This document shows, piece after piece, positions 1 through 64,000 of a stretch of DNA of 64,000 bases. The DNA comes from a virus. The notes beneath the pieces are model-generated. The model saw only the letters and a list, made by a program, of their open reading frames with translations, was not told the DNA's origin and did no database searches. The DNA lies in IMG/VR virus record IMGVR_UViG_3300028394_000053, positions 1-64,000 of that record, one strand, 5' to 3'. Numbering within the stretch: the stretch's first letter is position 1; each line of letters opens with the position of its first letter. A program made the translations under genes and the position numbers.

Positions 1-659
1 GACGTGGCTTCGGGACTGTCACTGTACCAGTGTCCATATTTCACATAGTCTTGATTTTTTTCACCAATAGTAAAATATAAATCTTTGTCAGGTCCAGTGG
101 CATGTGGGAATGCACGACCCAGAGTGACTACTCCAAGATCTTTTACATTATGTTCAATTAATTTTTTTACAAATGCCAATCTGTGTGCATACGGTTTGCG
201 ATTGTAACTGATAAACAGATATTTTGGATCAGTTAAAATTAACTCATCCTGCTGGTACGTTTCAAAATTATCTCTACACACGATAGCAAAAAAATTAAAA
301 TAAATTGTTGTGCTGTTAGCTGGAGCCCATTTGGGATTGGGAGTATCAAAGTTGCCCAGGAAGTAGGTGTGCTTTACTGACAGGCGTTCAATCATTTCTC
401 TTACAACCTGTTCATGATGTGGCAAAAAATAATCCACAGTAGATACCACAAACAGATTGTCAATGGGTCTAGCATCTGCAAGACATTGTTGCAGTTCTAC
501 ATCGTGTTCGGGATTTTCTCGCCAGGTGGTGTTGAATAACAAGTTGTTTTGATCAGGAAATCGTGCATCAATCTGACGTTGTATACTGGCAAGAATTTCT
601 TGTTCATACTTGCCATAAATCCAATGGTCTGGAAAAGTTTTAGATATCGTAGTGATCAT
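1..659 (-). CDS. Glycosyltransferase-like protein, 3' end outside window
   Basis: The reading frame is open from an ATG at 659-657 to the window edge, so only the first 219 codons are present. It begins MITTISKTFPDHWIYG. A later stretch, YLFISYNRKPYAHRLAFVKK, resembles the segment FLFLNGRGRDHRRQLLARL of the next gene upstream, so the two look like paralogues. Proteins with this arrangement in T4-like phages are usually treated as exostosin/glycosyltransferase-like. The catalytic C-terminal half is not visible here. Its ATG overlaps the TGA of the upstream gene (ATGA), indicating translational coupling in a minus-strand operon. The function is an inference; the reality of the gene is well supported by the overlap and the long open frame. 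Confidence 0.7.
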   Translation of the reverse strand, partial: MITTISKTFPDHWIYGKYEQEILASIQRQIDARFPDQNNLLFNTTWRENPEHDVELQQCLADARPIDNLFVVSTVDYFLPHHEQVVREMIERLSVKHTYFLGNFDTPNPKWAPANSTTIYFNFFAIVCRDNFETYQQDELILTDPKYLFISYNRKPYAHRLAFVKKLIEHNVKDLGVVTLGRAFPHATGPDKDLYFTIGEKNQDYVKYGHWYSDSPEAT

Positions 660-1708
660 TTAATAAAGTTCAAAAGCTTCTGGGGAAATTCTGCACGGAT
701 CTTGGGTCCAAGTTCGGCAAGCAGTGATTGATTGTATTTACATACATTATACGACTCTTGTACAAATTTAGCAAGATCTTGTTGACATAACCATTCTATT
801 TGGTGTATGAGTTTTGCCATTCTTTTAACATTGTCCATTTCTAGATCAAAACTTTCGTCAATCAGATCCCCAAAAGTTTTAAATCCCAAGTTGTGTAAGT
901 CACGATAGTAGCCAGCATTACTGGCCACAACAAACGGATGTCCAATTGCAATCGGCTTCCAGATTTTTTCTGTCCTGAAACTGTACGGATAATCGAATAC
1001 AGTTTCTGTCACTAGACTGAAATAACTGTCTGTATATGGTTGTGCATTGAGATATATTTCTCCCCAATTGTTATCGAACAATGAATATTTTACAAAACCC
1101 GACGGATCAATATCGAGATTGTGCCGATAAAACTCAAACTCGTGCTCTGGATCCAGTAGCTTGATTGGCCCAGCTGCCGAATCCAAGTTGCTCCAGATTG
1201 CTACATCAAGTAAAGGGTGTAGTCTAGCCAATAATTGTCTACGATGATCTCGCCCTCGACCATTTAAAAATAAAAATTTATAGGGTCTATCAGTACTCCA
1301 ACTTTTTTTGTACTGTGCAATGGCTTGTAAATTTTCATCGTAATCCAGGATCTTGGGTAAAAAGTTTTCATAGAACAGATGCGGAATGTGTTCGGGTAGA
1401 TCACCTCCGGAAATAATAATAATTTTTCCTTGTTGAACTAGTTCTAAAATTCCCAAAGCCTGTGCTTGTTTGAACATGGTGTCAGAGCCTTCGGCAGGAT
1501 TACCCAGCACCGGTAGTATGATTTGATCTTGGGCCAGCTGTTTTATTTTTACAATGTTCTCAGCAAACTGCTGACGACTGATAATATATACTGCCCCTGC
1601 ACAAATTTCGTGTTCGGCAAAATTCCAAAAATATCCATCTTGGAAATTTTGCGTAAATTCTTTTACTTCACAAAATTCATCTACAATAAGTTTACGATTG
1701 CCGAGCAT
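656..1708 (-). CDS. Exostosin/glycosyltransferase-like protein
   Basis: About 350 residues starting MLGNRKLIVDEFCEV. An ATG nine codons upstream is also in frame, but the start at 1708 leaves only a 17-base overlap with the preceding radical SAM gene, so it is preferred. The C-terminal part has the segment SFRTEKIWKPIAIGHPFVV followed by an Asn-Ala-Gly turn, the pattern I associate with the nucleotide-sugar-binding half of exostosin-type glycosyltransferases in marine phages. The same pattern (VSEKTCKPFMAYQIPVIVG) occurs in the plus-strand gene at 56202-57266. No signal peptide or membrane helix is apparent. It probably modifies a glycan, either a host surface sugar or a virion or DNA modification; the substrate cannot be read from the sequence. 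Confidence 0.65.
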   Translation of the reverse strand: MLGNRKLIVDEFCEVKEFTQNFQDGYFWNFAEHEICAGAVYIISRQQFAENIVKIKQLAQDQIILPVLGNPAEGSDTMFKQAQALGILELVQQGKIIIISGGDLPEHIPHLFYENFLPKILDYDENLQAIAQYKKSWSTDRPYKFLFLNGRGRDHRRQLLARLHPLLDVAIWSNLDSAAGPIKLLDPEHEFEFYRHNLDIDPSGFVKYSLFDNNWGEIYLNAQPYTDSYFSLVTETVFDYPYSFRTEKIWKPIAIGHPFVVASNAGYYRDLHNLGFKTFGDLIDESFDLEMDNVKRMAKLIHQIEWLCQQDLAKFVQESYNVCKYNQSLLAELGPKIRAEFPQKLLNFIK

Positions 1709-3629
1709 GATACTCGCATTCTGACCACCATGCACGCATTTCCGGAAAGGTCTTCAAGAAGTTGGTGCCGTGTCTACGATCAGCTTCCGTGAAGAATCTA
1801 TAAAAGTCTGCCTTGTTCTGTTGTATATACACAGGATCTAGCTGTTGTCCAGCTCGCATCCAGGCAATGTCTCGATCCAGTCTGGACAGTTCATAATCTT
1901 TAAATCCATGGAATCTTGTGTCAGGAGTTTCTGCTTGAGTCAACATCCAGGCCCACAACTGTTCCAGTTGATCACAATAGCTTTCGGGCAACAGTTGTAG
2001 ACTTTGCCAATGTGGCTGTCTTAGAACTGGAGTATCAAACCACACACGCTGGTAAGTTGTGCTGTAAAGCTGTCTGAGGCCCAAGATGCCAGACATCAAA
2101 CTGCTGAGTCCAGTCACTGAAAGATTGTTCATGGTCACAATAAATGTCACGCTGTTGCGATAGGGTATTTCAGTTAGGAATTGATTTACTCGATCCCATA
2201 AGAGATCGAAGTCCAGTCCGTGTCTGATGTATTCAGCTTGGGTGCCCCATGAGTCCAAACTTATGTACTGCATGAAGTGTTCGATCTGTTCACCTTCACA
2301 CAACTGTTTCACATAGCCTTTGTATTTTTGCCACAACTTTTCATCTACGCTAAAGTTGCTAGTCACATTTAAATGCAGGTTGGGTTTGGGATTGGCCAGC
2401 ACATAGTCAAACACTCTATAGGTATTTTTATCTAGTAAAGGTTCTCCACCGGTCATACGGAAGTGTTCAAGTTCAGGATATAGTGTGGGCCACCAAGCCC
2501 AAAATGCTTCTACGTAAGGATTGTGGTCGCGAACTGGAATAGGCCTGTTGCGACCAACAAAGTGACTAGGATCATTGTGTCTAGTGCTAGTAGGGTAAGC
2601 GCCATGCTGATCCATTTCTTGTTGCCAAGTTGAACTAAATTGAGGACTACAGTAGCTACATGCCAGATTACAAGCATGATTAAAATTGACTTCAACATAG
2701 CTAGGTATGACATCATCGTTCCATTCTCCACTAACAATTTTTCCAAAGTCTCGAGCAGCCCAAGACTCACCTGAACGATAATGTCTATCACTCAGTTTAC
2801 CGGCATCTTCCATGGTCCAGCAGTAGCTACATTCACTGGGACGTTTGCCATCGAGCATTAGTTTACGTTGTTCTTTTTTATATGCTGTATTATGTAATCC
2901 ACTGGGACTACGCTGTATATCTTCTAATTGTATCGTATGCAACGGCGGATGATAGCATGAGTTATTGAGACCAGTAGCCAGGTGCAAACTCACTTGTTTC
3001 CACTTGGCTAGACACATGCTTGGACTTACCTTGTCCAAGCGTTGTTTCATTGTTTCGGCATCGTCAAGAAATTTACTTTTAAATCCTTCCACGATCTTAT
3101 CGCCCGCTATATTTGATAAATCATGTGGCATGAATTCTGCGACTGCTTGATCGTATTCTGATGATTGGATACTGTCAAGTTCGCCTTGCATGATTTTAGA
3201 AAAATCACTATCATCGGCAAGATCAACCACGACTGTGGATCCGGTGATATCCATTGGATATTCTGTATAATATTTTTTATGGTATGACCAATGTGCTTTA
3301 GCATGTTCAAGTTTGTCGGGCATGTTTTTGTCTCGATGCTGGTCTGCTAGATACCATTCTCTACGTAAACTTTGCACAAGGTCTGCTTGTATGACAACAA
3401 TTTCTGTTTGATTTGGAAAAAGTGTTTTAAGCAAAGGAACATTGACACAATGCGTCAATATCAATTCTTGGTCAGCAAGTCCAATAGAACTGTGGTCTAA
3501 ATAACGATATTTAAAATCTTGATTTTTTAATAAATGATCATAAGTGACGTTGCTATCAAATGTGCGTTGGCCTTGACAATAGTGATGGTAGCGGTTGCCA
3601 CCGGCACCAGGATAAAAAGCAATAATCAT
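1692..3629 (-). CDS. Radical SAM protein with N-terminal twitch domain and extra N-terminal domain
   Basis: 645 residues. The radical SAM core shows the iron-sulfur motif CNLACSYC at about residues 318-325 (CxxxCxxC) and the SAM-binding motif MTGGEP near 390. In front lies a second cysteine pair, CSYCWTMEDAG, near 265, followed by SDRHYRS; this matches the group described as N-terminal-twitch radical SAM proteins. The first 200 residues are a separate domain starting MIIAFYPGAGGNRYHHY, whose GAGGN turn resembles a degenerate P-loop/sulfotransferase start; this part is absent from the second radical SAM gene at 38801-40096. Such enzymes generate a 5'-deoxyadenosyl radical to modify a peptide, sugar or nucleic acid; the substrate is unknown. 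It is first in a minus-strand operon with glycosyltransferase-like genes and has its own promoter-like sequence. Confidence 0.85.
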   Translation of the reverse strand: MIIAFYPGAGGNRYHHYCQGQRTFDSNVTYDHLLKNQDFKYRYLDHSSIGLADQELILTHCVNVPLLKTLFPNQTEIVVIQADLVQSLRREWYLADQHRDKNMPDKLEHAKAHWSYHKKYYTEYPMDITGSTVVVDLADDSDFSKIMQGELDSIQSSEYDQAVAEFMPHDLSNIAGDKIVEGFKSKFLDDAETMKQRLDKVSPSMCLAKWKQVSLHLATGLNNSCYHPPLHTIQLEDIQRSPSGLHNTAYKKEQRKLMLDGKRPSECSYCWTMEDAGKLSDRHYRSGESWAARDFGKIVSGEWNDDVIPSYVEVNFNHACNLACSYCSPQFSSTWQQEMDQHGAYPTSTRHNDPSHFVGRNRPIPVRDHNPYVEAFWAWWPTLYPELEHFRMTGGEPLLDKNTYRVFDYVLANPKPNLHLNVTSNFSVDEKLWQKYKGYVKQLCEGEQIEHFMQYISLDSWGTQAEYIRHGLDFDLLWDRVNQFLTEIPYRNSVTFIVTMNNLSVTGLSSLMSGILGLRQLYSTTYQRVWFDTPVLRQPHWQSLQLLPESYCDQLEQLWAWMLTQAETPDTRFHGFKDYELSRLDRDIAWMRAGQQLDPVYIQQNKADFYRFFTEADRRHGTNFLKTFPEMRAWWSECEYHARQS

Positions 3630-3634
3630 AGTTT

Positions 3635-3663
3635 ATTATACAGTATTTGTCTTGTTAAATCAA
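3635..3663 (-). promoter_or_regulatory. Sigma-70-type promoter before the radical SAM gene
   Basis: Read on the minus strand, TTGATT (3663-3658) is followed by a 17-base spacer and a perfect TATAAT (3640-3635). The box ends only five bases before the ATG at 3629, so the predicted transcript would have almost no leader. This is a pattern match only; the -35 element matches the consensus at four of six positions. Confidence 0.4.
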
Positions 3664-3742
3664 CTGAATTTTAAATCAGATAGCAATAGTTTTTCTTTTG
3701 GTATTGAACAATTTGACAGTTGCAGCACAGGACCAGGTCAAA

Positions 3743-4669
3743 TTACCAACCTTCCTGACTTCTAATCACATCAATCTCACGTGTCATGACTCCGCGGTTG
3801 TGCCAATTGCTACGATAGTGATGCTTAAAGAACCTGCTGGCCTGTGCGTCTATCACGGTCATGGGCAAGTCCAATTGTTTGTATAGGTCTTCAGCCACAC
3901 GACCCAGTATTATTTCAGGATTGTGTCCGTCTACCGTTTTATATATTTCAGCAAGAGCATCAAAATCCTGTACCAGGCAATGATCCCATTCAGTCAACAT
4001 GGTCATGTAAGTGCCCATTCTGCTGCCGGCTATTGCCCAGATGCCATGTTCTACGTCACGTCCTACGTTGTGCCAAATGGTCAAATGATCTAGATTTCTA
4101 TGATGCACTCGTGTCTTGAACTCGGCAAGACTTGGTCGAGCTCCTTGATTGAGACACATTTTGACTCCTTCTCTGAAGCCCGCACGCCAAGCATGGAATG
4201 CTGATCCATTGGGGTATGTTGTGCTATAACAATCGTGCATGGCCCAGTATAACGGATCAAAACAAAACTCTACTTCGGTAGCCACACGACCATCCGTGGC
4301 TTCGTGTGTTTTCATTTCATTGGCAAATGTTCTAGTCCATGAACTTAATCCACCATTGCCGTACATAAGCCCATTGACATGATTACGGGCACGCCAGCGA
4401 AACACAGCACTTTCCCATTGGGCGTCAGGTAACTCTAGAGTGAGATTAAAAAACTTTTCTTCTGGCAAGTTGTCACCATCAATTAGAACAAAACGTTCAG
4501 TGGTACTTGCGGCCGCAGCTGCCTTGTGTGCAGCATCCGATCCTTTAACTCCATCAACTCTGAGAGCCCAAGGAATCATGTTACGGATTTTGACCCAGAA
4601 CTCTTCACGTTCGGGTTCATCATATGTTAGGTAGATACAATCTAGATCAGCTATGTCAATTTTTTTCAT
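3743..4669 (-). CDS. Putative GT-A-type glycosyltransferase-like protein
   Basis: 308 residues starting MKKIDIADLDCIYLTYDEPE. The N-terminal part holds a YLTYDEP stretch, then RVDGVKGSDAAHKAAA, and then FVLIDGDN, which sits where GT-A-fold glycosyltransferases carry their metal-binding DxD motif (here DGD). The middle is rich in Trp, His and Tyr (YWAMHDCYSTTYPNG, HAWRAGFREG). I recognise this as a protein type of T4-like phages with no assigned function, and suggest glycosyltransferase from the DGD context only. The ATG lies inside the end of the upstream gene (14-base overlap), so the two are probably coupled. It is followed by a 113-base gap before the radical SAM operon. Confidence 0.6.
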   Translation of the reverse strand: MKKIDIADLDCIYLTYDEPEREEFWVKIRNMIPWALRVDGVKGSDAAHKAAAAASTTERFVLIDGDNLPEEKFFNLTLELPDAQWESAVFRWRARNHVNGLMYGNGGLSSWTRTFANEMKTHEATDGRVATEVEFCFDPLYWAMHDCYSTTYPNGSAFHAWRAGFREGVKMCLNQGARPSLAEFKTRVHHRNLDHLTIWHNVGRDVEHGIWAIAGSRMGTYMTMLTEWDHCLVQDFDALAEIYKTVDGHNPEIILGRVAEDLYKQLDLPMTVIDAQASRFFKHHYRSNWHNRGVMTREIDVIRSQEGW

Positions 4670-5015
4670 AAGTTTTTAAATTCCATTTGGTACAAGGTTC
4701 AGTGTCATCGACTACTATGCATACAGTATCAGGATGGCAACATGTGCCCGATTCCAAATCAGGCATTAATTTTTTTATATAAACAGGCTGTTTAATTTTT
4801 ACAATTTTACCGTCAACAACACGGATATTCATGTCTGCTACAACGTAACTGGCACCATCTAGATCAATATAATTACCTGGAAGATCTTGATCCACGTAAA
4901 ATAATGGCATGCCGTTGTCATCGTAATAGAGTCGTTGAATGGGTGGCTTGTATTCCACAGGTGTAGCCTGCCAGTCCTGGAACGCCTGCCAAAAGTTTTT
5001 TGTAGTATCATCCAT
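4656..5015 (-). CDS. Hypothetical protein
   Basis: 119 residues from MDDTTKNFWQAFQDW. A GTG two codons upstream (5021) is possible, but the ATG at 5015 gives a tight 8-base overlap with the stop of the upstream gene and is preferred. The sequence has the segments YYDDNGMPLFYVDQDLPGNY and SYVVADMNIRVVDGKIVKI, suggesting a small beta-rich fold, and a cysteine pair near the C terminus (GTCCHPDTVC). No catalytic motif is visible and I do not recognise a family. Its place between two glycosyltransferase-like genes suggests a role in the same process. Confidence 0.6.
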   Translation of the reverse strand: MDDTTKNFWQAFQDWQATPVEYKPPIQRLYYDDNGMPLFYVDQDLPGNYIDLDGASYVVADMNIRVVDGKIVKIKQPVYIKKLMPDLESGTCCHPDTVCIVVDDTEPCTKWNLKTYEKN

Positions 5016-5793
5016 CAGCACGCCAAGTCTTTGTGTTGTAGTGTATTACTCCCCATTGTGCCACTGTCTGTATCCTAAGGTTGGGATATTCCCATACTAA
5101 TTCTTTAGTCCAATCCGGTGTTTGCGTTGGTATTATGTGTTGTTTCATGTGAGTTATTGTAGGACCAAGTCCCGAAGGCAATGTAACAAGGTCTGGCCCC
5201 ATTAAGATTGCGGCCATAGCATATACCACATCTGTGGACGGTTCTGCATCGGGCATTAAGAGACAGCGTTGATAGTCAGACCAATTTTCAAATATGCTTC
5301 TTACTAGATCAAAAAAATCTCTTGCTGTTTTACTCAGGCGCCAATAAGTGATAGCATTGTAAACATCTGGAAGATGATTGCGATCAAATAGTTGTCTGTA
5401 AAATCTGGATCGAGCAGGCTGATCATAAATGTCTCTACAGCCTTGACTAATCACCACATCACGCCGTTCAAACAAGGTCCACCAATGATCAACGGGACTT
5501 GCAACAATCATGTCAGCTTCTAGTTTGATAGTTTGTCTAAATGGACTAGCTTCAAACACCTGCCAGTCGTTGCATTGTTTGTTTTCTGTGGCGCTTTGAT
5601 CACCATGTGGCAAAGGAATCACATGATTAAATACTGGATCACTTAATCGTCGTGTTGTAACAGCGGCAATTTGTGCATCAGGATGAAACTCACGGATACT
5701 ACGAGCCAGCTGGACAGCACAGGCCAGATAGTCTGTTGTAGCATTATCAATGGCTGGTATTAGATAGCCACGTTCAGCAAGTACTGGCAACAA
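5008..5793 (-). CDS. Putative nucleotide-sugar transferase, paralogue A
   Basis: 261 residues. After a short N terminus (MLPVLAERGYLIPAID) it follows the plan of GT-A glycosyltransferases: YLACAVQLARSIREFHPDAQ, then AAVTTRRL, then the acidic motif KLEADMIVASP near residue 90 in the position of DxD. It shares this plan with the next upstream gene (5774-6577), which has VLDADYVVASD at the same point, so they are probably an old duplication. It overlaps that gene by 20 bases. No transmembrane segment is evident, so it would act in the cytoplasm on a nucleotide sugar or act on a virion or host glycan. The donor and acceptor are unknown. Confidence 0.6.
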   Translation of the reverse strand: MLPVLAERGYLIPAIDNATTDYLACAVQLARSIREFHPDAQIAAVTTRRLSDPVFNHVIPLPHGDQSATENKQCNDWQVFEASPFRQTIKLEADMIVASPVDHWWTLFERRDVVISQGCRDIYDQPARSRFYRQLFDRNHLPDVYNAITYWRLSKTARDFFDLVRSIFENWSDYQRCLLMPDAEPSTDVVYAMAAILMGPDLVTLPSGLGPTITHMKQHIIPTQTPDWTKELVWEYPNLRIQTVAQWGVIHYNTKTWRADG

Positions 5794-6577
5794 TGTCTCC
5801 TAGATGTCGTTTGCCCATGGCATGAAAGTCTTGATTTAATGTGATATACCGTGACTGACCCGACACAGTCCGATAGTCTACTCGATAGTGTTTGTTGATT
5901 AACTGTGTCAGTTGTGCATCTGGAGTAACTGTGGCCAGTCCCCATGGAATGCTAGGCCAATCTAGTACCTGCCCATTTACAAGCAGTTGAGCGATGGTCA
6001 ATGCATAATCATTCCTGTAGGTGGCATCAGATACGCCATACAAGCGTCTATAATGGGTCCAGTTGTCTCTTATCATTTGCATAGCATCAAATATCAATTC
6101 AGAGGTTTGACTGCGGTTGAAACGCATTACAGTGGCCCATGACATGGGCATGCGATATCGTCCAAACCAGTTGTCCTGTGCAAATGTGTCACCTCCGGTA
6201 ACATCATATGCATGATCATGTGCCAAGAAATCTATATCAACATCGAACAATACTTTTAATTGATCACTTGCTACCACATAGTCTGCATCCAAGACCAGGG
6301 TCTGATCCCATGGACTCACGGCATAGGCTGTCATGCGATCATGATTGTACCATGTCACGCTGTCGCCAAAGTCGGTAAAGTATCTGGAATTGTTTCCTTG
6401 CTTGTCAGCGTGTATGACTTGATCGAATTGGTATGTGCCAGGTAAATCAACAACGTCAGTAACAACACAGACCGGGAGACCCAAATGACGATGTATATTC
6501 TTAGTACTCCAGGCTGCCAAGGCCACATAGTCGATCAGTTTGTTGGCGTAGGCAAATATTACAACTCCTTGTGTCAT
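5774..6577 (-). CDS. Putative nucleotide-sugar transferase, paralogue B
   Basis: 267 residues starting MTQGVVIFAYANKLIDYVALA. The pattern is a first beta strand (VVIFAYAN), a helix starting YVALAAWSTKNI, the strand LPVCVVTDV, then the acidic motif LVLDADYVVASD near residue 95 that fits the metal and nucleotide-sugar site of a GT-A fold. It resembles its downstream neighbour at 5008-5793. Its ATG overlaps the stop codon of the upstream small gene by four bases (ATGA). Related proteins occur in T4-like marine phages without known substrate. Glycosyltransferase is an inference from the fold pattern. Confidence 0.62.
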   Translation of the reverse strand: MTQGVVIFAYANKLIDYVALAAWSTKNIHRHLGLPVCVVTDVVDLPGTYQFDQVIHADKQGNNSRYFTDFGDSVTWYNHDRMTAYAVSPWDQTLVLDADYVVASDQLKVLFDVDIDFLAHDHAYDVTGGDTFAQDNWFGRYRMPMSWATVMRFNRSQTSELIFDAMQMIRDNWTHYRRLYGVSDATYRNDYALTIAQLLVNGQVLDWPSIPWGLATVTPDAQLTQLINKHYRVDYRTVSGQSRYITLNQDFHAMGKRHLGDIVASTC

Positions 6578-6888
6578 CTGTTTTTGTTTAGTTCGTCGTG
6601 TTCAATCAACCAGGCTGTCATTTGTTCTTGCCAGCGTTGTTGTGCCAATGTTAGTAGTTCTCGATAATCTACTCTAACAGGTGTATCGTACAAGTCAAGA
6701 AGAACCAAGCCTTGTTGGCCCGTTTCCACGGACGCTGTTAATGTATTGATAAGTTCAGGACCAGCTGACCACATTCCACCGTTATAGGCAAAGGTCAGTT
6801 TGGCTTGATATTTTTCTTTAAGTACACGTCGAGACTGAGCATGTTCAAATCTAGCACGGCCATGTTCTACTAGTTGATTGGTATCCAT
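6574..6888 (-). CDS. Small hypothetical phage protein
   Basis: 104 residues, MDTNQLVEHGRARFEHAQSR onward. The sequence includes RVLKEKYQAKLTFAYNGGMW and LVLLDLYDTPVRVDYRELL, followed by a predicted helix rich in Gln, Glu and Trp. It looks like a compact alpha/beta protein with charged helices at both ends. I do not recognise a named family, though proteins of this look occur near virion genes of T4-like phages. It is the first gene of the coupled minus-strand run 6888 to 3743, and a 72-base gap separates it from the fibre gene upstream. Confidence 0.6.
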   Translation of the reverse strand: MDTNQLVEHGRARFEHAQSRRVLKEKYQAKLTFAYNGGMWSAGPELINTLTASVETGQQGLVLLDLYDTPVRVDYRELLTLAQQRWQEQMTAWLIEHDELNKNR

Positions 6889-6953
6889 AATTGTATTATA
6901 CTACAAAATACGTTGGAAGTCTACTGTTGTTGTGCCAATTTGGTTAGGTGGTA

Positions 6954-6980
6954 GTAGCGGCTACAGTGTAGCGGCTACAG
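6954..6980. repeat. 14-base tandem duplication across a stop codon
   Basis: GTAGCGGCTACAG occurs at 6954-6966 and again at 6968-6980, a perfect 14-base period. The unit contains the small palindrome GTAGCsGCTAC. The stop codon of the minus-strand virion gene (6963-6961) lies in the shifted second copy. Confidence 0.8.
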
Positions 6981-7917
6981 TTGGTGTGCCCCAGCTATTG
7001 GACAAGTATGTGGTTTCTGGTGGGAAATAGGTGCAAATTGTGCATGGTGCTGTGCCAGGTGTGGCACCACTTGCAGCTGTACCGCCCGTGATGTTGTTGG
7101 TTTGTCCGGCTCCGCCTACGGCTGGTTGTACCCAATTGGCGGTAAACCGTATCACACTTGCGCTTAAATTGTATGCCTGCACTTGGATATATGAAGTAGT
7201 GTATGCTCCACCTATGTACTGTAGGAATATTTCTTGATTGCTTCCAGTCAACTGTGCAGCACCAATACTGGTGGCCAACGTGGTTGGGGTTCCCGAGCCG
7301 GCAATTTTATTAGTTCCTTGATAGGAGACACCGGCGATGGTTTTGCTTGTACTGGTTCCAGTGAACGACAATGTTCCGCAGGCTGTGGCAAAAGCATTCC
7401 AGTCTGGATCAATGTCAGTGCCGGTACTGGTTTTGCTGAACTGTAAACGGATTATGCCGCCTGCTCCAAAAAAGTAATCTTTGGTAGTACTGCTAGAGAA
7501 GGCCACATCATTGACAAATGCAATTGACCAAGCATTTGTACCTGCGCCAGTTGCTGAGGTCTTGCTGTTGGTACCGGTCCATCCAGTGTATTGGCTACCC
7601 GAGGCATAGGCATTCAGCCTGTTGTTGTAGCAGTTGGTAATGTCGGTATTTACTGCGGCCAGAATTGATATGGTAGTACCTGCAGTTGGTGCGGCTCTAC
7701 TAGTGATAACAGTAGGTTGATGACTGCCCATACTTGTGATAGTGTTTACTAGAGTAGCCCATTGTGTTGCTGTTATGCTACCAGCAGCACTTACTGTGCT
7801 TATTGCTGTTTGACCGTAGGTTGAGTTCCAGGTGGCATTTACATTGGCACCAGCTGTGGTGCTGACAAACCCATTATAATCTGTTGCTACAATAGTGCTA
7901 CCGGCTGTATATGTCAT
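6961..7917 (-). CDS. Virion structural protein, probably fibre or decoration
   Basis: 318 residues, almost entirely Thr, Ser, Ala, Gly and Asn (MTYTAGSTIVATDYNGFVS at the start), the composition of secreted beta-rich fibre proteins. It has a segment FGAGGIIRLQFSKTSTGTDI and ends with a pair of cysteines (PCTICTYFPPETTYLSNSWG). The N-terminal pattern, a short strand followed by DYNGFVSTTAGANVNATWN, is familiar from T4-like marine phages as a structural protein of unknown place in the virion. It is read after the fibre gene 7936-9336 with an 18-base gap. Assignment rests on composition and context. Confidence 0.6.
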   Translation of the reverse strand: MTYTAGSTIVATDYNGFVSTTAGANVNATWNSTYGQTAISTVSAAGSITATQWATLVNTITSMGSHQPTVITSRAAPTAGTTISILAAVNTDITNCYNNRLNAYASGSQYTGWTGTNSKTSATGAGTNAWSIAFVNDVAFSSSTTKDYFFGAGGIIRLQFSKTSTGTDIDPDWNAFATACGTLSFTGTSTSKTIAGVSYQGTNKIAGSGTPTTLATSIGAAQLTGSNQEIFLQYIGGAYTTSYIQVQAYNLSASVIRFTANWVQPAVGGAGQTNNITGGTAASGATPGTAPCTICTYFPPETTYLSNSWGTPTVAATL

Positions 7918-7935
7918 TTTTTATTAATTCCAACT

Positions 7936-9336
7936 TTATTTAATTGTTACAATAGCTTCAACCATGCCCACACCTGAATCTAATTTGTCCACAAGTGCTC
8001 GGCCAATTGTGTTGAACGCTGTGGCTTCTCCAGGATTGGCAGATCTTGCAACGCCATGTCCGGCACTGACCAATCGATCGCCTTTGTGTATAACACCAGT
8101 ACATTGTACAGGAACTCGGCCGGTCATTGCAACCGGAGGATGAGTCAAATCAGATCCAGCACCACTATTCATTAAATATGCTGCTCGTGTACTTATGACA
8201 CCGAACACAGAGTCGCTTAATTCTGTTGTGGATCTTGTAATTTCTGCCGATCCGCCCAATTCAACCACGGTACCAGGTTCATACTCAGCATCTGCAGAAA
8301 ATCGTTCTGCAACGTCAGCGTATAAGGCCGTAGTGGAAGTACCAGCGAATGTGTTTGCAAACACAGTGTTAAAATAAGATGTGCTATTACCAATATTGCC
8401 CGAGATATTGCCGCTGGCATTAGTAATACTTGAAATTCGTAATGTATTTCCAGTAATATTACCAGTTCCACTTACAACACCTGCACCAAATAGCACATTA
8501 CCACCAGTTATGTTACCAGTAGCAGATACTATTGAAGTGGTATTGACGGTACCAGTGACACTGATGTTCATGCTGTTGCCACTACCCATAAAGGTAGCTA
8601 CGTTGGCATTACCGTATACTCCAGTCAATTGACTACCATTACCCAAGAATACGTTGGCGCTGACGTTGCCTTGTACGCTTACACCTACATTGCCTTGTCC
8701 CCAGTATGATGGAACACTAGCACCGCCCACACCGTTTGAAACATTGGCCAATTGTAGTCCAGGATTGACGTTGGCAAAACCTGGAATGGTTGTTTGAGGT
8801 GTAAATACTGTGTCTTCACTGATGATACCGACTACATTATTATTGACCACTAACTCTATCACTTTATGAGTTACACTAATACTATCAGTTATCACATTGG
8901 CAAAGGCACCGGTTACACCTGTACCTGCACTAAATTGTGGACCTACCAACAACCAGGTAGCACCAGTCCAGATGTTTACCTGTTGATTTACAGTGTCATA
9001 CCAAAGATCGCCAGTGGTACTATAAACTGATGTGCTAGGAGTTGAGTTTGCTACGACCAAGGCAGCAAGCGATTTCCAGGCCGAACCCATATAAACAGAA
9101 AGTTGCCCAGCGTTTGGAGTATTGTTCCACCAAAGTTGTCCAGTTATTGGAGCAGGTGGTGCCGTATTGAAAGAAGAATTTTCTAACATTCTCATGAAGT
9201 TAGTGTCTAAGAATGCTCCATATCCAGCGTAATTTTTACCTACCAATGTTACAGCTGGATTGGCAGAAGTGTTGATTGTACCGTCTGCTATAGTTGCAAA
9301 TATGGTTCCATCTGTTAGGGTTATTGTATATGACAT
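7936..9336 (-). CDS. Tail fibre protein with C-terminal self-processing-like domain
   Basis: 466 residues. The N terminus (MSYTITLTDGTIFATI), then YAGYGAFLDTNFMRMLENS and TGQLWWNNTPNAGQLSVY, is the usual start of T4-like aquatic phage fibres. The middle consists of GNV/GNI repeats (for example NVLFGAGVVSGTGNITGN), also found in the giant fibre at the other end of the window. From residue 330, LYADVAERFSADAEYEPGTV begins a C-terminal domain that resembles the Peptidase_G2/intramolecular-chaperone type, which trims itself after fibre trimerisation; I did not verify a catalytic residue. A late-promoter-like box lies 20 bases upstream of the ATG. It probably contacts the host receptor. Confidence 0.75.
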   Translation of the reverse strand: MSYTITLTDGTIFATIADGTINTSANPAVTLVGKNYAGYGAFLDTNFMRMLENSSFNTAPPAPITGQLWWNNTPNAGQLSVYMGSAWKSLAALVVANSTPSTSVYSTTGDLWYDTVNQQVNIWTGATWLLVGPQFSAGTGVTGAFANVITDSISVTHKVIELVVNNNVVGIISEDTVFTPQTTIPGFANVNPGLQLANVSNGVGGASVPSYWGQGNVGVSVQGNVSANVFLGNGSQLTGVYGNANVATFMGSGNSMNISVTGTVNTTSIVSATGNITGGNVLFGAGVVSGTGNITGNTLRISSITNASGNISGNIGNSTSYFNTVFANTFAGTSTTALYADVAERFSADAEYEPGTVVELGGSAEITRSTTELSDSVFGVISTRAAYLMNSGAGSDLTHPPVAMTGRVPVQCTGVIHKGDRLVSAGHGVARSANPGEATAFNTIGRALVDKLDSGVGMVEAIVTIK

Positions 9337-9356
9337 TTGTTTATTCGATCCCGTTA

Positions 9357-9364
9357 TATTTATT
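9357..9364 (-). promoter_or_regulatory. T4-type late promoter box (AATAAATA)
   Basis: On the minus strand the octamer AATAAATA fits the NATAAATA late-promoter pattern recognised by gp55-type sigma factors. It lies 20 bases before the ATG of the fibre gene at 9336, a spacing similar to the 18 bases seen before gp6 and before the gene at 36754. Confidence 0.5.
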
Positions 9365-9384
9365 ATTCTGTAGCATAAGCATAT

Positions 9385-10008
9385 TTATGCTCTACTCAAG
9401 TTAGTAAGAGTTTGGATTCGTAACGTGTAATCAATCTGTATTTGACGATTCAAACTTTTTTGCACAGGATGAAAGATTACATGGGTAATTAACAATAAAT
9501 CACCTGCACTGGGTCCAACTTTACATTGCAATCCCAGTTCATCAAACACGTATTCGCCATTGAAATTGGTGCTGTTATCAAAGGCCTGTTGTCCTGCTGG
9601 TTCACCGTAGTCTAGCAAACAGGTCACAATAATGTCGGTGTAAGGTTGTCCTGACGTGTGTACCACAGTCATGTAGTTGTTACCAGGGTCTTGATTGGCT
9701 GCGCTGTTATCATCCACTACTTTAACGTAGGTTTCGTTGTATAGACTTGCGTTAATGCCCACAGTATTGGGGGGCAAATAGGTTATAACTCCAGTAGGAT
9801 CTACTGCGCTACCACCGTTGCCAAATGCCATGTCATAGATAAATCCTCCGCCTTGTACCAAAGATCGGTCGCTTAGAGTACGAGCCATACAGATACTGAT
9901 ATTTTCATAGTGTATGGCATTCTTTTTATCTACTAAAATTTCGCCTGTTCTGGGGTCGTGTATTTTTACAAAACCTTCAATTTTTGTTAGTCCAGGAGTG
10001 ATTATCAT
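9385..10008 (-). CDS. Virion structural protein of T4-like marine phages
   Basis: 207 residues. It starts MIITPGLTKIEGFVKI and continues with the motif HDPRTGEILVDKKNAIHYEN, then ARTLSDRS and GGFIYDMAFGNGGS. The C-terminal half is beta-rich (FDELGLQCKVGPSAGDLLLI, then HVIFHPVQKSLNRQIQIDY). I recognise this as a conserved tail or baseplate-periphery protein type in marine T4-like phages, without a T4 number. Its ATG overlaps the TGA of the 49-residue gene upstream (ATGA), and that small protein carries a copy of the same DPxT...V-K motif, so the pair is probably related in structure and function. Confidence 0.65.
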   Translation of the reverse strand: MIITPGLTKIEGFVKIHDPRTGEILVDKKNAIHYENISICMARTLSDRSLVQGGGFIYDMAFGNGGSAVDPTGVITYLPPNTVGINASLYNETYVKVVDDNSAANQDPGNNYMTVVHTSGQPYTDIIVTCLLDYGEPAGQQAFDNSTNFNGEYVFDELGLQCKVGPSAGDLLLITHVIFHPVQKSLNRQIQIDYTLRIQTLTNLSRA

Positions 10009-10154
10009 GCTCGTTTCTCCACAAATACCTGCTTGGTTTGAGGATCCGAAATCCTTATATGTCCTTGTACTGAAATAGTTCCGGTATCGTTGGGACGACG
10101 CTGTGGGGTTTTTTCAGTAACAGTTTGTTTGGTTGTCTGGTTTTTATCAGTCAT
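10005..10154 (-). CDS. 49-residue protein with motif shared with its neighbour
   Basis: A short gene encoding MTDKNQTTKQTVTEKTPQRR followed by PNDTGTISVQGHIRIS and DPQTKQVFVEKRA. The last 19 residues align with residues 12-31 of the downstream protein (GHIRISDPQTKQVFVEKRA against GFVKIHDPRTGEILVDKKNA). The first half is a basic and Thr/Gln-rich tail that looks unstructured. The TGA stop overlaps the next ATG by four bases, and the gene follows the giant baseplate gene after 46 bases. It may be a small accessory subunit that shares a fold or docking strand with the larger protein. Confidence 0.55.
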   Translation of the reverse strand: MTDKNQTTKQTVTEKTPQRRPNDTGTISVQGHIRISDPQTKQVFVEKRA

Positions 10155-10200
10155 ATTTTATTTAGCTTGTTTTACAGCCCCCGGAAAACCTTGGGGTATT

Positions 10201-13200
10201 TTAATAGTCTATCCAGGTTCCTCTGCGAACTAATATAGTTACAGCAACGCCATCTGGTGGTGCAGTATTCAGTGTGACTGATACTGGGGCTTGATTGGTT
10301 ACAATATAAGCTTCAGCAGGTGTGGAGAGTGGTTGCCAGTAATCAGTATTGCTTATTGCTGTGCCAGCTGGTACATTCTGTTTGGCACTGTAGAAACTGC
10401 CGCTGTTGACAACTATATCTTCAAATGAGTAGGTATTACCAATCACCCATGTAGTTGCTCCTGTTATTCGTAGTCCGCCCACATAAACTTCTACAGCTAC
10501 CGCAAGTGGTTGCCAGTAATCAGTGTTGGCGATTGCTGTGCCAGCTGGTACATTCTGTTTGGCACTGTAAAAACTGCCGCTGTTGATGACAATATCCCCA
10601 GATGTGTAGGTGTTACCAATTACCCAGGCAGTAGTTGATGTGCTTAGAGTGATGTTTGGAGCAGCAAATACTGTAGTGGATCCATTGGCCACGGTGGTGG
10701 TTTCCACAATGTAATTTTGATATTGTTGGCTAAACAAATTATCAGTGCCCATGTTGTAGACTGTTGCTCCATCGATGTGAGCCGTGATAGCCGTACCAGC
10801 AGTTCCTCTCAACAATCCACTAACTGTGTTGTTTGCCAGGTCAATTTCACGGTACATAATTCTTTCAGCACCAACAGTCAACACGCCCCATCGATTTGAA
10901 GCCAAATTTGGAACAGCCAAAGCGCCAGCATTGTCAACATAAATTATGTCATCGGTGGTGCCTAGGTCTTGAGCCAATTCAGTAGTAGTCTCATCATTGA
11001 TGATATAGGTCAATTGTAATCCACGCATGTCCTGGAATATTCTAAAATCAGCTCCGTTGGTTGGACCGCCGGTGGTATATACACGGAAATCCAAGGTATC
11101 AAATTCGCTACCGGGCACCAGTTCTTCTGGAGCATAACTGCTGAATACATCAATGTAGCCACCGCCATCAACATTGATATCAGTTGGACGTGTTCCCAGG
11201 AATGTGTCAAGATACGAACTGGAATACACAGCATCAAGTATGTCAGGATCAGCTATTATATCTTGATCAAAATTTGGAGCCATTACTTGCACACCTGGAT
11301 AATGATCACCTGCAATCAACAATGGCAAACTGAGTCCCAGCATGTTTGGAGTAGGAGTATAATAGCCCATGGTACGATCTACACCACTTAATAAAATAGT
11401 TGCGGTTCCAGTTCCTGTGCCTGCTCCTGTTGCAATGAACGGTGTTCCAACTATGTTTTGAGATGCACCAATCAAAGTAAAATTGGTTGGACTTGTGACT
11501 GTTCCTAAAGAAGTTATGGTATAGGTATTACCAGCCACAATGTCAACAGCGTCCACAGGAATAGTGATATCTGTCCATTGGTCTATGTTAAATGTGGCAC
11601 TTGAAACAGCACTGTTGGCAGACCAAACTAGGTTGTGCCAACGTACCCGATCTCCTTGCGCATAACTGTAATTGGCTTGCCATTCGTATATAGTAGTTTC
11701 ATATTGATAACGATCAAATCGAATTGTAATAGTAAAATTTCTTACCAACTGATTGGTCATGATTGGCACAGCTTGTGCGCCAGTTCCATTACCACCCACA
11801 AATGTTATAGCGGCTGTTGTTGTGTAGCCTGACCCAGGGTCGCTCACAATCACTGATTGTACACCACCTGTGCCACTGAGTGTGGCATACCCACTGGCAC
11901 CATTGCCAAACCAGGACAAGGTAGCTGTTCCGTTTAGGGCTGACCCGGACGTGAATGATGGAGGAATATTTCCTGTGGTTCCAGATGCAGTGACCGTGTA
12001 TAAATTATTGGTTGGACCACTAACATAAAAAATTTGTTGTCCAATAGTATAAACCGTATCAGCTTGCCATTCGGTTCCAAACACCACTTCAGGAACTACA
12101 TTATATCCAGATCCACCAGTTACTACAGTTGCACCGATAATGCTCAAGGTATAATTATTGAACCACGACTGCCAAGGAGTTTCTGTCCATATAGCTGCAT
12201 TTGGAGCGGTGTCACTGACAAATGATTCAACCAAGCTCACAGAGTCGGTGTAAGGGGTTAACACCGGACTTACAAACTGTGGGATTTCAACTGTGTTATC
12301 CCACCTGGCTGGTACGTCAAAGTCGCTCATTGATCCAGGATAGAGATCCAATCCATCATAGACCAAATTAAATGCTAGAGTTTGCACATGATAGGGTTTT
12401 ACTTCTTGTAGATATTGTTCCACAAAAGTTTGATTGTCTTGTTGATACAGCTGATACGCCTCCAGGGCACGCAGTTTATGATCCACATTGATAAAGCTGC
12501 TTTTCATTAACCAGACTGGGGCTGTAAATTCACTGTAGATATATTTGAACATCAATATCAATAGTTCATTGCGATATATCAAAAACTCATTAGTAAACAG
12601 TTCTTGATTAATAGCCTGAATAATTTTTCTAGTTTCAATTGTAGGAGCCTGGTCAAAGTATTGTGCATCATATACTTCGGCCGAAAAACCATAAGGACCA
12701 AGTGCATAATTCCATAGCACAGCATCAAAAGCAATAGTGCCATCTTCGAGTACCACACGTTCCCACCCAGTGTCAATTCTTAAATAAATTTCATATTTTC
12801 CTTGGCCGTTGTTATTGACCTGCACACTGCTGCCAATAGGTGCCTGATTGATACTTAATGCTTGTAGATCGGCTGTGATGGCAACCTGAGCAACAGGCTG
12901 TATTGAACTGTTGTATCCAGGCTGATTCCAGTTGATGTAACTCCAATATAACGATGTATCGTAATTTTGTATGCGAACCAACAAGGTAGTTCGAGTTGCA
13001 GTGATGTCTGTCAAGGGGTCAGTGACCACTTCGTATATGGTCCATCGTCCACCTTGGCTGCTGTCAGTCAAGACCAGATAACGATATCCTAGATTGACAG
13101 CGGCAAGATTTTGATAACCTAACACAGTCAAGTTAGAAACAACTTGATTATAACCAGTAGTACCAGTTATAGTGCGTGCTGTGATAGAGAGACTGGCACT

Positions 13201-16200
13201 GATTGTATATGTTCCTTCTCCGCCAGTTCCGGTTCCATAATCCAAGATTGTGACTAGACCAGGAATGCCGGTGCCGCTTATGGTTTGTCCTAAGGCAAAC
13301 ACTCCAGTGATTGTGCCAGCCACAGTCAATATGTTTCCAGAGATAGTGGCCGCTGTAGCTGTTGCTGTTGTGGCATTTGGAATACTTTCACTGCTGTTCA
13401 ACAGATTGAAAGTGCGTAACTCTGAGATAGGATATTGTGCCAGTATAGTATTAGCTCGGCCAAGATAGTTTTGTAATGCTGTATATCTGTTGACAAACAT
13501 GCTCTGCCGTGGACGGAATTGTACTCCGTAACGCAGACCTGGACTCAAGAATGGATCTGGAACCAAATTACCAGATACGTCTTCTCCACACAAACTGTCT
13601 TGTAATTTTTGATAGATTGAATCAGTAACAAAGCTGTCGGCTTTGCCTTCATTTACAAATTGATATTCAGTATGGATGTTAGCATTAGCACCACCAATCT
13701 GACGTTCATATTCAATGTGTAAAATTGTATCTTGAGCACTGATTAATCCTACCGCATTGTATAGTGCCACAGTACTAGAATTTAGTGCGGCTATATAAGG
13801 TAGACCGCTGCCAAGTGGATTGGCAATATAACTGGCAATGGCTGTGGTGCTTAAATTTTTTCCATTGGCTGTGTCTACAGTGTTGATTCCCCGTACCCAA
13901 TAATAGTAATAGCTGGCAAACACTCCATTGGCAGTCAGTATCGATGACACCGTATAACTAGTGGCACTTAATGGAGTTCCGATGCCAATATAACTAGCAG
14001 GAGGAACGTCACTTTGAATCCATTGATAAATGTCTACACGACTACCTGGAAATATCTGGCCCCAGCGTTTACTTGCGTACACAATATCATCTTGGTTGGG
14101 ATTGATAAATCTCACAGTGTCAGTGTCCCACCAAATTTCTCCCACATGAGCAGATCCCCAGGCAGTGCCGTTGTTGTGTATGGTTCCTGTATTGTAATTG
14201 GCTGGATCTACTGCACCAATGTAATTGATATTGCGAGCAGCCACTCCCAGTATCTTGCCTTGTAGTGGATCAATAAAGTCGTAATAGGTTTGAGTGCTGT
14301 TTAACAGTTTATCAAAACTGTATACACTATTCATCAGCTCAATGTTGACCACTGGCTGTTGTTCATGTATTACTGCCCAACTTGGCAAATTATTATTATT
14401 ATCAAATATAGACATTGACCCGTAGTTTGTGTTACTACTAGCTCCAAGATCTACACCAGGCGCACCCACAATCAGACGTCCATCCACATAGTTTACTGCT
14501 GTGCCAAATCGATCTGCAATACTTGTGCCAGCCTGTCCTGTTTCAATAAAAATAAGAGAATTCGTACTAGGTGCAGTTGCAAACACAACAAAATAAGTAG
14601 AAGAATAATAAGCGTAGTCGTAAGTGTCTGGTCCTAGGATTAAGAGCTCATTGTTTAAATAAACTTGTGGCGGATTTGTAATAGTATTATAAACAGAGTT
14701 TATATTATAAGTTCTTGTGGTTCCATCACCGACAAAAGTAAAAGTATCCAGTCGAGGCAATTGATAAATTTGTTGACCAAATACCAATTGTCCTGTGTTT
14801 GACACTGATGATTGAGCACTTGGCAAATAATCAAATGTATACGCTACACCACAGTTGGATACCGGATTACTAAAGAACGTGCTGTTATCGTCAACAATGG
14901 TTTCGCCACCATCAAAGCTCATGGCTTCATACACACTGCCGTTTGGTGCACCTATCACGATGTTGACACTGTCAGTATTGATACTGATTGCACTACCAAA
15001 AGAACTGTATCCAACTGGATTTGGACTGTATAGTGTTTGTGTATAGATAAAAGTATTAAATCCCAGTTCCGCAAATGCTGATCCTGTTCCGCCCACTCCA
15101 GGTAATACTGTGAGTTTGTTAAATTCTGGGGCCGATGAATTGTTAATAGTTGACAAAATCAATCGTCCTGTGACCACTGTTATTTTAACTCCTATTGCTG
15201 GAGCAGATACAAATTCAATTTGTTGAGAGGTGTTATTATAGGTGTAGCCAGAGCTTAATGCATTATTGACATAAACTACCGGGGTTGATCCAGCGGTACT
15301 ATACACCGTTCCTACAAAAAAGATTTTTGTAATACCATCCCCGGTGAATTCCAAATCAGCAGTCAATGAGGCTTGAACATTGGGTATGACAAATGATGCG
15401 TCCCAGTAGGCGCTTGAAGAACTAGGTACCTTCTCTGAACTTGATGCGGTAGCAATATAACAAACATAATTATAAATCACTCGATCATTGATATAATATT
15501 GTTTTGTAATAGACCATGCTACAGGACTGATAGCTGTTGCTAATCCAGACACAGTATTGTTAGGACTGTTAGGAACAGCAACTTCAATGTTGTTGATACG
15601 AATTGTAGTACCAGGAGTCAGGGTTGGGTTGGCAATAGTGCTGACTGTCACGCCATACAGTCTACTTTGATTGGCTTGTCGTTCAACACTACCATCTTGT
15701 TCAATGACATTGGTGTTGCTAGGAGCTCCGCTATAAAGACTACAATTATTAGAACACATGGCCACAGCATTTCCAAATCGTGCACCATTTTGTGGAGCCT
15801 GAGAAACTATTTTTTGTACAAACTGGAATTCATTGGTTTCAATTTCAATACTGTCTCCAATGGTCAGTGTAACAGAACTTGCTAATTCAATGTTGGACCC
15901 AACCACAGAGAACTGTCCTGGCACATATTGGGCCTCGTTGGTTAAAAATACATCATTGTGTAGTACCGAGATTGGATCAATTGACGTGCCAGGAATGGCA
16001 TAAATGGTCTGAGCGGTATCTGTTACCACATATCTAACTACACTACGATCAAACACATAGGTCGATCCTGCTGTCACAGTATTGCCTGCGGCATTTACGG
16101 CTGTGTCGTTTTGGGTACCAACAATTATACTTCTTCCGTCAGTGCTGGTTGCTAGGCTGGTGCCAAAAACAGCGTTGGCTGACAATGACAGACCAGCAGT

Positions 16201-19200
16201 AGGAAGAGTTGTAACATACTGCCAGTATGTGCCAGCAGTCACATTAATTACAGCGGCACTGGCAGGTTCTGATCCTGAATTAAAAGTTACATTTCCATCA
16301 TCAGAAAACACATAATCTATCCAAGGACGCTGAATTATTCCGTCAACAGTAATAGTACATGAATTGATATTTGTCGCAGTATTACCAACGGTGGCTGTAT
16401 ATAGATATGGTTGTAAATCATAGGTAGGATCACCCGATCCAGTACCGTCAAAAGATTGGAAAGCTCGTCGAGCGATCTCTAACTGAACACCAGCTGGCGG
16501 TGCTGTAGCAAACACCACGTTAGAGCTATCTAAGGGTATGGTATAATCAGCTGGATAAGATTGTGGTTGATTGTCAAGAATTACCGCTAATTGTTCAGGA
16601 TATGCTGGGTCGATAATCAAGTCAGGTGACCAGGCGTATGCTGTGCTAGTGCCATCGGTTGTGTAAGTCACTGACTGTTCTGGGATTTCTACCTTGCCGT
16701 AAGCATAAACTAAATTTTCAACTGGTGCACTAACATACATCCATCTTTCATCTTTGCTCATTGCTACTGCCGAGCCAAATGCTACAGCATTGGTTGTAAC
16801 TGCATTACTACTCAAGGCTGTTAATAGTTGTGTTTGCTCGTAATTGTTACTGCCAGGAATTTGATATACCACAGAAGCATATCCTTGACCACTGCGGCTG
16901 GTACTGGCACCAATGACTGCCCAATTGTTATCGCCCCATTCAAGACTATTTCCATATCCAGCTACATCTTCAGCTGGCAATGATAATACAATGTTGTTGG
17001 CGTATGTGCCAGCGTTGCCAGCTGACGCGATTCGACGATAGGTGTATACTGCGCCACCATCAGCGGCACTTGGACTACCTACTAGTAAACTATAATGATT
17101 GGTTGATTGTCCAATGCTGGTTCCATACAAACTATTGGTTTGAGGAGTTACAGCATTTTTACTTTCAGTCAAGGTGAAAGGCGCTTGTTTTTCTAATACT
17201 TCCCAATGGCCGGATCCGTTGTCATCGACCCAGGCCCGAGCACCAGGCACCAATGCATTTGCATATGGTAACGTGGCAACGTCACTGGCCTGACTGACTC
17301 TCATTGTTTGTAAAAACCATCCTAGGCCATTGCCAGTCAAGGTGGTTTGATTGTTATTGGTAAATGCATAGGCAATTATGATACTGGTCGGTGATGGTCG
17401 TCCTAGCACACGGTATACACCATCTACTCCGTCGGCAAAATAGCGTACAATAATCAAGTCACCAACAGCTAGAGTTGTAATCTGGCTGAACTGTGCAATA
17501 CTGGTACTGTTCAAGTTGTCTGTTATCTGGGTCAGTTTTCCAGGAATTTGAGTGCATCTATAGATATTCCAGTTATAAGGATTATCTCTAGCTACCCAAA
17601 TACTTGTGCCAGTTCCTACTGTGTTAAGATTGGCGGCAATAGCAGATGGGTCATCCAAGGTATAAACCGTTATATCCACATCGTCGATGTTGACATATCC
17701 AGCTGATGGCAATGCTGTGTTCTGGCTGGATGGATATATGGTTGGTAATATATCAGTTGATGTGATATTGTAGCTTTCACTCCAGAGATTGTTCAATAGC
17801 ACAGTTTGATTGGCCTGACTTGTTTGCCCTGGCAGAATAATTTGTACTGTGCTCGGGCTTCCAGTCAACTTGGCTTCATTGAGGTTAATTTCAAAATAAC
17901 TTCTATTACTGTTGGCACCATATGTTCCTATCAGCACACCCCAGGTTTCGTAAATCTGATAGTTACCGCTTTCTTTGGTCAAGTTTACACGAGTAAACAA
18001 GTCTGTGGCTCTTGTGGTTCCTTTGACTTTGATAAACTGTTGATAAAGATTGACCTGTGTAACATCATCAAGATTGAGATCGGCCATGTACTGCCGTGGT
18101 GTAAATCCAATCAAGTTATAGGCCAGCAAATCATTGTTGTTGTTTAAATTAGCAGTTTGTGTGTTGTAAGTGTTGGCCAATTGGTCAGCTTTGTTGGCCA
18201 GGTTAGGCAATAGTCCTTGCTCGATCAGAGCATAGTTACTTTTGAGCCAGTCATTGTAATCAAATTTGGTCTTTGGTTGTACCAGCCCACTGGCTTGCCA
18301 ATAGGTATTTTTATAGCGTACAATGTCACCTTTGGTATATCTCAAATTTGGATTCCATGCTTTGACATTGTTTTGATTTAGGATAAATCCTTTTGCATCA
18401 AGAGTGCCGTTCCATTCAACTGTATTAAATGCATTTAGATACATTCTGCTTTGTCTTGCTCCAGTTACTGGATCATAAATCAAATCATTGAATATATCGA
18501 CATTGTCAAAGATTACAATATTTTCATAATCAGTAAACCGTAAGTTCAAGAAACTGATGGCCTGATTGGCTGTAGGTTCTGGATTTATCTTAAAGCTATT
18601 TCCTTCACGCTGTATGATCAAATCTCTTGTGGGTATTGTCTGACGATTTTGATCCAGTAACTGATTTTCAGGACTATAACTATAAATGTCGTCAACGACT
18701 GATTCCAATCGATATGCTGTGAGTTGCCCTGCAGCCGGATTAAGATTGATCAAGGTACCGGTCTGCCAGCCTTGTTGACTAAAGTACAAGAACTCTTGAG
18801 CCATTTGTGGCCAATTTAGTGTGTAACCATTTTCCAATTCAGTAAAGGTCATACCTTGCGATTCAAGATACTGTCCATAACTTAATAAAAAGTCCACCAT
18901 CATGGTACGATTAGTAAACACATATCCATATGGAATGTTGGTCACATTGTTGGTGTACTGTGCTGGCACTTGTACTGTGGCACCACCGGCTGATACCGTT
19001 TGTAATTTTCCGTTTACTGCGCTGACTATGATTGGAAAGTATGGCTGGTAACTGCCATACCCATAAACTGCCCAACCGTTTTCCACAGTTTCAACTACCA
19101 CACTACTGTAGGTAATTTGTGCGTAGGGTTGATCTCGATAAACTAAAAGATTGTAACTTTCTGGAGGAATCTGTAAAGATTCATTTTGACTGTCTGGGCT

Positions 19201-22200
19201 GGACTTTTCAAGATACACTTCAAGATATTGTTGATCAGTCCAGGCTGCCATACGATAACATAACCGTACATCAAGATTGGCCAAATCAGTAGTCAGGGCT
19301 GTTGTGCTGTTGATACCACGTTGTTGATTGTAGTCAATGATCCAGTTGATATAGCTGGCTTTGCTGACACCATTGCCATAGATTTCTAATCCGTTGCCAT
19401 CAAGTCTGTAACGATTGTTGTAGAGATACTGTTCTAGTTCAGCATTGTAACGATAAAGATCTCGATCAGCAAACAAGGCAAAAAATTCAGCTGGTCTAGT
19501 TAGAGCCAACAGGCGCATTACTGCAAATGGATAACTTGAACTCATCCACCATGACGCTTCAACTGGACCACCGTCGCCTACTGTCCAGCTCTTGCGGAAG
19601 TCATTGGGATTGTACAATCCCACTACACTTTCAAGTGGCGGTAGTAGTTCTCCTAGGCTGTTGACTGGAATGACTGTGGTCAGCCCAGGTCTGGCAAAGT
19701 TGGGTTTGATGTATGGTGCTACTGGATCTGCCACAAGTCCTTGTTCAAGATCGCCCCATAGCACCAGGTTATCACTGGTATACGGAACTGGACCATAACG
19801 ATCTTCCCACCAGATGGGTTTTTCAGTAAAGCCCAACATTTCCCATGGAGTAGTGTTTGGTGTCATTGTATCGTAAAAATAACGATAGATGCCGCGCCAG
19901 GCTCCTTGATCTAGTACCGCATTGTTGATCCTGTTTCCAGCTGTGCTGTAGTTGTAGGTAAATGGGTTATTGGTCAAGTAATCTTGAGCGGTATAATCTA
20001 GTTTGTTTAGACCCACCCAGATTAAAAAGTCTTCGCCTAGGATCTTGGTTATTTCGGCTTCGGTATAATCTGTTGTGCGGAAGAAACCTGGTAACACTTG
20101 TTCCACAGTGATTGGAACAGGATTGCCATCTGTTTTAAGATTACTATAAATTCTGTTTTCAAATTCTAACAAGACCTGATCTCTAATGTCACCAAATGCT
20201 ACAGTAATGCTGCCATCGTGTCCTTGTATTACTGGCGTGGGTCTCACATAGTCAGTACTGATGTAAATACGCGGAATGTATTTAGGATACAAACCTAGCT
20301 TGGTAGGAGTGTTTGGTACAAAATTTCCGTAAGTAGGATTGTATTCGTTGATAGTAACTACATCTCCTACCACTAACGGAATTAAAATAGTCAAGGTAGG
20401 AGTTCCATCTCCAACCACATATTCCACGCCACGAGCGAGTAATCGATCGTTTACATACACCAACAGCCCCAAGTAATTAGACGTAGTAAAATCGTAAGTC
20501 TGTACAGTGTTAAATCTTGCTATGGTAATTGGTGTTACAGTGGTCGAGTTCGATGCCACTGTGGTTCCAGTGGGCAACATATCACTCCAGTAAAAAGGAC
20601 TGATGCTGGTGTCGCCTGCATTGATAATAGCAATTGACTGATCTACAATTTGAGGTATAGTTAAATTGACAAAGTCGTTTGTTATTGAAGTGTTTAATAA
20701 TAATGATTTAAACTTGATATACTCTCGGCTGTTAAACTGTAAAGCATTAAAAATATTGTATTCTTCACTGCGTAAAAAATATCCGGCCAAGGTAAGCGGA
20801 GCACTTTGTTGCAGTATCTGTAGACCATAAGGAACAATGTTGCCAAGGTCGCGACTGTTGTTGTTACCAATCACTGGTCCTTCAAGATTGATTAAATTTT
20901 GTCCAATGGTACTGTAATGATTTCTTGCAGTGCCCAGAGTAAACTGGTTGCTGTTGCCGTTGAATGGATTGTTTTCTAAGTTGACGGGCACTTGATAAAA
21001 TGCTGTGGCGCTTATTTGATCACTTAGCACTTGTATTTCTACTAGATCACCAACCACATAAGGCCGACGCAGAGTGATTGTTGTGGTTGTAGCCGTTGTA
21101 GTATACGAATAGGTGTAGTCACCTGTTGCGGTATCGTAGGGTTCTAAGAAGTTGGCATTGACAAATATCTGTATGGCTGGAACTACGGTATTGGCGTTGA
21201 CTGCTAGGTCTAATTGTAGTGGGCGGCCATCGTAGGCAAATCTAAACTGTTGTCTAATTTGACTTTGTACCGCAGCATCTTGCCAGCCAATTTCTCTTTG
21301 GAAAACAATTCGATCTTGATACTGTCTTACAAACCCTGTGCTAAGTGCTGTGGTAAATCCTTGGCTGTTGGATGTGTAATTAAAACTGTCGCTGTACAAA
21401 TTGTTATCAAATACTATGTCACCAATGTTGGAAAGATTAAGATAGGATAATGGAAATCCTAAAACTACATCATTTGATCCAGTACCTACAGCATAGCTGA
21501 ATAACTTACTACCAACAAAGTTACTACTTGGGTAGGTAGATTGATTGCCAAAACTTACGCCACTGGCATTGTAGATGTTGAACAGTGGAGCTTGATTTAC
21601 TGAAGTTTTTTGTTGTGTTTGAAGCCAGTTGACTCCGTCAAAGTAAAAACTGACACCGGTGAGTGTATCACCATCCAGGCACACAGTTGTTTGATCATAG
21701 ACCACAGTTGCAATGGGCACTAGATTGATAATTGGTTCTGGGATCAGCGGAGGTATTGTGTCTGGTGTAATAAATTCAACTTGATAAACTTTATTACGAA
21801 CTGCAAGATCTTCATCACCAGCAAAAATTATAGTACTACCTTGAACTACTGTATAACCGTCGGTAATAAATTCCTCTTGGCCTTCAACTGTTGTCAAGGC
21901 GTCCTCTTGAGAAAAGTCCACAATGTTGACCGGTTGCAAACCTTGCGTTCCAAAGTCAAATAATCTAGTTCCTGCTCTAAATTCCAATATCGGGCGCTTG
22001 GCCCGAAATGCTTGATCTAGCACCGGAGGATTTGTGTCTGAGTTGTATTGAGCTGTTTGTTCAACCACATCTACATGAAACCATCTATTGCTTCTTGACC
22101 AAGGATTTAGATCTGGGCCGGCTCTATTAATCGTAAGATAATCAGGCGCCACAGGAGATCCTGGAATATAAGTTTCAGGAGTTACAAAATCTGTAACTGG

Positions 22201-23985
22201 CAATAGTTGTATAGCAGTTCCAACGCCTTCTACATAGTATTCATTGCCCGAATAGGTGTCTGGCACTGTTATGCCTGTGAATAAAACTTTTAGTCCATTG
22301 GTAAATGTCACCCCATTGGGACTGGTATAATTAGTTTTGCCAATTATATCATCTATTTTGAGTTCAGCATCAACAGTAACATCTACTAATTTTATTACTC
22401 CGATCATGGTTGGATCTTGACTATCTTGATAATACAATATGTCTTGCACAGCAGTCAACGCCGGCATTGTTACAAAGAAACCAGAACTGTTTTTATACCA
22501 CCTAGTGCTGGCATATTGGGTTCCAAACAATACGCTACACTGTGTCAAATTGGGCACTGACAAAATACTAGTGAGAGATATGTATAATCTCCCGTCTACG
22601 TCTGGCACATAATTTATCAACCATATACCGTATTGCACAGCAGGATTTGTTATTTCTTCTAGATTACTAAATGTAGCTGCGTCATATGGCTGAGGTGGAA
22701 CATCATATTGGCCATTTACTATCCAGCTGCTGGAATTTGGAAAAAAGACAGTACGTCCATTGAGATTGGTTATTCCGTCTATGCCATTGGGATTGCTGTC
22801 TAAAAACGTATCCACATATATATTGTTGATCTGATTGAAACCAAGATTAACGACTAGATCTACTGTGCCAGGAGGTTGATTTGGAATTGATCCAAGTTGC
22901 GGCAGGTTATAATAAAAACTTTGTTCTGTTGCTGTAGGAGTATTAAAAGTTACAATACCAAGGTCAATGCCGTTATTGACAACACCATATACATCTCTGC
23001 TAGTAATGTTGGGAGTAGCAGGTATCACACCATTTATTCCCGGACTGCTTTGTATCCAAAAATCAGGACCTGTTCCATCCACAGCATCAACAATGTCAAA
23101 TTGCCCACGCATGTTGAATTCAGTTGAACTGCAATAGTACAAGGTATCCGGAGCATCTTGCGGAACTGTAAATGTGATTAGTCCAGTAACGGAGCCATTA
23201 CGAGAGACACCATTGTTGTATTGATTAATAGAACCAAAGCTGAGTTCTGTTTTGATATAAAACGGCAATGGTGCCGACAACGACAAATTGAATATATAGG
23301 TATTGCCACGCACCAGGCTCAATGTTGGATTGCTGTCGTAGTTGATGGTCCAGGCGGTGGTACCGTTGTTGGTCACACGATACTGTACGGTAACTTGATC
23401 ATTTTGTGCTATGTTAAAATTATAAGATCCTTGACGGGCTAAAGTAAGTGTTGGGTTGTTGCCGCGCACTCCAGAAAATGTATAGTATCCGTTGCTGTTG
23501 CGAGTTACTGTGTAGTTTTGAAATGTAGGAACTCCTGTGGCACTGACTGTGACTGCGTCTGGGCCACCCGGAACCCAGTAATATTGTGCATAATTTATAA
23601 ACTTGTCAAAGTCAACAAATGGATCCCAAGTATAGTAATCACTCTTGTACAGATCAGATGGGTTATTGACCACTGCGCCTTGTAAAGCCAGGGCATCATT
23701 GATTCCAGGATAGGTAATAGCATCAATGACCTGACGAGTATTGTCAGGATTGATCTGACAGACACCGGGCTCCAGTTGATAGTTGTTGCGTACCGCAGTG
23801 GGTTCTACCACGTAACGATCATTAGCATTTACTCCAGGACCAATACGGCGACCAATAAATCCTTGACTCTTTTTAAATGCTGGTTCTTGTATTAACTGAT
23901 CCAGTGTTGCGGCCAAAAACTGTTGGTTGACTGGAGTCTGGAATATCTCTGGAAGAAAGTCTACTGAGCGTACATTGTTGGCCAT
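10201..23985 (-). CDS. Giant multi-domain baseplate protein (gp7 position), 4594 residues
   Basis: The gene fills 13.8 kb and follows gp6 with a TAATG stop-start overlap, the place of wedge protein gp7 in T4 (about 1030 residues), so this version is over four times larger. The N terminus (MANNVRSVDFLPEIFQTPVN) is the conserved start of these giant marine T4-like proteins. I see, in order: a cupredoxin-like domain near residues 215-300 whose metal ligands are mostly lost; many copies of a VYVNG...Y...F..AP..G..I.I beta module; six segments with the Trp...Tyr..GD.V...Y pattern of CBM5/12 carbohydrate-binding modules (near 1875, 2820, 3970, 4100, 4450 and 4510); and seven FG-GAP-like repeats between about 2290 and 3197, for example FGSAVAMSKDERWMYVSAP. 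The C terminus carries a near-identical tandem module pair. It is likely a baseplate component with adhesion functions; individual domain functions are inferred from pattern only. Confidence 0.85.
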   Translation of the reverse strand: MANNVRSVDFLPEIFQTPVNQQFLAATLDQLIQEPAFKKSQGFIGRRIGPGVNANDRYVVEPTAVRNNYQLEPGVCQINPDNTRQVIDAITYPGINDALALQGAVVNNPSDLYKSDYYTWDPFVDFDKFINYAQYYWVPGGPDAVTVSATGVPTFQNYTVTRNSNGYYTFSGVRGNNPTLTLARQGSYNFNIAQNDQVTVQYRVTNNGTTAWTINYDSNPTLSLVRGNTYIFNLSLSAPLPFYIKTELSFGSINQYNNGVSRNGSVTGLITFTVPQDAPDTLYYCSSTEFNMRGQFDIVDAVDGTGPDFWIQSSPGINGVIPATPNITSRDVYGVVNNGIDLGIVTFNTPTATEQSFYYNLPQLGSIPNQPPGTVDLVVNLGFNQINNIYVDTFLDSNPNGIDGITNLNGRTVFFPNSSSWIVNGQYDVPPQPYDAATFSNLEEITNPAVQYGIWLINYVPDVDGRLYISLTSILSVPNLTQCSVLFGTQYASTRWYKNSSGFFVTMPALTAVQDILYYQDSQDPTMIGVIKLVDVTVDAELKIDDIIGKTNYTSPNGVTFTNGLKVLFTGITVPDTYSGNEYYVEGVGTAIQLLPVTDFVTPETYIPGSPVAPDYLTINRAGPDLNPWSRSNRWFHVDVVEQTAQYNSDTNPPVLDQAFRAKRPILEFRAGTRLFDFGTQGLQPVNIVDFSQEDALTTVEGQEEFITDGYTVVQGSTIIFAGDEDLAVRNKVYQVEFITPDTIPPLIPEPIINLVPIATVVYDQTTVCLDGDTLTGVSFYFDGVNWLQTQQKTSVNQAPLFNIYNASGVSFGNQSTYPSSNFVGSKLFSYAVGTGSNDVVLGFPLSYLNLSNIGDIVFDNNLYSDSFNYTSNSQGFTTALSTGFVRQYQDRIVFQREIGWQDAAVQSQIRQQFRFAYDGRPLQLDLAVNANTVVPAIQIFVNANFLEPYDTATGDYTYSYTTTATTTTITLRRPYVVGDLVEIQVLSDQISATAFYQVPVNLENNPFNGNSNQFTLGTARNHYSTIGQNLINLEGPVIGNNNSRDLGNIVPYGLQILQQSAPLTLAGYFLRSEEYNIFNALQFNSREYIKFKSLLLNTSITNDFVNLTIPQIVDQSIAIINAGDTSISPFYWSDMLPTGTTVASNSTTVTPITIARFNTVQTYDFTTSNYLGLLVYVNDRLLARGVEYVVGDGTPTLTILIPLVVGDVVTINEYNPTYGNFVPNTPTKLGLYPKYIPRIYISTDYVRPTPVIQGHDGSITVAFGDIRDQVLLEFENRIYSNLKTDGNPVPITVEQVLPGFFRTTDYTEAEITKILGEDFLIWVGLNKLDYTAQDYLTNNPFTYNYSTAGNRINNAVLDQGAWRGIYRYFYDTMTPNTTPWEMLGFTEKPIWWEDRYGPVPYTSDNLVLWGDLEQGLVADPVAPYIKPNFARPGLTTVIPVNSLGELLPPLESVVGLYNPNDFRKSWTVGDGGPVEASWWMSSSYPFAVMRLLALTRPAEFFALFADRDLYRYNAELEQYLYNNRYRLDGNGLEIYGNGVSKASYINWIIDYNQQRGINSTTALTTDLANLDVRLCYRMAAWTDQQYLEVYLEKSSPDSQNESLQIPPESYNLLVYRDQPYAQITYSSVVVETVENGWAVYGYGSYQPYFPIIVSAVNGKLQTVSAGGATVQVPAQYTNNVTNIPYGYVFTNRTMMVDFLLSYGQYLESQGMTFTELENGYTLNWPQMAQEFLYFSQQGWQTGTLINLNPAAGQLTAYRLESVVDDIYSYSPENQLLDQNRQTIPTRDLIIQREGNSFKINPEPTANQAISFLNLRFTDYENIVIFDNVDIFNDLIYDPVTGARQSRMYLNAFNTVEWNGTLDAKGFILNQNNVKAWNPNLRYTKGDIVRYKNTYWQASGLVQPKTKFDYNDWLKSNYALIEQGLLPNLANKADQLANTYNTQTANLNNNNDLLAYNLIGFTPRQYMADLNLDDVTQVNLYQQFIKVKGTTRATDLFTRVNLTKESGNYQIYETWGVLIGTYGANSNRSYFEINLNEAKLTGSPSTVQIILPGQTSQANQTVLLNNLWSESYNITSTDILPTIYPSSQNTALPSAGYVNIDDVDITVYTLDDPSAIAANLNTVGTGTSIWVARDNPYNWNIYRCTQIPGKLTQITDNLNSTSIAQFSQITTLAVGDLIIVRYFADGVDGVYRVLGRPSPTSIIIAYAFTNNNQTTLTGNGLGWFLQTMRVSQASDVATLPYANALVPGARAWVDDNGSGHWEVLEKQAPFTLTESKNAVTPQTNSLYGTSIGQSTNHYSLLVGSPSAADGGAVYTYRRIASAGNAGTYANNIVLSLPAEDVAGYGNSLEWGDNNWAVIGASTSRSGQGYASVVYQIPGSNNYEQTQLLTALSSNAVTTNAVAFGSAVAMSKDERWMYVSAPVENLVYAYGKVEIPEQSVTYTTDGTSTAYAWSPDLIIDPAYPEQLAVILDNQPQSYPADYTIPLDSSNVVFATAPPAGVQLEIARRAFQSFDGTGSGDPTYDLQPYLYTATVGNTATNINSCTITVDGIIQRPWIDYVFSDDGNVTFNSGSEPASAAVINVTAGTYWQYVTTLPTAGLSLSANAVFGTSLATSTDGRSIIVGTQNDTAVNAAGNTVTAGSTYVFDRSVVRYVVTDTAQTIYAIPGTSIDPISVLHNDVFLTNEAQYVPGQFSVVGSNIELASSVTLTIGDSIEIETNEFQFVQKIVSQAPQNGARFGNAVAMCSNNCSLYSGAPSNTNVIEQDGSVERQANQSRLYGVTVSTIANPTLTPGTTIRINNIEVAVPNSPNNTVSGLATAISPVAWSITKQYYINDRVIYNYVCYIATASSSEKVPSSSSAYWDASFVIPNVQASLTADLEFTGDGITKIFFVGTVYSTAGSTPVVYVNNALSSGYTYNNTSQQIEFVSAPAIGVKITVVTGRLILSTINNSSAPEFNKLTVLPGVGGTGSAFAELGFNTFIYTQTLYSPNPVGYSSFGSAISINTDSVNIVIGAPNGSVYEAMSFDGGETIVDDNSTFFSNPVSNCGVAYTFDYLPSAQSSVSNTGQLVFGQQIYQLPRLDTFTFVGDGTTRTYNINSVYNTITNPPQVYLNNELLILGPDTYDYAYYSSTYFVVFATAPSTNSLIFIETGQAGTSIADRFGTAVNYVDGRLIVGAPGVDLGASSNTNYGSMSIFDNNNNLPSWAVIHEQQPVVNIELMNSVYSFDKLLNSTQTYYDFIDPLQGKILGVAARNINYIGAVDPANYNTGTIHNNGTAWGSAHVGEIWWDTDTVRFINPNQDDIVYASKRWGQIFPGSRVDIYQWIQSDVPPASYIGIGTPLSATSYTVSSILTANGVFASYYYYWVRGINTVDTANGKNLSTTAIASYIANPLGSGLPYIAALNSSTVALYNAVGLISAQDTILHIEYERQIGGANANIHTEYQFVNEGKADSFVTDSIYQKLQDSLCGEDVSGNLVPDPFLSPGLRYGVQFRPRQSMFVNRYTALQNYLGRANTILAQYPISELRTFNLLNSSESIPNATTATATAATISGNILTVAGTITGVFALGQTISGTGIPGLVTILDYGTGTGGEGTYTISASLSITARTITGTTGYNQVVSNLTVLGYQNLAAVNLGYRYLVLTDSSQGGRWTIYEVVTDPLTDITATRTTLLVRIQNYDTSLYWSYINWNQPGYNSSIQPVAQVAITADLQALSINQAPIGSSVQVNNNGQGKYEIYLRIDTGWERVVLEDGTIAFDAVLWNYALGPYGFSAEVYDAQYFDQAPTIETRKIIQAINQELFTNEFLIYRNELLILMFKYIYSEFTAPVWLMKSSFINVDHKLRALEAYQLYQQDNQTFVEQYLQEVKPYHVQTLAFNLVYDGLDLYPGSMSDFDVPARWDNTVEIPQFVSPVLTPYTDSVSLVESFVSDTAPNAAIWTETPWQSWFNNYTLSIIGATVVTGGSGYNVVPEVVFGTEWQADTVYTIGQQIFYVSGPTNNLYTVTASGTTGNIPPSFTSGSALNGTATLSWFGNGASGYATLSGTGGVQSVIVSDPGSGYTTTAAITFVGGNGTGAQAVPIMTNQLVRNFTITIRFDRYQYETTIYEWQANYSYAQGDRVRWHNLVWSANSAVSSATFNIDQWTDITIPVDAVDIVAGNTYTITSLGTVTSPTNFTLIGASQNIVGTPFIATGAGTGTGTATILLSGVDRTMGYYTPTPNMLGLSLPLLIAGDHYPGVQVMAPNFDQDIIADPDILDAVYSSSYLDTFLGTRPTDINVDGGGYIDVFSSYAPEELVPGSEFDTLDFRVYTTGGPTNGADFRIFQDMRGLQLTYIINDETTTELAQDLGTTDDIIYVDNAGALAVPNLASNRWGVLTVGAERIMYREIDLANNTVSGLLRGTAGTAITAHIDGATVYNMGTDNLFSQQYQNYIVETTTVANGSTTVFAAPNITLSTSTTAWVIGNTYTSGDIVINSGSFYSAKQNVPAGTAIANTDYWQPLAVAVEVYVGGLRITGATTWVIGNTYSFEDIVVNSGSFYSAKQNVPAGTAISNTDYWQPLSTPAEAYIVTNQAPVSVTLNTAPPDGVAVTILVRRGTWIDY
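10328..10637. repeat. Tandem duplication of a CBM-like module at the giant protein's C terminus
   Basis: Bases 10328-10457 and 10505-10637 are near-identical in the coding strand of the giant gene. Both encode WVIGNTY, then DIV-NSGSFYSAKQNVPAGT, then NTDYWQPL. The shared stretch includes a long identical block around TGCCAGCTGGTACATTCTG. The small number of changes points to a recent duplication or to gene conversion keeping the copies alike. Confidence 0.85.
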
Positions 23986-26900
23986 TAAATTACTCCACTA
24001 CCAGGTGCAGTTTGTAAATTTGTGCTGGTGAGTGCGGTAATAACTTCTACATCGTTGACTGTGGCACCATTGACAAATATTTGATTTGGAGCAGATCTTA
24101 TTTCATACAAGTCACCAAAGCTCTTTTGTGGATCTAAGGGAACCAGGACCACGCTGCTGACAATGTCTCCAATCTGTTGATGTATATAGGCCGCAAGTTC
24201 ACTGAAGTAAAATGTATCTCCAAAGTTCCATGCTGCCAAATCAAAATAAGTTTCCATTGTGGCCACCACAAGATTGCGTATTTCACTATTGCTGGCTGTG
24301 CTCTGGCCGTTCTGGATAACTTTGATAGTGGCCCGTAGTGCAACATCAGCTTTGCGACCAAACAAGGGCTGGAAGTCGACGGAATTCAAAATCAAATTGT
24401 CTGAAATCATCTTGTAGGTATCAAGTCCGGCGTAGGCCGTGTTTAATTGATCTATAGTAGGCGGACTGGGTTCTGACACTGTGCCGGTAACATCTCTTAG
24501 CCAGTTTTGATAGGAGGTATAATATTCATTAGTGACCACATATACATCAATGATATTTGTGCTACCTGGGTCAATACGATTGGTCAGGGGACTGTTGTGT
24601 CTGTATTGAAAATACAAATCTTGTCGACCAATTCTGGCTACAAAAGTACTATTGACTGTGAGTATTCTTACACCAGAGCTGTTTAATTCTAATGTGTAAA
24701 AAATTTGGTCAGTAATAGGTCTAGGTTGGCCATTATCATATGTAAGATATTGATTGTATGCATAGAATACCTGTCCTATGTTGTATTGATCTAGCACCAC
24801 CAATATTGTGTCCTGGGTGGGATACTCGCTGTTGACTATGCCATTTTGCACCAAAAGATATCTTTGTAAATTGTCAAAGTCCACAGTCTGTTGGAAGAAT
24901 ACCAATTTGTTATTGGGACTCACTGCAGGTGCCACAAGATTGTCAAAAAAGTCTGGATCAACAGGAACAGTTCCACCGGCGCTGGTTTCAAAACTGACTT
25001 CTACCTGGAAGTCATCTGTGAGTCCATCAGTTAAGACTGGTTGAGCAATGATGGGCAATCTAGCATCTTCAGGCAAGGGATAGTTTGTATCGGGTTCTGA
25101 ATTGATTTTGAGTATGTTTACATAATCACTAATCACAGTGCCAGTGCGACTGTCATAAATTGGATCGCTGGTGTAAAAGAAGAATCTTGTTTCTGCCACA
25201 CTACCAAAGAAATAATCCAAGGATCGTGATATTACAGTATAGTTTGCACCATTGGTGGTACACTGTATTAGCCAACTGGCATCAATATTGGTGCCAGATG
25301 TGTTCTGTGCGTTGGTTAAACTGAATTCGGCATTTGTGTCTAGGTTACTGCTGGTAATCAGGTACCAGGTGGCTGTAAGATTATCATACCCTAGACCAAA
25401 ATTTTGATTTTGATAAATTTGATTTACAATATCTTGTTTTAGACTGGTGGGTATATCTGTTACAAATAACGGAATAACTTCTACGGGTATTGCACCATTT
25501 GGTACATAGGTATTCAACACCACTGGACCTGTGCCGTCGGGTAAATTTCCTAGCCCGTCTGCAATACCTGCTAGATATACCGCAGTGGGACCTGCCCACA
25601 ATACCATTTTTTGATTTGGCTGTGTTGCTGAGCCTGCTTGCAAACGGTTCTCTGCATCAAAGTAATAGCCACTGGGTGGAATAAATTTTACCAGGCTACC
25701 AACTGTGATATACTTGGCATTGTTGCTGGCATACTCACCAATGGGAACTGGTTGTCCTGCACTGTTTTCAAAATAGCCTGTGGCTTCGTTTGTTATAACT
25801 GTGCTGAGATGCCAAGTATATTGATACGAGGCCAGCTGTGGTCTTGGACGAAAATTAGCATAGTAAAACTGTTGCATACCGGCCTTGGCCAACAATGGAT
25901 TGAGTTGATTATATACCACATCGCTGATGTCGTTGATACTGAGCCAACTGAATAAAAATGCCGGTGTTAAATTGCTTTCATACAAGGCACCATCGCTGGC
26001 AAAAATATTAGTGCTGGAATATTTTCCTGTACCATCAACTAGGTCAAGATATCTGCTGGTACCAATGCTGGCACGATTTACCGCTGTGCTTTTTAGTATA
26101 CTGTTGTACTGTGTAAATGGAAAATTACTATAGTCTTCGCCGTTGACCATTCTGTTTTGTGTATAGTATTGTGCAGGAGCACGTTGTTTGATTTCAGCAA
26201 TGGTTTCTCTAGACTGGGCATTGGTCACTGGCTGAGTAATTCCGCAAGTGAAGGTCAGTGTTTCAATTTGCCCAGTACGACTCACATAGCTGATGGGGAT
26301 CTGTACGCTTTGCATTTCCTGCGGATTGATAATATAAGTCAATCCATTGCTGGCTCTAACATAAGTTCTAAATGTGCCAACAGGGATAGTACTGAATATG
26401 CCGTCACCAAAATTCAAAGTGATTTGATCATTTACTCGACTGGCAATACTGTAGATATTTTGTGTGCCTACGGCCAACTGTTCAACTGCGGCTGCATAAA
26501 CACTTTGCACTGGTCTCCAAAAAGTGCTGATATTACCCACATTATCCAATTGATACAACCACACATCGGTATTATTAACGCCTTCAATGTTTATATTGAC
26601 CGCACGATTTGTAATTCTTTCGGCCAAATTAAAGTCTTGATTTTGTAGCGTACCTTGCTTGAACAAGAAAAAGTACCCGGTGTTGGCACTAGCAAAGCCC
26701 AATTGATCGTTACGGAATAAAACATTGAATCTGCCAATAGGCAACGGCGGCGGTTCGTATATGTAATCTTGTCCTACTGCGGTGGCGTTGACCACTTCAA
26801 AAGGCATGTTGACTCCATCAACTGTGGCAGTATATGGAATCACTGGTAAAAACCCTGGAACAAGATTGATAGTGTATTCTTGTGTGCCAACTCCAAGGAT

Positions 26901-27434
26901 ATCTTGGCTAGCACCTGGGCGACCAAAGCGTTGTGTATTGACCAAGGAGGCATTGATAATAACGGTAAATTGTTCTTGCCAATCAAGATTGGTAGGATCA
27001 GCCCAGTTTATAGTGAGGTTGGCAAGATTGATACCATTGTAGTCAAAAACACTTTCTGTGGTACTGACACTGAATACTTTGAGATAACCACTTGCTTCGG
27101 TATTACGCAACGGAGTATAGCTGACCAAATTGGCCAGCTTGATCACGCTGTCTCTACGTTCAGCTGTGTCTAGGTAATTTTCTCTGGTGTTTAAGTCTGT
27201 TCTGAATGCCAGTGCCTGGCCCATAAAAGCCATGACGTCAAGCAAGGCAATGAATTCACTACTTTCAATGTAGTCATTGAAAGTTTCTGGATAGTACAGG
27301 CGCAAATAATCTACAAAACTTTTACGCAGTGTTTCAAAATCATAACTTTGAAAGTCGGCTTCTCTATAGGTTTGATAGATCCGTTTCCAATCCTCGACGC
27401 CAAATATTACAGTTTGTCTTGTAGTTGTAGCCAT
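23985..27434 (-). CDS. gp6: Baseplate wedge subunit gp6
   Basis: 1149 residues against about 660 in T4. The N-terminal region is the diagnostic part: FGVEDWKRIYQTYREADFQS, then SFVDYLRLYYPETFNDYIES, SSEFIALLDVMAFMGQALAF and RTDLNTRENYLDTAERRDS, the conserved helical block of gp6/J-like wedge proteins. The rest is beta-rich with long inserts. In the T4 baseplate gp6 dimers form the ring that links wedges around the hub and drives the change of shape at contraction. A late-promoter box lies 18 bases upstream of the ATG. It is followed by the giant gene through a TAATG overlap, and preceded by gp25 45 bases upstream. Confidence 0.93.
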   Translation of the reverse strand: MATTTRQTVIFGVEDWKRIYQTYREADFQSYDFETLRKSFVDYLRLYYPETFNDYIESSEFIALLDVMAFMGQALAFRTDLNTRENYLDTAERRDSVIKLANLVSYTPLRNTEASGYLKVFSVSTTESVFDYNGINLANLTINWADPTNLDWQEQFTVIINASLVNTQRFGRPGASQDILGVGTQEYTINLVPGFLPVIPYTATVDGVNMPFEVVNATAVGQDYIYEPPPLPIGRFNVLFRNDQLGFASANTGYFFLFKQGTLQNQDFNLAERITNRAVNINIEGVNNTDVWLYQLDNVGNISTFWRPVQSVYAAAVEQLAVGTQNIYSIASRVNDQITLNFGDGIFSTIPVGTFRTYVRASNGLTYIINPQEMQSVQIPISYVSRTGQIETLTFTCGITQPVTNAQSRETIAEIKQRAPAQYYTQNRMVNGEDYSNFPFTQYNSILKSTAVNRASIGTSRYLDLVDGTGKYSSTNIFASDGALYESNLTPAFLFSWLSINDISDVVYNQLNPLLAKAGMQQFYYANFRPRPQLASYQYTWHLSTVITNEATGYFENSAGQPVPIGEYASNNAKYITVGSLVKFIPPSGYYFDAENRLQAGSATQPNQKMVLWAGPTAVYLAGIADGLGNLPDGTGPVVLNTYVPNGAIPVEVIPLFVTDIPTSLKQDIVNQIYQNQNFGLGYDNLTATWYLITSSNLDTNAEFSLTNAQNTSGTNIDASWLIQCTTNGANYTVISRSLDYFFGSVAETRFFFYTSDPIYDSRTGTVISDYVNILKINSEPDTNYPLPEDARLPIIAQPVLTDGLTDDFQVEVSFETSAGGTVPVDPDFFDNLVAPAVSPNNKLVFFQQTVDFDNLQRYLLVQNGIVNSEYPTQDTILVVLDQYNIGQVFYAYNQYLTYDNGQPRPITDQIFYTLELNSSGVRILTVNSTFVARIGRQDLYFQYRHNSPLTNRIDPGSTNIIDVYVVTNEYYTSYQNWLRDVTGTVSEPSPPTIDQLNTAYAGLDTYKMISDNLILNSVDFQPLFGRKADVALRATIKVIQNGQSTASNSEIRNLVVATMETYFDLAAWNFGDTFYFSELAAYIHQQIGDIVSSVVLVPLDPQKSFGDLYEIRSAPNQIFVNGATVNDVEVITALTSTNLQTAPGSGVI

Positions 27435-27452
27435 AGTTCTTCCAGTGTTTTG

Positions 27453-27460
27453 TATTTATG
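27453..27460 (-). promoter_or_regulatory. T4-type late promoter box (CATAAATA) before gp6
   Basis: The minus strand reads CATAAATAC in the 45-base gap between gp25 and gp6, 18 bases before the gp6 ATG, with a GGAAGA ribosome-binding-like sequence in between. This fits the NATAAATA pattern and a normal short leader. Confidence 0.6.
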
Positions 27461-27479
27461 GCATTAATAATCTGGGTAG

Positions 27480-27854
27480 TTAAACATACGTGGCTACACG
27501 CTGAGTCTGATCAAAGAAAACACTCAATCTTTGTGCGTCTGTGGTTGGAACTACGGTAAGCTCAAGCTGTATCAACAGGCCGTTTTCTTGTGGGAATACT
27601 TCTAGGGCGCTGATATAAATCCTAGGATCTCCGGCTGCTACACGCTGGATTTCAGTGTACATTGATTGCAAAGTATCTTGTGTTTGATTTTCAAACAACA
27701 TGTCCCACAGGGTAGTTCCGTAGGCAGGACGGCCCACCAGTTCACCTTGTCTAATATTAAAAGCATTTAGCAAGTCTCTTTTGATCAGTTCAAAATCAGT
27801 TAAAGTAAAATACTTGTTTTGATTGATGGTATTAAATCCAATAAACGTAGTCAT
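27480..27854 (-). CDS. gp25: Baseplate wedge subunit gp25
   Basis: 124 residues, the usual length of gp25/GPW lysozyme-like wedge proteins. It shows ELIKRDLLNAFNIRQGELVG, RPAYGTTLWDMLFE and the ending part QENGLLIQLELTVVPT, the typical gp25 pattern of a helix, a G.P.YG..L...LFE block and a C-terminal beta hairpin. In contractile tails gp25 sits in the core bundle with gp6 and starts sheath assembly. It lies directly before gp6 in transcription order, as in T4-like phages, and 13 bases after the repeat-rich hub protein. Confidence 0.92.
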   Translation of the reverse strand: MTTFIGFNTINQNKYFTLTDFELIKRDLLNAFNIRQGELVGRPAYGTTLWDMLFENQTQDTLQSMYTEIQRVAAGDPRIYISALEVFPQENGLLIQLELTVVPTTDAQRLSVFFDQTQRVATYV

Positions 27855-27867
27855 AATGTATTTACTC

Positions 27868-29781
27868 TTATCCTATTCGTGGAAAGGTGGGTCTCGCTTG
27901 ATTTAAAGCATTACTAATCACACCGCCGGCCTGCGTGGATATTCCCGATGCAGTATTTTGTGCCTGACTTATTAGCCCTGTCACAGTATTTTGTGCTTGA
28001 GAGACTTGGCTTAATAACGCACCGCCTTGGCTTTTTAAGTTCTGTAGGATTGTTGCTGCTGATGAAATATCTGCAAGAGAACTCAAAGACAAACTATTAG
28101 CCGATGGTGCTTCAAACGAAGGCACTGGTATTTTAGAACTTCCTAGTATCTTAACAAATGCCACATCCAGTGTGGCACGATTTGTTGTGTTTGTAAATCC
28201 AGCTGCGGTTTGTACTTTTGCTACTAGATCGCCAGCTCCGCCACCAAATATATTGCTAAGACTGTCTAAACTCAAATTAGATAAACCATTGAGTTTATCA
28301 GTTACGTTGCTTATTTGACCGTTGACTGCATCAATCGCACTGCTGACAGCGCCGGTTGCTGCCGCAGTGGCATTGTCAATTGCACCAGAAACAGCCGCAG
28401 TGGCATTGTCAAGAGCACCTGTGGCCAGGGCACCTACATCGGTATTTGCTAAATTAGTAATTGCACTTGTTGGATTGCTAAATGCTGTGGCAAACTGTGC
28501 AGCCTTGCCTGTGATGTCAAGGTTACTGGTCAGCGAGCTAACACTTTGTCCAATATTACCAACCGTGGTACTCAATGATCCGCTTAGACCGCTAAGAACA
28601 CCGGCTGGATTTGGAAGCTGTCCATTTACTAAACTTGTTAAATTACTAGTCTGACTCCAGGCTGCTGTGGCTGCTGATCCAAATCTTCCTGCGTTGGCAA
28701 CCAAGGCACCTACATCTCCCACTGCGGTATTTGTCAAGACACTGGTCACGCTATTTTGTGTAAACACCTGTCCAACACTGGCTGTTATTGCCTGTGTGGT
28801 TGATGGAGTTATTACTCCATTTGATACCAGCCCAGTGTAACCATCTTGTAGTAACGATGTCATGGCCCTAGTTTGTGTTCCTGGATTTGCTAAAAATTGT
28901 GCGGCTGTAGTAATTCCGCCTTTGCCAGTCCAAATTCCAGGAGAACTCAGTACACTGGTCAACGGCGCTGGATCAAATATAAATCGTTTCCAAGTATTGG
29001 GCTTGACATACCCGGCCTGTTCTAATTGCACACAGCTTAGACCGTATTGTCCAACTCCCTTATCGTCACTCATTGTGTCGGCGGGCTGATCCACCAGGTT
29101 GGCCACCTGGGCCAGGATACCTTGCACCTGTATTGAACTGAGAGGCCCAATTGCTGCAACAGGAAGACCTGTGTTGATGTTTATTAAATTGGCTTGATTA
29201 ATTGGATTAGTCAACGGCGTGTTAACCAATGCGGGTATTCCAGTACTGGTGGGCAAATTGTTCAACGTCAAAATTGCATTCAATCCATTGTTTGTTAATG
29301 CATCCAGTATGCTGGTTGTCAATGTACCTAGTGAATTATTTGTCAATGCATTCAGTGAATTATTTGTCAATATCCCTAGTCCATTGTTTGTCAACGCATT
29401 CAGTAGTGCATTATTTGTTGATATGCCCAGTCCGTCATTTGCCAATGTATTCAATATGCTGTTGGTCAATGCATTCAGTGAATTATTTGTCAATATCCCT
29501 AGTCCGTTGTTTGTTGCTATTGATGCCCCTAGACCACTACCTATCAACGAAAGTATTGCCTGGTTGTCAACTCCGGCTGTTCCTCGATCCAATCTACTAA
29601 GCGCAAACTTGGTAATGTTTGTTGCGGCACCGGTCAGTGTTTGCCCAGGGCTGTAGCCCACCAATGCCCCAGCGGCCACTTGACCATAAAATATCAAATC
29701 AGCCTGTAACTGTGTGGTGCCAGCAGGTGCAGATAGTCTGAATGTAGAACCTGAAGGAAGAGTATAGTTGAATATGCTCAT
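27868..29781 (-). CDS. Baseplate hub-associated repeat protein with lysozyme-like segment
   Basis: 637 residues from MSIFNYTLPSGSTFRLSAPA. A frame extension of 49 residues upstream lies inside gp5 and looks non-coding, and the chosen ATG overlaps the gp5 TGA (ATGA). Residues 84-180 are imperfect repeats of NALTNN/LGILTNNSL. Near residues 230-310 a block (YGLSCVQLEQAGYVKPNTW, then SPGIWTGKGGITTAAQFL) resembles phage muramidase or peptidoglycan-binding proteins that act with baseplate needles. The C-terminal half is Ala/Asn/Ser-rich (AVSGAIDNATAAATGAVSSA), probably helical coiled structure. Since gp5 here lacks its own lysozyme, this partner may carry the wall-directed activity. The function is inferred. 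Confidence 0.7.
   Translation of the reverse strand: MSIFNYTLPSGSTFRLSAPAGTTQLQADLIFYGQVAAGALVGYSPGQTLTGAATNITKFALSRLDRGTAGVDNQAILSLIGSGLGASIATNNGLGILTNNSLNALTNSILNTLANDGLGISTNNALLNALTNNGLGILTNNSLNALTNNSLGTLTTSILDALTNNGLNAILTLNNLPTSTGIPALVNTPLTNPINQANLININTGLPVAAIGPLSSIQVQGILAQVANLVDQPADTMSDDKGVGQYGLSCVQLEQAGYVKPNTWKRFIFDPAPLTSVLSSPGIWTGKGGITTAAQFLANPGTQTRAMTSLLQDGYTGLVSNGVITPSTTQAITASVGQVFTQNSVTSVLTNTAVGDVGALVANAGRFGSAATAAWSQTSNLTSLVNGQLPNPAGVLSGLSGSLSTTVGNIGQSVSSLTSNLDITGKAAQFATAFSNPTSAITNLANTDVGALATGALDNATAAVSGAIDNATAAATGAVSSAIDAVNGQISNVTDKLNGLSNLSLDSLSNIFGGGAGDLVAKVQTAAGFTNTTNRATLDVAFVKILGSSKIPVPSFEAPSANSLSLSSLADISSAATILQNLKSQGGALLSQVSQAQNTVTGLISQAQNTASGISTQAGGVISNALNQARPTFPRIG
29272..29520. 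repeat. Repeat array encoding NALTNN/LGILTNN units
   Basis: Within the hub-associated gene the DNA is a string of related 27-33-base units. The best pair, 29342-29391 and 29465-29514, is 50 bases long with one difference. The protein consequence is a run of leucine- and asparagine-spaced units such as NSLNALTNN and NGLGILTNN, which could form a solenoid or helical rod. Confidence 0.8.
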
Positions 29782-31292
29782 GATGTTTTTGTGATACTCA
29801 CTCCAGCTGGTAAAGCAGCTGCATCGGGCGGAGGACTTGGTTGTCCCGGTTGCACAATTGAAGACTGCACAGATACACCTTGATTGTGATAGGCATACGG
29901 TTCGTGTGTGGGTGCCCGGGTACAACAACTTTCAGTACCGGTAGAGCTGGTTTGCCAACCAGTGCTGGGATTAAATTCCACGCCGGGCATTAGATATTTG
30001 GTTATTGCAGTAGGAGCGTCTGCTGGCTGTCCGCCACCACTGTTGAGCAAGACCTTGCTGCCAGTTAAACTGAGTTGTCCTTCTGACGCCCAACTGCCTA
30101 GACCGCTCTTGATTGCCAGTCCTCCACCGCTCTTGATGGCCATGCTGCTTTCTCCAAACAGGCTGAGTTTACCTTTGCCTGCCAGATCAGCATCTCCATC
30201 ACTTTGTATACTGGTACCTTTGATGCTTTTGAGATTCATGCTTCCGCCAGCAAAAATATTAACATCTGCGTCGGCATGTAGATTTATTGTGCCTTCGGTT
30301 CGCATGTTTATACTGTTGGTGCTGTAAACATCAAGTGTGCCTTCTTGTCCAAGCTCGACCCAGGTCTGTCCGTTAGCATGACAGATATAAAAACAGTTGC
30401 CGTCATCACTCATGGTTATCTGATGTCCTTTGGCGGTCCTGATTCTGACCAAATTATCAGATCCATTTAGTGCTCCATCGTCCATGACAAAACTGTGTCC
30501 ACCCCGGCGTCCAATCACAGCAATGCCTTGTAGCGTTTGTTGATCTAGTGCCTTGGGATTGTTGGTGTCACCCAGTCCGCTTTGATAGATAGCGCGACCC
30601 GGAGTGCTAATTCCATAGCAGTTGCTTGGGCTTTCTCTCTGGGCACTGGAACCAATTGGGCCACGAACAGTGTCATTGTTCAAGCCTTGTTGAAATAACA
30701 CACCAGCCACATAACTGTGCACCGGTTTCTTTTCGTTGAAGAATGTGGGACTTTCGCTAGTTTTAGGATTGCTGGGTGCATTGTTTATTTCAGTAACCGG
30801 CAACCTTGGTGAACTGCTTAGATACTCGCCTTGTATGGCATTTTGAGTTTGTGCTTGATCTTGACCTACCGCACCAATAGCCGGGATCATGTGTGTGATA
30901 CCATTTTCTGGCAAGCATCCTATATAGTATCCATTACCTGGATCGTCGTTGACAAAAAAGCACAAGACCTGTGTGCCAATGTCAGGAGGTGTGAACCACA
31001 TGCCGTAACTCTGTTGGTTGCCATCTAAAAAGGTACCAGTTCCAGCACTACCGCCCTTGGGTGTAGCACCATAAAATGGCGTACAGTAGCTTACTGTGCG
31101 CCAAAGATCTTGATTGTTTTTGTCAGGACCTCCGAATGTTTCAATGTACACTTGCAGACGTCCCATACGAGTAGGATCGTTGTTGTTGCGCACTTCGCCG
31201 ATGTAGGGGCCAGAGGAGCCTGGTAACCCGCCACGATCTTGGTCAAAGGTGTTGGGTGTTCCGGTACTGCGTTGAAAATTATCTAAAGCCAT
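29778..31292 (-). CDS. gp5: Baseplate hub needle gp5-like, without lysozyme domain
   Basis: 504 residues. Residues 25-130 form the OB-fold region (PYIGEVRNNNDPTRMGRLQV, then TPPDIGTQVLCFFVNDDPGN). A middle segment carries no recognisable lysozyme. From about residue 265, FVMDDGALNGSDNLVRIRTA begins a triple-stranded beta-helix with VgrG-like strand repeats (NSINMRTEGTINLHADADVN). T4 gp5 has a lysozyme between OB-fold and helix; here it is missing, as in other marine relatives. The protein would form the membrane-piercing needle. It overlaps the next gene by four bases and follows the hub protein at 31320 by 27 bases. Confidence 0.85.
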   Translation of the reverse strand: MALDNFQRSTGTPNTFDQDRGGLPGSSGPYIGEVRNNNDPTRMGRLQVYIETFGGPDKNNQDLWRTVSYCTPFYGATPKGGSAGTGTFLDGNQQSYGMWFTPPDIGTQVLCFFVNDDPGNGYYIGCLPENGITHMIPAIGAVGQDQAQTQNAIQGEYLSSSPRLPVTEINNAPSNPKTSESPTFFNEKKPVHSYVAGVLFQQGLNNDTVRGPIGSSAQRESPSNCYGISTPGRAIYQSGLGDTNNPKALDQQTLQGIAVIGRRGGHSFVMDDGALNGSDNLVRIRTAKGHQITMSDDGNCFYICHANGQTWVELGQEGTLDVYSTNSINMRTEGTINLHADADVNIFAGGSMNLKSIKGTSIQSDGDADLAGKGKLSLFGESSMAIKSGGGLAIKSGLGSWASEGQLSLTGSKVLLNSGGGQPADAPTAITKYLMPGVEFNPSTGWQTSSTGTESCCTRAPTHEPYAYHNQGVSVQSSIVQPGQPSPPPDAAALPAGVSITKTS

Positions 31293-31319
31293 CTAGTATT
31301 CTTTCTCGATATTGATCTG

Positions 31320-32804
31320 TTATTGATCTGTTCCTGTACGATTTTTTGATTTAAAATTAAATCTGTTTGGTTGCGTTAATCTTGGTCGTATGGTTTCATT
31401 TAGTTCGTAGGGATCAAATTTAGGAACTGATGCTTTTGGAGGAGCAGGCGGAACAACAACCGGGGTCTGTTGTTCAAGTTGGGCTGATTCCAATATTTGT
31501 TTTCCTTTTAGTTCTTGTTCAAATCGACCTTTACTAAAAAAAGATTTTACCGCTGTGGCAGTATAGGTGTTGTTCTGTCTTGGAAGTCCTTGTTGATTGT
31601 TCACATTCATGACTCCAGTAGAAAAATCATAATCTTGCGGCTGGTTCCAGCTGATATCAAAAACTATTTCTTGGCTGTCGTAGTTGATACTGCCATCAGC
31701 ATTGAACGGCGCAAACGTAAACTGACCATTGGTAATTCCTCCACTGGCTTCTCCTTGTTGTAACCAAGCAGGATCTCCTACTATACGCAGGGTGACTTCG
31801 CTTTGGGCGCTTGGATCGTAAAAAAAATCAGTAAGGCTGTCAACTGCGTTGTTGGTATAAGTTCCTGTTGCCTGACCAGTTTTTTGGGTAGTGGTTGGCA
31901 TGGCAGTGTAACTGTACTGGTCTCGATAGTCTGTGGTCAGCCGTGTTCTGGCTGCTACAGGTCCATTACCACCGAGTATCAGAGTATACAAGGTATTAAA
32001 GGCCTGTTCAAAATTTAAAATCTGTGTGTTTTGTCCTGTAAACCAATAGTAATAGCTTTTGTGACTGCCGCGATATCTACTTTTAGGAAAAAATGGTGTT
32101 TCCAAGTTGCTGACAGCATATGGAGTTATTAGATATGTCATACGATAAGCATAGTCTCGGCGTGCAACATCGTAACCAAGGCTTGTGGCCTGTACACTTA
32201 CCTTGTACCATACTGTGGTTCCTCCTCCAGCCTTGGGGTTGGGCAAAACTTCTTGAGTGAGAGGATCGACTTGTTGCAAGGCCTGATCCGATGCAAAACT
32301 GCTACTGCGCAAAATTTGATCAATTGCCTGTACTACCTGAGTGCCTTGAGATATAGGCCAATTTTGACTGTTGTTGTCTACTCTATCAGTTTTGGGGTCT
32401 AATGTTTCTTTGGCAGTATCGCTATTCTTGTTGGCAGTCTTTGATCGGTCAGTACTGCCAGGTTTTTTAATGGTGGATTCTTCCAAAGCCACTGGTTCAA
32501 ATATAATTTCGTAAACATCGGCTATGTCGTATTTGTTTTGTTTGGCCAAATCATTTTGATAGGTATTCAAGGCCTCTACCAATCCAGTAAAAATATAATT
32601 TTGATTACCGGTGGGTGCTGCCGGAGCCTTTGCTGGAGCTGTAGTAGTGGTCTGTGTTGGTTGCGCTACTTGTCTTACTCCGGCTCCTGTTCCAAGAACT
32701 GTTTGTTGATTATTTGCTCCAAACCTACGCGGACCTGCTCCAAAGCCCGAACCAAACTTTCCGTCGTCGACTAAATTTTGTTGTTTGTTTGTTAGATCAG
32801 CCAT
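31320..32804 (-). CDS. Baseplate hub/tail-core structural protein
   Basis: 494 residues starting MADLTNKQQNLVDDGKFGSG. A low-complexity Thr/Ala/Pro segment (residues 45-65) leads to NYIFTGLVEALNTYQNDLAK, KYDIADVYEIIFEP and LEESTIKKPGSTDRSKT. The middle (VWYKVSVQATSLGYDVARRD) and the segment YRMTYLITPYAVSNLETPFF look like a beta-sandwich of tail hub proteins. The C terminus is Pro-rich and basic. It follows the gene at 32807-34432 by two bases. Together the two resemble the hub proteins that sit between tube and needle (role of gp27 or gp54), but I could not assign a T4 number. Confidence 0.6.
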   Translation of the reverse strand: MADLTNKQQNLVDDGKFGSGFGAGPRRFGANNQQTVLGTGAGVRQVAQPTQTTTTAPAKAPAAPTGNQNYIFTGLVEALNTYQNDLAKQNKYDIADVYEIIFEPVALEESTIKKPGSTDRSKTANKNSDTAKETLDPKTDRVDNNSQNWPISQGTQVVQAIDQILRSSSFASDQALQQVDPLTQEVLPNPKAGGGTTVWYKVSVQATSLGYDVARRDYAYRMTYLITPYAVSNLETPFFPKSRYRGSHKSYYYWFTGQNTQILNFEQAFNTLYTLILGGNGPVAARTRLTTDYRDQYSYTAMPTTTQKTGQATGTYTNNAVDSLTDFFYDPSAQSEVTLRIVGDPAWLQQGEASGGITNGQFTFAPFNADGSINYDSQEIVFDISWNQPQDYDFSTGVMNVNNQQGLPRQNNTYTATAVKSFFSKGRFEQELKGKQILESAQLEQQTPVVVPPAPPKASVPKFDPYELNETIRPRLTQPNRFNFKSKNRTGTDQ

Positions 32805-32806
32805 GC

Positions 32807-34432
32807 TTATGCTCCTACCTGGGTTGGTGAGTCACTTTCACCGGTAAAGTTGCCCAACGCATCTACACCGGCACTGGTTGATCGTGGATTAGGAGGACCG
32901 GGCGGAATGTTAGAACTTGACGGTGTTGCCTGTGGTGTTCTCTCGCCTGCCAGTGGCGGTAGTTGTGATAAAGGTGCATTTCCTCTTAGCAGATCTTTCA
33001 CAGTGGTTCCTGACAGCTGGAAAGGAAAAGGTATAGTTCCTCTATTTTGACCTATGGCAACGTTTTGTGCCACCGGCTTGGCTTCAATGTTGTATTCAAC
33101 TTGTGCTTTAGCTACACGAAAAGTAAGTTTAGTCAGAGTAAATGGATATATTTTTTCTACTATGGCCCTAGGGTCAGTGGTAGTGATCTGGCCTGTGCCC
33201 CGTCTGTTGTATCTACCTATTATGGGTGCTGACAAATTGCCTTGGCTGTCATATCCGTAAAAACGAACAACCAGGCAATACTGAGCTTTTATGTAGTTTG
33301 GAGTAAGATTGCTACCAGATGCATTGGCCCGGCGGTCTTGAGAGGCGTAGTCAGGAACAGTTGGATCAATAAATGTGCCGCCCGGAGTGTTTATTTCTCT
33401 AACTGCTCGATAGAGATTTTGTATCAAGGTTATTCCGTTGGGTTCAGTTACTTTAAATTTGATATCAGTGGCACAGTGGGCCATCTGGGTTCCTCCTCCG
33501 GGCGCGCTGGATGTTATTTCTAAATCATCTATATAGTAATCAACAGGAAACATTGCACTACGTCCGCCCGGACTTGATGCGCCGGTAGAATTATTGCTTG
33601 TTGTTGTTGGAGCTCCGCCGCTTTGCATCAACAGTGTCCAGCCAGCTACACTGCGTTGGGGAGAATTTATTAATTGGTTAAACTGAACGTCGGTCATTAG
33701 ATACCAACTGATCTGGTATGTATAGCTGGCATATTCATCAAGTATGTTGGGTTGAGTGATGATACGACTATTTGTGGCTGTTCCAAATGTGGATTTGATT
33801 ATGTCTTTGGTTGAGTTACCAGTGATTACAGGACTGTCGGCTCTGCCGTCACCAACACCAGGTTGTGTGGCTGAGCTGGCTGTGCCCCCGGCAGCAACGT
33901 CCAGGGCTTCTTGTGGGCTGAGTCCACCTTCGACCAGGGCTGCAACATTTATTCTTCCAGTGTTTATGTTAGGAGCAGGAGTAGCTTGGCTTATTGATAA
34001 CTTGATTGGATCTGGATCCAGGCCCTCGTCAACCACAATCGGTTCTTCTACAGAACCCAAGGGCTCAGTAACTAGACTGGTTGGGTTTTGTGCTGTTGCC
34101 CCGTCTGTCCTGGCTGTCTGATTGTTGGCCGCTACTGCTCCTGAGCTGACCGGACCACCATCTAGTGGTGGCGGGGTTGCCGCTTCAATCGCTTGTCTTG
34201 CCTGTTGATCTAGTGCTGGTATTGCAAGCTGTAAGTCTTTATATATAGCGGCAGTGTCTGGGTCACCGGCGTCTTGTATGAATTGGGTGAATCGGTTGAA
34301 TGCTTCCATGGTCGAAGCAGACCTGAACAATTCACGACCGTTTGGCTGGGTAATGGTATAAAAAATTGTACCGTCATTGAAAGGATTAAGTGAAATGGTG
34401 TAGCCATCAATCACCCGTTTAATCTCAGCCAT
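32807..34432 (-). CDS. Baseplate hub/tail-core structural protein with VAALVE motif
   Basis: 541 residues. It starts MAEIKRVIDGYTISLNPFND and has a helix-rich region, then a Pro/Gly linker that contains INVAALVEGGLSPQEAL near residue 160, a motif shared with the protein at 34733-36754. The second half (YTYQISWYLMTDVQFNQLI, DYYIDDLEITSSAPGGG, FKVTEPNGITLIQNLYRAV) reads as beta-rich tail hub domains, ending in LTKLTFRVAKAQVEYNIEAK and a Pro/Ser tail. It lies between gp53 and the preceding hub gene. It probably belongs to the baseplate hub or tube cap; the exact T4 counterpart is not clear. Confidence 0.6.
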   Translation of the reverse strand: MAEIKRVIDGYTISLNPFNDGTIFYTITQPNGRELFRSASTMEAFNRFTQFIQDAGDPDTAAIYKDLQLAIPALDQQARQAIEAATPPPLDGGPVSSGAVAANNQTARTDGATAQNPTSLVTEPLGSVEEPIVVDEGLDPDPIKLSISQATPAPNINTGRINVAALVEGGLSPQEALDVAAGGTASSATQPGVGDGRADSPVITGNSTKDIIKSTFGTATNSRIITQPNILDEYASYTYQISWYLMTDVQFNQLINSPQRSVAGWTLLMQSGGAPTTTSNNSTGASSPGGRSAMFPVDYYIDDLEITSSAPGGGTQMAHCATDIKFKVTEPNGITLIQNLYRAVREINTPGGTFIDPTVPDYASQDRRANASGSNLTPNYIKAQYCLVVRFYGYDSQGNLSAPIIGRYNRRGTGQITTTDPRAIVEKIYPFTLTKLTFRVAKAQVEYNIEAKPVAQNVAIGQNRGTIPFPFQLSGTTVKDLLRGNAPLSQLPPLAGERTPQATPSSSNIPPGPPNPRSTSAGVDALGNFTGESDSPTQVGA

Positions 34433-34433
34433 G

Positions 34434-34733
34434 TTAGAATCCCAACACTGTTTGCAAGGTAGCTATCCTGGGCAGAAATATTTCAACGCCCACAGCAAAA
34501 TCCAAAGGCGGCTTGGTCAAGGTGTTGGGGTTGCGTTGATAAAACACCCACCACAATCCTGGATTGCTGTATAGATCATAGGCCAACAAATCAGGTCTGT
34601 ACTGATAGGTTAGATTGATAGCAAATGACAAGTCGTCCGGTAATAAGGGAATAGGCCGATTGGTCATGGTATCCAAAAAGAACTGGCTGTAGCCGGTTGT
34701 ATAATAAGCACTAGTACTATCGTATGCAGCCAT
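34434..34733 (-). CDS. gp53: Baseplate wedge subunit gp53
   Basis: 99 residues. The core is FAINLTYQYRPDLLAYDLYS and NPGLWWVFYQRNPNTL, followed by GVEIFLPRIATLQTVLGF, the typical gp53 pattern: RPDLLAYDLYG, then LWWVF, then an Asn-Pro motif and a final IP strand in a LysM-like fold. In T4 gp53 (about 196 residues) ties neighbouring wedges to the hub; short versions like this are normal in marine relatives. Its ATG overlaps the end of the gene at 34733-36754, and one base separates its stop from the next gene. Confidence 0.85.
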   Translation of the reverse strand: MAAYDSTSAYYTTGYSQFFLDTMTNRPIPLLPDDLSFAINLTYQYRPDLLAYDLYSNPGLWWVFYQRNPNTLTKPPLDFAVGVEIFLPRIATLQTVLGF

Positions 34734-36754
34734 TACCAGAATCCTCCTTTGAGTTGATTGCCGTTGGCAAATTGTTGTAAATTAAATACCTGACTTACCT
34801 GTTGACGACTTTGTACTGGCAACAAGGTTATGACTATGTCTATCTTGGTTGGCACATAGGTTGGATTTTCAGTGTTTGGGTTACTGGGCGTTGGCCTTGT
34901 CGCTTTGGCACCTTTGGGGAGAGATTTTCCAAACGAGTCTATTGCAGTGGCCAATCGCCTAACCGAGCTCAATGAGTTATTGGTAGTTTGAACTTGTTTG
35001 TTGCGCAATTGATTTTGATTCAGTTGCAAATTGTTACTGCTGCCGGCACGGATATAATCCACATCAGCTGGCAGATTGTAGTTGAAACTTGTGACCAATA
35101 CTGGGTGCTTATTAAATTGATAATCTCCAAACCCGGTTAAAAAACACATAGGAGGAGGTGATCCTAAATTCTGGCTTTGTCCGTAAAACATTTTAGTCAC
35201 TGATCTAAAGAAATGTATCACGGCCAAGAGATAATTGGCCTCTTCGGTATCCTGTGCCGTAAACGCAGCTGTTATAGTGACGTTGTCGGTGTAGCTGTTT
35301 TGGTAAAAATATCCGCGATAGTTGCTGTGGGTAAGATCGGTGGGATTGTAGTTGGCCTTGTAATTGGTAGAAATTTGTGGCGTATATGGAAATATAACTC
35401 CGTTGCTGGACTTGAGCGGGTTGAGTATGAAAGCATTTTCAGCATTGTATAGATAATCACTGTTGTCTGCTAGACTCAGGCGCAATCGCCAGTCAGTGTT
35501 GTTTAGGGTTCGTTGTTGAGTTAGTATAGTCTGTTGTTTTTTTACATTGGCTGCACCAGCTGCTACGGCCCTGGATTGATCACTGCTGGCCTGCGTGGCT
35601 GGCTCCACAAAATCGTAGCCTACAAATACTGGATTGTTGTCTTCATCTAGAGTAAATCCCGGATTGAGATTGCCGTCTTCGTCGTAGGCCTGTCGTTCAC
35701 GATAAGGATTGGGGGCTGTCAAGGATTCTGCTAGAGTGCCAGTGACATCCAGTTCCTGGGATGCATACAGTGCCAGCGGATCTTCTACGTCGGTTGGACC
35801 AGACAATTGATTGGGCACTTCTTCGGCATCTGGATTGGGTATCTCAACCCCGGTGTCAATCTGTGATTGTTCGTATGCAAACAAACTGGCTTCGTCGCGA
35901 TCTAGTCCGGATGCTACTGTGACTCCAGTTTGAGTTTCTACCACATCAAAACTGCCGTTGTTGTTTGGTACTACAGAATAGTCGCCGGGCACAGTGATTG
36001 TGCGGGCAAGAGGTTCTGGTGATGCATTTTCTTGGGCAAACGGATCGTCAATTGCAAGAGCCTGAACACTGGCCAGTGCTGTTTCTGGATCAAGCCCGGC
36101 CTCAATCTGGGCTGCTACACTTATTTTATTAGACGATACCACATTGAATCTATCGAGATTTGGCGGTTGTTGTGAAGGAGTCACCGTGGTTATTCGCCCA
36201 GCGTCCTGTGCCAGGGTCGCTTCTATTTTTAAATTTTCTTTTGCGGCCTGTACCTGCGTCTCAGCCAGCTCGGCTTGCTCACGTAAAAGATTCACTGATT
36301 GTTGTGCCCGGTCGTATGCTTCTGTGTCGGGTTTCAGTTTGTCAAGTTGAATTTGAGCTTCAGTTAATTTTACTATGGCGTTTTGTTCTGCTGCTTGCGC
36401 CCGAGCACTAAGTTGTTGTGCCGTGGTAAGTTGACTGTTTTCAGTAGAGCTCAATAAAGCAGTTTGCGGTGTTTGTCCAGCTTCGACTAGAGCTGCAACA
36501 TTTGTTGGAGGATTAGCAGGTTGTGGGCCAGCGGGGTTGTTGGTCGGAGTTGGCGGAACATTGTAGTTGGGCTGTGAATTAATTGCGGCCTGGGTTGCTT
36601 TGATTTCAGCAGGGTTGCTGATTTCGTTGCCCAATGCATCATAGTATTGTGTTGTGCCATCAGGGGCCACATTCATCCGGGGCTTGCCATCGGGTCCATA
36701 GGTGACCGTGTTTCCATTGGTAGTAGTAACTGTCTGTCCTGTTAAATCAGCCAT
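34733..36754 (-). CDS. Probable tail tube cap/baseplate structural protein (gp48/gp54-like C terminus)
   Basis: 673 residues. The first 330 are low-complexity with a coiled-coil segment (AEQNAIVKLTEAQIQLDKLK, residues about 115-180) and two copies of a VAALVEAG...PQTAL motif near 82-100 and 210-230. The second half holds LRLSLADNSDYLYNAENAFI, FPYTPQISTNYKANYNPT and AANYLL-type helices (TEEANYLLAVIHFFRSVTKM), then GDYQFNKHPVLVTSFNYNLP. That arrangement resembles tail-tube cap/initiator proteins (gp48/gp54). It is the first gene of the minus-strand baseplate operon and has a late-promoter box 18 bases upstream. Confidence 0.6.
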   Translation of the reverse strand: MADLTGQTVTTTNGNTVTYGPDGKPRMNVAPDGTTQYYDALGNEISNPAEIKATQAAINSQPNYNVPPTPTNNPAGPQPANPPTNVAALVEAGQTPQTALLSSTENSQLTTAQQLSARAQAAEQNAIVKLTEAQIQLDKLKPDTEAYDRAQQSVNLLREQAELAETQVQAAKENLKIEATLAQDAGRITTVTPSQQPPNLDRFNVVSSNKISVAAQIEAGLDPETALASVQALAIDDPFAQENASPEPLARTITVPGDYSVVPNNNGSFDVVETQTGVTVASGLDRDEASLFAYEQSQIDTGVEIPNPDAEEVPNQLSGPTDVEDPLALYASQELDVTGTLAESLTAPNPYRERQAYDEDGNLNPGFTLDEDNNPVFVGYDFVEPATQASSDQSRAVAAGAANVKKQQTILTQQRTLNNTDWRLRLSLADNSDYLYNAENAFILNPLKSSNGVIFPYTPQISTNYKANYNPTDLTHSNYRGYFYQNSYTDNVTITAAFTAQDTEEANYLLAVIHFFRSVTKMFYGQSQNLGSPPPMCFLTGFGDYQFNKHPVLVTSFNYNLPADVDYIRAGSSNNLQLNQNQLRNKQVQTTNNSLSSVRRLATAIDSFGKSLPKGAKATRPTPSNPNTENPTYVPTKIDIVITLLPVQSRQQVSQVFNLQQFANGNQLKGGFW

Positions 36755-36772
36755 AATATTTTTCCTATACGA

Positions 36773-36780
36773 TATTTATC
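36773..36780 (-). promoter_or_regulatory. T4-type late promoter box (GATAAATA) for the baseplate operon
   Basis: On the minus strand GATAAATA is followed 18 bases later by the ATG at 36754, with AGGAAAAA as ribosome-binding-like sequence. It heads the run of baseplate genes down to gp5 and is back to back with the gp55 promoter region. Confidence 0.6.
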
Positions 36781-36814
36781 GCAAAAATAAACCACCTATA
36801 TAATGATATAGAGG

Positions 36815-36847
36815 TTGACAAATGCCAAAAGTGTTGTAAAATAAATA
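36815..36847 (+). promoter_or_regulatory. Sigma-70 promoter overlapping a late-promoter-like box, before gp55
   Basis: A perfect -35 TTGACA (36815-36820), a 16-base spacer and TAAAAT (36837-36842) form a host-type promoter. The -10 overlaps AATAAATA (36840-36847), a match to the late-promoter pattern. Either could give a leader of about 20 bases containing AAGGAG (36855-36860) before the GTG start at 36868. Confidence 0.55.
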
Positions 36848-36867
36848 CACATCAAGGAGATTCACTA

Positions 36868-37767
36868 GTGGCCACAACCATACCAAAAACCCCAGCAAAA
36901 GTCAACTATCTCAACAACAGAGATATCTTGAAAGAAATACATCTAAGTAAAAACAGCTATTGCGCCTATCGTGATCCGGTTCTGGATCATCAGTATGACA
37001 TTATCCTGCCCACTGTGTTAAAAATAAATCAACGCACAGTGGCCGAAGCCAGACGCAACAGGGCTGACCGTGTCAAGCGAGAAACTGGGCAAGTGGTGGA
37101 CCCTGTACGGATACCTAATACAGATCTAGTGTTCCGCATCACTTGTTGGGAACACATACCCATGGCACCCAAAAAGATACCTAAAAGTGCTACCAAAAAG
37201 AAAAAGATCGACGAGATATTTGAGCTGGAGCTCGAACCCGAAGATCCGTTAGCTGAACTGATCGAAGAACCTATACTAAGTCCAGTTCATGTGAGATTGA
37301 ACTTTCCTCCGTTTTATCACTACCGATTGGACGATAACAAAGAACCGTTCTTGGTGGGCAAGAGCCACTGGAAGGGCGATCTAGAATACGGTGAGTTCAG
37401 CAAGGATCATGGTAAAATGACTCGTAAGCTGGCTACCATGTTCATGAAGCTGTGCGAACGCTATGCCACACGAAGCAACTGGAGAGGATACACCTACAAT
37501 GAAGAAATGCGGGGACAAGCCCTACTACAGCTTAGCCAAATTGGCCTGCAGTTTGACGAATCAAAATCGCAGAACCCTTTTGCATATTATACTGCCGCTA
37601 TCACCAATAGCTTTACTAGGATCTTGAATCTGGAAAAGAAAAATCAAAACATACGTGATGACATACTAGAAATGAACGGGCTCAATCCTAGCTGGACTAG
37701 ACAAAATGCTGGACGACGTAACCCAGATCATGTTGCCGGAGAGGTCGTAATATCCAACGAGGAGTAG
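36868..37767 (+). CDS. gp55: Late transcription sigma factor gp55
   Basis: 299 residues from a GTG start eight bases after AAGGAG. The N-terminal half is basic and contains the low-complexity acidic stretch FELELEPEDPLAELIEEP near residue 120. The C-terminal half has KMTRKLATMFMKLCERYATR, then GQALLQLSQIGLQFDESKSQ and NPFAYYTAAITNSFTRIL, the conserved region-2-like pattern of gp55 (NPFAY then a helix followed by KKNQ). gp55 directs host RNA polymerase to TATAAATA late promoters and works with gp33 and the gp45 clamp, neither of which is in this window. It is about 110 residues longer than T4 gp55 because of its N-terminal region. Twelve bases separate it from gp47. Confidence 0.9.
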   Translation: MATTIPKTPAKVNYLNNRDILKEIHLSKNSYCAYRDPVLDHQYDIILPTVLKINQRTVAEARRNRADRVKRETGQVVDPVRIPNTDLVFRITCWEHIPMAPKKIPKSATKKKKIDEIFELELEPEDPLAELIEEPILSPVHVRLNFPPFYHYRLDDNKEPFLVGKSHWKGDLEYGEFSKDHGKMTRKLATMFMKLCERYATRSNWRGYTYNEEMRGQALLQLSQIGLQFDESKSQNPFAYYTAAITNSFTRILNLEKKNQNIRDDILEMNGLNPSWTRQNAGRRNPDHVAGEVVISNEE

Positions 37768-37779
37768 TATACTAGCTAG

Positions 37780-38796
37780 ATGACAAATCTATTTCGTAAA
37801 GCAGCTATCTGTACTGACATACATTGGGGACTAAAAAGCAACAGCCTGGTCCACAATAGAGATTGTGAAGCATTTGTTGATTGGTTTATTGCCACTGCCA
37901 AAGCGCAAGGTTGCGAAACCGGTATGTTCCTGGGCGATTGGCACAATCATCGTGCATCAATCAACCTGCAGACCTTGCAGTTTAGCCTGCAGGCCCTGGA
38001 AAAACTATCAGCGGCCTTTGATCAGTTTTATTTTATTCCGGGCAATCACGATCTATACTATCGCGACAAGCGAGACATACACGGAGCCGAGTGGGCCAAA
38101 CACTTGCCCAACATAGTCATTGTGAACGACTGGTTTCAAAAGGACGATGTCATTATTGCTCCTTGGCTGGTTGGTGATGATCACAAACGCATACCCAAGA
38201 TGACGGCCAAGTACATGTTTGGACATTTTGAATTACCACATTTTAAAATGAATGCCATGGTAGAAATGCCCGACCACGGCGAGATCCGTGTGGATGCGTT
38301 TGGTGGAATCGAAAGTGTGTACTCTGGACACTTCCACTTGAGACAAAGCAAGCGAAACGTGAACTATATTGGCAACTGTTTTCCACACAACTTTGCTGAT
38401 GCCGGCGACAGCAATCGTGGCATGATGGTCAAAGAGTGGGGACAGGCCGATCAGTATTTTAGCTGGCCAGGTCAACCCTTGTATCGTGTCTTGAAATTGA
38501 GCCGGGTGATCGACAGTGCCTCTGAACTATTAGCAGCCAATATGCATGTGCGTGTAGAGTTAGACATTGACATCAGCTACGAAGAAGCCAATTTTATCAA
38601 GGACACATTTGTAAAGGATTACAATCTAAGAGAGATGGCCTTGATACCGGTCAAGAGCACAGCGGTAGATGCCGACATGGCACCCGGTGAAATCAAGTTT
38701 GAAAGCGTGGATCAGATTGTCACAGATCAGCTGACCAATATTGAAAGCGAATTCTACGATCCAAAATTACTGTTAAAAATATATCAGAATTTATAA
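37780..38796 (+). CDS. gp47: Recombination exonuclease subunit gp47 (Mre11/SbcD-like)
   Basis: 338 residues, as in T4 gp47. The phosphodiesterase motifs are in order: TDIHWG (residues 12-17), GDWHNH near 52, GNHDLYY near 89, GHFE near 149 and SGHFH near 187, giving the metal-binding Asp, His and Asn residues. With gp46 it forms the Mre11-Rad50-type complex that trims DNA ends for recombination-dependent replication. In T4 the two genes are neighbours; here a radical SAM gene stands between them, four bases after the stop of gp47. Confidence 0.95.
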   Translation: MTNLFRKAAICTDIHWGLKSNSLVHNRDCEAFVDWFIATAKAQGCETGMFLGDWHNHRASINLQTLQFSLQALEKLSAAFDQFYFIPGNHDLYYRDKRDIHGAEWAKHLPNIVIVNDWFQKDDVIIAPWLVGDDHKRIPKMTAKYMFGHFELPHFKMNAMVEMPDHGEIRVDAFGGIESVYSGHFHLRQSKRNVNYIGNCFPHNFADAGDSNRGMMVKEWGQADQYFSWPGQPLYRVLKLSRVIDSASELLAANMHVRVELDIDISYEEANFIKDTFVKDYNLREMALIPVKSTAVDADMAPGEIKFESVDQIVTDQLTNIESEFYDPKLLLKIYQNL

Positions 38797-38800
38797 ATCA

Positions 38801-40096
38801 ATGCCCGCAAAATATCCTATTTTTCCTATACAAACAGATACTGCCTGTTTATTAAAATGGTCCTGGAGTACTATATATTTTAACAGTGGTTCTACAGCAT
38901 CCTGTCATAGAACAAAAAAATTTGCAATTGATCCTGATAATTTTGATCAATTTCATAATTTGCCAGATAAGGTTGCTGCAAGAACTGTTATGTTGAACGG
39001 ACAGTGGCCAGCCGACGGTTGTCAATATTGCCAGAGTGTTGAAGAATCTGGTGGGTATAGCGATCGGCAGTTTAACTTGTACCAACAAGAAAATGTAAAG
39101 TTGGTGCCACCCGAACTGCTTACAAATTCAAAAGAAACTTCAATTACCCCAACTATTGTCGAGGTATATTTTAAAAATACCTGTAACATGGCCTGTGTGT
39201 ACTGCGGACCTCATCACAGTAGCTTGTGGGAGGAAGAAAATAGAAAATTTGACGAATCTTTTGGCAACGACGCCACAGAATATAGTGTTCGTTTATCGCA
39301 ATTTAATTCAAATTACGATCGTATGGTCAACGATTTTTGGAATTATCTTTCAACCGATAATCGTTACCAGGTGATTCAACGCTATCATATACTAGGAGGA
39401 GAGCCGTTTTTACTTAAAGAACTAGACGATAGTATTGACTTTTGGAACACACACGGAAATCCAGATTTAACATTTAGTATTATATCTAATCTCAATATTC
39501 CGCATGAACGATTTAAAAAATATATACATCAATTTGAAAGATTGGTGTTAAGAAATAAAATATGGCAATTACAACTAACTGCTAGTTTAGATTGTTGGGG
39601 ACCCGAACAAGAATATGTGCGGTATGGACTAAATCTTGAAACATGGTTACAAAATTTTGAATACTGTATTGATCGGCCATGGATATCTTTAAGTATTAAC
39701 AGTGCAATATCTGCGCTGACGATTAAGGGCCTGCCAACTTTATTAGAAAAAATCAATCATTGGAATACTCAACAAACAAAGGTTGCAGGTCGGTGGCAAT
39801 CAGAACCAATTATTCATAGTTTTAATACATCTGGGCAACAGGATAATCCGTACATATTTGGATCTGGAGTATTTGACAACGATTTTGAAAAAATATTACA
39901 GCTAATGCCAAAAAATAATTCTATTCAACAAGGACGGTTTCTTGCCATGGAAGGAATTGCCAATAAACAAAAGAATTCTATTAGAGATAATATCTATATT
40001 GAAAATTTAAAAACTTATCTTGACCAGTTGGATGTAAGAAGAAAAACCAACTGGCGAACTCAATTTGGTTGGCTAGACCAGGACTTTAGTGTATAA
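38801..40096 (+). CDS. N-terminal-twitch radical SAM protein inserted between gp47 and gp46
   Basis: 431 residues from MPAKYPIFPIQTDTACLLKW. It has CQYCQSVEESGGYSDRQ near residue 74, the same pre-core cysteine pair as the protein at 1692-3629, then the iron-sulfur motif CNMACVYC at 128-135, and the GGEP SAM motif near 200 (YHILGGEPFLL). The core pattern VEVYFKNTCNMACVYC parallels VEVNFNHACNLACSYC in that paralogue. The DNA is visibly more A/T-rich than gp47 and gp46 on either side, suggesting acquisition by transfer. The reaction is a SAM-radical chemistry of unknown substrate. Confidence 0.85.
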   Translation: MPAKYPIFPIQTDTACLLKWSWSTIYFNSGSTASCHRTKKFAIDPDNFDQFHNLPDKVAARTVMLNGQWPADGCQYCQSVEESGGYSDRQFNLYQQENVKLVPPELLTNSKETSITPTIVEVYFKNTCNMACVYCGPHHSSLWEEENRKFDESFGNDATEYSVRLSQFNSNYDRMVNDFWNYLSTDNRYQVIQRYHILGGEPFLLKELDDSIDFWNTHGNPDLTFSIISNLNIPHERFKKYIHQFERLVLRNKIWQLQLTASLDCWGPEQEYVRYGLNLETWLQNFEYCIDRPWISLSINSAISALTIKGLPTLLEKINHWNTQQTKVAGRWQSEPIIHSFNTSGQQDNPYIFGSGVFDNDFEKILQLMPKNNSIQQGRFLAMEGIANKQKNSIRDNIYIENLKTYLDQLDVRRKTNWRTQFGWLDQDFSV

Positions 40097-40105
40097 TAAA
40101 AAATA

Positions 40106-41869
40106 ATGATACAAATAAAAAATCTCACAGTACGAAACTTCATGAGCGTGGGTGCTGCCACACAAGGCATTGACTTTGATCGACGCGACTTGACCCTGGT
40201 GCTGGGTGAAAACCTAGACCTTGGTGGCGACGGATCTAGAAATGGTACAGGCAAGACCACGATCATCAATGCTCTTAGCTACAGCCTATACGGACAAGCA
40301 CTCAGCAACATAAGAAAAGACAATCTAGTAAACAAGACCAATGGCAAGAACATGCTGGTCAGTTTGGATTTTGTTGTGGGTTCGCAACAGTACAGGATCG
40401 AACGTGGTCGTAAACCCAATGTGTTGCGATTCTTTGTGAACAACCAAGAACAGGCCGCCACAGACAATGCGCAAGGTGATAGTAGAGAAACACAGGAAGC
40501 CATAGAACAGACCTTGGGCCTTAGTCACGACATGTTCAAGCATATCTTGGCATTAAATACCTACACTGAACCGTTCTTGAGTTTAAAGGCCAATGATCAA
40601 AGAACCATCATCGAACAGCTACTAGGCATCACCATGCTGAGTGAACGTGCGGATAGGATCAAGGAACTGAACCGACAGACCAAAGACGCAATCACACAAG
40701 AAGAATTCCGTATCCGTGCTGTGCAGGATGCCAACGGGCGCATCGAAGAACAGATCACGGCCTTGAAGCGTAGACAGACCTTATGGACGACCAAACATGC
40801 AGAAGATATACAGGAACTTGAGAAGGCCCTTGCGGCGTTACAAGAAATTGACATTGACTCCGAGATCGCGGCCCACAAGGAACACAAGACGTGGGACCAA
40901 AAACGCAAGGACATCAATGAACTGGCTGGCCAGATTAGCCGAACAAAACTTGACATTGGTCGCGAAGAGAAGTCGATTTCCAAACTATCCAAAGAAATCC
41001 AAACGCTTGAAAACCATGAATGTCACACGTGCGGACAGGCCTTCCACGACACTAAGCACCAACAAGTTTTGGCGGCAAAGCAGACGGATCTGGATTCAGC
41101 AAGAGCGGCGTGCCAAGAATATACACAGCTCTTATCAGAACTTGAGACTGCCCACACCTCCCTGGGCGTGTTAGGTAAACCACCCCGGATGTTCTACGAT
41201 CATGAAGAGGATGCTATCAAACATCGTAGCACACTCAGCAATTTGCAACAACAGATAGACAGCAAGCGAGTTGAAGCTGATCCGTATTCAGAACAGATTG
41301 AAGAAATGGCCGCACAGGCCTTACAGACTGTGACCTACGACGCCTTAAATGATCTTACTCGACTACAAGAACATCAAGACTTCTTGCTCAAGCTACTGAC
41401 CAGCAAGGACAGTTTTATCCGTAAGAAGATCATTGAACAGAATCTTGGCTATCTCAATGCCAGACTCACCTACTACCTGGACCGTATTGGCCTGCCACAT
41501 ACAGTGGTGTTCCAGAATGATCTCACTGTTTCAATCGAAGAGCTGGGTCGTGAGCTGGACTTTGACAATCTCAGCCGAGGTGAGCGCAACAGATTGATAC
41601 TCAGCATGAGCTGGGCCTTCCGTGATGTGTTTGAAAGTCTATATCAACCGATCAATGTGTTGTTCATTGATGAAATGATTGATAGTGGTCTGGATACACA
41701 AGGTGTGGAAAGCAGCCTGGCCTTGCTCAAGCAGATGAGTCGCGAGCGCCACAAGAGTATCTGGCTCGTGAGTCACAGAGATGAGCTGGCTGGACGTGTG
41801 GAGAATATCCTGCGTGTGGTAAAAGAAAAAGGCTACACTAGCTACAGCACGGATGTAGATATTGCATGA
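40106..41869 (+). CDS. gp46: Recombination ATPase subunit gp46 (Rad50/SbcC-like)
   Basis: 587 residues. It starts MIQIKNLTVRNFMSVGAATQ and carries the Walker A site GSRNGTGKTT (residues 43-52), a long coiled-coil arm (about 160-410) with the zinc-hook motif CHTCGQ near 306, the ABC signature LSRGERNRL near 490 and Walker B VLFIDEMID near 520. This is the full Rad50-type plan. It pairs with gp47 to process DNA ends. The TGA stop overlaps the ATG of the next gene (ATGA), coupling it to the unknown gene at 41866. Confidence 0.95.
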   Translation: MIQIKNLTVRNFMSVGAATQGIDFDRRDLTLVLGENLDLGGDGSRNGTGKTTIINALSYSLYGQALSNIRKDNLVNKTNGKNMLVSLDFVVGSQQYRIERGRKPNVLRFFVNNQEQAATDNAQGDSRETQEAIEQTLGLSHDMFKHILALNTYTEPFLSLKANDQRTIIEQLLGITMLSERADRIKELNRQTKDAITQEEFRIRAVQDANGRIEEQITALKRRQTLWTTKHAEDIQELEKALAALQEIDIDSEIAAHKEHKTWDQKRKDINELAGQISRTKLDIGREEKSISKLSKEIQTLENHECHTCGQAFHDTKHQQVLAAKQTDLDSARAACQEYTQLLSELETAHTSLGVLGKPPRMFYDHEEDAIKHRSTLSNLQQQIDSKRVEADPYSEQIEEMAAQALQTVTYDALNDLTRLQEHQDFLLKLLTSKDSFIRKKIIEQNLGYLNARLTYYLDRIGLPHTVVFQNDLTVSIEELGRELDFDNLSRGERNRLILSMSWAFRDVFESLYQPINVLFIDEMIDSGLDTQGVESSLALLKQMSRERHKSIWLVSHRDELAGRVENILRVVKEKGYTSYSTDVDIA

Positions 41870-42336
41870 TTACTTGGGTAAGACATCTTCCAGTTGTGCC
41901 GTGCAAGAGCCTATGGCGACTACAGAATCCGGGCACTCTTCCACATCAGGAGTTAATTACAAATTTCTGCAGAGAAAATTCAATCCAAGATTGTTTTATC
42001 ACTTCTGTAGTTCCTGACAGCACTCACGACGTGATTTCTTTAATAATTAACCATCTTGAGTTTGTTTCAATACAACATATAGATTGGATGCTAGAACAGT
42101 GTTTGCCCAAAGCAAGAAAATTTTTACACCTTGCTATAAATAAATTTTTAGTATACACCGAATACAATCAAGAATTATATGTTGATCAACCCGATTTAGA
42201 TTTAAAATTAATCCAGCATTGGTCTGCTCACATTAATCGGGCTCCGTCAATTCAACAATATCAAAGCGATGACTGTGGCATGTCTGGAAATTTTATATAT
42301 CCAGTTACTCAAGTAATTTGGCCAATCAATGACTAA
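41866..42336 (+). CDS. Hypothetical protein, accessory trio member 1
   Basis: 156 residues, MITWVRHLPVVPCKSLWRLQ onward. It is rich in Leu, Ile, His and Gln (FITSVVPDSTHDVISLIINH, then QCLPKARKFLHLAINKFLVY) and looks like a globular alpha/beta protein without a catalytic motif that I recognise. Its codon and base composition is A/T-rich compared with gp46. It is translationally coupled on both sides: ATGA with gp46 and an eight-base overlap with the next gene. The three genes 41866-43691 form one accessory block of unknown role. Confidence 0.6.
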   Translation: MITWVRHLPVVPCKSLWRLQNPGTLPHQELITNFCRENSIQDCFITSVVPDSTHDVISLIINHLEFVSIQHIDWMLEQCLPKARKFLHLAINKFLVYTEYNQELYVDQPDLDLKLIQHWSAHINRAPSIQQYQSDDCGMSGNFIYPVTQVIWPIND

Positions 42337-42835
42337 AGCACAAGTACGAATATTGAAATCTCATTATGGGCCAAGATGGCATCTATATAGGTACAATTCT
42401 AAGAACAACAACAAAAAATTACTTCTAGAAGAAAAATTTATAATAAACAATACATTGCCAGGACCTGTGTTCGCTCATAAATGTCTAGGAGAAATTTATC
42501 AAGGCATACTAGACGTACATACCCAGTATTATGCACCAGTGCCCACAGTATTATTAATCAATAATGTTGAATTCAAATATAAAACCATTGATGAGTTGAT
42601 AACAATGATTGCAGATTATAAAAAATATCTTGTGCCCAATGGAAGAATAATAGTAACTTTTAGTCTTTCGTGTATAAAATACGATAGACTTAATATATCT
42701 GTGGATTCATTATGTGATTGGGCAATCAATTTGTTTAAAAAACAACAACTTGCTTGCCATAAACATTACGTTAATATTAAAAATTCCACTCATGGAATAG
42801 GACAGATATTTTTAAGTTTGGATTATCATGTCTGA
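42329..42835 (+). CDS. Hypothetical protein, possibly methyltransferase-like, accessory trio member 2
   Basis: 168 residues, beginning MTKAQVRILKSHYGPRWHLY. The central part, VLLINNVEFKYKTIDELI followed by KKYLVPNGRIIVTFS, resembles the last strands of Rossmann-type SAM methyltransferases (the loop before a PNGR/PGG turn and strand 5). The glycine-rich motif I that would bind SAM is not visible, so it may be a truncated or degenerate relative. Alternative: an unrelated small alpha/beta protein. A/T-rich like its neighbours, with eight-base overlaps on both sides. Confidence 0.5.
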   Translation: MTKAQVRILKSHYGPRWHLYRYNSKNNNKKLLLEEKFIINNTLPGPVFAHKCLGEIYQGILDVHTQYYAPVPTVLLINNVEFKYKTIDELITMIADYKKYLVPNGRIIVTFSLSCIKYDRLNISVDSLCDWAINLFKKQQLACHKHYVNIKNSTHGIGQIFLSLDYHV

Positions 42836-43691
42836 TCTATATTGTATGTTTTGGATTCCAGGGAGTTGCGGCGATATTATTCAACAACTACTAGGAAAAT
42901 CTGGTCAATTTGAAAATCAATACGATGGTGCAATTTTAGATACTGGTCGGGCATTGCAGAGCGTTGATCCACGATTAAAGAACTTATTTCCAAGCAATAT
43001 TGTTACGTGGACCCCAAAGAATACTAACAGATGGTATGGCAGAACATGGAACGACTCTGACATATTAAAATTAAAAGAGTTAGCAGCAGAAAGTAGTCAA
43101 TCGTGGATTATCGGTACGCACAGACTTGATCAATTGTTTTTTTTAAAAAAATCCTTAGATATAGTGTCTATTGGCATTACATATGATCTAGAATTATACC
43201 CAGCTGTGATTAAAAACTGGTGCAGAAAATCAGCTGTTGGATGTACTGTAACTCAGGAAATATATAAAAATTCTAAAATAGCACAAAAATTTCAAGAAAA
43301 GAACTTGTTTGGAGAATTTATGCTTAAAGAAATTCTCAATCATATTACTGATAGACCAAAAAAAATTGACAATAATTTTGACATTAATATTTCATTAGGA
43401 GATATCTATAATAGAAATTTATCATCTATAGATAGGTGGGTTACAGACGCTGGACTAGATATGTTTGACCGATGGTTATTGCTTCAAGATCCGCTGTATA
43501 GATTTAAGTATACCAATCATCAATCCTACATAGATATACTTGGCTACAACACACATGCAACAACTGTACTAGATGCCCCTATCAAACTGTCGACATTAGA
43601 CCAAATTTTGATATCTCATTATTGCAAGGATGCCCCGTCTACCATAAACACAAACATAGATTTTGTAAATTTTTTAAATGGCCAAGGATGA
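42828..43691 (+). CDS. Hypothetical protein, accessory trio member 3
   Basis: 287 residues starting MSDLYCMFWIPGSCGDIIQQ. The start, a hydrophobic strand followed by PGSCGD, is similar in shape to MIIAFYPGAGGN at the head of the radical SAM protein 1692-3629, so both may carry the same degenerate P-loop-like or sulfotransferase-like domain. Later segments (SWIIGTHRLDQLFFLKK, then VSIGITYDLELYPAVIKNW) support an alpha/beta fold. No catalytic residues could be assigned. The gene is A/T-rich and overlaps its predecessor by eight bases; 16 bases separate it from the GIY-YIG gene. Confidence 0.55.
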   Translation: MSDLYCMFWIPGSCGDIIQQLLGKSGQFENQYDGAILDTGRALQSVDPRLKNLFPSNIVTWTPKNTNRWYGRTWNDSDILKLKELAAESSQSWIIGTHRLDQLFFLKKSLDIVSIGITYDLELYPAVIKNWCRKSAVGCTVTQEIYKNSKIAQKFQEKNLFGEFMLKEILNHITDRPKKIDNNFDINISLGDIYNRNLSSIDRWVTDAGLDMFDRWLLLQDPLYRFKYTNHQSYIDILGYNTHATTVLDAPIKLSTLDQILISHYCKDAPSTINTNIDFVNFLNGQG

Positions 43692-43707
43692 TGATAACTA
43701 CTAGTCC

Positions 43708-44136
43708 ATGGTATGGCTTTACGAAAACAAAACAATCGAACAACTGCCCGAAGACTGTGTGGGGTTTGTATACCTGATCACAAACAACACCACCGGTAGG
43801 AAGTATATCGGTAAGAAACTAGCAAAATTTAGTAAGACAACGTACAGAGTAGTGAAATTAAAAAACGGCAACAAAAAACGTAAAAAAATCAGAAGCAAAA
43901 TAGAATCAGACTGGCAGCTATACTATGGAAGCAACACCGAACTCAACCAAGACATTGAACGCTTAGGCGCAGACAACTTCACAAGAGAAATATTATTTTA
44001 TTGCAACTCAAAAGCCGCTTGCAGTTATATCGAAGCTAGGGAACAATTTAATCATAGAGTACTAGAGTCAGATGACTACTACAATGGACAGATAGTGTGT
44101 CGCATTCACGGTAGTCATATAAAAAACAAAATTTAA
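43708..44136 (+). CDS. GIY-YIG-type endonuclease-like protein
   Basis: 142 residues. The motif appears as GFVYLITNNTTGRKYIGKK (residues 19-37), a FVY...KYIG variant of GIY-YIG, followed by a basic arm (KLKNGNKKRKKIRSKI) and SDWQLYYGSN and an Arg/Glu-containing helix (ACSYIEAREQFNHRVL) where the family places its catalytic Arg and Glu. Proteins of this exact shape are common free-standing genes in T4-like phages, annotated as endonucleases. A homing or host-DNA-cutting role is inferred. It is directly upstream of the hairpin-rich, gene-free stretch 44137-44570. Confidence 0.8.
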   Translation: MVWLYENKTIEQLPEDCVGFVYLITNNTTGRKYIGKKLAKFSKTTYRVVKLKNGNKKRKKIRSKIESDWQLYYGSNTELNQDIERLGADNFTREILFYCNSKAACSYIEAREQFNHRVLESDDYYNGQIVCRIHGSHIKNKI

Positions 44137-44570
44137 ACTAGACAGGCAACAAAACTGACTGTGTTTGATCGAGGTAGCTCGATCCCCGTTGAGGGCTGGT
44201 GCAATACCCAGCTCAGATAGAATGGACTCAGGTTCACTCGGGTGTCAAAGGCAAATGCTAACTTAAGGCAACAAATGGTTTGGGCTCCGTTGAAAAAGAT
44301 ACGACCCATGCTCGTAGGACTTGGATTTATTCTCGGGTCACTAGGGTTCCGTTGATATGTGAAGCGTGAGTAGGGGGTACCGGTCAACCGCCTCCGTGTG
44401 GAAACACAATCTTGCAAGAATAAATGACAGCTACACTCAGATAATGTACCAGTCATGTTCACCGTTCATACGGTGAATTGTGACCGCGTGATCTAGATAA
44501 TGCACTTAAAAACAGTCAATTAAAAAAATGTTTCTGAGCTTTAGCGAAAGAAACAGATCTCTAAGAGATC
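44137..44570. ncRNA. Candidate structured non-coding RNA region
   Basis: This 434-base stretch has no convincing coding frame. It contains several strong hairpins: 44167-44184 (GATCGAG, loop GTAG, CTCGATC), 44300-44316 (TACGA/TCGTA), 44452-44484 (13 pairs with one bulged T, loop TTCATA), 44400-area GTGT-GGAA-ACAC, and 44555-44571 (AGATCTC, loop TAA, GAGATCT). The heptamer CCGTTGA occurs three times (44186, 44287, 44349) and GGCAACAAA twice (44145, 44267). Convergent genes end on both sides, so the transcribed strand is not clear. No group I intron core, tRNA or tmRNA was recognised. Confidence 0.45.
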
Positions 44571-44906
44571 TTACAAGTTGGTATCGGGCCAGTCGCGAAA
44601 CAAGGCGTGCTGGATGTCTCCAGCAACAAACTGATTGAAGCTTTTGTGCTTGACTTCAAGATCGCCTTCCAGTGGAGCCACACGTTTAAACGCACGATCC
44701 ATTTGACCCATGTCTGTGAACTCCATGATAATCATCCATTCCGGCATATCTGCTATAGACCTAAACCCCATTTTACATCTAGTGATTCTGTACGTCTCCA
44801 TCTTGCCTTCGGCAATCAAATGATCAAAGAAACTTTTCATTCCGTTTACCCAGTCTAGATCTGAAATGTCACCTTCTTTGTTTGCCCAAATTGTATATAA
44901 ATCCAT
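44571..44906 (-). CDS. Small protein, DUF6614-like
   Basis: 111 residues starting MDLYTIWANKEGDISDLDWV. The pattern of a first strand, a helix (WVNGMKSFFDHLIAEGK), METYRITRCKMGF, then EWMIIMEFTDMGQMDRAFKR fits a dimeric alpha-beta barrel and reminds me of the DUF6614 family, which has no known function. The stop codon abuts the hairpin at 44555-44571. It is the last gene of the minus-strand run that begins with gp26, two bases after the GNAT-like gene. Confidence 0.65.
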   Translation of the reverse strand: MDLYTIWANKEGDISDLDWVNGMKSFFDHLIAEGKMETYRITRCKMGFRSIADMPEWMIIMEFTDMGQMDRAFKRVAPLEGDLEVKHKSFNQFVAGDIQHALFRDWPDTNL

Positions 44907-44908
44907 AG

Positions 44909-45343
44909 TTACTCCATTGGTCCCAGTAGTTCAAAGCCGTCAAAGCCTTGTTTGTACAGGTGTGCTTGATCTAGATAGAGATAATGAAATCCTCGTTCTC
45001 GATAGATAGCACATTCTGTTTTTAAACTTTCTATGCCCAGTCGGGTCTTGGGATTGTGATAGGTCCAAGCAAACTGCGCACACAAAGCATTGTGGCTGTC
45101 GTAGCGTTTGATCATGCTCCACGCTACCAGCCGTCCTTGATCGCGATAACCGATAAGGTCAGTATCCGGATCAAGATACTGACTATCAAAAATTGGAATT
45201 ACACTGCCAAAATGTTTGTAGATACAGTAGGTCCTGTAGATGTCGTTGAGAACGGCTATGTCGGGATCGGTGATATAGTACCAATCTACTGTGGGCGTGT
45301 AATGGGTTTTTTCCAAATTGATTCTGGCATGTTGATAAGTCAT
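44909..45343 (-). CDS. GNAT-fold acyltransferase-like protein
   Basis: 144 residues. The second half reads FAWTYHNPKTRLGIESLKTE, then RGFHYLYLDQAHLYKQGFDG and FELLGP. This order (a beta bulge, a LG..SL helix, a YLYL strand and a lysine-containing YK) matches GNAT-fold transferases of the aminoacyl-tRNA-protein transferase type (Bpt/Ate1 C-terminal half). The first half is YYITDPDIAVLNDIYRTYCI. The substrate is unknown; N-end-rule tagging is one possibility. It overlaps the upstream gene by four bases (ATGA). Confidence 0.55.
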   Translation of the reverse strand: MTYQHARINLEKTHYTPTVDWYYITDPDIAVLNDIYRTYCIYKHFGSVIPIFDSQYLDPDTDLIGYRDQGRLVAWSMIKRYDSHNALCAQFAWTYHNPKTRLGIESLKTECAIYRERGFHYLYLDQAHLYKQGFDGFELLGPME

Positions 45344-45843
45344 GGTCTGGGATCTTTTCTGTGTTGGAATAATTCTTTCAGGTATGCGTCTGGCCAGGTA
45401 TTGTAAAATCCTTTGCGACCCATGGCGGCGGCCTTTTGATCTAGGTCCGGCAACGACTGTACTAGAACTAGAGCATAAGTGCCTTGATTCATGACAACTC
45501 CGTTTACTGTTTCTGGCAAAGCAGGATGATCCAACAAGGCTATTAGATTGTAAGGAACCATGTAATGACGATTGGCCAAGTCAACTGCCTGCACAAACTT
45601 TTCAGGATCCACCGTGTTGGCATTGTACACATACACAAGCACTTGCCACGGATCAATACCTTGCCAACTAAGTGGAGCCAAGTCCCAATAGGCATCTTGC
45701 CCCAGTCTGACCTCGTAGGCATTGTCCAGTCTAGCACGTCTAGCATATGGGCACGGACTCCAGCCACCTAGGGCAGGATTTGGAACTTCTAAAAATTCTT
45801 CGATCCAGCAATTGATATCCGTTTTGACTTGTTCTATATCCAT
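45340..45843 (-). CDS. Hypothetical protein, conserved type
   Basis: 167 residues, MDIEQVKTDINCWIEEFLEV onward, followed by PNPALGGWSPCPYARRARLD. This PNP.LGGW.PCPYARRAR stretch is a recurring signature I recognise from uncharacterised phage and bacterial proteins. Later segments: YWDLAPLSWQGIDPWQVLVY and VNGVVMNQGTYALVLVQSLP, then LGRKG-type MGRKGFYNTWPDAYLKELF. No catalytic motif is certain, although Cys and Arg in the signature are candidates. It is coupled to the GNAT-like gene and follows gp51 by one base. Confidence 0.6.
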   Translation of the reverse strand: MDIEQVKTDINCWIEEFLEVPNPALGGWSPCPYARRARLDNAYEVRLGQDAYWDLAPLSWQGIDPWQVLVYVYNANTVDPEKFVQAVDLANRHYMVPYNLIALLDHPALPETVNGVVMNQGTYALVLVQSLPDLDQKAAAMGRKGFYNTWPDAYLKELFQHRKDPRP

Positions 45844-45844
45844 G

Positions 45845-46126
45845 TTAAAAAAACGGGAGGCCCGACTTCTTGGTTGTTTCTAAATTTTCTTTGATAAGAC
45901 CGTTTATTAACTTGCGTTCACCTACACTGAGTTGTAGCGCATGGTCGTAACTGATACCACCGCGCATGTACCAACTCATCCGCAACGCCTCTTGTCTAAT
46001 TTCATTACACTCATGATCCATTTGGTCAACAATTTTGTTGATTTGTTCAGAGTCAGAAATTAGGAGGCGGGATCGAAAAAACTGGACATGTCTAAGGTTA
46101 TTTGCTGTTCGTATTCGTGGGCACAT
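45845..46126 (-). CDS. gp51: Baseplate hub assembly catalyst gp51-like
   Basis: The C-terminal part is diagnostic: ALRMSWYMRGGISYDHALQL, then SVGERKLINGLIKENLETTK and KKSGLPFF at the end, as in gp51 homologues of T4-like phages. The start is unclear. The ATG at 46126 gives 93 residues but overlaps gp26 by 67 bases with an unlikely N terminus (MCPRIRTANNLRHVQFFRSR). Homologues begin near SDSEQINKIVDQ; here only an ATT at 46060-46058, forming TAATT with the gp26 stop, precedes that point. The next ATG is at 46021 (MDHECNEIRQ). The longest ATG frame is listed. gp51 is thought to help hub assembly, not to enter the virion. Confidence 0.7.
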   Translation of the reverse strand: MCPRIRTANNLRHVQFFRSRLLISDSEQINKIVDQMDHECNEIRQEALRMSWYMRGGISYDHALQLSVGERKLINGLIKENLETTKKSGLPFF

Positions 46127-46899
46127 TCATCACACGCTATATGTAACGGTTTCATTTCAGCTATATTTTTTAATTCAATAATGTAGTCTCTTACCTGATT
46201 GAACAGGTTACGATCACAGTTGTTCAGCATTTCTTCAATGAATTCTGGCTCACTTACCATGGCAGTTGGAGTCCGTACCATGGCAACACTTTGGGCCAAG
46301 GCTTTTATAGTGATCTCGGTAATTTTTTTCAATGACGCCCCTAGTGCTGACATTTTATCTGCTTCTACCATTTCGGTATTTGGTAACAGTTGTAAAAGTT
46401 TTTGATTTTCGTATTGTAATTGGCTATTATTAGTCAGTTGCTGATAGTTCATTGGACGAAAGAAAATCTCCATATCTCCAGACTTGATACTTTTTGTATA
46501 ATCCGGAGCCTTTAATCCATCCATGACTAACCGCAGATCGATTGCACGATCACTTTCGGCTTGGCATTTTGGACACTGTGTTACAAATTCCATTTCATGT
46601 CCGTAGCTGGCAATTCGTATGGCCACCAACACAGTATCCATATCCAGTGCTGGCATTTGCCATGCATCTTTGATGTTTGGCACACAGCTTTGTATCACAT
46701 TTATAGTGGCCTGCCCGTTGAACATGGCATCTGGAGTACGATAGGTAATTTCGTCAATGGCAGTCATTGGATACACAGGATAATCGCCTGTGGGTGTGGG
46801 AATCAGCGCACCAGTGGGATAAAATTGTCCATTGCTGGGCAACTTGATGTAAATTGCTGGCTGTCTAAAATATTGTCGGAGCGGGTTGTTTGGGTTCAT
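46060..46899 (-). CDS. gp26: Baseplate hub subunit gp26-like
   Basis: 279 residues, starting MNPNNPLRQYFRQPAIYIKL. Features: PSNGQFYPTG, then YPVYPMTAIDEITYRTPDAM (the conserved hub motif PMTA.DEI.YRTPDA.FNG), a zinc-ribbon-like CPKC and C-x2-C pair near the end (HIACDECAHEYEQ, with the earlier TQCPKCQAES), which suggests a metal-binding site. Related proteins in T4-like phages are annotated as gp26 hub subunits and lie next to gp51, as here. The ATG is 23 bases from the divergent start of the tape-measure gene, so the promoters of the two must overlap. Confidence 0.8.
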   Translation of the reverse strand: MNPNNPLRQYFRQPAIYIKLPSNGQFYPTGALIPTPTGDYPVYPMTAIDEITYRTPDAMFNGQATINVIQSCVPNIKDAWQMPALDMDTVLVAIRIASYGHEMEFVTQCPKCQAESDRAIDLRLVMDGLKAPDYTKSIKSGDMEIFFRPMNYQQLTNNSQLQYENQKLLQLLPNTEMVEADKMSALGASLKKITEITIKALAQSVAMVRTPTAMVSEPEFIEEMLNNCDRNLFNQVRDYIIELKNIAEMKPLHIACDECAHEYEQQITLDMSSFFDPAS

Positions 46900-46922
46900 T
46901 TTTTTCCTCGGTAAATATAGTT

Positions 46923-49900
46923 ATGGCCGATCAACTGAACCCCGAAGAATTTCAACGAGCATCGAACGACATATTACGAAATATGCAGGATGGTCTTCCT
47001 ATACGAAAAGAAGAGCTGGAACAACTTAAAAAACACGCCGAAACCAATCAAAAAATAAATGCCCAGCTGGGGCAGACCACCCAGAATCTAAAAGCATTCG
47101 GTCAATCGGCCCTGGACGGCAAGCTAGGGGTCACACAGTTTAATCAAGGAATTGACGCAGGGGTAGCGGGATTTTCTGCGTTATCAACTGCTCTAGGAAC
47201 ATTAAAATTATTTGCAGGGCCACTTGGCATAGCACTGAAAGTGCTTACTTTTGGTGTTGGGCTAACTGCCAAGGCCTTTAAAACGGTCAACGAACAGAGT
47301 GAGGCACTGTTCAAAACTTATCAAGATCTAAGCAAAACTGGACAAGCTGCCGCGGGTGGCATGACCGAAGTTTTCAACAACATGCAGAAGTTTGGTTATG
47401 GTATAAAAGAACTAGATCAAATGACTGCTCTGCTCAAGGAAAATAGTGTGGCACTTGCGGCCTTTGGTGGCACCGCAGCCACTGGATCCAAGGCATTCGC
47501 TGATGCAGCCGGACAAATACAACGCAGTGACATAGGCAAGACCTTACAGATGATGGGTAAAACTCCCGATGAGATCAATAAAGGAATAGCAGGCTTTATC
47601 AAACAACAGCAACTAGCCGGGGTATCATCTGCAACTATACAAAAAGATTTAGCACAACGCAGTGCCGAATATGTTAAACAATTAGATTTAATGAGCAAGC
47701 TCACAGGAGAAAGTAACGAAGCACTGCAAGCAAACAGAGAATCCGCGTTAGCTGAAAGTGCGTTTAACCAAACTATCTACGAATTACAGAAAAAAGGTGA
47801 TACGGCATCTTTAGAAAGAGCTGCTGAGTTACAAAAAGCATCTGACTTGCTGGCAAAAACACCTGCACTACAAAAAGAATTTTGGCAAGGTGTTGGCGGC
47901 GATATTAGTGCAATGGGCAAATCACTAATGATATCCGCGGATGCTGTACTATACACTCAAGACGCAAATTTTAAAGCCGCTACATTTGTAGACAAGTTTG
48001 CAAAAGGCGCAGATTCTGCACGTGAAAGTTTAGGCTCACTATACAAATATAACTCACTTGATAACGTTCTTGGTAGTGCCAAAGAATTAAGTATTGTTCA
48101 ATCTCGTTACGCAACAACCACAGCACAAAATCAAGAAGACATGGCCAAGGCCCAGCAAGAGGCTCAGAAGACAGGGCTAGATCCTAACACTAAAGCCATG
48201 GTAAATGCTCGTATAGAGCAGATGAACACACGAGATGCTTTGCAAAGCCTGGTACAAAAAGGTGTAGAGCCGGCTACAGGTGCACTGGAAGGATTTAGTA
48301 AATTCCTTAACAAGATATCGGGAGTAGTGCCCGGTACAAATACTAAAGAGACAGACAACAAGATTGGTGGTGGTGGTGACAAGAAAGCTCCGCCATCAGC
48401 TCCAGCAGGCGGTGCAGCCCCATCCAGCGGCGGTGCAGCTATAGTTAGTCCAGGAAAATCAGTTCAAATTGGTGATGAAGTCCGGACCGGTGGAGACCCT
48501 AACTGGCGCAACAATAATCCTGGAAATATACGCTACACACAGTTTGCAGTATCAATGGGAGCCATTGGGGAGAATGGAGGATTCGCAGTATTCCCTTCAG
48601 AAGCCATGGGTCGTACTGCACAAGACGCTCTGCTCAAAGGCGAAGCCTATGCCAAATTATCTGCAGCAGATGCCATTAGAAAATGGGCACCCAAAAACGA
48701 AAATGATTCAGAAAATTACATTAAAACTGTAGCCAAATTGGCAGATGTGAGCATGGACAAGAAGTACGTGGACATGTCCAAAGCAGAACAAGAACGATTC
48801 CTCGATGCCATGAAAAAAATGGAAGGCAGCAAGGTCGGCACAGTGACTAAGGCAGCAGGATCAGTTGCCACTACAGCCGCTGCACCCGTGGAAAAGAAAG
48901 AAACCAAGGCCCTAGTAGGGACCGGACCAGCACGAGAAGAATCCCCAAAGAAAACCACAGTGTCGGGCAATATGTCCATGGGCAAACCCAGCGGGCCCAT
49001 TGAATATAACGGTCAAACAGTAAAACCTGAAGATGCTGGCTATGCCGAAGCAAGCAACGCATTGGTTGCCTCTACGAAAAAATTTGATGAAGCCAAACAA
49101 CGGTCTCGAGAAGCAAGAACCAATATGGCAGGATCTCGGGGCATTGGGGCCGCTCCTAAGTCATCACCGCCACCGGCGCAAACATCATCTGCCCCTGCAC
49201 AAACAACATCCGCACCAGCACAAACAACATCCACAAATGATCTATCTGGTGCCAAGCCAGACTTATCAGCAAAACTAGGACCAAATGAACAAGGTGTTAA
49301 ACCCGCAGTTTTGGCAAAAAAACAAAGTTTAGAAGCATCGTTGGGCAAAAAACTGGTTGTTACCAGCGGATTTAGACCAGGCGCAAAAAATCACGGTAGC
49401 GGCGATGCCATTGATCTTGGGTTCAACGCTAATAGCTTTACAGAAGATGAAAAAAATAAAATATTGAAATCTGCTATCGACTTGGGCTTTACCGGAATAG
49501 GAGCCGAGTATAATGCGCCGGGCGGCCCGCACATACACCTAGATACTTCACACCCGTCGTTGGTTGGCTGGGGAAGCGATTATACTGCAGCCAGTTTAGA
49601 AAAGGATTCTCCATATGCAGCATCACTGATTAAGGCCAAACAACAAGGTGTGCCATTGCCGGCAAGTCCATCTGTGGCATCTGTTGCAAGGCCATTGCCG
49701 GACAAGATATCTGCAGAATACGGATTCAATGGCATGCTATCTGGACCAACCAGCGGATACAAACCTGATATAACCATGCACGGCACAGAGAATTTAAAAA
49801 TAACACCAACTGGTCCAGGAAAACTTGATGTGTTTGACGGACCCGATGCTGGTGCGCTGATGTCCAAACAACTGGATAAAATGGATCAACTGGTACAGGC

Positions 49901-50021
49901 ATTTAACAATACCAGCACACAAGACATGATGATCATGCAGTTGACCAAGCTGGATGAACTGGTGCGAGTCATGCAAAATCAAGTTAATGTCAGCACAAAG
50001 ATATTGCAACAGAGCAGATAA
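46923..50021 (+). CDS. Tape-measure-like protein with two peptidoglycan hydrolase domains
   Basis: 1032 residues from MADQLNPEEFQRASNDILRN; an ATG 11 codons upstream lies in the divergent gp26 start and is less likely. The N-terminal half is helical with a hydrophobic segment near 95-130 (ALGTLKLFAGPLGIALKVLT), as in tail tape measure proteins (gp29 role). Near 529-572 a domain begins NNNPGNIRYTQFAVSMGAIG and continues GFAVFPSEAMGRTAQDAL, the pattern of phage internal lytic domains. Around 793-880 is an M15-type peptidase: SGFRPGAKNHGSGDAIDLGF carries the H...G.A.D motif and GPHIHLD the HxH. A Pro/Ala/Gln/Thr linker joins them. It would measure the tail and open the cell wall during injection. 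Confidence 0.8.
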   Translation: MADQLNPEEFQRASNDILRNMQDGLPIRKEELEQLKKHAETNQKINAQLGQTTQNLKAFGQSALDGKLGVTQFNQGIDAGVAGFSALSTALGTLKLFAGPLGIALKVLTFGVGLTAKAFKTVNEQSEALFKTYQDLSKTGQAAAGGMTEVFNNMQKFGYGIKELDQMTALLKENSVALAAFGGTAATGSKAFADAAGQIQRSDIGKTLQMMGKTPDEINKGIAGFIKQQQLAGVSSATIQKDLAQRSAEYVKQLDLMSKLTGESNEALQANRESALAESAFNQTIYELQKKGDTASLERAAELQKASDLLAKTPALQKEFWQGVGGDISAMGKSLMISADAVLYTQDANFKAATFVDKFAKGADSARESLGSLYKYNSLDNVLGSAKELSIVQSRYATTTAQNQEDMAKAQQEAQKTGLDPNTKAMVNARIEQMNTRDALQSLVQKGVEPATGALEGFSKFLNKISGVVPGTNTKETDNKIGGGGDKKAPPSAPAGGAAPSSGGAAIVSPGKSVQIGDEVRTGGDPNWRNNNPGNIRYTQFAVSMGAIGENGGFAVFPSEAMGRTAQDALLKGEAYAKLSAADAIRKWAPKNENDSENYIKTVAKLADVSMDKKYVDMSKAEQERFLDAMKKMEGSKVGTVTKAAGSVATTAAAPVEKKETKALVGTGPAREESPKKTTVSGNMSMGKPSGPIEYNGQTVKPEDAGYAEASNALVASTKKFDEAKQRSREARTNMAGSRGIGAAPKSSPPPAQTSSAPAQTTSAPAQTTSTNDLSGAKPDLSAKLGPNEQGVKPAVLAKKQSLEASLGKKLVVTSGFRPGAKNHGSGDAIDLGFNANSFTEDEKNKILKSAIDLGFTGIGAEYNAPGGPHIHLDTSHPSLVGWGSDYTAASLEKDSPYAASLIKAKQQGVPLPASPSVASVARPLPDKISAEYGFNGMLSGPTSGYKPDITMHGTENLKITPTGPGKLDVFDGPDAGALMSKQLDKMDQLVQAFNNTSTQDMMIMQLTKLDELVRVMQNQVNVSTKILQQSR

Positions 50022-50024
50022 CGC

Positions 50025-50032
50025 CATAAATA
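50025..50032 (+). promoter_or_regulatory. Late promoter box (CATAAATA) abutting the portal gene
   Basis: CATAAATAC lies seven bases before the gp20 ATG at 50040. If used as a T4 late promoter the transcript would start at or within a few bases of the ATG. No Shine-Dalgarno sequence is visible in the gap. Confidence 0.4.
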
Positions 50033-50039
50033 CTAGACT

Positions 50040-51878
50040 ATGGCAGAAAACACTAACGGCGGTCAGGGGCGTGGATGGAAGAAGTATTTTAGAGTTGCCA
50101 ACACTGGCGGCCAACTAAGCCCAATTTCAGGCTCCAATCAATTTGGACTTCCCGGCTACGGCAAACAACAAGGTGCGGATTATAGCAATCCCGGTACTGG
50201 CAACGACTTTGCCTATCGTAATTACGCAAGTAGATTGCCTGAGGTTTATTCTGGTCACCCCAATCGTGTAGAACGTTACAACCAGTATGAAAACATGGAC
50301 TGCGATTCAGAAGTAAATGCTTGTTTAGATATCATAGCTGAATTCAGCACACAAGCCAACGACGACAACAAAACTCCGTTTGACATAAACTTTACTGACA
50401 AGCCAACTGATCACGAAGTTGAAATTATTAAAAAACAACTACAGCAGTGGACCAAACTAAACAAATTTGATCAGCGCATGTTCAAGCTATTCCGTAATGT
50501 GATCAAGTACGGAGATCAAGTGTTTGTGCGTGACCCAGAAACATTTGAAATGTACTGGGTAGACATGGTCAAGGTATCTAGAGTTATTGTAAACGAAAGC
50601 GAAGGCAAGCGACCCGAGCAGTATATCATACGTGATATCAATCCCAACTTTCAAAACATGAGCATAGCTCAAAAAACCACAAACGATTACTATGCAACCA
50701 GGGCCACTGGCAGTATTGGACAGAACAATTATACCGCACCCGGTGGTGGTGGCGGGGGTGGTGCAGGAGCTGGCGGTGCTGGTGGCAGTCGTTTCCAACA
50801 GGCCATGAACGAAACTTGCTTGGACAGTCGCCACGTGGTACACCTTAGTCTAAACGAAGGCCTGGATTTCTATTGGCCATTTGGGCAAAGCATCCTGGAA
50901 AACATATTCAAGGTCTACAAACAAAAAGAACTGCTGGAAGATGCTGTGTTGATCTATCGGGTAAGTCGTGCCCCGGAACGCAGAGTTTTCAAGATCGATG
51001 TGGGCAACATGCCCAGTCACTTGGCCATGCAGTTTGTAGAACGGGTCAAAAACGAAATGCATCAGCGCCGTATTCCCACAAATACAGGTGGTGGCGCCAA
51101 CATGATGGATGCGTCATACAATCCACTCAGCATCAATGAAGATTACTTTTTTCCAGTAACCGCAGATGGTCGCGGCAGTGAAGTTACTACCCTGCCGGGC
51201 GGAACAAGTCTGGGCGAAATTGACGATTTAAAATACTTCAATAACAAAATGGCACGCGGCCTACGTGTGCCAAGTAGCTATTTGCCTACCGGTCCAGACG
51301 ATTCAGATCGTGCATTTACTGACGGCAAAGTGGGCACAGCACTAATACAAGAATATCGTTTTAACCAGTATTGCAAGCGTTTACAAAACTTGATCATGCA
51401 GAAGCTGGATGACGAATTCAAGATGTTCCTGCACTGGAGAGGGTTCAACATTGACTCGGGCCTGTTCAACATCACCTTCTGTGAGCCACAAAACTTTGCT
51501 ACCTATCGCCAGGCCGAAATGGACAACAGTCGTATCAGCTCGTTTACACAGCTGGAACAGTTGCCTTACATGAGCAAGCGATTCATGATGAAACGTTTCT
51601 TGGGACTATCTGAAGAAGAAATCATGGAAAACGAAGTGTCCTGGAGAGAAGAACGCGAAGAGCCCGAAGTTGAAACCACACAAGGTCAAGACCTGCGCAG
51701 TATTGGCATTACTCCTGCGGGCATGGATAGTGATATCACAACCGGTGAAGATTTGGCTGGTGCAGAAATCATGCCCGATTCAGGACAACCCGGTGCCACA
51801 CCCGGTGTAGCCGGACAATCTCCCGGCACTGGCGCACCAGCACCCGGTGGGGCCGCTGGCGGAGTGCCTGCGTTATAA
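50040..51878 (+). CDS. gp20: Portal vertex protein gp20
   Basis: 612 residues, MAENTNGGQGRGWKKYFRVA onward. The conserved portal sequence is RVERYNQYENMDCDSEVNAC, LDIIAEFSTQANDDN, then FRNVIKYGDQVFVRDPETF and DDSDRAFTDGKVGTALIQEY. A glycine-rich loop (GGGGGGGAGAGGAGG near residue 235-250) and a Gly/Ala/Pro tail at the C terminus are additions to the T4 form (524 residues). The protein forms the dodecameric ring through which DNA is packaged and starts head assembly. It opens the head gene run gp20, core, gp21, gp22, gp23, in T4 order. Confidence 0.95.
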   Translation: MAENTNGGQGRGWKKYFRVANTGGQLSPISGSNQFGLPGYGKQQGADYSNPGTGNDFAYRNYASRLPEVYSGHPNRVERYNQYENMDCDSEVNACLDIIAEFSTQANDDNKTPFDINFTDKPTDHEVEIIKKQLQQWTKLNKFDQRMFKLFRNVIKYGDQVFVRDPETFEMYWVDMVKVSRVIVNESEGKRPEQYIIRDINPNFQNMSIAQKTTNDYYATRATGSIGQNNYTAPGGGGGGGAGAGGAGGSRFQQAMNETCLDSRHVVHLSLNEGLDFYWPFGQSILENIFKVYKQKELLEDAVLIYRVSRAPERRVFKIDVGNMPSHLAMQFVERVKNEMHQRRIPTNTGGGANMMDASYNPLSINEDYFFPVTADGRGSEVTTLPGGTSLGEIDDLKYFNNKMARGLRVPSSYLPTGPDDSDRAFTDGKVGTALIQEYRFNQYCKRLQNLIMQKLDDEFKMFLHWRGFNIDSGLFNITFCEPQNFATYRQAEMDNSRISSFTQLEQLPYMSKRFMMKRFLGLSEEEIMENEVSWREEREEPEVETTQGQDLRSIGITPAGMDSDITTGEDLAGAEIMPDSGQPGATPGVAGQSPGTGAPAPGGAAGGVPAL

Positions 51879-51881
51879 ATA
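51874..51881 (+). promoter_or_regulatory. Late promoter box (TATAAATA) over the gp20 stop codon
   Basis: A perfect TATAAATA contains the gp20 stop codon (TAA) and ends four bases before the ATG at 51886. It is the best match to the T4 consensus in the window. As with gp20 itself, the predicted start of transcription coincides with the start codon and no ribosome-binding sequence is visible. Confidence 0.45.
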
Positions 51882-51885
51882 CAAG

Positions 51886-52107
51886 ATGAACCTTAACGAA
51901 ATATACGACCGTGCCGAAGTTGGCTACCAAGATCTTGGCCAGGACAACAGCCAACCTACCCTGGGCGATCTGCGCAAGACTCGCCTGACCTTGCGCCAGT
52001 TAAACAAACTACGCCAGATGAATGATGTTAGAAGTTTTGAGTACAAAGAAAAACTCAAGCTGGTCAAGCAACAATATGCACCTGCCCCGGCCGCGCCTGC
52101 ACTGTAA
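51886..52107 (+). CDS. Small conserved head-region protein
   Basis: 73 residues, MNLNEIYDRAEVGYQDLGQD onward; a longer frame from 51847 would begin inside gp20 and is not supported. The sequence LRKTRLTLRQLNKLRQMNDV followed by EYKEKLKLVKQQY is basic and helical, with a Pro/Ala tail. Small proteins of this type lie between gp20 and the core genes in marine T4-like phages, in the place of T4 gp67. In charge it differs from the acidic core protein that follows, so a partner role in the prohead core is an inference. Confidence 0.7.
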   Translation: MNLNEIYDRAEVGYQDLGQDNSQPTLGDLRKTRLTLRQLNKLRQMNDVRSFEYKEKLKLVKQQYAPAPAAPAL

Positions 52108-52179
52108 CACTACAGTCACAATTCCTTTCAAAAACTACCAGTTTTACACCTCAAAAGTACCAATATTACCGATCTCATG

Positions 52180-52210
52180 TAAGTAATATACGAGCCATTA
52201 CTTAAGGAGA
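52180..52210 (+). promoter_or_regulatory. Hairpin ending at the Shine-Dalgarno of the acidic core gene
   Basis: TAAGTAAT (52180-52187) and ATTACTTA (52197-52204) form a perfect 8-base inverted repeat around the loop ATACGAGCC, directly joined to AAGGAGA (52204-52210) and then the ATG at 52215. The stem shares one base with the ribosome-binding sequence, so it could influence translation or protect the mRNA end. Confidence 0.4.
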
Positions 52211-52214
52211 AATT

Positions 52215-53129
52215 ATGACATCGAAATTTGAACAGTTGATCGAATATGTGATCAATGATGAAGAGGCGAAAGCCAAAGAACTTTTCCACGATATCGTGGT
52301 TGAAAAGTCACGTGAAATCTACGAGAACCTCATGAACGAAGAAGAGGACGAAGAATTAGACGAAGAGTCACATGATGAAAAAGCAGATGATCGTGCTGAA
52401 CGTGATGCTAAAAAAGTCAAAAAAGATTTAGAATACGATTACAAACACGGTCGTAAAGTAAAAGAAGGCATGGATTCTATTGGTGGCGATGCCAGCGATG
52501 ACTTGATTGACGACGTTGAGTCTGAAGAACAAGGCATGCAAGAAGAGGAAGAATCTGATGCAGAATTTGACGACGAAGCCGAAGAAGATGGCGAAGATTT
52601 AACACACGACATGGAATATGACCATGACAAAGCAGGCGAAGGCGACATCGAAGATAGAGTTATTGACTTGGAAGACAAGTTAGACGAACTAATGGCTGAA
52701 TTTGAAGCTATCATGGGCGGCGAAGAAGACGGCATCGAAAGCGATTTAGATGGCGAAATGGGCGACGAATTAGCCGGTGATGCTCTAGCACAAGACGACA
52801 CCGTGGCGTTTGATGACGACGAAGCAATGATGGAAGCTGTTACTTTGGACAAAGTAGCTGTTCCAAAAATGGGCGACGACGGCGCTAACACCAAAAGTGT
52901 AGTTCCTGCCAACTCAGGCGCTAAAGGCATGCAAGGTGCTCCGGTTCGAATGACTGGTGACACTGCTCAAGGCCGTTCAGCTCCATCAACAAAAGATTTG
53001 CCACAAGCCGGTACATTTAAAAATGTTCCAGGTAAAGGCACAGCCAATGCCAAGCAATCCGCGGCTCCAAAGCCAACGACAGCACAAGCAGGTGGCACAA
53101 ACACTAGAACTCCTTTTCCAAAAGGATAA
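52215..53129 (+). CDS. Acidic prohead core protein (gp67/gp68-like)
   Basis: 304 residues. It starts MTSKFEQLIEYVINDEEAKA, then FHDIVVEKSREIYENLMNEE, then runs of Asp and Glu (EEEDEELDEESHDEKADDRA). The C-terminal third is Lys/Ala/Gly/Pro-rich (RSAPSTKDLPQAGTFKN). The extreme acidity of the middle is typical of internal scaffolding core proteins of T4-like heads, which are cut up by gp21 during maturation. The place between gp20 and gp21 agrees with gp67/gp68. A strong ribosome-binding site (AAGGAGA) precedes it. It is read in an operon with gp21 ten bases later. Confidence 0.75.
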   Translation: MTSKFEQLIEYVINDEEAKAKELFHDIVVEKSREIYENLMNEEEDEELDEESHDEKADDRAERDAKKVKKDLEYDYKHGRKVKEGMDSIGGDASDDLIDDVESEEQGMQEEEESDAEFDDEAEEDGEDLTHDMEYDHDKAGEGDIEDRVIDLEDKLDELMAEFEAIMGGEEDGIESDLDGEMGDELAGDALAQDDTVAFDDDEAMMEAVTLDKVAVPKMGDDGANTKSVVPANSGAKGMQGAPVRMTGDTAQGRSAPSTKDLPQAGTFKNVPGKGTANAKQSAAPKPTTAQAGGTNTRTPFPKG

Positions 53130-53138
53130 TAGCAAGAT

Positions 53139-53789
53139 ATGGCTCGATATCTAAAAGAACACCTCAGCTTCAACCAGGCCAACATTGAATTGTTGACGGA
53201 AGAAGCTGCGGACGGTTCCGGTGGCAAAACTTTGAAACTCAAAGGCATTTGCATCGAAGGCGGCGTAAGAAACGCCAACGAGCGTGTGTATCCTGTTAGT
53301 GAAATAGCCAACGCAGTAAAAACCATCAACGAACAGATTGTATCTGGCCACAGTGTCTTAGGCGAAGTTGATCATCCAGATGATTTGAAAATCAACCTGG
53401 ATCGAGTCAGTCACATGATTGAAAAAATGTGGATGGAAGGCCCTTGCGGTTATGGCACATTAAAAGTATTACCTACGCCAATGGGAGAACTGGTTAAGAC
53501 CATGTTGACCAACGGTGTAAAACTAGGTGTTAGCAGTCGTGGATCAGGAAATGTCAACGACTCCAACGGACATGTCAGTGACTTTGAAATCGTCACTGTG
53601 GATGTGGTTGCCCAACCCAGCGCACCAAATGCGTATCCCACAGCAATCTACGAAGGCCTGCTCAACATGCGTGGCGGACATAGAATTCTGGAGATGGCAA
53701 AAGAAGCCGGGTCGGACAACAAGGTACAGAGATATTTGAAGAAGGAAGTAATGCGCCTGATCCGAGATCTCAAAATAGAGGGGAAATAA
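53139..53789 (+). CDS. gp21: Prohead maturation protease gp21
   Basis: 216 residues. The catalytic elements of the herpes-type prohead protease are visible: GEVDHP with His79, then LGVSSRGSGNV with the active serine at 132 or 133, and an aspartate in DFEIVTVDVV. The N-terminal RNANERVYPVSEI is a conserved gp21 start. It cleaves the scaffold gp22, core proteins and the gp23 propeptide at (L/I)xE sites during head maturation. It lies between the acidic core protein and gp22 with spacings of nine and four bases. Confidence 0.95.
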   Translation: MARYLKEHLSFNQANIELLTEEAADGSGGKTLKLKGICIEGGVRNANERVYPVSEIANAVKTINEQIVSGHSVLGEVDHPDDLKINLDRVSHMIEKMWMEGPCGYGTLKVLPTPMGELVKTMLTNGVKLGVSSRGSGNVNDSNGHVSDFEIVTVDVVAQPSAPNAYPTAIYEGLLNMRGGHRILEMAKEAGSDNKVQRYLKKEVMRLIRDLKIEGK

Positions 53790-53793
53790 CGCT

Positions 53794-54879
53794 ATGTTAG
53801 ATAGTTTAAAACCGTTACTAGATAGCGACTTGATCAACGAGGAAACTCGTAGTGAGATCACTGAAGCTTGGGAAGCCAAGCTAAATGAAGCTCGTGAACA
53901 AGTTCGTGCAGAACTCCGCGAAGAGTTTGCACAACGCTATGAACATGACAAGACAGTAATGGTGGAAGCCCTAGATCGTATGGTAACAGAAGGTCTTGCA
54001 GTAGAACTCGAGCAGGTACGTGCTGAAAAGCAATCACTTGCAGAAGATCGTGTCAGGTTCCAAGCCAAAATGAAAGAAAGTTCCACCAAGTTTAACGACT
54101 TTATGGTAACCAAATTGGCTGAAGAAATCGGCGAACTGCGTAAAGATCGCAAGATGCACACAGAAGGTGTTTCTAAATTAGAATCCTTTGTAGTACATGC
54201 ACTTGCACGTGAGATTCGTGAATTTGCACAAGACAAACAAGATGTTGTTGAAACTAAAGTTCGTCTAGTGCGTGAAGCTCGCAAACAGTTGGAAACACTC
54301 AAGGCACGTTTCGTAACAGAATCTGCCAAGAAAATGTCCAACGCTGTTGGCCGTCATCTCAAGGCTGAACTTGGTCAGTTGCAGGAAGACATCAAAGTTG
54401 CTCGCGAGAACAATTTTGGTCGTAGAATCTTTGAAGCATACGCAGCAGAATTTGGTGCTACTCACTTAAATGAGAAAGCAGAAGTTCGTAAATTGCACGA
54501 CGTTATTGCCAGAAGAGAACAGCAACTAGGCGAAGCCATCAAACTCGGTGCTAAAGCAAAAACTTTAGTTGAGAGTAAAGAACGCGAAATACGCATAATC
54601 CGCGAATCCAATCAGCGTGAAAGCGCCATGGAAGAATTGCTTGCTCCTTTAAACCAGGAAAAGGCAGCTGTAATGCGTAATTTGTTGGAAAGTGTACAGA
54701 CAGCTAGACTGTCCGGTGCTTTCGAAAAGTATCTACCAGCTGTGTTGGCAGACCGATCTGTAAAAGCTTCTAAAGTGATTACCGAAAACGTTTCCGTTGC
54801 AACTGGCGATAAATCTGCCCGTGTCCAGGAAGAAGATCGCAGTAATGTGATTGACCTCAAGCGTCTGGCAGGGCTGTAA
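53794..54879 (+). CDS. gp22: Prohead scaffold protein gp22
   Basis: 361 residues, MLDSLKPLLDSDLINEETRS onward (the N terminus typical of gp22: LKPLLDSDLINEET). The rest is charged coiled coil: EAWEAKLNEAREQVRAELRE and then SKLESFVVHALAREIREFAQ. The high Glu/Lys/Gln content and helix predict an elongated scaffold, as expected. It is degraded by gp21 after shell assembly. Positioned between gp21 and gp23, as in T4. Confidence 0.93.
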   Translation: MLDSLKPLLDSDLINEETRSEITEAWEAKLNEAREQVRAELREEFAQRYEHDKTVMVEALDRMVTEGLAVELEQVRAEKQSLAEDRVRFQAKMKESSTKFNDFMVTKLAEEIGELRKDRKMHTEGVSKLESFVVHALAREIREFAQDKQDVVETKVRLVREARKQLETLKARFVTESAKKMSNAVGRHLKAELGQLQEDIKVARENNFGRRIFEAYAAEFGATHLNEKAEVRKLHDVIARREQQLGEAIKLGAKAKTLVESKEREIRIIRESNQRESAMEELLAPLNQEKAAVMRNLLESVQTARLSGAFEKYLPAVLADRSVKASKVITENVSVATGDKSARVQEEDRSNVIDLKRLAGL

Positions 54880-54906
54880 AATCAGATAGAAAAAAAGGAG
54901 ACTTAA

Positions 54907-56103
54907 ATGTCACAAGAATTATTAGAAAGTCGTTGGGATGAGACTAAAGATGCGTTGCTAGAAGGCTTAAACGGCTCAAAGCGCAATTCGATGGCAGTAA
55001 TCCTTGAAAATACCAAGAAGTACTTGCGTGAAAATGCATCTTCTGGTTCTACTGCTAGTGGTAACATCGCTACATTAAACAGAGTGATTCTACCAGTTAT
55101 CAGACGTGTTATGCCAACTGTTATCGCTAACGAGTTGGTTGGTGTTCAGCCAATGACAGGTCCAGTAGGTCAAATCCACACCTTGCGTGTAAGATACGCA
55201 AACAGCTTGACTGACAACAGCCAAGCAGCAACTAGTGTAACAGCCGGCCAAGAAGCATTGAGCCCGTTCACTATTGCAACTGCATACTCCACAGTTCCGG
55301 CTGGTACTAATACTGCAAGTGGTTACACTGGCAATAACACAGCTACCATGGAAGGTACTGGCGGTAAGCAGATCTCTGTACAGATCTTGAAACAGGCTGT
55401 TGAAGCCAAGACTCGTAAGTTACAAGCACGTTGGACTTTTGAATCTGCACAAGACGCACAAGCCATGCATGGTATTGACGTTGAAGCAGAAATCATGGCT
55501 GCTCTTGCACAAGAGATCACAGCTGAGATTGATCAAGAGATTCTCTTGAGCTTGTCAACATTGGCTGCAACTGAGTACACATACAACCAAGCTACTGTAA
55601 GTGGTACTGCTACATTCGTTGGTGACGAGCACGCTGCTTTGGCTGTTCTTATCAATCGTGTTGCAAACTTGATCGCTCAGCGTACACGTCGTGGCGCTGG
55701 TAACTGGGCTGTTGTATCTCCAGCAAGTTTAACTGTACTACAAAGTGCAACAACTAGTGCGTTTGCTAGAACCACAGAAGGTACTTTTGAAGCTCCTACA
55801 AACACCAAGTTTGTTGGTACTTTAAACGGTGCTATGCGTGTGTTTGTAAACAGCTATGCTCAAGACACAGCAAGTGTATTGGTCGGTTACAAAGGCACTT
55901 CAGAAGCTGATGCTGCTGCGTTCTACTGCCCATACATTCCGTTAATGAGTAGTGGCGTTGTTCTAGATCCGTCAACCTTCGAACCAGTCGTGTCATTTAT
56001 GACACGTTATGGCTTCGTCGAGCTCACCAATACTGCAAGTTCCTTCGGTAACGCAGCAGATTATGTTGGGGAGATAGCCGTCCAAAACTTATCATTCTCC
56101 TAA
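54907..56103 (+). CDS. gp23: Major capsid protein gp23
   Basis: 398 residues from an ATG six bases after AAGGAG. The HK97-fold gp23 pattern is clear: MAVILENTKKYLRENAS near 29, LPVIRRVMPTVIANELVG, VQPMTGPVGQIHTLRVRY and near the C terminus PYIPLMSSGVVLDPSTFEPV. An IxE sequence (residues 32-34, ILE) could be the gp21 cleavage site, but this is weak. At 398 residues it is shorter than T4 gp23 (521) and typical for aquatic relatives. A strong terminator follows at 56142-56166, closing the head operon. Confidence 0.96.
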   Translation: MSQELLESRWDETKDALLEGLNGSKRNSMAVILENTKKYLRENASSGSTASGNIATLNRVILPVIRRVMPTVIANELVGVQPMTGPVGQIHTLRVRYANSLTDNSQAATSVTAGQEALSPFTIATAYSTVPAGTNTASGYTGNNTATMEGTGGKQISVQILKQAVEAKTRKLQARWTFESAQDAQAMHGIDVEAEIMAALAQEITAEIDQEILLSLSTLAATEYTYNQATVSGTATFVGDEHAALAVLINRVANLIAQRTRRGAGNWAVVSPASLTVLQSATTSAFARTTEGTFEAPTNTKFVGTLNGAMRVFVNSYAQDTASVLVGYKGTSEADAAAFYCPYIPLMSSGVVLDPSTFEPVVSFMTRYGFVELTNTASSFGNAADYVGEIAVQNLSFS

Positions 56104-56141
56104 TCAGAGATTGTTTGTTTATTTCTCAGGGATGGGAAGAC

Positions 56142-56166
56142 AAAAACCACCGCAAGGTGGTTTTTT
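56142..56166 (+). terminator. Intrinsic terminator after gp23
   Basis: A stem ACCACC/GGTGGT with GCAA loop, extended by A/T pairs (AAAA before, TTTT after), is followed by a run of T (TTTTTTG). This is a standard rho-independent terminator; its A-rich 5' side also allows use from the other strand. Confidence 0.88.
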
Positions 56167-56201
56167 GTTGGCTACAATAATCCTGGCTAATAAGTATGTA
56201 G

Positions 56202-57266
56202 ATGTTGTTTTACTATAGCGATTTTAATTCTCTCTGCGCCCGAGACACTGACAGATCTTATCTTGAACAATTTTTTGATCAACGCTGTTTAATTATAACT
56301 GACAGCAATCTCAATTGGGTTGATCTGGATCAGGTCCGTGCTATTGTACACAAACAGGGTATACAACTCATCCTTGTAGACCTGACCCACAATCCTTACC
56401 CAGACGCAGATCCCGACCGTAGGCCCACACCTCGTTCAATACAACAACAGTATTCCACTATTGCCACCACTCAAGTGCTTACGTCGGACTACCGGTATTA
56501 TTACGATCCAGATCCTGACTTTGTGTTTTTTCCATTGTTTCTATGGTTGTTCAGCACACGTCAGCCTGTGTGGTATGCCCGAGCCACTTACGACGCTGGC
56601 CTTGAAAAATCTAGAAGTATCATGTGCCTAAACAGCACACAATCCTGGCACAGGATCTATCTGTTTGGCCAGTTGGTTGAATGTCCCGGTTTTGATCAAA
56701 TTGACTACAGTTTTGTATTTCCTTTAGGAGATGTGCTAGAACGACTACCAATTCCTGAGTACATGACCGCAACAGAACTAGATCACATACGTCTTTACCA
56801 AGATCGCCTGCCCATCAGATTAAAAAATGATGGGGTTGCACAAAAAAACGATGTGGGAGTAGGGCACCCTGTTTATAATCAGTGTGCCATTAATATTGTT
56901 ACAGAAACCAGCATAACCGAAGGAGTTATTGTATCAGAAAAAACATGCAAACCATTTATGGCCTATCAGATACCCGTTATTGTTGGGCCCATTGGCGGCT
57001 CACAATTTCTTGAGGACATTGGGCTTGACATGTTTGCAGACTACATACCGTGGACAACATGGGATTCGGTAGCGGATCATAAACTCCGGATCAGACAGAT
57101 AGTAGAGTTTGTAGACGGACTATTAGCCAACCCAGATGCTATATTAACAACCCATCAAGGATTCCGGGATCGATTGATAAAGAACAAACTGTACTTTCAC
57201 AGTACAGAATTTCAAGATCTGTTATTACACCAGATCAGGAAGCAAAAACTTTCGAACCCTAGGTAA
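56202..57266 (+). CDS. Exostosin/glycosyltransferase-like protein
   Basis: 354 residues starting MLFYYSDFNSLCARDTDRSY. The C-terminal half has INIVTETSITEGVIVSEKTC followed by KPFMAYQIPVIVGPIGGSQF, the same VTET...EK.WKP pattern as the minus-strand gene at 656-1708, so they are paralogues. The N-terminal half carries YDPDPDFVFFPLFLWLFST. It probably transfers or binds a sugar in a surface glycan or virion modification. It has no own visible promoter beyond the terminator region. Its 3' end overlaps the 3' end of the convergent gene 57225-58118 by 42 bases. Confidence 0.65.
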   Translation: MLFYYSDFNSLCARDTDRSYLEQFFDQRCLIITDSNLNWVDLDQVRAIVHKQGIQLILVDLTHNPYPDADPDRRPTPRSIQQQYSTIATTQVLTSDYRYYYDPDPDFVFFPLFLWLFSTRQPVWYARATYDAGLEKSRSIMCLNSTQSWHRIYLFGQLVECPGFDQIDYSFVFPLGDVLERLPIPEYMTATELDHIRLYQDRLPIRLKNDGVAQKNDVGVGHPVYNQCAINIVTETSITEGVIVSEKTCKPFMAYQIPVIVGPIGGSQFLEDIGLDMFADYIPWTTWDSVADHKLRIRQIVEFVDGLLANPDAILTTHQGFRDRLIKNKLYFHSTEFQDLLLHQIRKQKLSNPR

Positions 57267-58118
57267 CTCAAACAACATCTTGGGTAGTTGATTGTGTGGG
57301 AAAGGTTTCAACACTGAATCTGGTTGCCAAGTTAAACTGGCACCCGCTTCAAATCTAAGTCCTTGCTGGGCATGTGCCTGATGTCCCTTGTTTGGCGCAT
57401 GAGCGAACGATTGACTTTTTATCTTGACTAACGCATCTCCGCCCATCCAGCTAAAATGCCAACCAAAATCGTCAAATATTACCCCATTCAGGGTGGGTGT
57501 AACCGGTGGCACCGGAAGATGATAACTGCATCTGACGCGATGTGGTGTAGTCTGTTTCATTACAGAGTTACTGCAAATGCTCATGGCAGTGCGCCAAGTA
57601 AACGGCCAACCGGCCAGTCCATACGGACGTAAATCAGCACGCCCATACAGATTGATCAAGGGCAACTTTACAATATTATTGGGATTGTTACGGGCCACAT
57701 TTAAAGCAAATCCTATATGCTCAGGATTGATGATCTCGTCACAGTCGCTCATCAAGATCCAGGCAGTGTCATCAATTTGATCTAGTATCTGCATGATTGC
57801 ATTGCGCTGTATTCTTTCACGGGCCACGGCCATTATGCTGGCAACATCGCCTCTATCATCCGGATACATGGCTGTAAGATCCTGCTGTTGTAACGGCAGA
57901 TCTATATCTTCAGCATAGTGTAATTCCAGCACAGTGATACGATCTGCTGGAAGACCCAGCTCAGCAATCAATTGTTTTACCTGGAACTGTCTTGGCAAGC
58001 CACTGAAAGTTCTATCAGCTTCGGCTATCACAAAATGATCCACATGATCTCGTAGTAGATTGATCCTTAGCTCTAGTAGCTCGCGCTCGTTGAAGTAAGG
58101 AAAATAATCAATCAGCAT
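57225..58118 (-). CDS. GT17-type N-acetylglucosaminyltransferase-like protein
   Basis: 297 residues from MLIDYFPYFNERELLELRIN. The ATG at 58118 shares a base with the stop of the upstream gene (TAATG), so it is preferred over an ATG five codons earlier. The sequence DYFPYFNERELLELRINLLR, then DHVDHFVIAEADRTFSG and ILMSDCDEIINPE, follows glycosyltransferase family 17 (beta-1,4-mannosyl-glycoprotein GlcNAc transferase). The DCDE acidic motif fits a metal-binding site. Its role in a phage is probably glycan modification of the host surface or virion. It belongs to a two-gene minus-strand unit with the TPR-glycosyltransferase. Confidence 0.8.
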   Translation of the reverse strand: MLIDYFPYFNERELLELRINLLRDHVDHFVIAEADRTFSGLPRQFQVKQLIAELGLPADRITVLELHYAEDIDLPLQQQDLTAMYPDDRGDVASIMAVARERIQRNAIMQILDQIDDTAWILMSDCDEIINPEHIGFALNVARNNPNNIVKLPLINLYGRADLRPYGLAGWPFTWRTAMSICSNSVMKQTTPHRVRCSYHLPVPPVTPTLNGVIFDDFGWHFSWMGGDALVKIKSQSFAHAPNKGHQAHAQQGLRFEAGASLTWQPDSVLKPFPHNQLPKMLFELPRVRKFLLPDLV

Positions 58119-59266
58119 TAGACCTTGAACCAAGTGAGATATTGATGTACCTTGTCTGTTACACTTGCCCAGTCAGCCATTTTAGGCTGCCGGAACAAAC
58201 GAGCTGTGCTGTACCATGGGCTTGAATCACGGTTCAACAGCCAGCGCCAATCCAGTGCAAACCAACTGAGCATGACCCAGGTTGGACGACCCAGCGCACC
58301 CGATAGATGTGCTATGGCTGTGTCAACACTTAGCACCACATCACAGTGATGTATCAAGGCAGCACTGTCAGCAAAGCTCTGTATGCTTCCTGGATAACAG
58401 GCCACTCCAGATGCTACCAGTGCGGCATTTTCTTCATCAGTGCAATCGACTTGTAGATTGATCCATTCATAGGTGGGATTGCGCTGTATCAGGCGTAGCA
58501 TTTCGGCAAACGGCATACCTTTGTGTCGGTTGATCCAGGTGTCTCTACGACCCGACCAGCAAAAGCCCACACGCAATCTGCGCTTTAGGCCTAGTTTTTC
58601 TTGCCATGCTCGTGCCTTCTCAGCATTGGGGGCTAGATAATACTGTACATGGCCAAGATTTTCTAGAGTATTTCCAATCACTCCAGGAATACTCATGATT
58701 GGAATCCAGTAATCAAATCCTGTTGGGGTTTCCTCGTAAGGTATCAATTTTGTTATGCTGTTGCTATTTTGGAATAACGGAATAAGGCTGGCATTTACAT
58801 GTACCCAGACCTGTGCTCCACGCTGGGCTAGATCGCCCACAAAGCGTATAAATTGTAAGTTGTCACCGTGTCCTTGTTCGCCTACTACCAGGACGACTTT
58901 GTCTTTGATATCTTGACCAGTCCACCTGGGTTGTTCATACTTGGGCAACAGGCCGTTTAGGTGCTCGTACTGCCAGCGCCATTCGTATTGCGGCCATCCG
59001 TTTTTGTAGTCACCCATGAGCAACCAGGCCACGGCCAAATTGAATTTGGCAGTGATATTACCAGGATCCAGTTGTATGGCTCGCTGTAAAAAAGCGATGG
59101 CACCTTCGGGTTCAGCGCATTCTCTAAGCACATTGCCGTAGTTGTTGAAACCAGCGGCGCAGTTCCTGTCCAGGGCGATAGCCTGTACATAACAGGCCAG
59201 TGCAGCCTCAGGATTGTTTTGTTCTCTGTGAGTGTTGCCTTGGGCAATTAGATCGTTGGTATTCAT
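58118..59266 (-). CDS. TPR domain glycosyltransferase-like protein
   Basis: 382 residues from MNTNDLIAQGNTHREQNNPE. The longer frame from 59389 adds residues that look non-coding, and the first TPR repeat begins at this ATG. Residues 1-100 are two to three TPR units (NPEAALACYVQAIALDRNCA, then PEGAIAFLQRAIQLDPGNIT). The rest is a GT9/GT41-like transferase: LVVGEQGHGDNLQFIRFVGD, GFCWSGR and VLSVDTAIAHLSGALGRPTW, ending in DSSPWYSTARLFRQ. The H-G-D and the VDTA..HL.GALG motif are typical of the nucleotide-binding half. It likely acts with the GT17-like gene that follows. Confidence 0.8.
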   Translation of the reverse strand: MNTNDLIAQGNTHREQNNPEAALACYVQAIALDRNCAAGFNNYGNVLRECAEPEGAIAFLQRAIQLDPGNITAKFNLAVAWLLMGDYKNGWPQYEWRWQYEHLNGLLPKYEQPRWTGQDIKDKVVLVVGEQGHGDNLQFIRFVGDLAQRGAQVWVHVNASLIPLFQNSNSITKLIPYEETPTGFDYWIPIMSIPGVIGNTLENLGHVQYYLAPNAEKARAWQEKLGLKRRLRVGFCWSGRRDTWINRHKGMPFAEMLRLIQRNPTYEWINLQVDCTDEENAALVASGVACYPGSIQSFADSAALIHHCDVVLSVDTAIAHLSGALGRPTWVMLSWFALDWRWLLNRDSSPWYSTARLFRQPKMADWASVTDKVHQYLTWFKV

Positions 59267-59311
59267 GGCAATATTTAATCTGGGCACTGGTCCGGCAAAA
59301 TATTTCTTCAC

Positions 59312-59319
59312 CATAAATA
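59312..59319 (+). promoter_or_regulatory. Late promoter box (CATAAATA) upstream of the virion gene at 59414
   Basis: CATAAATAC lies about 95 bases before the ATG at 59414. The stretch between contains an inverted repeat (GTTCA at 59323 and TGAAC near 59350) and then TAAGGAGA before the start. It fits the NATAAATA pattern but the leader would be long for a late promoter. Confidence 0.4.
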
Positions 59320-59413
59320 CTTGTTCAACGCAATCAGGCGTTTTATGCTGAACGGGCAACCCAACAGCGTAGCAGAATAGAACCTGCATTGGACTTCTTT
59401 AAGGAGAAAACAA

Positions 59414-60118
59414 ATGGGCCGTCCTTTAAAAATTAAAAAATCAACCACCATAGACATTGGTTTCAATGACTTTGGTAACCTAGAAGTGCCTGTGATTCCA
59501 ACTGGCATGACCACTACAGACTTTATTGGTGTAGTCGGTGGTGCCAACGCCGGTATTGCAACAGCTGCCTATCCAGTAGTGGCCTGTGATGCCAACATCA
59601 ACGGCGTAGGCAACACCGCCGCTTATATCATACGTCAAAAAGGTGCAACCAAATACCTGGTTGGATCTACAGCCGCTACTACTGCTGCAAATATTGTGGC
59701 CGGCAGTAGTTATCGTATTGTCAGTGTAGGAACTACAACATTTACCGCAATTGGTGCACCAGTTACAGCCACAGTGGGCGATATTTTCACAGCCAATCAA
59801 GCTGGTACCGGATCTGGTACTGTAAACCTGGTAGGGCAGTGCTTGTTGGCCAATCAGGCCAATGCGGCATTACTGACAGCCAACACCATGAGTATTACTT
59901 TCAGCTACGATGGCAATCCAGCCAACGTGACACCGGTAGCAAAATTGGAAAACTTGTATGTGTGGAATTACAACAGCTCGAACACAGCCAACACACAGTT
60001 CAGTTCTACATTCTTTGACACCGGTAATACCACGCCCAAGTCCGGAGCCGAAGTTGAAACATTCACCAATGCAACTGGCGATATTGTGCTTGGGTTGATC
60101 ACAAACTACACATCCTAA
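59414..60118 (+). CDS. Virion structural protein
   Basis: 234 residues starting MGRPLKIKKSTTIDIGFNDF. This start is typical of a structural protein of marine T4-like phages. Residues 85-140 contain SSYRIVSVGTTTFTAIGAPV and GDIFTANQAGTGSGTV, a beta module also present in the giant baseplate protein (GNTYTITSLGTVTSPTNFTL, GTPFIATGAGTGTGTATI). The ending FDTGNTTPKSGAEVETFTNA is beta-rich. It is probably part of tail or fibre. Strong ribosome-binding site AAGGAGA seven bases upstream. A hairpin follows the stop codon. Confidence 0.7.
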   Translation: MGRPLKIKKSTTIDIGFNDFGNLEVPVIPTGMTTTDFIGVVGGANAGIATAAYPVVACDANINGVGNTAAYIIRQKGATKYLVGSTAATTAANIVAGSSYRIVSVGTTTFTAIGAPVTATVGDIFTANQAGTGSGTVNLVGQCLLANQANAALLTANTMSITFSYDGNPANVTPVAKLENLYVWNYNSSNTANTQFSSTFFDTGNTTPKSGAEVETFTNATGDIVLGLITNYTS

Positions 60119-60139
60119 TAGTGACATAACTGGCCATAC

Positions 60140-60159
60140 GATCCCGCTACGGCGGGATC
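60140..60159 (+). terminator. GC-rich hairpin after the virion gene
   Basis: GATCCCGC (60140-60147), loop TACG, GCGGGATC (60152-60159) form an 8-base perfect stem, 22 bases after the stop codon. There is no U-run after it (TTGAG follows), so it may be a weak terminator or a processing/stability hairpin. Confidence 0.6.
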
Positions 60160-60244
60160 TTGAGAATTTAGAATCACAAGAAAATAGTAGCAGATAACCC
60201 AGATTTGCCAGCGATTGGTAAATACATCATAATAGGAGAATACC

Positions 60245-63200
60245 GTGGCCGTCACAAGAATAAAAAATAACCAGATCACTGATGCATCAGCTGGCAATAC
60301 CCAACTAGGTATCAATGCAAATACTAAAGTACAAGATCATAGCGTAACTTCAATCAAGTTAGCCAACAACATCACTTATGGTTCAGACCTTACCATCACA
60401 GGTAACTTGAGTGTGACTGGTACAACCACCGCGGTTGATACCACATATACCAACATCCAAGATCCCCTAATCGTATTAGCGGATGGACAAACAGCCAATA
60501 CTCCTACTGTGGACATTGGCTATATCGGTCTACGTGGAAATGCAGCATCTGGTAATATTGCTTCGTTCTGGAACGAAGCCAACAGCACATTTACTGTGGC
60601 CTACACCAATTCTGGTGTTATGGACAACACTGTCGTTGCTATCAACAGCTATGCAGACTTTAAGGCCAACAATATCAACACAGTAACCAATGTCAGTGCT
60701 GGTGCAAACGTCAATGTTGGCGGCAATGTAAATGTAACCAATAATGTAAGTGCTGGTGGTAATATTGTTGCCGTTGTTGACATAACCGGCGGAAATATCT
60801 TCACTGCCAACACTGTAAGTGCAGGCGGTAATGTAGAAGGCAATGCTATACTTGCTCGTAACAGTGGCAACATCAGCACAGCAGGCAATGTTTATGGTGC
60901 TAACGTATTGGCAACTGTAGTAAGTGCTAGTAGTAACGTAACTGGTGGCAATATCAACACAGGCGGATCTGTCAGTGCTGGTGGCAATGTGTCTGCAATC
61001 GCAGTAAGTGCCAGTGGCAATGTAACTGCCAACAATGTAACAGTTGGAAACATTGTAAGTGCAATTGGTAACATTGTTACCAGCAATTTCTTTGTAGGTG
61101 ATGGATACTATATCAGCAACATCAACCCAGGTAACATTGGTACTCCGACCAAGATTCAAAACGGCGGAACCTATGCCAACGCAACTGCAGCAAACGCCAA
61201 CCTAACAATCGCTGTTGGGTCAAGCAGTAACCTAGTAGCCACATTCTATGACACTGGTGTCAACATCAACGGCAATGTAAGTTCAAGCGGTAATATTATC
61301 GCTGTTGCCAATGTAGACGGTGCAAATGTAAATGCCACAACAATTTCTGCTACTGCAAATATAACTGGTGGTAACGTCATATTTGGTTCTGGTGATGTAA
61401 CTGGAACTGGCAACGTATTTGCTGGTAATGTATTTTTTGGCGCCGGTGTTGCAAGCGGAACTGGTGATGTATTTGGCGGCAATTTCTACGCTGGAACCGA
61501 TGTAAGTGCCGGCGGCAATGTTGACGCTAACAATGTAAACGTAACAACCAATGTAAGTGTGGGTGCCAATGTAATTGGTGGCAATGTATTAAGCAACGGT
61601 GCGTTATCAGCAACTGGCACTGCCAATGTTGGTAATTTGGTCACCAACGGTTTGATATCAGCCACAGGCAATGCTCAAATTGGCAATATCTTAACAGGCG
61701 GTCAAGTAAGTGCAAGCGGCAACGTAACCGGCAACGTATTGGTTGGTAGCTTTGCCGAAGTAACAAACACAGCCAATGTTGGTAATTTGACCACACAAGG
61801 CTTTATCAGCGCAACAGGCAATGCTCAAATTGGTAACGTTCTAACTGCCGGTCGAGTAAGTGCAACTGGCGATGTGTTTGGTAACAATGTATCAGCTGTG
61901 GCCAATGTCAACGGTGCAAATGTCAATGCTACAAATGTATACGTTACCAAAGTCAGCGCAAGCGGCAATGTTATAGCTGGTAATGTGATCAGTAACTTCT
62001 TATACAGTGACGGCAGTGCGTTAACAATCAGTGCAGTTGGCACTAATAGCGGTATCAGCATCCTAACAAACGGAACTGGTAACATTGGTGTTGGTAGCAC
62101 ATACATCAACAACTTGGCAAATCCAGAACAGCCACAAGATGCGGCAACCAAGCAGTATGTAGATGACGTGGCTCAAGGACTCAACATCCATGACAGTACC
62201 AGTGCTGCTACCGGCAACACCTTGGCAAATATCACCGGCGGTACTATAACATACTACAACGGTCCAGCCAATAACGGTGTTGGTGCTACCCTGACCACAA
62301 CCGGTTCATATACCAACATTGACGGTGTGGCTATTAACGTAGCCAACACACGTATCTTGGTCAGGGCAGAAGCCAATGCAGTGTTCAACGGTATCTATGT
62401 TTATTCCAATGCAACAGCTATTACTCGTGCCGCAGATTACAACCAAGTGCCAGAAGTTGAAGCTGGTGACTTTGTGTTCAACTTGTACGGTAATGTATAT
62501 GGCAATACCAGCTGGGTACAAACCAGCAACGTCAGCAACGTGGGACAAGCTGGAAACAACATTGTGTTCACACAGTTCTCTGGTCAAGGTACATACATAC
62601 AAGGTAACGGTATTGCTATCGTTGCTAACGAAATCAGCACCAGAATCAATACTGGCAACCTAGAGTATGATGGATCTGGTAACCTACAAGTATCAACCAG
62701 TGCTCAATTCACTACTCCAGCTCTTGGATCAGCAACTGGTACAACAATCAGCTTGACTGGCAACGTAACTGCAAGTGCTGTTGGTGCAACAGAACTCAGT
62801 GCAAGTGGCAATGTTTACGGCGGTAATGTAAGTGCAGCAGGCACTATTGTTGCTGTGGCAAACATAGCCGGCGGTAACTTGTTGACTGGCAACGCGATCA
62901 GTGCAACTGCTACAATCACTGGTGGTAATTTGGTTACAGGTGGATTCCTCAGCGTTGCAGGAAATGCGTTTGTTGGTAACTTGAGCATAGTCGGTAACGT
63001 ATTCAGCGATATTAATATGCTGACCAATATCACAACTGGTGGTTATATAACTGCTATTGGTAATGTAAGTGGTGGAAACGTAAATGCTGTAGCCAATATA
63101 TCAGCAACAGGAAATGTAGTTGGCGGCAACATTATATTTGGTTCTGGTGTTGTAAGTGGAACTGGTAATGTCACAGGCGGTAACGTGATATTTGGCTCTG

Positions 63201-64000
63201 GGGTTGTTAGCGGAACTGGCACAATTAGTGGTGGCAATGTAAATGTAACCACAGACGTTAGCGCAGGCGGAAATGTACAAGCCAATGCTGTACTAGTCCT
63301 TAACAGTGGCGCAATCAGCACAGGTGGTAATGTATCGGGTGCCAATGTATTGGCAACTGTAGTAAGTGCCAGTGGTAACGTGACGGCTAACAACGTGACA
63401 GTTGGAAACATTGTGAGTGCTGGTGGTAACATTGTTACCAGTAGCTTCTTTGTAGGCGATGGTTACTATATCAGCAACATCAACCCGGGCAACGTGGCCA
63501 TAACCAAACTGGTCAACGGTGGTAGTTATGCCAATATTACGTCAGCAGATGGCAACTTGGTAATTGCAGTTGGCGCAGCCAGCAACGTGACAACCACATT
63601 TGCCAATAACTTGTTAGCGGCAAACGGCGTAATCAGTGCCAGTGGCAATATTGTCTCTGGTAACTTGACCATAACTCCAACACAAAGTATTGTTGGTGCT
63701 ATAACAAACGGCAACATCAGCGTACACCCAGATGGAACTGGTGCATTTATTGTTCAAACAGGTGGCAATACTGCTATGTTGATTCAAAGCGATGTGCCTA
63801 ATGCAGAATGCTTTGTACAAATCAACACCACTGGTACTGGACTTGGTGCAGTTGGCGGCGGATCATACAATGGTAGTTATATACTAGGCAACAGCACTCC
63901 TTCGCAGATCAACAATCGGTTGGCTTCTTTTGCTGGTAGAGGATCTGAAAATGGCACAACTCTTACAGTCAGTCCTAGCGCACAAATTACTCTCGACGCA
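60245..64000 (+). CDS. Giant repeat tail fibre protein, 3' end outside window
   Basis: The frame is open from a GTG at 60245 (after AGGAGA) to the window edge, 1252 codons without a stop. The protein begins VAVTRIKNNQITDASAGNTQ and continues with short repeats of GNV, SAGGNV and ATGNI type, giving a beta-helical fibre shaft. A central break near codons 620-830 has NLANPEQPQDAATKQYVDDV, the DAATKxYVD fibre motif of phage tail fibres, and non-repeat sequence after it. Near the end of the window the text turns to QINTTGTGLGAVGGGS and NNRLASFAGRGSENGTT, which may lead into a C-terminal receptor or processing domain. A late-promoter-like GGTAAATA lies in front. It is an adsorption organelle candidate. 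Confidence 0.9.
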   Translation, partial: MAVTRIKNNQITDASAGNTQLGINANTKVQDHSVTSIKLANNITYGSDLTITGNLSVTGTTTAVDTTYTNIQDPLIVLADGQTANTPTVDIGYIGLRGNAASGNIASFWNEANSTFTVAYTNSGVMDNTVVAINSYADFKANNINTVTNVSAGANVNVGGNVNVTNNVSAGGNIVAVVDITGGNIFTANTVSAGGNVEGNAILARNSGNISTAGNVYGANVLATVVSASSNVTGGNINTGGSVSAGGNVSAIAVSASGNVTANNVTVGNIVSAIGNIVTSNFFVGDGYYISNINPGNIGTPTKIQNGGTYANATAANANLTIAVGSSSNLVATFYDTGVNINGNVSSSGNIIAVANVDGANVNATTISATANITGGNVIFGSGDVTGTGNVFAGNVFFGAGVASGTGDVFGGNFYAGTDVSAGGNVDANNVNVTTNVSVGANVIGGNVLSNGALSATGTANVGNLVTNGLISATGNAQIGNILTGGQVSASGNVTGNVLVGSFAEVTNTANVGNLTTQGFISATGNAQIGNVLTAGRVSATGDVFGNNVSAVANVNGANVNATNVYVTKVSASGNVIAGNVISNFLYSDGSALTISAVGTNSGISILTNGTGNIGVGSTYINNLANPEQPQDAATKQYVDDVAQGLNIHDSTSAATGNTLANITGGTITYYNGPANNGVGATLTTTGSYTNIDGVAINVANTRILVRAEANAVFNGIYVYSNATAITRAADYNQVPEVEAGDFVFNLYGNVYGNTSWVQTSNVSNVGQAGNNIVFTQFSGQGTYIQGNGIAIVANEISTRINTGNLEYDGSGNLQVSTSAQFTTPALGSATGTTISLTGNVTASAVGATELSASGNVYGGNVSAAGTIVAVANIAGGNLLTGNAISATATITGGNLVTGGFLSVAGNAFVGNLSIVGNVFSDINMLTNITTGGYITAIGNVSGGNVNAVANISATGNVVGGNIIFGSGVVSGTGNVTGGNVIFGSGVVSGTGTISGGNVNVTTDVSAGGNVQANAVLVLNSGAISTGGNVSGANVLATVVSASGNVTANNVTVGNIVSAGGNIVTSSFFVGDGYYISNINPGNVAITKLVNGGSYANITSADGNLVIAVGAASNVTTTFANNLLAANGVISASGNIVSGNLTITPTQSIVGAITNGNISVHPDGTGAFIVQTGGNTAMLIQSDVPNAECFVQINTTGTGLGAVGGGSYNGSYILGNSTPSQINNRLASFAGRGSENGTTLTVSPSAQITLDA
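61003..61135 (+). repeat. 133-base direct repeat copy 1 in the giant fibre gene
   Basis: It matches 63361-63493 (also 133 bases, no length change), about 2.36 kb downstream, both encoding SASGNVTANNVTVGNIVSA then FVGDGYYISNINPGN. The differences are mostly third-position changes, so the protein is conserved. Confidence 0.85.
63361..63493 (+). repeat. 133-base direct repeat copy 2 in the giant fibre gene
   Basis: Partner of 61003-61135. The second copy sits in a longer block in which NVIFGSGVVSGTGNV units (63125-63215) also occur, resembling those at 61375-61430 and in the fibre gene at 7936-9336. Confidence 0.85.

Follow-up and report, generated by a model that had tools for sequence, protein, structure and literature searches.

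Propellers have been described in phi11 RBP, PRD1 P2, and phiKZ gp131C, which are receptor-binding proteins or components of the baseplate periphery (PMC4901313). Of these, phiKZ gp131C, at the baseplate periphery, is already a known case of a seven-bladed baseplate propeller, and the propeller of phi11 RBP is five-bladed; both reside in tail-tip or baseplate proteins with proposed receptor binding, although neither is termed FG-GAP or integrin-like in the portion of the source available (PMC4901313). Among other viruses, a 2024 prasinovirus paper proposes that its own virus may be the first confirmed to have FG-GAP domains (PMC11467894). Mantoniella tinhauana virus 1 (PMC11467894) and BFVD models of NCLDVs, uncultured Caudovirales, and the Atu_ph07 hemagglutinin are likewise examples of virus-encoded FG-GAP or propeller-like proteins, but among the matches listed these are separate proteins rather than cassettes carried by a giant protein of a baseplate cluster. 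Automatic "FG-GAP repeat" labels exist on uncultured phage proteins (e.g., A0A6J5S3H5). We found no description of a phage FG-GAP propeller in the library searched under the terms used; an earlier note on this DNA knew of none in a T4-like baseplate wedge.

The window analyzed here is a 64,000-nucleotide stretch of the IMG/VR virus record IMGVR_UViG_3300028394_000053, and all of the features described below are on its minus strand. An open reading frame at positions 10201 to 23985 codes for a giant virion structural protein of 4594 residues (phrog_10938, virion structural protein; E 1.1e-291), in which modeling supports an integrin-alpha-type propeller, predicted to close into a ring of seven four-stranded blades. 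The relative of this protein in PA5oct bears the note ESI-MS/MS. The adjoining gene (23985 to 27434) codes for a gp6-like baseplate wedge subunit (phrog_10646 and phrog_219, baseplate wedge subunit), and a small baseplate wedge subunit is encoded at 27480 to 27854 (phrog_43, baseplate wedge subunit; E 7.6e-13). A gp6-like gene adjoins the giant gene in the window and in PA5oct, Atu_ph07, Phosso, Vibrio phage 2.275.O, and RaK2, as judged by annotation, label, or position. The giant gene comes immediately after the gp6-like one and thus occupies the position of T4 gene 7 (T4 order 6-7-8). No kinship to T4 gp7 was detected with hhalign (probability at most 0.4%) using either shallow or deeper profiles, the latter with 70/130 and 70/128 sequences; one short match, near T4 residue 718, came up repeatedly but at a probability below 1%, and was not used. 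A model of the core beyond the ring, restricted to residues 3199 to 3960, had no PDB match at E≤0.001 and a best VIA-align Z of 7.0, although families that were not listed are not excluded. The T4-like baseplate wedge proposed in the earlier note is a less secure element, which depends on the gene order beside gp6 and the PHROG labels of the neighbors and not on any sequence relationship to gp7 that we could find.

Searching the 4594 residues with the pattern [FY]G.[AS][VLIM] gives exactly seven matches, at 2287, 2344, 2403, 2607, 2737, 2996, and 3160, and a combined FG...GAP pattern returns the same seven units. The combined pattern is found on average 0.03 times, and at most twice, in 5000 shuffles of the whole giant; both patterns were drawn up only after the segments were known. 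Two of the seven units start with YG, which is why the earlier note, in claiming seven FG-GAP units, gave only the later halves of two of them. Pfam FG-GAP_2 (PF14312; cut-off 23) scores 28.9 bits against the whole giant, with its best stretch at residues 2602 to 2645 (blade 4), and 43.5 bits against a 988-residue region, so that the curated cut-off for assignment to this family by sequence is met. When the same record is searched stretch by stretch there is a single match, at 14404 to 14517 (blade 7), and it is below the cut-off. PF01839 (FG-GAP) had no matches in the window's record and matched only one of 50 relatives. In leave-one-out profiling, only five of the seven blades were recovered with a positive score; blade 2 was missed and blade 7 scored −0.5 bits. 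Independent support comes from the FG-GAP_2 match and from conservation in relatives, and at the level of sequence these confirm the claim of seven units. The FG-GAP_2 family is itself a label derived from sequence, with function untested, whereas the ring described here is embedded in a 4594-residue phage protein.

AlphaFold2 modeled residues 2238 to 3225 with a pLDDT of 87.5 and a pTM of 0.88. All 50 of the VIA-align matches listed for this model are integrin alpha chains (Z 36.8 to 40.2), with 349 to 374 residues superposing at 2.5 to 2.9 Å and 17 to 21% identity, and the aligned span runs from model residue 31 to about 968. Foldseek ranks 2 to 50 are also integrin alpha, with TM-scores of no more than 0.37 and rmsd values mostly of about 15 Å or more, which we attribute to the inserts; rank 1, the cyanophage A4 tail chain 9k09_U, was discarded (TM 0.09 both ways), and no paper on this chain was found. 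By sequence profile, integrin alpha-IIb reaches merely E 0.012, below a non-propeller chain at E 0.0068, and a PDB sequence search with the giant gave no match at E up to 1. The seven-bladed integrin-type propeller inferred previously is thus borne out by a confident model, by the uniformly integrin alpha matches listed, and by units that remain in register in relatives, and neither fewer than six blades nor an unclosed ring, which were to count against it, was predicted. The likeness has limits. Integrin alpha chains have calcium-binding DxDxDG-type loops in their C-terminal blades, whereas no such motif is present in the window's ring; it occurs in 10 of 148 rows, and in none of these, as read, in the strand 1-2 loop. 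The window's ring further differs from integrin alpha in having large modules inside blades 3 to 5, in being part of a phage virion protein, and in being followed by phage core sequence in the same chain; integrin-like legs, a membrane anchor, and a partner beta subunit are not expected here. Of the integrin ligand tripeptides, RGD is not present in the giant, and KGD (residue 1885) and LDV (residue 1571) are both outside the ring; we draw no meaning from these.

The predicted ring with its inserts extends from about residue 2268 to 3205 (14371 to 17184), as judged from the AlphaFold2 model, the VIA-align span, and FG-GAP_2, so that the location proposed earlier (about residues 2290 to 3197; 14395 to 17110) was right but slightly short. 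It is preceded by a conserved core hairpin at residues 2246 to 2266 (17188 to 17250; ending in GARAWVDDNGSGHWEVLEK). A short N-terminal strand, residues 2271 to 2276 (17158 to 17175; model strand 34-39), likely serves as the closing strand of blade 7; most VIA-align rows have model residue 31 as their first aligned position, opposite residue 1 of the integrin, although strand pairing was not inspected from coordinates. Model strands place blade 1 at residues 2287 to 2334 (16984 to 17127) and blade 2 at 2344 to 2388 (16822 to 16956), with the FG glycine present in 123 and 125 of 125 rows, respectively. In blade 3, strands 1 to 3 (residues 2403 to 2432; 16690 to 16779; glycine in 119/125) are parted from strand 4 (2587 to 2593; 16207 to 16227) by an insert at 2433 to 2586 (16228 to 16689). 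Blade 4 is similarly organized, with strands 1 to 3 at 2607 to 2653 (16027 to 16167; 118/125; overlapping the FG-GAP_2 match), an insert at 2654 to 2711 (15853 to 16026), and strand 4 at 2712 to 2726 (15808 to 15852). Blade 5 has strands 1 to 3 at 2737 to 2772 (15670 to 15777; 122/125), of which strand 3 is the least sure, an insert at 2773 to 2978 (15052 to 15669) that is partly of low confidence, and strand 4 at 2979 to 2985 (15031 to 15051). Blade 6 spans 2996 to 3073 (14767 to 15000; 125/125), and strands 1 to 3 of blade 7 lie at 3160 to 3195 (14401 to 14508; 124/125), where the sub-cut-off FG-GAP_2 match falls. Between these two blades is a largely low-confidence insert at 3074 to 3159 (14509 to 14766), with pLDDT below 50 at model residues 862 to 896 and 900 to 915; it has a mean gap content of 84% in alignment A3 and is therefore nearly private to the window's phage. 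The core resumes with a conserved strand at residues 3201 to 3213 (14347 to 14385; PSWAVIHEQQPVV). The earlier description of other domains between the blades fits only this 6/7 insert, as the strand order read from the model puts the other three within blades 3, 4, and 5, between strands 3 and 4.

Relatives were gathered by IMG/VR scans with both cores, each taking the best 80 of more than 560 relatives, and they thus represent the best-scoring part of the clade and not the whole. For alignment A3, 147 fragments were reduced to 124 at 92% identity, with L001 to L008, L010, and L089 excluded. The FG glycine of every one of the seven units is conserved in 118 to 125 of the 125 aligned rows, and these glycines hold down to about 24 to 28% identity to the window. 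The full set of seven FG dipeptides (G preceded by an aromatic or aliphatic residue) is present in 98 rows, five or six in 26, and four in one. Conserved ring positions are chiefly glycines together with aromatic and small blade residues, and FG-GAP_2 matches 46 of the 50 relatives scanned with Pfam (50 of the 125 aligned sequences). The scaffold of the blades diverges faster than the neighboring core, with identities of 49 to 66% compared with 66 to 82% for residues 1221 to 2142 and 61 to 79% for residues 3206 to 3553, and it is lower in all eight relatives compared; relaxed constraint could be an alternative cause. The scaffold is not always the least conserved part, as in L012 the C-terminal end (3901 to 4594) is at 57% and the scaffold at 63%, and in L095 residues 148 to 530 equal the scaffold at 50%. 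Ring loops have variabilities of 2.09 to 2.38 bits, and because these differ only slightly no single face of the ring stands out.

Computation supports a view of the ring as a cassette that lies between two conserved elements of the core and is itself conserved in the clade. There are 157 rows with both cores, among which 139 distinct inserts were counted. An IMG/VR scan with the ring alone returned only two loci, 100% identical, and tblastn against 50,697 named-phage records, from which near records were possibly left out, gave no match for the window's ring at E up to 1e-5 or for the ring of the distant relative L163 at E up to 0.01. The giant proteins of PA5oct, Atu_ph07, Phosso, SCTP-2, Vibrio phage 2.275.O, and RaK2 have the same core on both sides of the site as the window, but unlike the window's giant none has a ring there; the socket instead holds other content or hardly any, and the distance separating the first core's end from the second core ranges from 116 to 1448 residues. 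Proteins with FG-GAP_2 are also found within the Atu_ph07 tail cluster, and the family is present in two giant Phosso proteins. In the metagenomic relative L089 the site is empty, and both the hairpin before the ring and the core strand after it are still present. L089 nests among propeller carriers in a tree of 63 rows (those with core identity below 52%, each fifth of the remainder, L089, and the six named phages), with an SH-aLRT of 100 for its sister L142. We note that the tree was built by a quick method and carries long-branch warnings, and that the letter composition of L089 is odd. Homologs without the repeats, which the earlier note would have taken as refutation, do therefore exist, yet they lack the entire cassette and not single repeats.

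The fold, its seven units, the behavior of the ring as a cassette, its conservation in the clade, and its faster divergence than the neighboring core thus have computational support, whereas display of the ring toward the outside, its ligand, and its part in adhesion are inferred. We propose, with only slightly more confidence than doubt, that the giant carries its integrin-alpha-type FG-GAP ring as a cassette that is mounted on the core, shown outward, and binds the host surface at adsorption. The rigid core would belong to the baseplate region and would grip the ring by the hairpin on one side and the strand on the other. The ring would face outward, which we infer without virion localization for the clade, and its face and loops would bind a host surface component, or one belonging to a surrounding surface layer, with the small modules in blades 3 to 5 altering the contact surface. 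We thus infer, without direct evidence, that the ring probably takes part in adhesion or receptor binding. As lineages place other modules in the socket or leave it empty, we propose more tentatively, and short of an even chance, that in this large uncultivated clade of T4-like jumbo phages the ring is a swappable host-contact cassette, and that its fixed socket, in a giant protein of the baseplate cluster, is a point of host-range exchange.

It remains possible, although we think it unlikely, that the ring makes no host contact and is a structural docking hub, holding a baseplate or fiber protein or spacing the wedge. Propellers are frequent docking platforms, the ring is mid-chain in a core protein and not terminal, and inserts in five of 50 members match PF03906, the T7 tail fiber N-terminal domain, which attaches the fiber to the tail. 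However, the ring is missing from the six named jumbo phages and from L089 with the rest of the core retained, and its sequence changes more quickly than that of the core; in both respects it is unlike an essential assembly interface. These same properties, together with the range of site lengths among the named phages, could be accommodated by a degenerate remnant, acquired once and now passively filling a site that tolerates insertions, but retention of the FG glycines at all seven positions in distant relatives and a fold predicted with high confidence make this improbable. An enzyme-like propeller, such as a glycan hydrolase or lactonase, is very improbable, since in spite of weak matches to the Lactonase family PF10282 in two of 50 members (best E 0.0018) and a cell-degrading role speculated for phiKZ gp131C (PMC4901313), no enzymes are among the 50 structural matches listed, and the conserved positions are mostly blade glycines, aromatics, and small residues, with no catalytic set noticed, although there was no dedicated search.

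The prasinovirus report suggested that its virus might be the first confirmed to have FG-GAP domains (PMC11467894), and a conserved and confidently modeled phage case would therefore extend that proposal. If the ring does bind the host, then these phages would share an adhesion fold with animal integrins, and its mount would be a central structural protein of the tail tip and not a fiber. A fixed socket in which the module is present, absent, or replaced would offer a defined place at which to test how host contact changes in large phages.

The giant protein (4594 residues; an open frame at window positions 10201-23985, minus strand) matches a PHROG family of virion structural proteins (phrog_10938, E 1.1e-291) and carries seven FG-x-A/S-V...G-A-P units, at residues 2287, 2344, 2403, 2607, 2737, 2996, and 3160; a looser pattern finds no further match anywhere in the protein. 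The patterns were drawn post hoc, and the combined unit has seven matches, whereas 5,000 shuffles average 0.03 and never exceed 2. Pfam FG-GAP_2 exceeds its cut-off, with a single sub-threshold match when the record is searched stretch by stretch, and the blades are only weakly alike, five of seven scoring positively against a leave-one-out profile.

An AlphaFold2 model of this region (residues 2238-3225, the predicted ring itself spanning about 2268-3205; 125-sequence alignment) is confident (pLDDT 87.5, pTM 0.88). Among the Foldseek matches listed against the PDB, integrin alpha chains occupy ranks 2 to 50, behind a cyanophage A4 tail chain with a TM-score of 0.09; the integrin TM-scores do not exceed 0.37, which we attribute to the inserts. 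VIA-align, which re-examines the candidates proposed by Foldseek, reports Z 36.8-40.2 over 349-374 aligned residues (2.5-2.9 A, 17-21% identity), and all 50 matches listed are integrin alpha chains. Both the seven FG-GAP-like repeats and the integrin-type propeller proposed in the earlier note are thus supported. Most alignment rows begin with model residue 31 opposite integrin residue 1, which is compatible with a predicted N-terminal closing strand, the coordinates being uninspected. By sequence profile, integrin alpha-IIb scores no better than E 0.012 and is outranked by a chain that is not a propeller (E 0.0068). Unlike integrins, the window's ring has no integrin calcium motif; the motif is present in 10 of 148 rows, in none of them within the strand 1-2 loop by our reading.

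The suggestion that other domains lie between the blades holds for one insert only (residues 3074-3159, blades 6 and 7), whereas the order of the strands puts residues 2433-2586, 2654-2711, and 2773-2978 within blades 3, 4, and 5, respectively, between their third and fourth strands. The blade 6/7 insert is almost exclusive to this phage and is mostly modeled at low confidence. In 5 of 50 relatives, the inserts include a match to PF03906, the T7 tail-fibre N-terminal domain.

Searches with the conserved cores flanking the ring (tblastn) recover jumbo phages, including PA5oct, Atu_ph07, Phosso, SCTP-2, Vibrio 2.275.O, and RaK2, and IMG/VR was scanned with both cores, taking the best 80 of >560 relatives per scan. 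Full-length BLASTP shows core conservation up to about residue 2165 and again from about 3199 onward, the stretch between them being variable. Strict motifs, which undercount true repeats, number exactly seven in 44 of 139 distinct inserts, six in 26, five in 26, eight in 2, one to four in 35, and none in 6, the last being L089 (a ring-less metagenomic relative) and all six named phages except Phosso, which has one stray match. The FG glycine is kept in 123, 125, 119, 118, 122, 125, and 124 of 125 aligned rows (blades 1 to 7), and 98 rows keep all seven dipeptides. In all eight relatives compared, blade scaffold identity is 49-66% versus 66-82% (residues 1221-2142) and 61-79% (3206-3553); the scaffold is not always the most divergent stretch, as the C-terminal end of the giant is less conserved in L012, and residues 148-530 equal the scaffold in L095.

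The ring behaves as a cassette in a socket, flanked in the window by ...GARAWVDDNGSGHWEVLEK before and PSWAVIHEQQPVV after. L089 keeps both flanking neighbors joined by a short linker with zero blades (contig of 19,154 bases, the giant frame reaching its end). A quick core tree, with long-branch warnings, pairs it with L142, a propeller carrier (SH-aLRT 100), as sisters nested in the propeller clade, which implies at least two changes: a gain and a loss when the named phages are taken as outgroup. At this site Atu_ph07 and Phosso have extended glycine-rich repeat runs (giant residues about 1650-3200), and RaK2 and the Vibrio phage have only a short stretch.

Only gene order and labels stand behind the earlier 'baseplate wedge' designation; kinship to T4 gp7 was looked for and not found. 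Two baseplate wedge genes, one gp6-like and one small, directly precede the giant gene on the window (source record, a virus contig of 95,862 bases), and a wedge-subunit gene, by annotation or position, adjoins it in five of six named phages, SCTP-2 having a hypothetical protein there. The post-ring core (residues 3199-3960; pLDDT 86.0, pTM 0.63) has no convincing match among solved structures, and the designation therefore rests on gene order and labels. Elsewhere in the protein, a chitin-binding-type CBM_5_12 match is weak (25.5 bits, cut-off 26.2; window 18295-18360, residues 1876-1897), and profile A1, built on the core, reaches chitinase A1 1ed7 at E 0.014. The C-terminal end (about residues 4480-4594) has two near-copies of a stretch starting TTWVIGNTY...GDIVxNSGSFYSAKQNVPAGTAI, which from sequence alone would be a recent-looking duplication. 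Downstream of the tail cluster, a 645-aa protein (window 1692-3629) has a radical SAM PHROG match (E 2.2e-9).

FG-GAP_2 occurs in 10 of the 16 records examined, with 42 matches in Phosso, two in Atu_ph07, and none in PA5oct, SCTP-2, Vibrio 2.275.O, RaK2, the L089 contig, or the L086 record; L086 belongs to the propeller alignment, and so this search misses some. Most Phosso matches lie in two adjoining giant proteins annotated as hypothetical (3161 and about 3692 residues; L176, the Sinorhizobium phage record, 1839-11327 and 11401-22479), one scoring 178.6 bits. A 'hemagglutinin' of Agrobacterium phage Atu_ph07 (392 aa; L177, 11019-12200) lies among tail genes and scores 65.4 bits, and an Atu_ph07 hemagglutinin is also among the BFVD predicted structures listed as matches, which come from uncultured Caudovirales, NCLDVs, Atu_ph07, and cyanophage S-TIM5. 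PF01839 (FG-GAP) exceeds its cut-off in frames elsewhere in the L090, L123, and L144 records (823, 800, and 507 aa), suggesting that some of these relatives may encode additional FG-GAP proteins.

Propellers are already described in phage receptor-binding proteins, one of them being the seven-bladed phiKZ gp131C, which lies on the periphery of the baseplate and whose function is unproven (PMC4901313). We found no description of a phage FG-GAP propeller in the open-access literature searched, with partial coverage; new here are the FG-GAP integrin-like type, its embedding in a giant protein, and the socket. A docking platform is a close rival role for the ring that we consider less likely. We lean toward the inferred function of a host-contact module, because of the integrin-like fold, the placement in a baseplate-cluster protein, the cassette behavior, and the faster change.
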